A DNA stretch of 33,270 nucleotides. It comes from an uncultured Lachnospiraceae bacterium (GTDB lineage Bacteria; Bacillota; Clostridia; Lachnospirales; Lachnospiraceae). A program made the translations under genes and the position numbers. The notes below the pieces were generated by a model, which saw only the letters and a program-made list of their open reading frames with translations, was not told the origin of the DNA and ran no database searches. Below, in pieces: positions 1 to 33,270 of this stretch; position 1 is the first letter of the stretch, and each line of letters begins with the position of its first letter. The stretch is taken from positions 1 through 33,270 of the forward strand of contig CANQDS010000021.1 of assembly GCA_947593655.1 (NCBI GenBank), written 5' to 3'.

Positions 1-354
1 GCGCTTGGCGTGATACCCGGCGTATCCTTCCAGGGGGCGGCGCTGGATCCGGACGATCCCAACAAGGAAGCGGCGGCACCGCATATTTTAAGCGTCAGCG
101 TGGAAGGCGTGCGCGCGGAAGTTCTGCTGCACGCGCTGGAAGAGCGCGGCGTCTACATATCGTCCGGAAGCGCCTGCTCTTCCAATAAACCGGCGCCGAG
201 CCGCACGTTAAAAGCGATCGGCATTCCGGAAGCCCTGCTGGATTCGACGGTGCGCCTTAGTTTTTCCGCGGATACGTCGCTGGAAGAACTGGACTATGCC
301 GCCGCCGTGATGAAAGAAACGGTTCCGGCGCTGCAGAAATATACGCGCAGATAG
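1..354 (+). CDS. Cysteine desulfurase (NifS/IscS family), 3' end only
   Basis: The reading frame is open from the first base, so this is the C-terminal ~117 residues of a gene that begins before the window. It carries the catalytic-cysteine loop SSGSACSS followed by the RLSF strand and terminal helix typical of PLP-dependent cysteine desulfurases. These enzymes take sulfur from L-cysteine as a persulfide and pass it to an acceptor. The next gene, 48 bases downstream, is thiI, a known persulfide acceptor for tRNA 4-thiouridine synthesis. A dedicated NifS-like donor next to thiI is a common Firmicutes arrangement. The PLP-lysine region lies outside the window, so the subfamily cannot be settled. 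Confidence 0.9.
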   Translation, partial: ALGVIPGVSFQGAALDPDDPNKEAAAPHILSVSVEGVRAEVLLHALEERGVYISSGSACSSNKPAPSRTLKAIGIPEALLDSTVRLSFSADTSLEELDYAAAVMKETVPALQKYTRR

Positions 355-402
355 TGCCGCGCCATGCAAATGTTTCAGGTGAAATAAGGAGGAAAAGCAG
401 CC

Positions 403-1587
403 ATGAATACGGCTTTTTTGATCAAATACGCGGAAATCGCCATCAAAGGGAAAAACCGCTATCTGTTTGAAGATGCGCTGGTGCAGAATATCACGCGCCG
501 GCTGAAGCATGTAGACGGGACGTTTCATGTCCGGAAGGAAAACGGACGCATCTACGTGGAAACCGAAGGGGAATATGATAAGGAAGAAACGGCGGAAGCC
601 CTGCAGCAGGTATTCGGGATCGTGGGGATCTGCCCGGTTCTGCTCGTAGAGGATGAAGGACTGGATGCGCTCGCCGGACAGGTGATCGAGCATCTGGCGA
701 AAGAATATCCAAAGCGCGATTTTACGTTTAAAGTAGACGCCCGCCGCGCCCGGAAAAACTATCCGCTGACGTCTATGGAACTGAATGCGGCGCTCGGCGA
801 GAAGATCTTAGAGGCGTTTCCGGAGACGAAGGTGGACGTCCACCATCCGCAGGTACGGGTGCATGTGGAGATCCGTCCGAAGATCAATATTTATTCGCGG
901 GAGATTCCGGGCCCCGGCGGAATGCCGCTCGGCACCGCGGGAAAGGCGATGCTACTGCTTTCCGGCGGGATCGACAGCCCGGTCGCAGGCTATATGATCG
1001 CCCGGCGCGGCGTCACGGTCGAAGCCGTGTATTTCCATGCGCCGCCTTACACCAGCGAGAGGGCGAAGCAGAAAGTCATCGACCTTGCCGGAAAGATCGC
1101 CGTCTATACGGGGCCGGTCCGTTTACATATCGTAAACTTTACGGATATCCAGCTGGCTATTTACGAGAAATGCCCGCATGAGGAACTGACGATCATCATG
1201 CGCCGCTATATGATGCGGATCGCAGAGCATTTTGCAAAGGAAAACAACTGCCTCGGGCTTGTAACGGGGGAGAGCATCGGCCAGGTGGCCAGCCAGACCA
1301 TGCAGTCGCTTGCGGCGACAAACGAAGTCTGCACGATGCCGGTCTACCGTCCGCTGATCGCGATGGACAAGCAGGATATCGTTTCCATCGCGGAACGGAT
1401 CGATACCTACGAAACCTCGATCCAGCCTTACGAGGACTGCTGCACGATCTTTGTCGCAAAGCATCCGGTCACGAAGCCGAATGCGGAATATATCCGCAGA
1501 TCCGAAAGAAAACTGGAGGAAGTGATCGGGCAGTTGATGGAGGAAGCGCTCACATCAGCAGAAATGATCACTGTGGAAGCAGAATAG
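403..1587 (+). CDS. thiI: tRNA 4-thiouridine synthase ThiI
   Basis: Encodes 394 residues. An N-terminal ferredoxin-like/THUMP RNA-binding region (about residues 1-165) is followed by an ATP-pyrophosphatase domain with the PP-loop SGGIDSP at residues 187-193. The enzyme adenylates U8 of tRNA and replaces O4 with sulfur; it can also feed sulfur to thiamine-thiazole synthesis. There is no C-terminal rhodanese domain, unlike the E. coli protein. This is the short form usual in Firmicutes, which relies on a partner desulfurase; one ends just upstream. The start is ATG at 403 behind AAGGAGGAAAA. The 3' end runs into a degenerate repeat that includes the stop codon. Confidence 0.96.
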   Translation: MNTAFLIKYAEIAIKGKNRYLFEDALVQNITRRLKHVDGTFHVRKENGRIYVETEGEYDKEETAEALQQVFGIVGICPVLLVEDEGLDALAGQVIEHLAKEYPKRDFTFKVDARRARKNYPLTSMELNAALGEKILEAFPETKVDVHHPQVRVHVEIRPKINIYSREIPGPGGMPLGTAGKAMLLLSGGIDSPVAGYMIARRGVTVEAVYFHAPPYTSERAKQKVIDLAGKIAVYTGPVRLHIVNFTDIQLAIYEKCPHEELTIIMRRYMMRIAEHFAKENNCLGLVTGESIGQVASQTMQSLAATNEVCTMPVYRPLIAMDKQDIVSIAERIDTYETSIQPYEDCCTIFVAKHPVTKPNAEYIRRSERKLEEVIGQLMEEALTSAEMITVEAE

Positions 1588-1676
1588 AAGCGCCCCCAAT
1601 CGCTATAGAACCGTATATGGAAGCAGAATTAATTACCATAGAGCAGGATAGAAACGCCCCAATCATCATAGAACCG
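1576..1676 (+). repeat. Degenerate repeat overlapping the thiI stop codon
   Basis: Two imperfect copies of a 36-38 nt unit (1576-1613 and 1641-1676) share the order GCAG(A/G)ATAGAA(G/A)CGCCCC, CAATC, ATAGAACCG. A partial copy of the TGGAAGCAGAAT segment lies between them (1617-1629). The first copy contains the last codons and the TAG of thiI. No reading frame or promoter is evident in the repeat. Confidence 0.55.
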
Positions 1677-1686
1677 GAATAAAAAA

Positions 1687-1710
1687 AGAAGACCTTTACG
1701 CAGGTCTTCT
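1687..1710 (-). terminator. Rho-independent terminator of the HPr-like gene
   Basis: A perfect 9-bp stem (1687-1695 with 1702-1710, core GAAGACCT/AGGTCTTC) has a 6-nt loop. Read on the minus strand it is followed at once by a run of seven T. On the + strand there is no T-run, so it serves the minus-strand gene ending at 1738. Confidence 0.85.
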
Positions 1711-1737
1711 CCGGGATCCAGCGGATCGCTATGTATG

Positions 1738-1971
1738 TTAGCCGATCAGATACGGCTGCAGAGCTTCCATGATCTCATCCAGATTCTCTTCCGTATGGAT
1801 GGCAAGATCGATTGGTTTGGATAGATCTAAACTGAAAATGCCCATAATGGATTTGGCATCGATCACATAGCGTCCGGAGATCAGGTCAAAGTCGAAGTCA
1901 AACTGGGACAATGTGTTTACAAAAGTCTTCACTTTGCTGATGGAATTTAAAGAAATCTGTACTGTTTTCAT
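1738..1971 (-). CDS. HPr-like protein lacking the active-site histidine
   Basis: Encodes 77 residues with the HPr fold pattern. The regulatory-serine motif KSIMG (Ser41, equivalent to HPr Ser46) and the following SLDL strand are well conserved. The segment that in HPr reads GIHARPA is replaced by SISKVK, so the PEP-dependent phosphorylation site (His15) is missing. It therefore cannot act as an ordinary PTS phosphocarrier. By analogy with Crh of Bacillus it may be a regulatory paralogue controlled by HPr kinase, but that is inference. AAGGAGG sits 7 nt before the ATG. The gene is monocistronic, with its own promoter (2026-2054) and terminator (1687-1710). Confidence 0.8.
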   Translation of the reverse strand: MKTVQISLNSISKVKTFVNTLSQFDFDFDLISGRYVIDAKSIMGIFSLDLSKPIDLAIHTEENLDEIMEALQPYLIG

Positions 1972-2025
1972 ATGAAAACCTCCTTGTAAAACTGTTTGTC
2001 AGAGGGAGAAGTCTCTCTCGCCTTT

Positions 2026-2054
2026 ATAGTAATCGTTTTTTTTGAAAAAGTCAA
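2026..2054 (-). promoter_or_regulatory. Sigma-A-like promoter of the HPr-like gene
   Basis: On the minus strand, TTGACT (2054-2049) and TACTAT (2031-2026) are separated by exactly 17 nt. They lie about 55 bases upstream of the HPr-like ATG. The -35 box is 5/6 and the -10 box 4/6 to consensus. Confidence 0.6.
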
Positions 2055-2061
2055 TTATAAT

Positions 2062-2066
2062 AGGAG
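2062..2066 (+). promoter_or_regulatory. Ribosome site that fixes the mtaB start
   Basis: AGGAG lies 5 nt before ATG 2072. The upstream in-frame TTG at 2042 has no such site, and the extra residues it would add are not family-like. Confidence 0.75.
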
Positions 2067-2071
2067 CAAAA

Positions 2072-3391
2072 ATGAAAAAAGCGGCATTGCACAATCTGGG
2101 ATGTAAAGTAAATGCATATGAAACGGAAGCCATGCAGCGGATTTTGGAGGATGCGGGCTATGAGATCGTCCCGTTTTCGGAACCGGCGGACGTCTATGTG
2201 GTCAACACCTGTTCCGTCACAAACATCGCGGACCGCAAATCGCGCCAGATGCTGCACCGCGCAAGGAAACAGAACCCTGCTGCCGTCGTCGTTGCGGCGG
2301 GCTGCTATGCGCAGACGAAAACCGGCGAAGCGCAAAAAGACGGCGCGGCCGATATCATCATCGGCAACAACAAAAAGCATGAACTGGCGGAACGGATCGC
2401 GGAGTTTCTGGAAAAAAGGCAGCCGGTGCAGGCCGTCCTTTCGATCAACGAGGAAAAACAGCCGTTTGAAGAGCTTTCCATCGGAAAACCCGCGGAGCAT
2501 ACGCGCGCATTCTTAAAAGTACAGGACGGCTGCGACCGCTTCTGCAGCTACTGCATCATCCCTTACGCGCGGGGGCGCGTCCGGAGCCGGAGCATCGGAC
2601 AGGTTCTTGCGGAAGCCCGGCACATCGCCGAACAGGGCTATCGGGAACTTGTGCTGACCGGGATCCATTTAAGCTCCTACGGAACGGACTGCGGGGAGAA
2701 CCTGCTGCATCTGATCCGGGAAGTACATAAGATCGACGGCATCTGGCGGATCCGGCTGGGATCCTTGGAGCCGCAGATCGTTACGGAAGAATTTGCCGAA
2801 GAACTTTCGAAGCTGCCGAAGCTCTGCCCGCATTTCCATCTGTCGCTGCAGAGCGGGTGCGACGCGACGCTGAAACGGATGAACCGCGGATACACGGCCG
2901 GAGAGTATGCGAAAAGCTGCGGTTTTCTGCGCCGGTATTTTTCCCATCCGGCCGTTACGACCGATGTGATCGTCGGTTTTCCGGGAGAAACGGAAGAGGA
3001 ATTTGCGCAGACAAAGGCGTTTCTGGAGCAGATCCGTTTTTACGAAATGCATATTTTCAAGTATTCCATGCGTCAGGGGACGCGCGCGGCCGTAATGCCG
3101 GATCAGGTGCCGGAACCGGTGAAGGCGCAGCGCAGCGGCGAGCTGATCGCGCTGGGAAAACGGATGTCGGCGGAATTTCGGGAGTACTATTCCGGGAAAA
3201 AACAGGAGGTTCTGCTGGAAGAACTTGCCAAAATCAACGGAAACGATTATTATATCGGGTATACCGGAGAATATGTGCGGATGGCAAAGAAAGCAGAAGG
3301 GAAGGAAGCGAAAGATCAGACGAACCGGCTTTGCAGAGGAACCGTCGGCCCGGCGCTGACCGATGAGATTTATGAGCTCAAAGAGATGTAA
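2072..3391 (+). CDS. mtaB: tRNA t6A37 methylthiotransferase MtaB
   Basis: Encodes 439 residues. The N-terminal methylthiotransferase (UPF0004) domain has three cluster cysteines at about C11 (GCKVN), C47 (NTCSVT) and C78 (GCYAQ). The radical-SAM motif CDRFCSYC is at 154-161, and a TRAM-like RNA-binding tail follows. The enzyme adds a methylthio group to t6A37 to give ms2t6A in tRNAs reading ANN codons, using two [4Fe-4S] clusters. The spacing matches MtaB rather than MiaB or RimO. A longer frame starts at TTG 2042, but ATG 2072 has the better ribosome site and yields the usual MKKAALHNLGCKVN start. Confidence 0.94.
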   Translation: MKKAALHNLGCKVNAYETEAMQRILEDAGYEIVPFSEPADVYVVNTCSVTNIADRKSRQMLHRARKQNPAAVVVAAGCYAQTKTGEAQKDGAADIIIGNNKKHELAERIAEFLEKRQPVQAVLSINEEKQPFEELSIGKPAEHTRAFLKVQDGCDRFCSYCIIPYARGRVRSRSIGQVLAEARHIAEQGYRELVLTGIHLSSYGTDCGENLLHLIREVHKIDGIWRIRLGSLEPQIVTEEFAEELSKLPKLCPHFHLSLQSGCDATLKRMNRGYTAGEYAKSCGFLRRYFSHPAVTTDVIVGFPGETEEEFAQTKAFLEQIRFYEMHIFKYSMRQGTRAAVMPDQVPEPVKAQRSGELIALGKRMSAEFREYYSGKKQEVLLEELAKINGNDYYIGYTGEYVRMAKKAEGKEAKDQTNRLCRGTVGPALTDEIYELKEM

Positions 3392-3404
3392 AAGCGAATA
3401 AAGG

Positions 3405-3433
3405 TTGTTTTTTTCGGCCGGGTAGTTTACAAT
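3405..3433 (+). promoter_or_regulatory. Promoter of the ireB-ruvX-rnj operon
   Basis: TTGTTT (3405-3410) and TACAAT (3428-3433) are spaced by 17 nt, placing a start site about 20 bases before the ireB ATG. Confidence 0.75.
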
Positions 3434-3462
3434 AAAGAGAACAAGGGCAAGGGCGTGAGATT

Positions 3463-3744
3463 ATGCAGAATATCAATAATACACAATATTTTACAGTAGA
3501 AAAGGAGCCGGAGCTCCAGGTCAAAGACGTTCTGCGGGTAGTTTACCGGGCATTGAGCGAGAAGGGTTATAACCCGGTAAACCAGCTTGTAGGATATATT
3601 ATGTCCGGAGATCCGACGTATATCACCAGCCATAATAATGCGAGGAGCCTGATCATGAAGGTGGAGCGCGACGAATTGGTGGAAGAAGTCCTGCGGGCGT
3701 ATATTGCCAACAATTCCTGGGAATCCTCCGGAACGGAAGCGTAA
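3463..3744 (+). CDS. ireB: IreB family regulatory phosphoprotein
   Basis: Encodes 93 residues and matches the IreB (DUF965/YrzL) family along its whole length, including [17 protein letters not shown] and [14 protein letters not shown]. In Enterococcus, IreB is phosphorylated by the PASTA-domain kinase IreK and negatively regulates cephalosporin resistance. The kinase is not in this window. It heads an operon with ruvX, a DUF1292 gene and rnj, the usual order in Firmicutes. Its stop codon overlaps the ruvX ATG by one base (TAATG). The operon promoter is at 3405-3433. Confidence 0.93.
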
Positions 3745-4178
3745 TGCGTATCTTAGGGCTGGATTACGGATCGAAGACTGTCGGCACCGCGGTGAGCGAT
3801 GAACTGATGCTGACGGCGCAGGGGATCGGGATCATCCGGAGAAAATCGCCGGATAAGCTGCGCCGGACGCTGGCGGAGATCGAAGGACTGGTGGAGCAGT
3901 ACGGGGTGCAGACGATCGTGCTGGGCTATCCGAAGAACATGAACAATACGGAAGGGGATCGCTGCGCGAAGACGAAGGAATTCCGGGATATGCTGGTCCG
4001 TCGGACGGGCTGTGAAGTCGTGCTCTGGGACGAGCGCCTGACGACTGTCGCGGCGGAGCGGGCCATGACAGAGGCCGGGATCCGGCGCGAAGACCGCAGG
4101 GAGTACGTGGACGAGATCGCGGCCGTGCTGATCTTACAGGGTTATCTGGACTATCTGCGCAATCAACAGGAGAGATAG
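3744..4178 (+). CDS. ruvX: YqgF/RuvX RNase H-fold Holliday-junction resolvase homologue
   Basis: Encodes 144 residues, full length for the family. The first strand carries the acidic residue in [19 protein letters not shown]. Later come [16 protein letters not shown] and the C-terminal [13 protein letters not shown] motif, which together build an RNase H-like active site. The family is implicated in Holliday-junction resolution or, in E. coli, in pre-16S rRNA 5'-end processing; sequence alone does not decide which. It is translationally coupled to ireB and followed 8 bases later by the DUF1292 gene. Confidence 0.94.
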
Positions 4179-4186
4179 GAGATCTT

Positions 4187-4450
4187 ATGGAAAAAGTGGT
4201 TTTTACGGATCCTCAGACGCAGGAGGAACTGGAATTTGCAGTAGAGGAGCAGACGCAGCTGAACGGGACGAATTATCTGCTCGTTTCGGACGGGGGCGAA
4301 AGCGGGGAATGCGACGCCTATATCCTGAAGGAAGTCCGCTCCGGAGAAGAAGAAGTGTATTACCAGCTGGTTGCCGACGATGTGGAGTTGGCGGCGCTGG
4401 CGAAGATATTTGCAGAGCTTACGGATGAAGAGACCGATGTGGTGTATTAG
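4187..4450 (+). CDS. DUF1292 (YrzB-type) small acidic protein
   Basis: Encodes 87 residues, rich in Glu and Asp. The pattern VVFTDPQTQEELEF, followed by EEVYYQLVADDVELAAL and a short C-terminal helix, is that of DUF1292. Function is unknown. It lies between ruvX and rnj, as its relatives usually follow ruvX in Firmicutes genomes. GGAGA lies shortly before the ATG. Confidence 0.88.
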   Translation: MEKVVFTDPQTQEELEFAVEEQTQLNGTNYLLVSDGGESGECDAYILKEVRSGEEEVYYQLVADDVELAALAKIFAELTDEETDVVY

Positions 4451-4471
4451 GAAAGAGAGGAGGATTATCAT

Positions 4472-6148
4472 TTGAAGAAAACCGGACAGAAAAATTCCAA
4501 ACGTAAGCTAAAGATCATTCCGCTGGGAGGATTGGAACAGATCGGAATGAATATTACAGCTTTTGAGTACGAGGACAGCATTATCGTCATAGACTGCGGG
4601 CTTTCGTTCCCGGAGGATGATATGCTGGGGATCGATCTGGTAATACCGGATGTAACTTATCTGAAAGAAAACGCGGAGAAGGTGAAAGGATTTTTTATTA
4701 CGCACGGACATGAAGATCATATCGGTGCGATTCCTTATGTACTCAGGGAGATCAACGTACCGATCTATGCGACGAAGCTGACGATCGGGATCATCGAGCA
4801 TAAATTAAAAGAACACGATATGCTGAATAAGACCAAGCGCAAAGTCGTAAAATACGGCCAGCATATCAATCTGGGATGTTTCCGTGTGGAGTTTATCAAG
4901 ACGAACCACAGCATTCAGGACGCGGCGGCGCTCGCCGTTTATTCCCCGGCGGGGATCGTGGTCCACACCGGCGATTTCAAGGTGGATTATACGCCGGTAT
5001 TCGGGGACGCCATCGATCTGCAGCGGTTCGGGGAACTCGGCAAGAAAGGCGTGCTGGCGCTGCTCTGCGACAGTACGAATGCGGAGCGTCCGGGATTTAC
5101 GATGTCGGAAAAGACGGTCGGGAAAACGCTGGATAATATTTTTGCCGACCATAAGAATACGCGGATCATTATTGCGACGTTTGCCTCCAATGTGGACCGC
5201 GTGCAGCAGATCATCAATTCGGCCGATAAGTTCGGCCGCAAGGTCGTGATCGAGGGCAGGAGCATGGTCAATATCATTTCGATCGCGTCGGAACTGGGCT
5301 ATCTGTCCCTGCCGGACAATATTCTGATCGATGTCGACCAGTTGAAGAATTATCCGGACGAGCAGACCGTGATCATTACGACCGGGAGCCAGGGCGAATC
5401 CATGGCGGCGCTGTCGCGCATGGCGAGCGGGATGCACAAGAAGATTTCCATTCAGCCGAATGATACGATCATTTTCAGTTCGAACCCGATTCCGGGGAAC
5501 GAGAAATCGGTCACGGGCGTGATCAACGAGCTGATGATGAAGGGCGCGGACGTGATCTTTCAGGATGTGCATGTTTCCGGCCATGCCTGCCAGGAGGATA
5601 TTAAGCTGATCTATTCGCTGGTCAATCCGAAGTATTCCATTCCGGTGCACGGGGAATACAAGCATCTGATCGCACAGGCGAAGATCGCGTCGGAGCTCGG
5701 CTACGATTCCGACCATATCAAGATCCTTTCCTCCGGCGACGTGCTGGAGATCGACGAGGACGGGGCCGAAGTCACCGGTCAGGTGCAGGTCGGCAATATC
5801 CTTGTAGACGGACTCGGCGTTGGCGATGTCGGCAACATCGTGCTGCGCGACCGCCAGAGGCTGGCGGAGGACGGCATCATCATTGTCGTGATGACGCTGG
5901 AGAACGGTTCCGGACAGGTGCTTGCGGGGCCGGATATCGTATCCCGCGGCTTTGTTTACGTCCGTAATTCCGAGAGCCTGATGGACGAGGCGCGGACGGT
6001 CCTCTACCAGACGATGGATTACTGCATGGACCGCAATATCACGGACTGGAGCAGGATCAAGACCGAGATCAAGGATGCGCTGAGCGATTTCGTATGGAAA
6101 GAGACGAAGCGGCGCCCGATGATCATGCCGATCATCATGGAAGTGTAG
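4472..6148 (+). CDS. rnj: Ribonuclease J
   Basis: Encodes 558 residues, the usual RNase J length. It is a metallo-beta-lactamase/beta-CASP ribonuclease with the metal motif HGHEDH at residues 78-83, a further His in the HTGDFKVD segment, the beta-CASP helicase-like insert and a C-terminal dimerisation domain. RNase J degrades and matures mRNA and rRNA by 5'-3' exonucleolytic and endonucleolytic cleavage. The start is TTG at 4472, supported by AGAGGAGG at 4456-4463, 8 nt upstream. It closes the ireB operon, and its stop codon lies inside the first unit of a 19-bp tandem repeat. Whether this is J1 or J2 is not decided. Confidence 0.96.
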   Translation: MKKTGQKNSKRKLKIIPLGGLEQIGMNITAFEYEDSIIVIDCGLSFPEDDMLGIDLVIPDVTYLKENAEKVKGFFITHGHEDHIGAIPYVLREINVPIYATKLTIGIIEHKLKEHDMLNKTKRKVVKYGQHINLGCFRVEFIKTNHSIQDAAALAVYSPAGIVVHTGDFKVDYTPVFGDAIDLQRFGELGKKGVLALLCDSTNAERPGFTMSEKTVGKTLDNIFADHKNTRIIIATFASNVDRVQQIINSADKFGRKVVIEGRSMVNIISIASELGYLSLPDNILIDVDQLKNYPDEQTVIITTGSQGESMAALSRMASGMHKKISIQPNDTIIFSSNPIPGNEKSVTGVINELMMKGADVIFQDVHVSGHACQEDIKLIYSLVNPKYSIPVHGEYKHLIAQAKIASELGYDSDHIKILSSGDVLEIDEDGAEVTGQVQVGNILVDGLGVGDVGNIVLRDRQRLAEDGIIIVVMTLENGSGQVLAGPDIVSRGFVYVRNSESLMDEARTVLYQTMDYCMDRNITDWSRIKTEIKDALSDFVWKETKRRPMIMPIIMEV

Positions 6149-6259
6149 AAGCGTCATGAGAATTGCAGAAGTATCATGAATATGCAGAAGCATTATGAGA
6201 ATGTAAAAACATCATGAATATGCAGAAGCATTATGCAAATGCAGAAACATCATGAAAAT
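6145..6259 (+). repeat. Six-copy 19-bp tandem repeat at the 3' end of rnj
   Basis: Six head-to-tail units have consensus GCAGAAGCATCATGAATAT. The first is 20 nt (6145-6164) and the rest are exactly 19 nt, at 6165, 6184, 6203, 6222 and 6241. The first unit supplies the TAG stop of rnj. Most units contain TCATGA or TTATGA. The array ends 28 bases before the next ATG. Confidence 0.9.
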
Positions 6260-6287
6260 CTGAGACTGGAATGGGAGATGCCTGATT

Positions 6288-6734
6288 ATGAACGTCAATA
6301 AGGTTTTATTTTCATTTATCAAAGTCGGATTCAGCATCATGGTCGTCCTTTTTATCATCTATGCGGCGGCCAGCGTCTGTACGCTCGGGTATGATTTCGG
6401 CTACCGCGTCTTTACGGAACCGGCGATGGAAGAAGCGCCGGGGCATGATGTACAGGTGCGGATCACGGAGGGGATGTCCGCGATGGATATCGGACGGACG
6501 CTGGAGGAGAAACATCTGGTGCGGGATGCGCGCCTGTTTTACCTGCAGCTGAAATTGTCCGCGTATGCAAAGAAGATCCGGCCGGGCGTCTATACGTTGA
6601 ATACGTCCATGGAGGCAAAGGATATGATGGTGGAAATGTCGGCAGTACCGGAGACGGAAACTCAGGAAACTCAAGAAACTCAGGAAACCCAGGAAGGCGC
6701 ACAGGAGACGGATACAGGCAGTACGGGTGAATAA
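6288..6734 (+). CDS. Small MltG/YceG-like membrane protein without the lytic domain
   Basis: Encodes 148 residues. One N-terminal membrane segment (about residues 8-32) is followed by an extracytoplasmic domain whose pattern (VRITEGMSAMDIGRTLEE, then RPGVYTLNTSMEAKDMM) resembles the LysM-like N-terminal part of endolytic transglycosylase MltG. The catalytic domain is absent, since MltG proper is more than 300 residues. The C-terminal tail is a low-complexity ETQ repeat encoded by 9-bp units near 6656-6691. It may bind peptidoglycan or be a decayed MltG paralogue; no function is claimed. It sits 2 bases before trmR. Confidence 0.65.
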   Translation: MNVNKVLFSFIKVGFSIMVVLFIIYAAASVCTLGYDFGYRVFTEPAMEEAPGHDVQVRITEGMSAMDIGRTLEEKHLVRDARLFYLQLKLSAYAKKIRPGVYTLNTSMEAKDMMVEMSAVPETETQETQETQETQEGAQETDTGSTGE

Positions 6735-6736
6735 AT

Positions 6737-7396
6737 ATGATATTGGATGAGCGTTTGGTAACGTATATTAACTCTCTGGACAGCGGAAATACCGAAATTT
6801 TAGACGCCATCGAACGAGAAGCTCTGGATTCCTTTGTACCGATCATTCGGAAAGAAATGCAGAGCTTTTTAAAATTCCTGCTGGCGGCGCTGCGGCCGCA
6901 GCGGATCCTCGAAGTCGGAACGGCGGTCGGTTTTTCCGCAATCCTGATGGCGGAATACGCTCCGGCGTCCTGCCGGATCGTAACGATCGAAAATTACGAA
7001 AAACGGATCCCGCTTGCAAAGCGCAATTTTGAGCGGGCGAACATGACGGAGCGGATCACCCTTTTGGAAGGGGATGCGGCAGAGCTCCTGCCGCAGCTTA
7101 CGGGCACGTTTGATCTGATCTTTATGGATGCGGCGAAAGGGCAGTACTTAAACTTTCTGCCGGATGTGCTGCGCCTGTTAAGGGAGGGCGGAATCCTCTT
7201 AAGCGACAATGTCCTGCAGGACGGCAGCATCCTCGAATCGCATTACATCGTGGATCGCAGGAAACGCACGATCCATAAGCGGATGCGGGAGTATCTGTAT
7301 ACCTTAACCCACAGCAGCAGTCTGGCGACGGCCGTTCTGCCGGTGGGGGACGGGATTACCGTCAGTACGAAGCTTGGTACGAAACCGGAGGGATAG
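6737..7396 (+). CDS. trmR: O-methyltransferase, probable tRNA ho5U34 methyltransferase TrmR
   Basis: Encodes 219 residues, a class I SAM methyltransferase of the COG4122 (YrrM) type. Motif I is ILEVGTAVGFSA near residues 57-68, then DLIFMDAAKGQY and GGILLSDNVLQDG. In Bacillus subtilis the homologue YrrM/TrmR methylates 5-hydroxyuridine at tRNA position 34, working after the U32-family proteins TrhP1/TrhP2. The next gene, 3 bases downstream, is a U32 protein, which strongly supports this role over small-molecule catechol-type methylation. The start is ATG at 6737, with only a weak ribosome site (GGGTGA). Confidence 0.85.
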   Translation: MILDERLVTYINSLDSGNTEILDAIEREALDSFVPIIRKEMQSFLKFLLAALRPQRILEVGTAVGFSAILMAEYAPASCRIVTIENYEKRIPLAKRNFERANMTERITLLEGDAAELLPQLTGTFDLIFMDAAKGQYLNFLPDVLRLLREGGILLSDNVLQDGSILESHYIVDRRKRTIHKRMREYLYTLTHSSSLATAVLPVGDGITVSTKLGTKPEG

Positions 7397-7399
7397 ACG

Positions 7400-8638
7400 T
7401 TGGAGAGAAAAGTGGAGCTGCTGGTTCCGGCCGGCAGCCTGGAAGTATTAAAAGTAGCGGTTGTTTTCGGCGCGGACGCTGTTTATATCGGCGGCGGCGC
7501 CTTCGGGCTGCGCGCAAAGGCAAAGAATTTTTCGATGGAGGAAATGGCAGAAGGCATTGCTTTTGCGCACAGCCGCGGGGTAAAAGTCTATGTGGCGGTG
7601 AATATTTTTGCGCACAACCGCGATCTGGATCCGCTAAGGGCTTATTTAAAAGAACTGGGGGCGATGAAACCGGAGCCGCCGGATGCGCTGATCATATCCG
7701 ATCCGGGCGTTTTTCTGGCCGCAAAGGAGCTCTGTCCGGGAATCGGCATCCATATCAGCACCCAGGCGAACAATACGAATTACGAGACATTCCGTTTCTG
7801 GCACCAACTCGGCGCCTCGCGCGTCGTGACGGCGCGGGAGCTTTCGCTTCCGGAAATCCGGGAGATCCGGGAGAAGATCCCGGAGGATATGGAGATCGAG
7901 ACGTTTGTCCACGGGGCCATGTGCATTTCCTATTCGGGGCGGTGCCTTCTGTCCAATTATTTCACGGGGCGGGACGCCAATCAGGGGGAATGTACCCATC
8001 CGTGCCGCTGGAAATACGCGGTCGTGGAAGAGACGCGGCCGGGGATGTATCTGCCTGTTGAAGAGGACGAACGGGGGACGTATCTTTTTAATTCCAAGGA
8101 TCTGTGCATGATCGGGCATATTCCGGAGCTGATCGATGCGGGGATCGACAGCTTTAAGATCGAAGGGCGCATGAAAACGGCGCTTTACGCGGCGGTTGCG
8201 GCGCGCACCTACCGGAAAGCGATCGATGATTACCTTGAATCGCCCGAACGTTACCGGCAGAACATGACGTGGTACTTAGAACAGATCGCGGCCTGCACCT
8301 ACCGGCAGTTTACGACCGGCTTCTTTTTCGGGAAGCCGTCCGAGGAAGCGCAGATCTACGACAGCAGCACTTATGTGAAGGAATACACCTACCTGGGGCT
8401 CATCGAAGGGAAAAACGAACAGGGGCTTTACCGGCTCCGCCAGAAGAACAAGTTTTCCGTCGGGGAGACGATCGAGGTCATGAAGCCGTCCGGGGAGAAT
8501 CTGACGGTCGTTGTGCAGCGGATCTGCGATGAGGAGGGCGGCGGGATGGATGCCGCGCCGCACGCTGGACAGACGCTTTTTATCGATCTGGGGGCGCCGC
8601 TGGAAGAATTTGACATTCTCAGGCGGAAAGAGAATTAA
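7400..8638 (+). CDS. trhP: U32 family protein, probable tRNA U34 hydroxylase TrhP
   Basis: Encodes 412 residues. The opening KVELLVPAGSLEVLKVAVVFGADAVYIGG and the cysteine motifs HGAMCISYSGRCLLS (C175, C182) and ECTHPCRW (C198, C202) are those of the U32 'peptidase' family. The family name is historical: TrhP/YegQ-type members carry out prephenate-dependent hydroxylation of wobble uridine in tRNA. The four cysteines are candidates for a Fe-S cluster. The start is TTG at 7400 with GGAGGGAT 5 nt upstream, overlapping the trmR stop. Only one U32 gene is visible here, whereas Bacillus has two. Confidence 0.87.
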   Translation: MERKVELLVPAGSLEVLKVAVVFGADAVYIGGGAFGLRAKAKNFSMEEMAEGIAFAHSRGVKVYVAVNIFAHNRDLDPLRAYLKELGAMKPEPPDALIISDPGVFLAAKELCPGIGIHISTQANNTNYETFRFWHQLGASRVVTARELSLPEIREIREKIPEDMEIETFVHGAMCISYSGRCLLSNYFTGRDANQGECTHPCRWKYAVVEETRPGMYLPVEEDERGTYLFNSKDLCMIGHIPELIDAGIDSFKIEGRMKTALYAAVAARTYRKAIDDYLESPERYRQNMTWYLEQIAACTYRQFTTGFFFGKPSEEAQIYDSSTYVKEYTYLGLIEGKNEQGLYRLRQKNKFSVGETIEVMKPSGENLTVVVQRICDEEGGGMDAAPHAGQTLFIDLGAPLEEFDILRRKEN

Positions 8639-8644
8639 AAACAC

Positions 8645-8673
8645 TTGTGCAAAGCGGTTCTTTTTACTATAAT
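8645..8673 (+). promoter_or_regulatory. Promoter of the chemosensory/phosphorelay locus
   Basis: TTGTGC (8645-8650) and a perfect TATAAT (8668-8673) are spaced 17 nt. They lie about 40 bases before the first kinase ATG and directly after trhP. Confidence 0.8.
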
Positions 8674-8713
8674 GGAATTAATTTGGATAACTATGCAATT
8701 GGAGAGATAGAAA

Positions 8714-10192
8714 ATGATTTTGGATGAAGACAGCCGGAACGAGATCTTTCAGGTTTCCATTCATCGTGCGCATGAACTGGCGCTCGTTTTTGACGAAACC
8801 GGATTGATCGTGTATGCGAACCAGACGGCGGAGGATAAGCTGGAATACGGTCTGGATATGTTAAGCAGCTACATATGGGAAGTGTTCCCCAGTGTATTTT
8901 CCAAGACAGGGGACGGATTCGCTTCCGAATGCGATTTCGACGGGACGGATCGCCAGCTGGACGCCTACCGGAAGAACCGCACCTGTTTTCCGGTCAATGC
9001 GCGCCTGCTGAAAGGAACCGGCGTGGTTCCGTTCTACTGCTGCATGGCGTTTGACGCGTCCGAGAGCAATATGCTCTGGAAGCAGGTCACGCAGATGAAA
9101 CAGGAAGTGGGAAGCGCCGACCAGATGAAGTCGGAATTTGTGGCGAGCGTGACGCACGAGCTGCGGACTCCGGTCAACGGAATCTTAGGGAACGCGCGGG
9201 AACTGGCGGGGCTTGAGAATGATCCGGAGAAATCCCGGCTGCTTTCGCTGATCCAGCGCGGCTGCGCGGACATGAACGCCATCATTAACAATATCTTAGA
9301 TTTTTCCAAGCTGGAATCCGGCAAGTTTCTGCTGGAGAAGCGCAGCTTTGATTTCCGGAGCATGATGGATTATGTGGCTTCGAACCACAGGAACAAGATC
9401 ACGGAGAAGGGGCTGGAGTTTACCATGACGATCTCCCCGGAGATCCCGGAATCCGTGATCGGAGATGAGCTGCGGATCGTGCAGATCTTAAACAATCTGC
9501 TTTCCAATGCATGTAAATTTACTTCGGTCGGGGGCATTATCCTGGAAGTTGTAAAGACCGCGCAGATCGGGGATCGGATCGAGCTGTTTTTCCTCGTGAT
9601 CGACACGGGGATCGGAATCGATAAGGCGGATCAGGATAAGCTCTTCCGCAGTTTTACCCAGGTGGACGCTTCCATTTCGCGCCGCTACGGCGGAACCGGG
9701 CTGGGGCTTAATATCAGCAAGCAGCTCGTGGAGATGATGGACGGCAATATCCACGTCGAGAGCGAGAAAGGGAAAGGGAGCATGTTTTCCTTCCACATCT
9801 GGGTGGAAGTGCCGGACGACCTCATAAAGGAAGCGCCGGCGAAGGCGGAGATCCCGAAGACCGCTCCGGTTCCGGAGGATGCGCACCCGCTGATCCAGAG
9901 CCTTTTGGATGTCAAGGACAACAGCAGGATCTGGGAATACGGCAGCGAGGAGAATCTGGAAGAGATCAATAAGAGCATGTCGAAGCTGATCCTCTGCGTG
10001 GAGATGGAGAACTGGGAGAAAGCGGAGACGTTTGCCAATACCATAAAGCAGCTGACGGAAGAGGCACCGCATGAGATCAAGAGCGCCGCGCTCCGTCTGA
10101 AGATGGCAGTACAGAAAGCGGATTATGATAAGGCGTCGGAAGCCCACCGGCGGATGCAGGAACTGACGAAGCCGGAAGAGAAAGGAAAATAA
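8714..10192 (+). CDS. Cytoplasmic PAS-domain histidine kinase with C-terminal helical domain
   Basis: Encodes 492 residues with no membrane segment. An N-terminal PAS-like sensor (about 10-120) is followed by a HisKA domain with phospho-His148 in VTHELRTPVNGI. The ATPase domain has N-box NNLLSNACKFT, G1 DTGIGI and G2 GGTGLGLNIS. The last ~120 residues form a helical segment. Its FANTIKQL ... KADYDKA pattern resembles an Hpt domain, but the phospho-His position reads Asn442. There is no receiver, so phosphate probably goes to a separate regulator; the REC-HD-GYP protein encoded next is the obvious candidate. It is the first gene of the locus, with GGAGAGATAG before the ATG. Confidence 0.88.
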   Translation: MILDEDSRNEIFQVSIHRAHELALVFDETGLIVYANQTAEDKLEYGLDMLSSYIWEVFPSVFSKTGDGFASECDFDGTDRQLDAYRKNRTCFPVNARLLKGTGVVPFYCCMAFDASESNMLWKQVTQMKQEVGSADQMKSEFVASVTHELRTPVNGILGNARELAGLENDPEKSRLLSLIQRGCADMNAIINNILDFSKLESGKFLLEKRSFDFRSMMDYVASNHRNKITEKGLEFTMTISPEIPESVIGDELRIVQILNNLLSNACKFTSVGGIILEVVKTAQIGDRIELFFLVIDTGIGIDKADQDKLFRSFTQVDASISRRYGGTGLGLNISKQLVEMMDGNIHVESEKGKGSMFSFHIWVEVPDDLIKEAPAKAEIPKTAPVPEDAHPLIQSLLDVKDNSRIWEYGSEENLEEINKSMSKLILCVEMENWEKAETFANTIKQLTEEAPHEIKSAALRLKMAVQKADYDKASEAHRRMQELTKPEEKGK

Positions 10193-10239
10193 AATAACCG
10201 GAAGTCCGTACAGGGCAAAAGACGGCGCAAGGAGGAATT

Positions 10240-11307
10240 ATGCCACAGGAAATGCAGGAAGTACCGCGGATTCTGATCGCAGATGATGTGGAGACGAATC
10301 GTTTCGTACTGAAAAATATCATATCGGATATGGGCTACCAGCCGATCTTAACGGAGAACGGGGAACAGGCGCTTCGGATCGTCAAGCGGTATCATTTATC
10401 GCTGATCATTCTGGATATTGCGATGCCGGTCATGGACGGTTATGAATTCTGCCGGCTGATCAAAGAGGATCCGACCACGAGGCAGATCCCGATCATCTTT
10501 ATTTCCGCCTTCGACGATCCTTCCGATGTCGTGAAGGGCTTCGAGCTGGGCGGCGAGGATTACATCACCAAGCCGTTTATCCCGGAAGTGGTCAAGGCCA
10601 GGGTGTCGCTGCACTTGAAGCTGGCCGAGACGAGCAAGAAGATGCAGGAGATGAACCGGAAATTACAGGTTTCCGTTACGGAACAGCTGCGTCAGGTGGA
10701 GCGGGAGAAAAAGAACGTGCTCTATGCGCTGATCCGCGTCGCGCGGGAGAATGCGCGCTACGACGAGGAGCATATGGAGCGGCTCAGCAGAAACTGCCGG
10801 ATCTTAGCGGAAGCGATGCAGCTTTCCCCGAAATATGACGCGCTGATCTCGGACAGTTATATCGATACCATCGAACTGGCGGCGCCGTTGTGCGATTTGG
10901 GGAATGTCGCGATCCCGACCGAGATCCTTCAGAAGAAGGAGAAGCTGACGCCGGAGGAACAGGCGAAGATGCGTACGCATACTTCGGTCGGCGCGCGGAT
11001 CCTGCGCGATATCGAAGATGCGGGAGATTACAACAGCTTTGTCCGCATGTCGCGCGACATCGCCCATTACCATCACGAGAACTGGGACGGAACCGGCTAT
11101 CCGAAAGGACTGAAAGGCGAGGAGATCCCGCTGTCCGCACAGATCGTTGCGGTTGTAGGCGCGTACTGCGCGCTCACGGAGGTGCGCAGCTACCGGAGGC
11201 AGTACAGCCGGGAAGAGGCGTTTGAGATCATGGAACAGGATGCGGGGAAGAAGTTCCATCCGGATATTTTTCAGATCCTTCGGAAAATCAACCGTCAGCT
11301 TTGCTGA
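10240..11307 (+). CDS. Response regulator with HD-GYP-type output domain
   Basis: Encodes 355 residues. An N-terminal receiver (about 10-130, phospho-Asp in ILDIAMPVMDGYEF) is linked by a coiled segment (130-170) to an HD-GYP domain. The GYP signature HHENWDGTGYP (278-288) and the metal-ligand region MRTHTSVGARIL (His247) are intact. The HD dyad, however, reads Cys218-Asp219 in LCDLGNVAIP. HD-GYP proteins hydrolyse c-di-GMP (or cGAMP) with a metal centre held by the HD residues, so activity may be lost or altered here. It probably receives phosphate from the kinase just upstream. The start is ATG 10240 behind AAGGAGGAATT. Confidence 0.88.
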   Translation: MPQEMQEVPRILIADDVETNRFVLKNIISDMGYQPILTENGEQALRIVKRYHLSLIILDIAMPVMDGYEFCRLIKEDPTTRQIPIIFISAFDDPSDVVKGFELGGEDYITKPFIPEVVKARVSLHLKLAETSKKMQEMNRKLQVSVTEQLRQVEREKKNVLYALIRVARENARYDEEHMERLSRNCRILAEAMQLSPKYDALISDSYIDTIELAAPLCDLGNVAIPTEILQKKEKLTPEEQAKMRTHTSVGARILRDIEDAGDYNSFVRMSRDIAHYHHENWDGTGYPKGLKGEEIPLSAQIVAVVGAYCALTEVRSYRRQYSREEAFEIMEQDAGKKFHPDIFQILRKINRQLC

Positions 11308-11330
11308 GACGGCGGAAGCAGGGGATTGTT

Positions 11331-12161
11331 ATGACAGGAATGACAATGACAGACAACGAGTTTTTCCGGATCTATACCTTTTTAAAGAACCGTTACGGGA
11401 TCAATATGGACAAGAAGAAAGAAATCGTAAGCGGAAGACTCGAGAATTATGTACGCGCGGGAGGCTGGCAGAATTATACCGAATATATGAACGCCGTGGA
11501 GAGCGATATCACCGGCGCTTTAGAGAAGAAGCTGGTCAGCCTGCTTTCAACGAACCATACTTTTTTCATGCGGGAATTCGAGCACTTTGATTTCCTGCGG
11601 CAGGAAGTGCTCCCGAAGCTCAAGCAGCAGGAGGCGCGGCGGAAGGATCTAAGCATCTGGTGCGGCGCGGCCTCTACCGGCGAGGAACCTTATATGCTGG
11701 CGATGCTTTTAATGGACTTTTTCGGGCTGGAGCATGACGCGTGGGATACCACGATCCTGGCCACGGATATTTCCGTGGAAGTGTTAAAACAGGCGACGGC
11801 GGGAATCTACAGCGAAGAGCGGATCGAAACGCTCCCGGATAACTGGAAGCGGCGGTATTTCCGCAAACTTCCGGGCGGGGACAGCTATCAGGTCTGCCGG
11901 GAGATTCGCGACGAAGTGCTGTTCCGCCAGTTTAACCTGATGGAACCGTTTCCGTTCCGGAGGAAGATGCATGTCGTGTTTCTGCGGAATGTCATGATCT
12001 ACTTTGACAAGAAGACGAAACAGGAACTGGTTCAGAAGGTTTATGATTTTATGAATCCGGGAGGATATTTATTTATCGGAAGAACAGAGACGATCGACCG
12101 GAGCGTGACGCCCTTTGAAATGGTCCAGCCGTCCATCTTCCGGAAGAAGGAAGGAATTTGA
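11331..12161 (+). CDS. cheR: Chemotaxis protein methyltransferase CheR
   Basis: Encodes 276 residues. The N-terminal all-helical CheR domain has TNHTFFMREFEHF, and the SAM-binding domain has IWCGAASTGEEPYMLA, followed by FRQFNLME and FLRNVMIYFD. The enzyme methylates glutamates on the transducer using SAM, for adaptation. The frame extends upstream to TTG 11301, which would overlap the previous gene. ATG 11331, with GGGG 6-9 nt upstream, gives a more usual N-terminus. It is followed 5 bases later by cheB, its adaptation partner. Confidence 0.94.
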   Translation: MTGMTMTDNEFFRIYTFLKNRYGINMDKKKEIVSGRLENYVRAGGWQNYTEYMNAVESDITGALEKKLVSLLSTNHTFFMREFEHFDFLRQEVLPKLKQQEARRKDLSIWCGAASTGEEPYMLAMLLMDFFGLEHDAWDTTILATDISVEVLKQATAGIYSEERIETLPDNWKRRYFRKLPGGDSYQVCREIRDEVLFRQFNLMEPFPFRRKMHVVFLRNVMIYFDKKTKQELVQKVYDFMNPGGYLFIGRTETIDRSVTPFEMVQPSIFRKKEGI

Positions 12162-12166
12162 CCGTT

Positions 12167-13195
12167 ATGCATCGGATACGAGTTTTGATAGTGGAAGATT
12201 CCCTGGTGTTTCGGGAGCTTCTGGTGCAGAATCTGAACAGGGATCCGGAGATCGAGGTGGTGGCGACTGCGCGGGATCCGTATGAAGCAAGGGATGCGAT
12301 CATCAAGTACAAGCCGGATGTGATGACTCTGGATATCGAACTTCCGCGGATGAGCGGACTGGAATTCCTGCGGAAGCTGATGCCGCAGTACCCGATGCCC
12401 GTCGTCATGATCAGCGCCTTAAGCACCAAAGTATTTGATGCGTTGAGTTCGGGAGCCGTGGATTTTGTCGCAAAACCGCTTGTGACGGACCGGAGCCGGC
12501 TGGCGGAATTTATCAGCACCGAGCTTCCGAACAAGATCAAAACGGCGTCGGTCGCAAGGCTCGGGAATGTCAGGCGGCGCGCGGAAGATGTGAAGATGTC
12601 CCCGGTTTTGAAAGGCGGGAAGAAGACGATCATAGCGATCGGCGCCTCTACCGGCGGAACCGAGGCGATCGCGGCGCTGGCGCAGGAATTCGGTCCGGAT
12701 GTTCCGGGAATCGTGGTGGTGCAGCACATGCCCGCCGGTTTTACGAAAATGTATGCGGAGCGCCTGAATGAGAAATGCCGCGTGACGGTGAAGGAAGCGG
12801 TAAGCGGAGATACGGTTCTGCCCGGCCGGATGCTGATCGCGCCGGGCGGCGAGGAGCACATGGAGCTTGTGATGACGGGCGGGGAATATCAGGTAAGATG
12901 CCGGAAAGCCCCCAAAGTCAACGGGCACTGTCCGTCCGTGGACGTTTTGTTTGATTCGGTCGCCCGGACGGCCGGGAAGAATGCGTTAGGCATTATCTTA
13001 ACCGGAATGGGAGGCGACGGGGCGAAGGGGCTTCTTGCCATGAGACAGGCCGGAGCGCGGACGATCGGACAGGACGAATCGAGCTGCGTTGTATACGGCA
13101 TGCCGAAGGTGGCCTATGAGCTTGGAGCGGTGGAATACCAGGAAAAGCTTTCGGATATTGTAAGGAAAACATATGCGTTATTAAATATGATGTAA
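12167..13195 (+). CDS. cheB: Protein-glutamate methylesterase CheB
   Basis: Encodes 342 residues. A receiver with phospho-Asp56 (LDIELPRMSG) is followed by the methylesterase domain. The Ser-His-Asp triad is visible as GASTGGTEA (Ser161), VVQHMPAGFT and the Asp in GMGGDGAKG. CheB removes methyl groups from, and can deamidate, transducer receptors when phosphorylated by CheA. A TTG at 12158 is in frame but sits only 2 nt from the AAGGA ribosome site and overlaps the cheR stop, so ATG 12167 is preferred. Confidence 0.95.
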   Translation: MHRIRVLIVEDSLVFRELLVQNLNRDPEIEVVATARDPYEARDAIIKYKPDVMTLDIELPRMSGLEFLRKLMPQYPMPVVMISALSTKVFDALSSGAVDFVAKPLVTDRSRLAEFISTELPNKIKTASVARLGNVRRRAEDVKMSPVLKGGKKTIIAIGASTGGTEAIAALAQEFGPDVPGIVVVQHMPAGFTKMYAERLNEKCRVTVKEAVSGDTVLPGRMLIAPGGEEHMELVMTGGEYQVRCRKAPKVNGHCPSVDVLFDSVARTAGKNALGIILTGMGGDGAKGLLAMRQAGARTIGQDESSCVVYGMPKVAYELGAVEYQEKLSDIVRKTYALLNMM

Positions 13196-13207
13196 GGAGA
13201 TCAGAGT

Positions 13208-13600
13208 ATGAGAATCTTATTGGCGGAGGACGATTACGTAACAAGAAAATTTATGACCAACTTTCTTTCCAAGTACGGGGAATGCGACGTGACGGTGGAC
13301 GGAATGGAGGCCGTGGATGCGTTTATGATGGCGTTGGAAGACGGGGAGCCTTATGATCTGGTCTGCCTGGACGTGATGATGCCGGTCATGGACGGCTATC
13401 AGGCGCTGGTCGGGATCCGCAACCTGGAGAAGGATTACAACATCCAGGAGCAGGATGCGGCGAAAGTCATCATGACGACGGCGCTCAACGATGAGAAGAA
13501 TGTAAAGATGGCGTTTGACCTCGGATGCACGATCTATTCCGGAAAGCCGATCGACAAGGAGCGGTTTGAGCAGGCGCTGAAGAAATTAAAATTAGTATAG
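13208..13600 (+). CDS. Single-domain CheY-like response regulator
   Basis: Encodes 130 residues, only a receiver domain. The acidic pair is in LLAEDD, the phospho-Asp is residue 55 in LDVMMPVMDG, the switch Thr is in MTTALND and the Lys in SGKPIDK. It lies between cheB and cheA, so it is the likely soluble phosphate acceptor of CheA. Whether it binds a flagellar motor, a pilus motor or another partner cannot be read from sequence, and no flagellar genes are nearby. AAGGAG lies before ATG 13208. Confidence 0.9.
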   Translation: MRILLAEDDYVTRKFMTNFLSKYGECDVTVDGMEAVDAFMMALEDGEPYDLVCLDVMMPVMDGYQALVGIRNLEKDYNIQEQDAAKVIMTTALNDEKNVKMAFDLGCTIYSGKPIDKERFEQALKKLKLV

Positions 13601-13613
13601 AAAGGAGCGCACA

Positions 13614-15761
13614 ATGGCAGAAGATTATATCACTGGAGATATGCTGGACGTCTATTTGTACGAGAACCAGCAGCTGCTGGAAAATCTGCAGGAGATTGTG
13701 CTCGACCAGAAAGACGCGGAGTGCTTTGATGAAGACAGCATCAATGAGATTTTCCGTACCATGCATACGATCAAAGGCTCGTCCGGGATCATGATGTTTG
13801 ACGAGATCACGGCAGTCGCGCATAAGCTGGAGGACGTATTCTTTTTCTTAAGGGAATCCCATCCGGACAATGTTCCGCATCTGGAACTGGTGGAATATGT
13901 GCTCCGGGTTGCAGATTTTATCACGGGCGAAATGGATAAGCTCTCGGACGGGGAAGCCGCCGACGGCGACGGATCCGAGCTTCTGGCGGAACTGGATCAG
14001 TTTTTAACGAAGATCAAGGGGCCGGCCGATCCGAAAGAGAAGAAAGCTCCCGCGAAGGAGAACGTGCATGTGGAACCCACGCAGTTTTACATAGCGCCGG
14101 CGGCCGCCCATGAAGAGCATTATTTTAAGATCTACCTGACGTATTCGCCGGGGATCCAGATGGCGAACATGCACGCCTACAAGACGGTCTACGCCTTAAA
14201 GGAGATCGCGGAGGATATGATGTATTCCCCGGAGGATATCTTAACGAACGAGGACAGCGGCAATGAGATCCTCGAGAACGGTTTTAAGATCCTTCTTAAG
14301 ACACAGTCCTCTGAAGAGAAGCTGCACGAAATCGTGCGGCCGGGGTATGAACTGGAGAAAGTGGATATCTACGCCTGCAGCGAAAAGGATTACCTGCAGG
14401 GCTTTGACAGCATCGGTTCGGAGATCCGCATCGATCTGGACGCCAGCGTAGAGGAGATCGAAGACCGCGCCAAGCAGAAACAGGCGGGCAGCAGACCGCC
14501 GGCAAAACCGCCGGCACCGGGCGATTTCGTTATTGCCTCCAAGGAACCGGGGCGGCCGAAGAAGCTGGCGAAAGACAAGCCGAAGAAATCCGAGAAAGCG
14601 GCGTTTATCAGCGTGGACATCGGAAAGATGGATCTTCTGATGGATCTGATCGGGGAACTGGTCATCTCCCAGTCGGTCGTGCTGCAGAACCCGGATTTAA
14701 AAGTGCCGGGGCTAAACCTCGATAACTTCCACAAGGCCGCGGGGCAGATGAGCAAGATCTCGACGGATCTGCAGAACGTGATCATGAGTATGCGCATGGT
14801 TCCGCTGACGAATACGTTCCAGAAGATGAACCGGATCGTGTTCGACGTTTCCCGCAAGCTCGGCAAGGAGATCGAGTTTGAGATGGTCGGGGAGCATACG
14901 GAGGTGGATAAGAACATCATCGAGCACATCTCCGATCCGCTCATGCATCTGGTGCGGAACGCGGTTGACCACGGGATCGAAAGCAAGGAAGAGCGGCTGG
15001 CCAGCGGCAAGACCGAGAAAGGCAAAGTCACGCTTTCCGCGCGGACGGAATCCGGCAAGGTCTGGATCGGCGTACAGGATAACGGCAAGGGGCTGGACCG
15101 CGAGAAGATTTTGGCCAAGGCAAGGAAGCAGGGGCTTTTGGAGCCGGGCAAGCCGGAAAGCGCCTACAGCGATAAAGAAGTGTACCAGTTTATCACGCTG
15201 CCGGGCTTTTCCACCAACGAGCAGGTCACGGAGTATTCCGGCCGGGGCGTCGGCATGGACGTTGTGGTTTCCAACATTCAGGCGATCGGCGGAACGCTCG
15301 AGATCGAGAGCACGCCGGGACAGGGCAGCCTGATGAATTTAAAGATCCCGCTGACGCTCGCCATTATCGACGGCATCGTGATGGAAGTCGGCGCTTCTTC
15401 CTTTGTTATCGAAACCGGCGTGGTCAAGGAGTTTGTCAGCGTGACGGAGAAGAAGATGATCCATGAGCCGAACGGAGAAGAATCCGTGATGATCCGCGGC
15501 GAATGTTATCCGGTCCTGCGTCTGGGGCGCTGGTATCATCTGCGGAATTACAACGCCAAAGTGGAAGACGGCATGATGGTCATCATCGAAGTGGAAAAGA
15601 AATCGCTCTGCCTGTTCGTAGACAGGCTGATCGGAAAACAGGAAATTGTTGTAAAACCGATTCCGGATTATGTGAAGAAAGTAAAAGGACTGTCCGGATG
15701 CACCCAGCTCGGGGACGGAAGCATCGCCCTGATTTTGGATGCGGCGGGGCTGATCGAGTGA
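13614..15761 (+). CDS. cheA: Chemotaxis histidine kinase CheA
   Basis: Encodes 715 residues with the standard domain order. An Hpt (P1) domain has phospho-His51 in MHTIKGSSG. A P2-type regulator-binding domain (about 160-260) contains MANMHAYKTVYALKEI, followed by a Pro/Lys-rich linker. The P3 dimerisation helices begin near KMDLLMDLIGELVISQS. The P4 ATPase has LVRNAVDHGIES, DNGKGLD and GRGVGMD, and a CheW-like P5 domain forms the C-terminus. It autophosphorylates under transducer control and passes phosphate to the CheY-like protein and CheB. AAAGGAG lies 6-8 nt before the ATG. Confidence 0.96.
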   Translation: MAEDYITGDMLDVYLYENQQLLENLQEIVLDQKDAECFDEDSINEIFRTMHTIKGSSGIMMFDEITAVAHKLEDVFFFLRESHPDNVPHLELVEYVLRVADFITGEMDKLSDGEAADGDGSELLAELDQFLTKIKGPADPKEKKAPAKENVHVEPTQFYIAPAAAHEEHYFKIYLTYSPGIQMANMHAYKTVYALKEIAEDMMYSPEDILTNEDSGNEILENGFKILLKTQSSEEKLHEIVRPGYELEKVDIYACSEKDYLQGFDSIGSEIRIDLDASVEEIEDRAKQKQAGSRPPAKPPAPGDFVIASKEPGRPKKLAKDKPKKSEKAAFISVDIGKMDLLMDLIGELVISQSVVLQNPDLKVPGLNLDNFHKAAGQMSKISTDLQNVIMSMRMVPLTNTFQKMNRIVFDVSRKLGKEIEFEMVGEHTEVDKNIIEHISDPLMHLVRNAVDHGIESKEERLASGKTEKGKVTLSARTESGKVWIGVQDNGKGLDREKILAKARKQGLLEPGKPESAYSDKEVYQFITLPGFSTNEQVTEYSGRGVGMDVVVSNIQAIGGTLEIESTPGQGSLMNLKIPLTLAIIDGIVMEVGASSFVIETGVVKEFVSVTEKKMIHEPNGEESVMIRGECYPVLRLGRWYHLRNYNAKVEDGMMVIIEVEKKSLCLFVDRLIGKQEIVVKPIPDYVKKVKGLSGCTQLGDGSIALILDAAGLIE

Positions 15762-15792
15762 ATCGGCGGATAAACGAAGAAAGGAAAGGACT

Positions 15793-16296
15793 ATGAGTGA
15801 GTTTGACACGCAAAAGGGCAAATACGTGACATTCCAGTCCGGAAATGAATTTTTCGGATTGAAAATACAGTACGTCAACGAGATCATCGTTTTTCAGGAG
15901 ATCACGGAGATCCCGGAGAGCGAGGATTACATCAAGGGCTTGATCAATCTGCGCGGAAAGATCATACCGGTCATCGATGTGCGGATCCGGTTTAAACAGG
16001 AGCCGTTCGAGTACAATGACAGGACCTGTATCATCGTCATCAATGTCAACAATCTGGTCGTCGGGCTGATCGTGGAAAAGATCGCGGAAGTGGTGGAGAT
16101 CCAGGAACAGAACATCCTGCCGTCTCCGTCGATCGCCAGAGGGGACAAAGTTCAGAATAAATATGTTTATGCCATCGGAAAAGTCGGGGACGAGGTAAAG
16201 CTGCTGCTGGATCCGGAACGGCTGTTGAACGATGAGGATTTATCTTTGATTGAGCAGGCGAATGAGGGGAATCTGCTGGAAGGAGAAGGAGAATAA
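15793..16296 (+). CDS. cheW: Chemotaxis coupling protein CheW
   Basis: Encodes 167 residues, one CheW SH3-like domain ([21 protein letters not shown], then [16 protein letters not shown] and the [12 protein letters not shown] strand). It links the transducer signalling tip to the P5 domain of CheA. It lies between cheA and the transducer gene, which begins only 4 bases after its stop codon. AAAGGAAAGGACT precedes the ATG. Confidence 0.95.
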
Positions 16297-16300
16297 CGTC

Positions 16301-17662
16301 ATGAAGAAGAAAATGAAAGTAGTTACCAAATTAATTATTGCATTTGCGGTCCTGGGATTTCTGGTAGTGCTGAACCTGATCCTGGGGTATACTTCCGCAA
16401 GGGGTGTTTTAACGGCGAACAATCAGGAGAAATATTTACAGTCTTATCTGATCGTGACGATCGTTCTGGCGGTTTTGGCGTCCGGATTTATCGTATGGCT
16501 GGCAGTCAACGTCGTCAGCACGATCCATCGTTCGATCTCGCAGCTGACCGAAGTGGCCAAACAGATCTCGATGGGCAAAGTGGACGTGGATCTGGTACAG
16601 CAGAGCAATGACGAGTTCGGCGCGTTGATCGGGGATTATCAGCAGGTCGTTGACAATATCCGCTATCAGGCGAACGTAGCGGAGCAGGTATCGAGCGGAA
16701 ACTTAACGCTTGACGTTATCCCGCGTTCGGAAGAGGACGTTTTGGGAACTTCCTTAAAGAAACTGGTAAAACGCAACCGCCATGCGCTTTCCGGGATCAG
16801 CGACGCCGCTTATCAGGTGACGACGAGTTCCTCGGAAGTAGCGAGCGCGAGCGAGGCGCTGGCACAGGGCTCGACCGAGCAGGCGAGCGCGATCGAAGAG
16901 ATCACCGCATCGATCGGCGATATCGCCGAAAAGACCAAGCAGAACGCTTCGGAAGCGGATTCCGCGGCAGGGCTGGTCGAGCTTGCGATTGAAGACGTGA
17001 AAAAAGGCAACGAACAGATGGAAGATATGATGGTGGCGATGCAGGATATCAATTCGTCATCGGAGAGCATTTCCAAGATCATTAAAGTGATCGACGATAT
17101 CGCGTTCCAGACCAATATCCTTGCGCTGAACGCGGCGGTAGAGGCGGCGCGCGCGGGCGAGGCCGGAAAAGGGTTTGCGGTCGTTGCGGAAGAAGTCAGA
17201 AACCTTGCGGCCAAGAGCGCTTCGGCGGCTTCGGAAACGGCGGAGCTGATCGAGGATTCCATCCGGAAGGTGGAGATCGGTTCCAAGATCGCGGACGAGA
17301 CGGCAAGGGCGTTAGAAGAGATCACAGAGGCGGTTCAGAAGAGCGAAACGATCATTTCCGAGATCGCGGAGGCTTCCAATTATCAGGCGACGGCGATCAC
17401 CCAGATCAATCAGGCGATCGGTCAGGTATCGCAGGTCGTCCAGAACAATTCCGCAACCAGCGAACAGTGCGCGGCGGCCAGCATCGAGCTGTCGAATCAG
17501 GCAACCCGCATGAGGGAACTGCTTTCCGTATTCCGGCTGGGCAATTATGTACCGGAGCTGACTTCGGGCACGGACGCTTCTTCCGCATCCGGCGCGGTCA
17601 GCCCTGCGGAGAATGACAATGAATCCATTATCTCGTTAGGGAACGGATTCGGCAAATACTAA
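16301..17662 (+). CDS. Methyl-accepting chemotaxis transducer lacking an extracellular ligand domain
   Basis: Encodes 453 residues. Two membrane helices (about 11-30 and 50-69) are separated by only ~19 residues. A HAMP domain follows, then a long coiled-coil signalling domain whose tip ([20 protein letters not shown], from about 267) is highly conserved. Alanine- and Glu/Gln-rich helices carry likely methylation sites. With no periplasmic sensor domain it may sense membrane state, cytoplasmic conditions or a partner protein; the two membrane kinases downstream are candidates. A longer frame opens at 16250, but ATG 16301 is preceded by AAGGAGAAGGAGA. The C-terminus lacks a CheR-docking NWETF-type pentapeptide. 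Confidence 0.92.
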
Positions 17663-17679
17663 AAGCGGATCATTACAGG

Positions 17680-17708
17680 AGGCGTACCGCAGACGTGCAG
17701 GTACGCCT
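17680..17708 (+). terminator. Hairpin between transducer and hybrid kinase genes (possible attenuator)
   Basis: A perfect 9-bp stem (AGGCGTACC 17680-17688 with GGTACGCCT 17700-17708) encloses an 11-nt loop. It is followed by GTTGTATC, a poor T-tract. It lies 18 bases after the transducer stop. This suggests partial termination within the locus rather than a full stop. Confidence 0.5.
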
Positions 17709-17730
17709 GTTGTATCATGAACGGTCGGAT

Positions 17731-17735
17731 GGAGG
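17731..17735 (+). promoter_or_regulatory. Ribosome site supporting a TTG start of the hybrid kinase
   Basis: GGAGG lies 8 nt before TTG 17744. The earlier in-frame ATGs at 17717 and 17729 have no Shine-Dalgarno match. Confidence 0.6.
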
Positions 17736-17743
17736 TCGGCAGT

Positions 17744-20503
17744 TTGGATTATTTAGAAGGAAACCCGAGAAAACAAAGAAATACGGAGCGTTATATCCTG
17801 ATCTTTTACAGCATATACCATTTTTCCATGTTTCTGGTTTCGATCAATTCCCATTGGGAGACATGGACATCGGTCTTTATGGCGGCGGCTTTTACTTCGA
17901 GCTGGGTGGTGTATCTGGGAAAATACCGTGACTATCATTTCCGCGCATTCTACACGGCGGCGATGGTACAGGTCACGCTTATTTTGTATACCATCCACTT
18001 AAGCGATATCTTTACCGCATTTGCGACGATCCTCGCGCTGGTGGTGCTGATGGGGGTATACGAGATCCCGGATCTTTTGATCACTCCGTTTCTGTCGTCG
18101 ACGTTTATCCTGTTTTTCCACGGCGTGATCTTAAAAACCATACAGTTTACTTCGGTGAACGCGGCCGTTTCCCTGCTGCTCCAGTGCGCCAATATCTACG
18201 GAGTCGAGTATATCGTCTATTTCTGGGTGAAGAAGCGCAGCGACGCCAATCTCCAGCTGATCAAGGTCATCCGGGAGTTAAAAGAGACGGAGCGCAGCAA
18301 GGACGACTTCCTTGCCAATGTCAGCCATGAGATCCGGACTCCGATCAATACGATCTCCGGAATGAGCGAACTGATCCTGCAGGAGGACGAACTTGACAAG
18401 ATTCAGGAGGACGCTTTAAGCATTCAGGCGGCCGGCCGCAACCTGATGTCGGTTGTCAGCGATATTCTGGATTTCTCAGAATTACAGTCCGGGAAAATGG
18501 AGATCGAGGAGGAAGCCTATAACATCACCTCCACGATCAACGATATCATTAATATGACGATCGCCAGAAGGCGGCAGAAGAACATCGAGCTGGCGATCAA
18601 CTGCGATCCGCAGATCCCGTGCGCCCTTTTGGGCGACGAAAAGAAGATCCGCCGCGTCGTTATGAACCTCGTCAACAATGCGCTGAAATTTACCGAGGAG
18701 GGCTGCGTCACGATCACGATCGAGTCGCGGCGCGAGTCTTACGGGATGAACCTGATCATTATCGTGAAGGATACCGGGATCGGCATGAAGGAAGAGAGCT
18801 TAGAGCGGCTCTTTACCAGCTTCAATCAGGTGGATACCAAGCGGAACCGCCAGGAGGGCGGGATCGGCTTAGGGCTTGCGATCTCCCGGCTGATCGTGGA
18901 GAAAATGGGCGGCGTGATCTCCGTCCGCAGCAAATACGGCAAAGGCAGCTCCATCAAAGTCGTGATCCCGCAGAAGATCTTAGACGAGCGCCCGATCGCC
19001 TGCGTCAAGAACCGCGAGGGGATCTATATTGCGGCGTATTTCAATATGGAACACTATGAAATGGCGGAGATCCGCGACGAATATATGAGTATGCTCCGCA
19101 AGATGATCGGCCAGCTCGGCGTGCGCTGCTGCATCTGCCAGAACCTGGCGGAAGTCAAGCGCAGGGCGCAGCGGGAATCGTTTTCGCATGTTTTCATCAG
19201 TCCGGGCGGCTATCGGGAGGATCAGGCGTATTTTGACCAGCTTGCGCTGACCACGAAACTGTACATGATCATGGATCCGCCGGAAGAGAAGAATATCCGC
19301 AATCCGAACATTGGCAAGATCTACAAGCCGTTTTACATCCTTCCGGTCGTTTCCGTGTTGAACGGGCGGACGGAGAAAAAGACGAGCGTTCCGATGGTGC
19401 GTGCGAACCGCTTTATTGCGCCGGAAGCGCATGTGCTTGTCGTTGACGACAATTTAATGAACATCCGGGTGATCGAGGGGCTGCTGCAGCGCTACCAGAT
19501 CCAGGTGACGGAAGCCATGAGCGGCCGGGAAGCGCTGGATAAGATCGAAATGATGCATTACGATTTCGTGTTTATGGACCATATGATGCCGGAAATGGAC
19601 GGCGTGGAAACTTTCCACCGGATCCGCAAGAAAGTCGGCACTTATTACCGCAGAGTCCCGATCATCGCGCTGACCGCCAACGCGATCGCGGGCGCACGGG
19701 AGAAGCTGCTGGCGGAAGGCTTTACGGATTTCGTGGAGAAACCGGTCGAATCCTCCGTGCTGGAGCGCGTGCTTAGGCGCAATATCGCAGAGGATAAGAT
19801 CATTGAACTGGAAGAGGACAATGCACTCGCAGAGGCCGCGCAGGAGCGGATCCCGCAGGAGCCGGAGCCGTCCGCGGAATTAGCGCTCGGGGATCTGGAT
19901 ATCTCTAAAGGGCTTCTCTACTGCGGCGGCAGGGATCAGTACATGCAGATCTTAAAGAACTATGCGCTGCAGGGTGAGAAGAACTGGCTCCCGGCGGCGG
20001 AGGCGTTTGAGAAGAAAGACTGGAAGAATTATACGATCAACGTCCATGCGGTCAAGAGCTCGATGCTGACGATCGGGGCGGTCACTCTGTCGGAAATGGC
20101 AAAGAAGCTCGAACAGGCGGGAAAAGAGAACAATATCAGCTATATCATGGAAAACCATGAAGCGATGATGGACGAATACCGGCGCGTGATCCGGCTGCTG
20201 CAGACGAATCTGCACGTTTCCCCGGAACAAAATCAAGAAATTTCCCAGCAGGATATTCCGGAGATTTCCGACGAAGCGTTTGAACAGAAGGCGATCGAAC
20301 TCGAGAACGCCATGTATGAACTGGACGGCGGGAGGATGCAGGAGCTGGTTGCGGAGCTTCAGAGGTTCCGCTACCACGGGACGGTTCTGGAGCAGACGTT
20401 AGAGCCGGTGCAGAAGAAGATCGAAATGACGGATTATATGTCGGCCGTGGAATACGTGCTGAGGATGAAAGACAAACTCAAAAGGAATCAGGAGGAAGAG
20501 TAA
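17744..20503 (+). CDS. Membrane hybrid histidine kinase: HK, pseudo-receiver, receiver, Hpt
   Basis: Encodes 919 residues from TTG 17744; ATG 17717 would add nine. Several hydrophobic helices (about 15-175) form the membrane sensor. HisKA has phospho-His195 in VSHEIRTPINTI. The ATPase has NLVNNALKFT, DTGIGM and GGIGLGLAIS. A receiver-sized segment without a phospho-Asp (about 425-555, ending IYKPFYILPVVSVL) follows. A true receiver has Asp612 in FMDHMMPEMDG, and an Hpt domain has His768 in NVHAVKSSMLTIGA. It can run a full His-Asp-His relay; the final Asp acceptor is not identified. The C-terminal ~110 residues after Hpt are helical and unassigned. It is followed 3 bases later by the DegV-fused kinase. 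Confidence 0.9.
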   Translation: MDYLEGNPRKQRNTERYILIFYSIYHFSMFLVSINSHWETWTSVFMAAAFTSSWVVYLGKYRDYHFRAFYTAAMVQVTLILYTIHLSDIFTAFATILALVVLMGVYEIPDLLITPFLSSTFILFFHGVILKTIQFTSVNAAVSLLLQCANIYGVEYIVYFWVKKRSDANLQLIKVIRELKETERSKDDFLANVSHEIRTPINTISGMSELILQEDELDKIQEDALSIQAAGRNLMSVVSDILDFSELQSGKMEIEEEAYNITSTINDIINMTIARRRQKNIELAINCDPQIPCALLGDEKKIRRVVMNLVNNALKFTEEGCVTITIESRRESYGMNLIIIVKDTGIGMKEESLERLFTSFNQVDTKRNRQEGGIGLGLAISRLIVEKMGGVISVRSKYGKGSSIKVVIPQKILDERPIACVKNREGIYIAAYFNMEHYEMAEIRDEYMSMLRKMIGQLGVRCCICQNLAEVKRRAQRESFSHVFISPGGYREDQAYFDQLALTTKLYMIMDPPEEKNIRNPNIGKIYKPFYILPVVSVLNGRTEKKTSVPMVRANRFIAPEAHVLVVDDNLMNIRVIEGLLQRYQIQVTEAMSGREALDKIEMMHYDFVFMDHMMPEMDGVETFHRIRKKVGTYYRRVPIIALTANAIAGAREKLLAEGFTDFVEKPVESSVLERVLRRNIAEDKIIELEEDNALAEAAQERIPQEPEPSAELALGDLDISKGLLYCGGRDQYMQILKNYALQGEKNWLPAAEAFEKKDWKNYTINVHAVKSSMLTIGAVTLSEMAKKLEQAGKENNISYIMENHEAMMDEYRRVIRLLQTNLHVSPEQNQEISQQDIPEISDEAFEQKAIELENAMYELDGGRMQELVAELQRFRYHGTVLEQTLEPVQKKIEMTDYMSAVEYVLRMKDKLKRNQEEE

Positions 20504-20506
20504 GCG

Positions 20507-23191
20507 ATGTTCAAAAAGCTTTATGATAAAGTTTTTTTTGAAGAGATGGATATCCGGGAGCGGATGTTCCGGATGGTCATGATCGTCGGATGCATCATTT
20601 CCTTTGCGGGGATCCTCGAAAGCTTCCTCGTTCAGCGGGACAGCGGGATCCAGCTTCCGATGCTTGTGCTGTTTGTCATCATGCTTCTGGCGATGGTCGT
20701 CACGTTCCGCTACCGCAGGTTCATTCTGGCGGCGTGGCTGGTGGGGCTCGGCCTTACGGTGATCTACTTCCCGGAAATGTTCTTTCTGGGCGGCGGCTTA
20801 AACAGCGGCGCGGCGGTCTGGTTCGTACTGGCGCTGTTTTACGGGTTCATGATGTTTTCCGGAAAGCAGCTTCTGGTATTCCTTGTCATCACGATGACAG
20901 CGGATGCGGCCACCTACCTGTATGCGTATTTCCATCCGGAGGTTCTTTCGGACATGGAGTCCGTTTCCGCAAGCTATCTGGATTCGATCTTTGCCGTATA
21001 TCTGGTCGGGATCATGGTCGGGCTGATCTTAAAGTTCCAGATGTATCTTTATGAAAAAGAAAGCGCTGTCGTTCATTCCCAGAAGAATGAACTGGAAAAA
21101 GTCGGAAAATCAAAGAATAACTTTTTTGCCAGCATGAGCCACGAGATCCGCACGCCGATCAATACGATCATCGGCTTAGACGAGATGATCCTGCGCAGCG
21201 ATACGAGCCCGGAGGTCCGGGAATACGCCCAGAGCATCCAGAGCGCCGGGAAAATGCTGCTGAGTCTGGTAAACGACATCATGGATCTCTCGCGGATCGA
21301 AATGCGCCGCCTCGAGATCCTTCCGGGCGAATATAAGACGAAAGAACTGTTCGGGAATCTGATCGATATGATCGGTGTCCGGATGAAAGAAAAGCAGCTG
21401 GATTTTTATGTGGATATCGACAGCCAGCTCCCGAGCGTGCTTTTCGGGGACGCGCGCAGGATCGAGCAGATCCTGATCAATATTTTAACGAACGCCGTCA
21501 AGTATACGCAGGAAGGTTCCGTGACGCTGCAGGCGCATATGGAGTCCCGGCAGGGAAACAAGGTGTGCATGAAGATCAGCGTGCGGGATACCGGCATCGG
21601 CATCCGGAAAGAAGATATGGAATACCTGTTTGATTCGTTCCGCCGCATCGACGAGAAGCGGATCCAGAACGTGGAAGGCAGCGGGCTCGGCCTTGCGATC
21701 ACCAAGCAGCTGGTTACGATGATGGGCGGCGAGATCACCGTGGACAGCATCTATACCAAGGGTTCGAATTTTACGGTGACGCTGGAACAGATCGTCGTCG
21801 ATCCGGAACCGATCGGGGAATCCGGGATCTTCGACCGGGAAGAAGGCGAAGGCGCGGAGGCGTACCATCAGATCTTCGAAGCGCCGGAAGCGCGGATCCT
21901 GATCGTGGACGACAATGCGATGAACGCTATGGTGGCGAGGCAGCTCTTGTCGGCGACCAAAATGCAGATCGATACGGCGTCCAGCGGGAAGGAATGCCTC
22001 GAGAAGACGAAAGAAAAATTTTACCATGTGATCCTGATGGATTACATCATGCCGGAAATGGACGGCGCGGAAACGCTAAAGGAGATCCGCAATCAGGAGA
22101 ACGGACTCTGCCGGGATTCCTATGTGATCGTGCTTACGGCCAATACGATGGACGATGCGCGGCGCATTTATGAGGAGAACGGGTTTGACGGTTACTTTGA
22201 GAAGCCGATCCGCATTGATTCGCTGGAAAAGGAGCTGCTGCGGTTCCTTCCGCCGGATATTGTGGAGTACCGCAGGGCGCAGAAGAATGATTCCGGCTTA
22301 GATGGGGTGGAGATCATGCCGGTCGTCCACCGGAAGCGCAAGCGCGTGATGATCACGACCGACTGCATCTGCGACCTTCCGGCGGATGTTCAGGAGAAAT
22401 ACCACATCAGGCTGATGTACCTGTATGTCCGGACGGACAAGGGGCGCTTTGCGGATACGATCGAAATCGATTCGGATCATCTGGCGCAGTATGTTTCTTC
22501 CAGAGGCGGCTACAGCACGGTAACGATCGAAGACGCCAGAGTGGAGGATTACGAGCAGTTCTTTGCGGATTCCCTCGATGAGGCCGAGGAAGTGATCCAC
22601 ATTACGACCGCATCCGGCGTCGGAGGCTGCTACAAGGAAGCGTGCGCGGCTTCCAAGGGTTTTGACCATGTGCATGTGATCGATTCGGGCTTTATTGCCG
22701 GCGGAGAAGGGCTTGTGGTGCTGTATGCGGCGCAGCTGGCGAACGAGTGGAAATCCGCGGAGGAGATCTGCCGGAAAGTAGAGCAGATCCGGGAAAGGGT
22801 GGAATCCAGATTCCTGATTCCGGAAGTCAATTACATCTCCCGGAGAGGGTATGTCCATCCGGCGGCTGCACAGGTCGTCCAGACGCTCCAGCTCCATCCG
22901 GTTCTGCGGACGCGCCAGAGCCGCTTAAAAGTGGTCGGGGTGCGCAGCGGCAATCTGGAAAATGCCTGGAAGCGGTTTATCCGTTCCACGCTGCGGCGGA
23001 AGCGGAAGATCGAGCCGGGGCTCGTCATTGTTTCCTATGCGGGCTGCAGCGTGCGCCAGCAGGAACTGCTGAAAAAAGAGATCTTAAAACGGATCCCGTT
23101 CGAGCATGTGATCATGCACAAGACTTCTTTTATCAATTCCTGTGTATCGGGATTGGAAGGAATTGGGATTTCTTACTATACAAGAAACTGA
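20507..23191 (+). CDS. Membrane hybrid histidine kinase fused to a C-terminal DegV domain
   Basis: Encodes 894 residues. About six membrane helices (20-185) come first. HisKA has phospho-His212 (MSHEIRTPINTI). The ATPase has NILTNAVKYT, DTGIGI and GSGLGLAI. A receiver has Asp512 in LMDYIMPEMDG. From about residue 614 to the end is a DegV-like domain: VMITTDCICDLPADV, HVIDSGFIAGGEGLVVLY, then PEVNYISRRGYVHPAAAQVV and PVLRTRQSRLKVVGVRSG. DegV/FakB proteins bind fatty acids. Several usual polar positions differ: SGTY reads GGCY, the DSxxxS Ser is Ala, and the terminal HxGPG motif is not visible. GGAGGAAGAG precedes ATG 20507. The ligand and the direction of signalling are unknown. Confidence 0.88.
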   Translation: MFKKLYDKVFFEEMDIRERMFRMVMIVGCIISFAGILESFLVQRDSGIQLPMLVLFVIMLLAMVVTFRYRRFILAAWLVGLGLTVIYFPEMFFLGGGLNSGAAVWFVLALFYGFMMFSGKQLLVFLVITMTADAATYLYAYFHPEVLSDMESVSASYLDSIFAVYLVGIMVGLILKFQMYLYEKESAVVHSQKNELEKVGKSKNNFFASMSHEIRTPINTIIGLDEMILRSDTSPEVREYAQSIQSAGKMLLSLVNDIMDLSRIEMRRLEILPGEYKTKELFGNLIDMIGVRMKEKQLDFYVDIDSQLPSVLFGDARRIEQILINILTNAVKYTQEGSVTLQAHMESRQGNKVCMKISVRDTGIGIRKEDMEYLFDSFRRIDEKRIQNVEGSGLGLAITKQLVTMMGGEITVDSIYTKGSNFTVTLEQIVVDPEPIGESGIFDREEGEGAEAYHQIFEAPEARILIVDDNAMNAMVARQLLSATKMQIDTASSGKECLEKTKEKFYHVILMDYIMPEMDGAETLKEIRNQENGLCRDSYVIVLTANTMDDARRIYEENGFDGYFEKPIRIDSLEKELLRFLPPDIVEYRRAQKNDSGLDGVEIMPVVHRKRKRVMITTDCICDLPADVQEKYHIRLMYLYVRTDKGRFADTIEIDSDHLAQYVSSRGGYSTVTIEDARVEDYEQFFADSLDEAEEVIHITTASGVGGCYKEACAASKGFDHVHVIDSGFIAGGEGLVVLYAAQLANEWKSAEEICRKVEQIRERVESRFLIPEVNYISRRGYVHPAAAQVVQTLQLHPVLRTRQSRLKVVGVRSGNLENAWKRFIRSTLRRKRKIEPGLVIVSYAGCSVRQQELLKKEILKRIPFEHVIMHKTSFINSCVSGLEGIGISYYTRN

Positions 23192-23239
23192 CCGCGCAAT
23201 GTTTTTGAGCGGTACGATATCAGGGGAAGGAGAATTTTT

Positions 23240-24916
23240 ATGGAGAGGCTGAGCCAACATTACTCATTTGATACGATATGCGAGATCATCCAGCAGTTTG
23301 CTTCCTGCATGGATGATTACCCGTTTGTTTATGATCTGCAGGAGGACCGTTATTTTCTTTCGGAACTGGCGTCAGAGCGTTTTGCACTGGAGCAGACCCT
23401 GTTTTCCGATGTGGAAACGCGGCTGATGGAACTGGTGTATCCGGACGACTGGGAGACGCTCGCGAAGGATCTGCGGGCGCTCCAGAAGGGCGAGAAGCAG
23501 GATCACAATCTTTCCTACCGCTGGATGGGAAAAGACCACCGGCCGATCTGGATCAACTGCCGGGGGCGCGTGCTGAAGGACGAAAACGGCCGGCCGAAAT
23601 ACCTGCTTGGCTGCATAAACGAGATCGGCATCAAACCGATCGCGGACAACGTCAGCGGAATGCTGGAAAGCCGCGCAATCCAGGATGTGCTGACCGGATA
23701 TTACGACAACTGGGAAAACGGCTATATCCTGCGGTTCGGGATTGACGATTTTAAAGACATCAACGAGAAATTCGGCATGGAATACGGCGATTATGTGCTG
23801 CACGGCGTGGCAAACTGCATCCTCGATTCCCTGCTGCCGGGACAGCGGGCGTACCGCGTAGTCGCGGACGAGTTTCTGGTTATGGATTTTATGTACGGCA
23901 GCATTGAAGATGCGCAGGAACTTTACCGGAGAGTGCGCACGGCCGTGGATAAGTTTATCGAATCGAACCAGTATGAGGCGGTCTACACCATATCGGGCGG
24001 CGTGCTGACCTGCATGGACGTGATCGAACCGACTTATTCCGAGATCATGAAGATCTCCCAGTTTGCGTTAAGCGAGGCCAAGGGACGGGGCAAAAACCAG
24101 CTTTATATCTTCCACACCGAGGATTACCAGAAATTCCTGCGCAAGCGCGCGCTGCTTCGGGAGCTGCGTCTGTCGATCGCCGGAGGGTTCGAAGGCTTCC
24201 GCCTGTTTTTCCAGCCGATCGTAAGCGCGTCCAAAGGAGAGATCTATGCGTCGGAAGCGCTGCTGCGTTTCCAGATGCGGAACGGAGAGAGCGTATCGCC
24301 GATGGAATTTATCCCGATCCTCGAAGAAAGCGGCCTGATCATTCCGATCGGGAAGTGGATCCTTGAGAAAGCGATCGATATGTGCATCACCTGTCAGGCG
24401 AAGCTGCCGGATTTCCGCGTCAGCATCAACCTGTCCTACATCCAGATCTTAAAAAGCCCGATCATCGACGAGATCTATCAGCATGTCATCGATTCGGGGC
24501 TGCATCCGTACAGCCTGATCGTGGAACTGACCGAGAGCGGCTATCTGGAAAATACGCCGTCCGTGAAGCGCGTATGGGATAATTTAAAGAAATTCGGCGT
24601 TTCGATCGCCATTGACGACTTCGGCACCGGCTATTCCAATCTGCAGAGCATCGGGAACATGATGCCGAACATCGTGAAGCTGGACCGCGGATTTACGGTA
24701 AAAGCGCTGCAGAACCGTTATGAAAACCAGCTGATGTCGCATATCATAGAAATGGTGCACAGCCTCGACTTAAAGATCTGCGTGGAGGGGATCGAGACGA
24801 AGGAAGAACTGGAAAAGATCCGCGAGCTTTCCCCGGACTATATCCAGGGCTTCTATTTCGGGCGCCCGTGCGCGAAGGAAGAGTTCGTGGAGAAATTCTT
24901 GGGGATGAACCTGTAG
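23240..24916 (+). CDS. PAS - degenerate GGDEF - EAL protein, probable c-di-GMP phosphodiesterase
   Basis: Encodes 558 residues. An N-terminal PAS-like region (about 25-135, with VYPDDW) is followed by a GGDEF domain whose signature reads VVADEF (207-212), so it should not make c-di-GMP. The EAL domain keeps its catalytic features: SEALLRF (338-344), SINLSYIQI, VELTESG, IDDFGTGYSN (458-467), IVKLDRGF, CVEGIETKEE and IQGFYFGRP. It should hydrolyse c-di-GMP to pGpG, perhaps with the GGDEF part as a GTP-sensing regulatory domain. It is the last gene of the signalling locus, and its start ATG has AAGGAGA upstream. Confidence 0.92.
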   Translation: MERLSQHYSFDTICEIIQQFASCMDDYPFVYDLQEDRYFLSELASERFALEQTLFSDVETRLMELVYPDDWETLAKDLRALQKGEKQDHNLSYRWMGKDHRPIWINCRGRVLKDENGRPKYLLGCINEIGIKPIADNVSGMLESRAIQDVLTGYYDNWENGYILRFGIDDFKDINEKFGMEYGDYVLHGVANCILDSLLPGQRAYRVVADEFLVMDFMYGSIEDAQELYRRVRTAVDKFIESNQYEAVYTISGGVLTCMDVIEPTYSEIMKISQFALSEAKGRGKNQLYIFHTEDYQKFLRKRALLRELRLSIAGGFEGFRLFFQPIVSASKGEIYASEALLRFQMRNGESVSPMEFIPILEESGLIIPIGKWILEKAIDMCITCQAKLPDFRVSINLSYIQILKSPIIDEIYQHVIDSGLHPYSLIVELTESGYLENTPSVKRVWDNLKKFGVSIAIDDFGTGYSNLQSIGNMMPNIVKLDRGFTVKALQNRYENQLMSHIIEMVHSLDLKICVEGIETKEELEKIRELSPDYIQGFYFGRPCAKEEFVEKFLGMNL

Positions 24917-24930
24917 CCACCAGTTCAGCC

Positions 24931-24989
24931 AGCCGGGAGCCCATGCGGAAAATGATGCTTGCATCGATTTTCTGCATGGGCTCCCGGCT
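24931..24989 (+). repeat. 59-nt near-perfect palindrome downstream of the EAL gene
   Basis: Arms AGCCGGGAGCCCATGC (24931-24946) and GCATGGGCTCCCGGCT (24974-24989) are perfectly complementary over 16 bp. After one mismatch the pairing continues with GAAAAT/ATTTTC and, past a one-base bulge, GATGC/GCATC. There is no T-run after it, so it is not a classic terminator, though it could block transcription or protect the mRNA 3' end. Confidence 0.85.
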
Positions 24990-24992
24990 GAG

Positions 24993-25151
24993 GGAACGCC
25001 CTTTTATGAGCAAAGGTAGGCGCGAAGCGCCGGAGAGCGCGTCAGCGCGACTTTGCGAATGGGCGTGGGCTGAACTGGAAGCTGGCTGGAACGCCCTTTT
25101 ATGAGCAAAGGTAGGCGCGTCAGCGCGACTTTGCGAATGGGCGTGGGCTGA
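24993..25151 (+). repeat. Two direct copies of a foldable GC-rich intergenic element
   Basis: Copy 1 (24993-25073, 81 nt) and copy 2 (25088-25151, 64 nt) are identical except for 17 extra bases (25025-25041) in copy 1. Each can fold: CGCCC pairs with GGGCG, GCAAAG with CTTTGC, and a GC-rich inner stem surrounds GTCA. The copies are separated by 14 nt. No transposase or reading frame is associated. This and the palindrome fill the 330-base gap between the EAL gene and the next gene. Confidence 0.8.
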
Positions 25152-25180
25152 GGGAACGACTGGAATTTCACTTTTAGGGA

Positions 25181-25209
25181 TTGTGTCAGCCGGCTTCGGG
25201 TGTTAAAAT
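25181..25209 (+). promoter_or_regulatory. Promoter of the CmpB-type membrane protein gene
   Basis: TTGTGT (25181-25186) and TAAAAT (25204-25209) are spaced 17 nt, about 38 bases before ATG 25247 and just after the repeat element. Confidence 0.7.
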
Positions 25210-25246
25210 AGGGCCGACAGTCATACGAAAAGATGAGGGGAACGAA

Positions 25247-26014
25247 ATGGATGAGATCGTAGTACTTTTGTTTTTATTTTTTATCGGGAGCTTTGCCGGA
25301 TGGTGCATCGAGCTGGTATTCCGCCGGTTTTTCGGCGCGAACAACCCGGAGCATAAGTGGATCAATCCGGGCTTTCTGACAGGACCGTATCTGCCGATCT
25401 ACGGCTTCGGCCTTTTAGCGCTGTACCTGATCGTCGTGCTGCCGATCAATGTGGAAAACGATACGCTGCGCGTGGTCGTGATCCTGCTTCTGATCGCCGT
25501 TGCGATGACCGTGATCGAGTATATTGCGGGACTGATCTTTATTAAGAAGCTCCATGTCCGCCTGTGGGATTATACCGGACAGTGGGGGAACATCCAGGGC
25601 ATTATCTGTCCGCTGTTCTCGTTTTTCTGGGCGGTCTTAGGAGCGGTGTATTACTTTTTCATCCATCCGCATATCATCGATGCCCTGCGGTGGCTGTCGC
25701 AGAACATGGCGTTTTGTCTGGTGATCGGCTTCTTTTACGGCGTATTTACGATCGACCTGATCTCGTCTTTCCAGCTGGTTGCCAAGATGAAGCAGTTTGC
25801 CGAGGAGAAGAATGTGGTGATCCGCTATGAAGCCTTAAAGTCCAATATCCGCAAGGCGGGCGAGGAGCGCAAGGAGAAGCTGCATTTCTTCTTTGCATTC
25901 CGTTCGGAAGTGCCTTTCCGCGAGCATCTGGAGAAATATCCGGAGCGGATGGTATCCCTTCACGGGCGGAATCTTCCGGAACAGGTGAAAAAGAGGCGGG
26001 AAAAGCGCCGGTAG
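25247..26014 (+). CDS. CmpB-type (putative ABC-transporter type IV) integral membrane protein
   Basis: Encodes 255 residues. Several membrane helices are preceded by SFAGWCIELVFRRFF, and the conserved segment NPGFLTGPYLPIYGFG follows. Later come VIEYIAGLIFIKKLHVRLWDYT and GNIQGIICPLFSFFWAVLG. This set is characteristic of PF06541 (CmpB/DUF1113) proteins of Clostridia, annotated as putative ABC transporter components without firm function. A basic cytoplasmic tail ends the protein. The frame extends upstream, but ATG 25247 has GAGGGG 6 nt before it. The HD-domain gene follows after 25 bases and is probably co-transcribed. Confidence 0.85.
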   Translation: MDEIVVLLFLFFIGSFAGWCIELVFRRFFGANNPEHKWINPGFLTGPYLPIYGFGLLALYLIVVLPINVENDTLRVVVILLLIAVAMTVIEYIAGLIFIKKLHVRLWDYTGQWGNIQGIICPLFSFFWAVLGAVYYFFIHPHIIDALRWLSQNMAFCLVIGFFYGVFTIDLISSFQLVAKMKQFAEEKNVVIRYEALKSNIRKAGEERKEKLHFFFAFRSEVPFREHLEKYPERMVSLHGRNLPEQVKKRREKRR

Positions 26015-26039
26015 GACGGAGAGTAAAAAGGAGGATATC

Positions 26040-26546
26040 GTGGAACGAAAAGAAGAATTTTTCAGGATCTTACAGGAACTGGAAGAAAATCCGGATATAC
26101 AGAAGCTTCGCGTGTTTTCACAGCACAACGGAAATACGACCTTCCAGCATTGCCACAATGTAGCGGTCTGCAGTTTTTATCTGGCGGAGAAATGGAACTG
26201 GGACGTGGATCTGAAGACGCTCGCGATGGGGGCGATGCTGCATGATTACTATTTATACAATACGAAAGACATGGATCTGAGCGCATACCGGCACGGGATC
26301 TCCCATCCCGTAACCGCTCTGGAGAATGCGCGGGAGCGCTTTGACTTAAACCCGAAAATGGAGAATATCATCCGCAGCCATATGTGGCCGCTTTCTTTTT
26401 TAAAGCTGCCTCATTCCAGAGAGGCGGTGCTGGTAAACCTAGCGGATAAGTTCTGCGCGTATTATGAGATCAACCGGGGGATCCGCAGAATCGAGGAGAT
26501 CTTAGGGAAGAGGAACCGGAAAGCGGCAAACAGCAACTTCGGATAA
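26040..26546 (+). CDS. HD-domain phosphohydrolase
   Basis: Encodes 168 residues, a single HD domain. His37 in FQHCHNVAV, the metal dyad His68-Asp69 in MLHDYYLY, His in RHGISHPVTA and the later Asp in NLADKFCAYYE match the H...HD...D pattern. Such proteins hydrolyse phosphate esters of nucleotides or related compounds; the substrate cannot be told. The start is GTG at 26040 with AAGGAGG 6 nt upstream. No clear terminator follows. Confidence 0.85.
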   Translation: MERKEEFFRILQELEENPDIQKLRVFSQHNGNTTFQHCHNVAVCSFYLAEKWNWDVDLKTLAMGAMLHDYYLYNTKDMDLSAYRHGISHPVTALENARERFDLNPKMENIIRSHMWPLSFLKLPHSREAVLVNLADKFCAYYEINRGIRRIEEILGKRNRKAANSNFG

Positions 26547-26631
26547 GAAACGGCTTTTGGAATGGAACGGGCTGCAAATGCGGAAAGCTGTGGGCAGTAA
26601 CAAATTTTTTTACGATGGAAAGAAAAAATAC

Positions 26632-26658
26632 TTGACCTGAACGTCCGATTGTGATAAT
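26632..26658 (+). promoter_or_regulatory. Promoter of the ylxM-ffh-trmD operon
   Basis: TTGACC (26632-26637) is followed after 15 nt by GATAAT (26653-26658). TGT directly before the -10 box makes it an extended -10 (TGN), which can offset the short spacer. Confidence 0.6.
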
Positions 26659-26676
26659 CTACACAAGGTGATGCAA

Positions 26677-27021
26677 ATGGAGAAGAAATTACGACAGACT
26701 TATTTATATGATTTTTACGGTGAACTGTTAAACGAGCACCAGCGCCGAATCTATGAGGATGCTGTTTTTCAGGATCTTTCGCTGAGCGAGATCGCGGAGG
26801 AGGAAGGCATCAGCCGGCAGGGCGTCAGCGATATGATCAAGCGCTGCACCATTAAGCTGGAGAGCTATGAGGCGAAGCTTCATATGCTGCAGAAGTTTAT
26901 GTACGTGAAGCAGTCGGTGGAAGAGATCCGCAGTCTTGCGGAGCGTTTTGGCGAGTCGCATGAGGAAGGGATCCTGCACCAGATCGAGAAGATCTCAAAT
27001 CAGATTTTAGAGGAGCTGTAG
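26677..27021 (+). CDS. ylxM: YlxM family SRP-associated DNA-binding-like protein
   Basis: Encodes 114 residues. The N-terminal sigma-70-region-4-like helix-turn-helix has [25 protein letters not shown], and a C-terminal coiled coil follows. This is the UPF0122/YlxM family, which co-occurs with ffh and in streptococci is reported to modulate signal-recognition-particle assembly. GTG 26668 and ATG 26671 are also in frame, but ATG 26677 has AAGGTG (26665-26670) 6 nt upstream. One base separates its stop from the ffh ATG. Confidence 0.93.
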
Positions 27022-27022
27022 C

Positions 27023-28378
27023 ATGGCATTTGACAGTTTATCGGAAAAACTGCAGAACGTATTCCGCAGCCTGCGCAGCAAGGGCAGGCTGACCGAGGAC
27101 GATGTGAAGACCGCGTTAAAAGAGGTTAAGATGGCTCTTTTGGAGGCGGACGTCAATTTCCGCGTGGTCAAGCAGTTTACGAAAGACGTGCAGGAACGCG
27201 CGATCGGACAGGACGTGATGAACGGCTTAAATCCCGGCCAGATGGTCATTAAGATCGTCAATGAAGAGATGATCCGGCTGATGGGTTCGGAAACGACGGA
27301 GATCGCATTCCGGCCGGGGCGGGAGCTGACCGTGATCATGATGGCGGGGCTTCAGGGCGCGGGCAAGACGACCACGACGGCAAAGATCGCGGGCAAACTG
27401 AAGACCAGGGGTAAGAAAACGCTTCTGGCGGCGTGCGACGTTTACCGTCCGGCGGCGATCGAACAGCTGCAGATCAACGGGGAGAAGCAGGGCGTCGAAG
27501 TATTTTCTTTGGGCGACCGGGAGAAACCGGTCAGGATCGCCGAAGCTGCTGTGGAATATGCCAAGAAACAGGATTTTAACGTCCTGATCCTGGATACGGC
27601 GGGACGCCTCCATGTCGATGAAGAGATGATGGGTGAGCTTTCCGAGATCAAGGAAGCCGTTCCCGTGTTCCAGACGATCTTAGTCGTCGATGCGATGACC
27701 GGACAGGATGCGGTTAATGTGGCCAAGACATTCGATGAGAAGATCGGCATTGACGGGGTGATCCTTACGAAGCTCGACGGCGATACCAGAGGCGGAGCCG
27801 CGTTATCCATCCGCGCCGTGACGGGCAAACCGATCCTTTACGCGGGCATGGGAGAGAAATTATCCGATCTGGAGCAGTTTTATCCGGACCGCATGGCTTC
27901 CCGGATCCTCGGCATGGGCGACGTTTTGACCATGATCGAGAAGGCGCAGGAGAGCATCGATGAAGAAAAAGCCAGGGAACTGGAACAGAAGATGCGCCGG
28001 AATGAATTTGATTTCGACATGTATCTGGAATCCATGGGGCAGATGAAGAAGATGGGCGGCCTTTCCAGCCTGATGGGAATGCTTCCGGGAATGGGAGCCA
28101 TCCGGGGGAAGATGCCCGAGATCGATACGGACGCGGCTGAGAAGAATCTGGCGCGGACCGAGGCGATCATCTATTCCATGACGCCGGAAGAGCGCCGGAA
28201 TCCGGGGCTTTTGAATGTCGGAAGGAAGCAGCGGATCGCGCGCGGCGCGGGCGTTGACATTTCGGAAGTCAACCGGCTGGTCAAGCAGTTTGAGCAGACA
28301 AAGAAGCTGATGAAGCAGATGCCCGGCATGATGGGCGGCAAAGGCAAAAGAGGAATGTTCAAAGGACTTCCTTTTTGA
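27023..28378 (+). CDS. ffh: Signal recognition particle GTPase Ffh
   Basis: Encodes 451 residues: N-terminal helical bundle, then G domain with P-loop [13 protein letters not shown] (109-121), [13 protein letters not shown] and [15 protein letters not shown] methionine-rich M domain ([20 protein letters not shown] onward) binds SRP RNA and signal peptides. It delivers membrane proteins co-translationally to FtsY and SecYEG. It ends with the Gly-rich [14 protein letters not shown]. The ribosome site GAGGAG lies within the end of ylxM, so translation is probably coupled. Confidence 0.97.
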
Positions 28379-28413
28379 TAAATTATGATGAAACCTGTGA
28401 GGAGGTGAAACCA

Positions 28414-28659
28414 ATGGCAGTAAAGATCCGTTTAAGAAGAATGGGAAAGAAGAAAGCTCCTTTCTATAGAATCGTTGTTGCGGATTCCAGATCACCGAGA
28501 GACGGAAGATGTATCGACGAGATTGGAACTTATGATCCTACCAAAGATCCGACCGAATACCATGTAAATGCGGAACTGGCAAAGAAGTGGCTTGCAAACG
28601 GCGCACAGCCGACGGATACCGTCAACAGAATTTTTAAAGCAGCCGGCATCGAAAAATAG
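28414..28659 (+). CDS. rpsP: 30S ribosomal protein S16
   Basis: Encodes 81 residues with the full S16 pattern ([20 protein letters not shown], then [15 protein letters not shown] and [12 protein letters not shown]). It binds 16S rRNA early in 30S assembly. The start ATG 28414 has an ideal GAGGAGGTGA upstream. The in-frame upstream extension overlaps ffh and carries no conserved residues. ATG and Lys/Arg codon choice here is less GC-rich than in neighbours, typical of a highly expressed gene. Confidence 0.97.
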
Positions 28660-28678
28660 GATCTGAGAGGTGGACGGA

Positions 28679-28909
28679 ATGAAAGAATTAGTTGAGGTAA
28701 TTGCAAGATCATTAGTGGATCATCCGGATGAAGTTGCGGTAACCCAGAATGAAAATGAAAAAGCAATTGTATTGGAATTGCGTGTTGCACAGTCTGATAT
28801 GGGGAAAGTGATCGGCAAACAGGGACGCATTGCAAAGGCGATCCGTGCCGTTGTGAAAGCCGCAGCCTCGAAGGAAGACAAAAAGGTAATTGTAGAAATT
28901 GTGCAGTAA
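28679..28909 (+). CDS. khpA: KH-domain RNA-binding protein KhpA
   Basis: Encodes 76 residues, a single KH domain with the loop MGKVIGKQGRIAKAIRAVV. KhpA (YlqC) works with KhpB in streptococci as an RNA-binding pair affecting cell-wall elongation; khpB is not in the window. Its position between rpsP and rimM is the standard Firmicutes order. GTG 28670 is in frame, but ATG 28679, with GAGAGGTGG upstream, gives the family-typical MKELVEVIARSLV start. Confidence 0.94.
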   Translation: MKELVEVIARSLVDHPDEVAVTQNENEKAIVLELRVAQSDMGKVIGKQGRIAKAIRAVVKAAASKEDKKVIVEIVQ

Positions 28910-28916
28910 TCCTATG

Positions 28917-28943
28917 ACCGTCCCGGCTTTTGTCTGGGACGGT
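28917..28943 (+). terminator. Hairpin between khpA and rimM
   Basis: ACCGTCCC (28917-28924) pairs perfectly with GGGACGGT (28936-28943) across an 11-nt loop, followed by TCTTTGC. The T-tract is short, so partial termination or RNA-end protection within the operon is more likely than a full stop. Confidence 0.5.
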
Positions 28944-28972
28944 TCTTTGCGCAGAGAAGGAAAGGAAAAACA

Positions 28973-29479
28973 ATGGAAAATTTACTTCAGGTAGGCGTGA
29001 TCACCACAACGCACGGTCTGCGCGGAGAAGTCAAGGTATTTCCGACGACGGACGACGCCGCGCGGTTTAAGAAATTAAAACAGGTGATCTTAGATAACGG
29101 AAAAGAAAAACGGGAGATGGAGATTACTTCGGTCCGTTTTTTTAAAAATCTGGTGATCCTCAAATTCAAGGGGATCGACGATATCAATGAAGCGGAGAAA
29201 TACCGCCGGTCGGGGCTGTTCGTCACACGGGAAAATGCCGTCGAGCTGAAAGAGAACGAGTATTTTATCGCGGATCTGATCGGGCTTTCGGCCGTATCCG
29301 ACGAAGGGGAGATGCTCGGCACGATCAAGGATGTGCTTACAACCGGCGCGAATGACGTTTATGTGATCGAAGCGCCGGAAAAGCCGGATCTTTTAGTCCC
29401 GGCCATCCGGGACTGCATCAAAAACGTGGATCTGGAAGGGAAGGGAATGCTGATCCATCTGCTTCCGGGGCTGCGCTGA
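28973..29479 (+). CDS. rimM: 16S rRNA processing protein RimM
   Basis: Encodes 168 residues. The N-terminal RimM domain has VGVITTTHGLRGEVKVFPTT and the C-terminal PRC-barrel has YFIADLIGLSAVSDEGEMLG then LLVPAIRDCIKNVDLEGK. It assists 30S head maturation by binding S19 and pre-16S rRNA. It lies in its usual operon, but the gene that follows is not trmD. AAGGAAAGG lies before ATG 28973. Confidence 0.95.
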   Translation: MENLLQVGVITTTHGLRGEVKVFPTTDDAARFKKLKQVILDNGKEKREMEITSVRFFKNLVILKFKGIDDINEAEKYRRSGLFVTRENAVELKENEYFIADLIGLSAVSDEGEMLGTIKDVLTTGANDVYVIEAPEKPDLLVPAIRDCIKNVDLEGKGMLIHLLPGLR

Positions 29480-29503
29480 CAAACAAAAACAGGGAGGAAA
29501 AAG

Positions 29504-30154
29504 ATGTCGAGGTATATCAGGGAGGAAGTTTTGAACCAGCCGGAGGATTTCGTCAATTTTATGATGAATGACTTTCTGACGAAACACGGCTTTCAGTACA
29601 AAGAATTTAAAGGGCAGATGGTTTACCGCAGCGGAAACGGTGCGTTCGAAATGGCGAAATTTTTCGTCTGGAATTATCAGAACGACGTTATCCATGTAGA
29701 GGCATGGATGCGGAATGTATGGCTGTCGGACGTTTACGGCAGAGAGAACGGCTTAAGCGGTTATGCGGGGATCGTTCCCAAAAACGCATACAAACGGGAT
29801 ATCGAACAGCTGATGCAGCTTCTGCACCAGCCGGCAGGAGCTTTTGGAGCGGAAAGCGGCGCACAGCCGGGCGGAAACGACACGGTTATGGTGCATGGAG
29901 TGGATACGGTGCGCTATGCGAATATGTCGCTGGCGTTCGGTATTTTAGGACTGGTGTTCTTCTGCGTGCCGTATGCGGGGCTGCTCTGGGGCATTTTAGC
30001 GCTGATCTATTCGAATAAAGGAAGGACTTCTTCCAAATCCGGCCGGGCAGTAGCCGGGCTGGTCTGCGGCGTCGTGGCCATTCTGATCGCCGCGGCCATG
30101 CTGATCTTAAATATCGTAGGAATCACGACTATGATAGGTGAGGGAATCGAATGA
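29504..30154 (+). CDS. Unrecognised protein with DUF4190-like membrane C-terminus
   Basis: Encodes 216 residues. The first ~105 residues are soluble, beginning with a helix and then aromatic strands (GFQYKEFKGQMVYRS, AKFFVWNYQNDVIHVEAW). A Gly/Ala/Gln-rich linker leads to two hydrophobic helices (about 145-168 and 180-207) joined by YSNKGRTSSKSGRAVAG. The helix pair resembles the DUF4190 pattern; the soluble part is not recognised. It sits between rimM and trmD, and its stop overlaps the trmD ATG (ATGA), so the two are translationally coupled. No function is claimed. Confidence 0.75.
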   Translation: MSRYIREEVLNQPEDFVNFMMNDFLTKHGFQYKEFKGQMVYRSGNGAFEMAKFFVWNYQNDVIHVEAWMRNVWLSDVYGRENGLSGYAGIVPKNAYKRDIEQLMQLLHQPAGAFGAESGAQPGGNDTVMVHGVDTVRYANMSLAFGILGLVFFCVPYAGLLWGILALIYSNKGRTSSKSGRAVAGLVCGVVAILIAAAMLILNIVGITTMIGEGIE

Positions 30155-31593
30155 ATTTTCACATTCTTACCCTGTTTCCGGACATGGTGATGCAGGGGAT
30201 CATGACGAGTATCACCGGACGCGCGGTAAAAGAGCATATCATTGAAGCGGAAGCGGTGAATATCCGTGATTATGCATCCGGGAAACACCAGAAAACAGAC
30301 GATTATCCATACGGGGGCGGCGCAGGCATGTTGATGCAGGCGCAGCCTGTTTATGATGCCTGTCAGGATGTTTTCTCCAGAATCCCTCCGGAGCACACAA
30401 AACGGGTAGTGTATGTGACGCCGCAGGGGCTCCCTTTTTCCCAGAAAATGGCGGAGGAATTTTCCGGAAGTGATGATCTGGTGATCCTCTGCGGCCATTA
30501 TGAGGGGATTGACGAGCGCGTGCTGGAAGAGGTGGTGACGGATTATGTTTCCATCGGCGATTATGTGCTGACGGGCGGGGAACTGGCCGCTATGGTGGTT
30601 GTGGATGCGGTCGCAAGGCTGGTGCCGGGCGTGCTCCACAATGCCGAGTCGCCGGAAACCGAGTCGTTCCACGGAAATCTGCTGGAATATCCGCAGTATT
30701 CCCGGCCGGAGATCTGGCACGGGAAACGGGTGCCGGAGGTCCTGCTTTCCGGAGATGCCCGAAAGATCCAGAAGTGGCGTCTGGAAGAGTCCGTGAAACG
30801 GACAAGGGAGCGCCGGCCGGATCTGTATGCACGTTATCGCAAACTGGAGGAATGCCGGGCGCTTTTGGAAACGCAGAAGCGCCTTTATGCGGATATGCTT
30901 GCGCTGATCGACCGGGGAAGCGCGGAGGTTCTCATTTGGGAGAAGGAGCGTATCCTGCTTAGGGATTCCGGCAGCGGATGCCTGTCCTATGCGTCGTTTT
31001 CCCTGGATGGGGAGGAGCAGTTCTGGGAGCAGCTTCCGGAAGCGTTTCTTGCGGGCTGTTTTCGCGTGACGCTGCATCAGGATTTTTCCAGAGAGCCGCT
31101 GCAGCGGCGGATCCCTATGGAGCTTTCCCGCGTCTGCTATCATGTCGTTTATACCCCAAGAGAGAAGATTCCCTGCCGGGGGCTTTACCGGACGCAGGAC
31201 GGCAGCAAAAAGCAGCTGGTGATCCGCGAGCGGGATGGGAGCGGAAGGTACGGTGTTTATGGCTGTTTGGGGAATGACAATGGAAAGCACGATGCCGATG
31301 GCTGTTTGGGGAATGACAATGGAAAGTACGGTGTTTCTGCCGGAGAGGATTGTCTCGGGGTGTCCGGGATCGATGAGGACGGAAGGATATCGGAGTATGA
31401 GCCGCTTCTGGAAGCGGAAGGACTTCCTGCGAAAAGGGCGCTGTGGACGTTTCTGATCAACCGGGTGTTAGAGCAGGGCAAACGCCCGTATTTTCAGATC
31501 GACCGGAATGATGGGGCGTCGCTTGCGCTTCTGGAAGAGATGGGGCTTTATGTTTCCCAAACGCCGGTTTATCAGATGGAGAGCGGAGAATAG
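30151..31593 (+). CDS. trmD: TrmD tRNA (m1G37) methyltransferase with a fused GNAT-like C-terminal half
   Basis: Encodes 480 residues, about twice the usual TrmD length. Residues 1-240 are a complete TrmD: FHILTLFPDM, DYPYGGGAGMLMQ, LCGHYEGIDERV, SIGDYVLTGGELA and SFHGNLLEYPQY. TrmD methylates N1 of G37 with SAM through a trefoil knot and prevents +1 frameshifting. Residues ~245-480 resemble a GNAT acetyltransferase, ending in NDGASLALLEEMGL, the usual acetyl-CoA-binding terminal pattern. A 13-residue repeat (about 367-397) interrupts that half. The fusion is a single open frame. The acceptor of any acetyl transfer is unknown. Confidence 0.9.
   Translation: MNFHILTLFPDMVMQGIMTSITGRAVKEHIIEAEAVNIRDYASGKHQKTDDYPYGGGAGMLMQAQPVYDACQDVFSRIPPEHTKRVVYVTPQGLPFSQKMAEEFSGSDDLVILCGHYEGIDERVLEEVVTDYVSIGDYVLTGGELAAMVVVDAVARLVPGVLHNAESPETESFHGNLLEYPQYSRPEIWHGKRVPEVLLSGDARKIQKWRLEESVKRTRERRPDLYARYRKLEECRALLETQKRLYADMLALIDRGSAEVLIWEKERILLRDSGSGCLSYASFSLDGEEQFWEQLPEAFLAGCFRVTLHQDFSREPLQRRIPMELSRVCYHVVYTPREKIPCRGLYRTQDGSKKQLVIRERDGSGRYGVYGCLGNDNGKHDADGCLGNDNGKYGVSAGEDCLGVSGIDEDGRISEYEPLLEAEGLPAKRALWTFLINRVLEQGKRPYFQIDRNDGASLALLEEMGLYVSQTPVYQMESGE
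31249..31338 (+). repeat. In-frame 39-bp tandem repeat inside trmD
   Basis: Two full units (31249-31287 and 31288-31326) share an identical 27-nt core (31261-31287 and 31300-31326). A partial third unit starts at 31327 with TACGGTGTTT, as in unit 1. The period of 39 keeps frame and encodes (Y/H)xxxGCLGNDNGK. Confidence 0.9.
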
Positions 31594-31840
31594 GTGCCGG
31601 TTTCCGTCTGAAAATTACGTTCAGCTGCTTTACCAGCATATCTTTTTTCAATCCTGTGATCCATCTCATATGCGCACCAGTTCATATATTCCACCTTCCA
31701 TTCCTGATGGTTCCGCGCTTTCAGCACGGCATTGTCGATCGTCTTTGTAAAATCATCTTCTGCAGTTCCTGTCCGGATATAATCCAGAAAATACGCTGCA
31801 TCCTCATTACCACATATCTTATGATATGTAATAACCAAAA
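31572..31840 (-). pseudogene. Remnant of a PD-(D/E)XK (Rpn-type) nuclease/transposase gene
   Basis: A minus-strand reading segment encodes NEDAAYFLDYIRTGTAEDDF and then AVLKARNHQEWKVEYM. I recognise this pattern from the middle to C-terminal part of Rpn/PD-(D/E)XK family 'transposase' proteins of Lachnospiraceae. The N-terminal catalytic domain is absent, the residues after EYM diverge, and the frame runs into the 3' end of trmD. A neighbouring minus frame (31457-31669) may continue the original tail after a frameshift. The boundaries are approximate. Confidence 0.5.
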
Positions 31841-31877
31841 TAATGACATCCAGAACTATACACTTGCATTTGTGTGG

Positions 31878-31906
31878 TTGAAAGCGAAACCGGATTTTGC
31901 TATGAT
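31878..31906 (+). promoter_or_regulatory. Orphan sigma-A-like promoter
   Basis: TTGAAA (31878-31883) and TATGAT (31901-31906) are spaced 17 nt. No intact gene follows directly: the next good start is the XRE gene at 32125, so this would leave a leader of more than 200 nt. Confidence 0.5.
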
Positions 31907-31941
31907 AAAACAAAACGAAAAAGAAAAAGTAATATCTTAAA

Positions 31942-32037
31942 AATTATGGATGGCGCAGCGATCTGAGCAGAATTGAGATTCTGAATGAAAAGCAGTTTGT
32001 GGAATATACAAAGGCCGGATACCTATTGTTACGATAA
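31942..32037 (+). pseudogene. Possible 3' fragment of an unknown gene
   Basis: A short open stretch reads YGWRSDLSRIEILNEKQF and ends in LLLR before TAA 32035-32037. It looks protein-like but has no start or ribosome site, and it follows the orphan promoter. It may be the tail of a deleted gene. The family is not recognised. Together with the nuclease remnant it accounts for most of the 531-base gap between trmD and the XRE gene; I see nothing else in it. Confidence 0.25.
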
Positions 32038-32124
32038 GTGACAGAATTGTTTCGGAGAATATATAGACAAATTAGATTCTTTTGCTTAGAATGTTTGCAA
32101 ATATTTAGAAAAGAGGATATTCGT

Positions 32125-32877
32125 ATGACATTAGGCGAAAAATTAAAATCATTAAGATGCGGAAACAAAATAACACAAGAAGAATTGGCGGAAAAATTAA
32201 GTGTATCACGTTCGGCTGTTGCAAAATGGGAATCTGATACTGGGATTCCTGAAATAAACAATCTCAAGGCAATCTCAAAGATATTCAACATCAGTATTGA
32301 TGAGTTGATAAATACTGCTCAGAATATAGAGTTTACACAAAGTAAAGATAAAATCTTTGATTCATACAATGGAAAATATTATAATATTGATTTGACAGGA
32401 TGGAACGATGGAGTATTCCATGCTCTTATAATCGGCGAAGATAAAGATTTCCTCTTTTACAAGAAAACAGAGAAAAGAAAAGACATATATGGCTTAATTG
32501 GCAAAAGATATATTACGGAAATGAACGAACTGAAAATATCAAATGATGTTCCAAAAGATATGGCTAAGATCGATAGAACTTATTTCTGCGAAAAGCGTGT
32601 ATCAATAGAATTGGCTTGTAGAGAAGGTCTTATAAAGGGTTTTTTTGATTTTCGTAACGATGATTATCTTGATGTTATAATAGATTCTTTTTCGGAAGTA
32701 AAAGTCCAATTAAAATTTGGACGAGCGATAGAAATAAGTTCGATCACTAAAATAGAAGAAAAGGATTATGTTTTTCAGGAAGTGAATCAGAGCGAAAATC
32801 GAAATTTGAGCGTAAGAAATCACCTGTCCGGCAGCGTTTTTTCTTTTCTGCCGCCGGGCAGATCCGTAAGAATATGA
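32125..32877 (+). CDS. XRE-family helix-turn-helix regulator with unassigned C-terminal domain
   Basis: Encodes 250 residues. An N-terminal XRE DNA-binding domain (about 1-62: LGEKLKSLRCGNKITQEELA, LSVSRSAVAKWESDTGIPEI) is followed by ~165 residues of mixed strands containing YYNIDLTGWNDGVFHA, which I do not assign. From about residue 230 the base composition turns abruptly GC-rich, and the protein ends in an unlike tail (HLSGSVFSFLPPGRSVRI). This suggests the original C-terminus was replaced at a recombination junction. ATG 32125 has AGAGGAT upstream. The gene is much more AT-rich than the chromosome to its left, consistent with transfer. The target is unknown; the convergent permease is one candidate. 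Confidence 0.75.
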   Translation: MTLGEKLKSLRCGNKITQEELAEKLSVSRSAVAKWESDTGIPEINNLKAISKIFNISIDELINTAQNIEFTQSKDKIFDSYNGKYYNIDLTGWNDGVFHALIIGEDKDFLFYKKTEKRKDIYGLIGKRYITEMNELKISNDVPKDMAKIDRTYFCEKRVSIELACREGLIKGFFDFRNDDYLDVIIDSFSEVKVQLKFGRAIEISSITKIEEKDYVFQEVNQSENRNLSVRNHLSGSVFSFLPPGRSVRI

Positions 32878-32910
32878 AATAAGAGCCGATGATATCAATG
32901 TTTTCTGTTA

Positions 32911-33270
32911 TCATTCCAACATAACACTTTTAATCTGTAGTTTCTTGATCCGCTGCGAATAGCCGCACATGGCAATTTCATTAGTAAGGATAAACAAACC
33001 TAATGTGATTGCACACGTCGTAAAATCGAAATGATATTCGGGTATATTTTCCACATCGGCAAATACAATCGTTACCATGATTTTTAATAACGCATATTGA
33101 TAGATCGTGCCGATCACAAACCCGATATAAGAAAACGGTCTGTAACCTCCGAGGACCGCCTTACTGCAATCACTATGTTTATAACCGAACACTCTCATCA
33201 TAGCAATGGTTTTCGTGTTTCCTTTTACTACGCTTGAGAGCGATAGAAATAAGGTCATAAAGGCGAGGAT
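32911..33270 (-). CDS. FtsX-like ABC transporter permease, C-terminal end only
   Basis: The minus-strand frame is open to the window edge, so only the last ~120 residues are seen. A hydrophobic helix is followed by VVKGNTKTIAMMRVFGYKHSD, which matches the loop after the penultimate FtsX/MacB helix. Two more hydrophobic helices and the basic end QRIKKLQIKSVMLE follow. Such permeases work with an ATPase in peptide or lipid export or resistance. The rest of the gene and its ATPase lie beyond the window. Confidence 0.65.
   Translation of the reverse strand: MLAFMTLFLSLSSVVKGNTKTIAMMRVFGYKHSDCSKAVLGGYRPFSYIGFVIGTIYQYALLKIMVTIVFADVENIPEYHFDFTTCAITLGLFILTNEIAMCGYSQRIKKLQIKSVMLE

Follow-up and report, generated by a model that had tools for sequence, protein, structure and literature searches.

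The window analysed here, the whole 33,270-nucleotide stretch of contig CANQDS010000021.1 from an uncultured Lachnospiraceae bacterium, carries on its forward strand a co-directional run of genes that starts with a histidine kinase (HisKA-HATPase; 8714..10192) and continues with a REC-HD-GYP response regulator (10240..11307; Pfam HD_5, with the HHE-DG-GYP motif present), CheR (11301..12161), CheB (REC plus methylesterase; 12158..13195), a stand-alone CheY-like receiver (13208..13600), CheA (13614..15761), CheW (15793..16296) and a HAMP-MCP chemoreceptor (16250..17662). Two hybrid kinases with membrane-spanning N-termini follow, HK2 (17717..20503, 928 aa) and DegV-HK (20507..23191, 894 aa), the first ending 3 bp before the second, and a PAS-GGDEF-EAL protein (23240..24916) lies downstream of the pair. 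Mostly housekeeping genes flank this run on either side. The original prediction was made for DegV-HK; the paired upstream kinase and the surrounding Che and c-di-GMP genes were absent from it.

DegV-HK begins with an ATG at 20507 and reads without interruption to a stop codon ending at 23191. Its N-terminal region (20507..21097) has about six predicted transmembrane (TM) helices, seen as hydrophobic segments before residue 180 in overlapping windows of a crude hydropathy analysis. HisKA with phospho-acceptor His212 (21113..21301; Pfam, residues 203-265, 4e-19), HATPase_c with N, G1 and G2 boxes (21446..21787; residues 314-427, 1e-25), a receiver (REC; Response_reg) with Asp512 (21896..22234; residues 464-576, 3e-23) and a DegV (EDD-fold family) domain (22346..23182; residues 614-892, PF02645, 1.2e-37) come next, every Pfam match exceeding its curated cut-off. 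With the HisKA histidine, the ATPase boxes and the receiver aspartate all present, the protein has what defines a hybrid histidine kinase. The DegV match covers profile positions 2-279 of 280 at 130 bits (cut-off 27), and the NCBIfam DegV domain family TIGR00762 scores 142.7 bits (cut-off 99.7), no other NCBIfam family being above cut-off among the best 25 of 137 matches. Nearest to this C-terminal part among PDB sequences are DegV/FakB proteins, namely 2dt8 (1.7e-19) and S. aureus FakB chains. The single 894-residue frame, both phospho-acceptors, the hydrophobic segments and a DegV identity for the last ~280 residues had all been predicted, and all were borne out. The TM part of the window protein gave no Pfam match at E 0.01. 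Weak MASE11/MASE7-type matches occur in single relatives, and the TM parts of 39 members searched against Pfam gave 11 families with one to three weak matches each and no common identity.

Firmicutes commonly have DegV proteins, of which the FakB members are carriers for FakA. The source genome has eight DegV genes, five of them stand-alone and three in frames of ~900 residues. In matches counted by hand, a fused frame of at least 850 aa occurs in 12 of 30 genomes from the genus, to which G001 adds one cut by a contig edge, and at least 34 of 200 genomes of the family, source genome included, have a DegV match in a frame of at least 700 aa. Across 391 genomes of the class, fused-profile matches of at least 700 aa all scored at least 319 bits, against 258 bits for the best stand-alone match, and were confined to Lachnospiraceae and to three genomes of a single genus in another family; among 398 genomes of the phylum, such frames were found in Lachnospiraceae alone. 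Both of these surveys scored at most six candidates per genome, which may miss second copies. A pattern scan of genome contigs found five near-full-length relatives, from Lachnospiraceae (two), Acetatifactor and Pseudobutyrivibrio (both of that family) and Oscillospiraceae, besides three weak matches.

The fusions examined together with their neighbours, after a length filter of >400 aa (first set, 47 loci) or >600 aa (second set), make up 64 distinct proteins, no two of which are more than 85% identical. The profile search for kinase-REC-DegV architectures and their neighbourhoods that the original prediction had proposed thus yielded 64 fused loci, and with them a conserved HK2 partner. Fused or partial family matches outside this set include G197:C69, G222:C39, G070:C32, G192:C97, G203:C69 and G186:C61, and a group of extra genus loci (among them L117, L119 and L121 to L124) also lies outside it. 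One homologue, L016 (apparently the same record as G029:C118), is 73% identical to DegV-HK over the full length. Between the two DegV domains dN is 0.21 and dS 1.63, the latter near saturation, and on this sequence comparison the domain is under purifying selection and hence maintained.

A tree built from 75 DegV domains, drawn with a midpoint root for display only, has the 64 fused domains on one side of a branch with support 99/98. The row nearest to this clade is L096, a separate 283-aa DegV whose gene overlaps that of HK2 by 4 bp, and the fused domains together with L096 are parted from the ten other stand-alone rows, FakB1 included, with support 100/99. The placement of L096 suggests an order of events in which DegV first stood beside HK2 and was later joined to the second kinase.

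The closest well-characterised relative of the fused domain is FakB (S. aureus FakB1, PDB 5woo), which has the same Pfam/NCBIfam domain over nearly the full length. According to the available part of PMC8892158, Thr62, Ser95, Ser171 and His270 of FakB1 surround the carboxylate, Arg173 acts in catalysis and Arg205 binds FakA. The window protein retains none of these six residues (Thr62 to Ile674, Ser95 to Gly706, Ser171 to Arg780, Arg173 to Tyr782, Arg205 to Ser814 and His270 to Val880). Over the 64 fusions, His270 is kept in one and is Asn in 58, Arg173 is kept in 27, and Arg205 in two, in a column that is uncertain by one and next to which an Arg stands in 13 of the 64, window included; Trp180, of the membrane-inserting helix, is replaced by a polar residue in 49. 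In contrast, the nine other stand-alone DegV rows all have Ser95 and Arg173, and eight of the nine have Arg205. The fused DegV domain therefore differs from FakB in being joined to a kinase, in the loss of Arg205 and His270 in nearly all members and in forming a separate clade, and these lost functional residues make the fused DegVs unlikely partners of FakA. By the residues compared, DegV-HK is best described as a DegV-family protein combined with a hybrid kinase and not as a FakB. The altered polar pocket residues of the original prediction (now placed at Ser95 to Gly706 and His270 to Val880 of FakB1 and the window protein) and its caution that something other than an ordinary fatty acid may be bound were both well founded, since fusions throughout the family differ from FakB1 at the residues that surround the carboxylate and bind FakA.

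Pocket residues are distributed unevenly between clades, and this bears on whether the fused domain would bind anything at all. The window clade comprises 18 fusions, 15 with an MCP gene at position -2 plus L010, L016 and L059. None of the 18 keeps Ser95 (Gly in 16), Arg173 is kept in three (Tyr in 12), and position 62 is Ser in four and otherwise a residue without a hydroxyl; each protein has at most one of the six FakB1 residues and ten, the window protein among them, have none. With such counts the pocket may be dead, and DegV could then be a dimerisation or docking module that binds no ligand and serves to attach DegV-HK to HK2 or another protein as its target. The split DegV beside HK2 at L096, and the HK2-like half at L091, which lacks a recognisable HisKA or REC and is itself joined to DegV, also suggest physical association between these parts. 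However, the 46 fusions outside the window clade show what a maintained pocket would lead one to expect, with Thr or Ser at position 62 in 41, Ser95 in 29 and Asn in place of the His in 43, and we regard pure docking as unlikely, though deserving of serious consideration, beside a ligand-sensing or gating role for DegV.

The place of DegV after REC is that of an output domain, and the source genome has one FakA above cut-off, so that phosphorylation of the receiver might instead control fatty-acid loading of DegV and its subsequent handover to FakA. The losses listed above tell against such an output, since they affect the FakA-binding Arg205, Trp180 and, in more than half of the fusions, the catalytic Arg173, and the five stand-alone DegVs of the source genome are available for the FakA role. 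We consider this output improbable, and a fused DegV acting as a FakA substrate carrier is disfavoured by the same lost residues, although phosphorylation might still control acyl binding itself, as the original prediction had suggested; a domain that senses a ligand or gates the kinase continues to be the reading we prefer.

HK2 has a TM-HisKA-HATPase-intervening region-REC-Hpt layout. The region between HATPase and REC (18974..19426), REC-like by length and position alone, is a signature of the HK2 type, and is followed by a receiver (19433..19768; Pfam) with Asp621 and by an Hpt domain (19940..20203) with His777, whose Pfam score of 20.5 bits is below the cut-off of 24.6 while homologues score above it. 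An intact HK2 lies directly upstream of DegV-HK and on the same strand at 56 of the 64 fused loci. The gap between the two genes is -80 to +33 bp, with a 4-bp overlap in 20 of the 56. Since the ORF caller takes the first start codon, these gaps, like the N-termini, are estimates, and some of the neighbours counted may be spurious frames. Six of the eight remaining loci have contig ends (L010, L016 and L080, all showing HK2-type domains) or an interrupted frame in one of the two genes (L070, L075 and L092), L068 is ambiguous, and L091 has the half-gene described above. Nine further stretches from the genus, outside the 64, include four with an intact HK2/DegV-HK pair (L121 to L124), whereas in L117 and L119 HK2 is followed by a kinase gene that the contig end truncates, and with it the part that would show a DegV domain.

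The two genes also appear to be inherited together. A search of the genus with the HK2 intervening region gave 19 matches in 14 of the 30 genomes, fused DegV being present in 13 of the 30; 18 of the matches come from genomes that also have a fused DegV, and the last is from G024, which is 58% complete and whose HK2 runs off the contig. The genomes of one genus are not independent, and the count is thus no probability. Distance matrices of DegV and HK2 correlate with r 0.77 over 39 pairs (shuffled maximum 0.23), and when the kinase core of DegV-HK is compared as well, r is 0.72 to 0.77 (39 pairs, shuffled maximum 0.29). These correlations may partly reflect a shared species tree. The original view of DegV-HK as a single unit is therefore right as regards the fusion, but has to be revised in that DegV-HK is half of a conserved two-kinase module.

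Both halves of this module look catalytically complete. The His, the N, G1 and G2 boxes and the REC Asp are kept in 46 of the 47 first-set fused proteins, L091 being the exception, and the HisKA motif is present in all 39 full-length HK2s of that set. A regular expression for the REC motif missed six of the 39 HK2s, four of which carry the Asp in a variant motif, the other two being L078 and L090. The idea that one kinase of the pair is catalytically dead is not supported, the HisKA, ATPase and REC residues being kept in nearly all.

The position of Hpt links the two proteins. HK2 carries the Hpt in 46 of the 56 pairs, and the DegV kinase has it C-terminally in seven (L076, L086, L087, L088, L093, L101 and L103); in two (L020 and L085) it is in the adjacent gene, and at none of the 56 loci is it on both proteins of a pair. 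At L019 no Hpt was seen in either kinase or in a direct neighbour, and an Hpt-like match lies three genes before the DegV kinase. All 36 aligned first-set Hpt domains (31 from HK2 and five from DegV kinases) have the phospho-acceptor His, including those of L054, L055, L057, L078 and L090, which a strict regular expression missed and in which profile alignment shows the His; at L092, outside the 56, an in-house Hpt profile matches HK2 where Pfam does not. An Hpt that is single in each pair, changes place and is never on both partners makes it very likely, as judged from these domain arrangements, that DegV-HK and HK2 share one phosphorelay. Separate pathways might still be run by neighbouring kinases that each have a complete HisKA, HATPase and REC, but one Hpt per pair that switches proteins, the co-inheritance and the 4-bp overlaps leave this with little probability, and we retain the shared relay. 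That DegV-HK is an assembly or frameshift artefact, against which the original prediction had asked for a check of the junction, is ruled out for practical purposes, as the L016 alignment runs across the REC-DegV junction and 62 further distinct fused proteins, again with no pair above 85% identity, were found independently.

The neighbourhood of the pair offers candidate outputs. In the first set (47 loci), HD-GYP, GGDEF or EAL domains are encoded by 16 of 35 genes of at least 150 aa at position -2, compared to 0 of 30 at -3, 3 of 43 at +1, 2 of 43 at +2 and 3 of 108 beyond three genes. Pfam analysis of ten chosen upstream neighbours identified seven as REC regulators with HD, GGDEF or both, the remaining three being a REC-AraC regulator, an MCP and an unrelated reductoisomerase, and 12 of 13 first-set HD genes at -2 have the GYP motif, as does the REC-HD gene of the window. 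Over both sets, only 30 of the 64 loci have a gene with a c-di-GMP domain within two genes, and 15 of the 64 have an MCP gene at -2. The window is among the latter, with its REC-HD-GYP gene the eighth before DegV-HK.

Several known systems resemble this module in part. RpfC/RpfG (rpfGHC operon, DSF, Xanthomonas), as described in the available part of PMC4504480, relays a fatty-acid signal to a REC-HD-GYP protein by way of a hybrid kinase that has five TM helices, REC and Hpt. The likeness is that of a multi-TM kinase-REC-Hpt protein beside REC-HD-GYP with c-di-GMP as output, a layout that we met in relatives of the window module, whereas here each system has two hybrid kinases, one of them with DegV. 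The likeness is thus in mode of action and, by analogy, the module would work like RpfC/RpfG, but we do not class it as an Rpf system. BarA/TorS-type hybrid kinases have the common kinase-REC(-Hpt) core and provide the best NCBIfam kinase profiles, yet far below their cut-offs, and we know of no BarA or TorS protein with a DegV domain. RcsC and RcsD are two adjacent hybrid-type membrane kinases that share one Hpt, and the kinase part of RcsD is degenerate, unlike DegV-HK and HK2, which both keep the His, the ATPase boxes and the Asp.

Altogether, we lean, if only slightly, towards a module in which two membrane hybrid kinases feed one His-Asp-His-Asp relay, with Hpt normally on HK2 and DegV as a ligand-sensing or gating domain, in the manner of RpfC/RpfG. 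Two kinds of input would enter this module, one through the TM parts and the other through the DegV domain, which would serve as a cytosolic input or gate by binding a lipid-like or other hydrophobic ligand, or would at least gate the adjacent REC or kinase. A relay responsive to a fatty acid, as suggested in the original prediction, would be one form of this input. Phosphate from both kinases would pass to the shared Hpt and from there to a response regulator. Many relatives would use the REC-HD-GYP or REC-GGDEF protein encoded next to the pair for this step, and the window offers three candidate receivers within its run of genes, those of the REC-HD-GYP regulator, the CheY-like protein and CheB. 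The relay would thereby alter both cyclic di-GMP and chemosensory signalling. The presence of a lipid-binding fold in paired kinases suggests that a lipid-carrier fold has been turned into a signalling part. A more specific version, which we put forward tentatively and hold to be rather less than evenly probable, is that a signalling system widespread among Lachnospiraceae has recruited a FakB-type fold as the intracellular sensor of a two-kinase relay that sets c-di-GMP, and that in the window clade this relay is wired to the full complement of chemosensory genes, the DegV pocket having been remodelled to suit some ligand that is not a free fatty acid.

To our knowledge, no earlier signalling use of the DegV fold is on record. 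Titles and the opening parts of abstracts, with sparse coverage of subscription journals and preprints, held no description of a DegV/FakB-kinase signalling system, and the available part of PMC12688256 has an ordinary DegV gene within a deleted region. A phosphorelay that retains an entire DegV clade as one of its components would thus be the first such use of the fold. Consisting of two genes, with a single Hpt and a C-terminal domain of ~280 residues, the module lends itself directly to testing. If the ligand is a lipid, these gut bacteria would have an Rpf-like route by which fatty acids or the state of the membrane act on c-di-GMP and motility.

In the window, the fused DegV kinase belongs to a long run of genes all oriented in one direction (8714-24916), which includes a chemosensory set (CheR, CheB, REC, CheA, CheW and MCP) along with genes for a REC-HD-GYP protein, for the two kinases of the probable shared relay (this kinase and its upstream partner HK2) and for a PAS-GGDEF-EAL protein. 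Among the relative loci, a solute-binding protein family 3 gene lies immediately 3' of the DegV kinase in L009 (8424-9260), L067 (5087-5887), L113, L114, L122 (4929-5747) and L123 (5049-5882), and is itself followed by a chemoreceptor gene in L009 and L123. That position is held in L019 by a stand-alone DegV (9313-10173), in which Arg173, Arg205 and His270 (S. aureus FakB1 numbering) are all retained.

At L091 (4790-7378), DegV is fused directly onto an HK2-like half, where HATPase is present and HisKA and REC were not recognisable. L096 encodes a separate DegV of 283 aa (6691-7542), its gene overlapping that of HK2 by 4 bp. In the DegV domain tree, this protein was the closest to all fused DegVs; its layout beside HK2 is possibly an ancestor-like arrangement. 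The fused DegV kinases of L098, L099 and L100, whose host genus lies outside the window's family, were placed amid sequences of that family in the same tree, and this position despite the other-family genus suggests their horizontal transfer.
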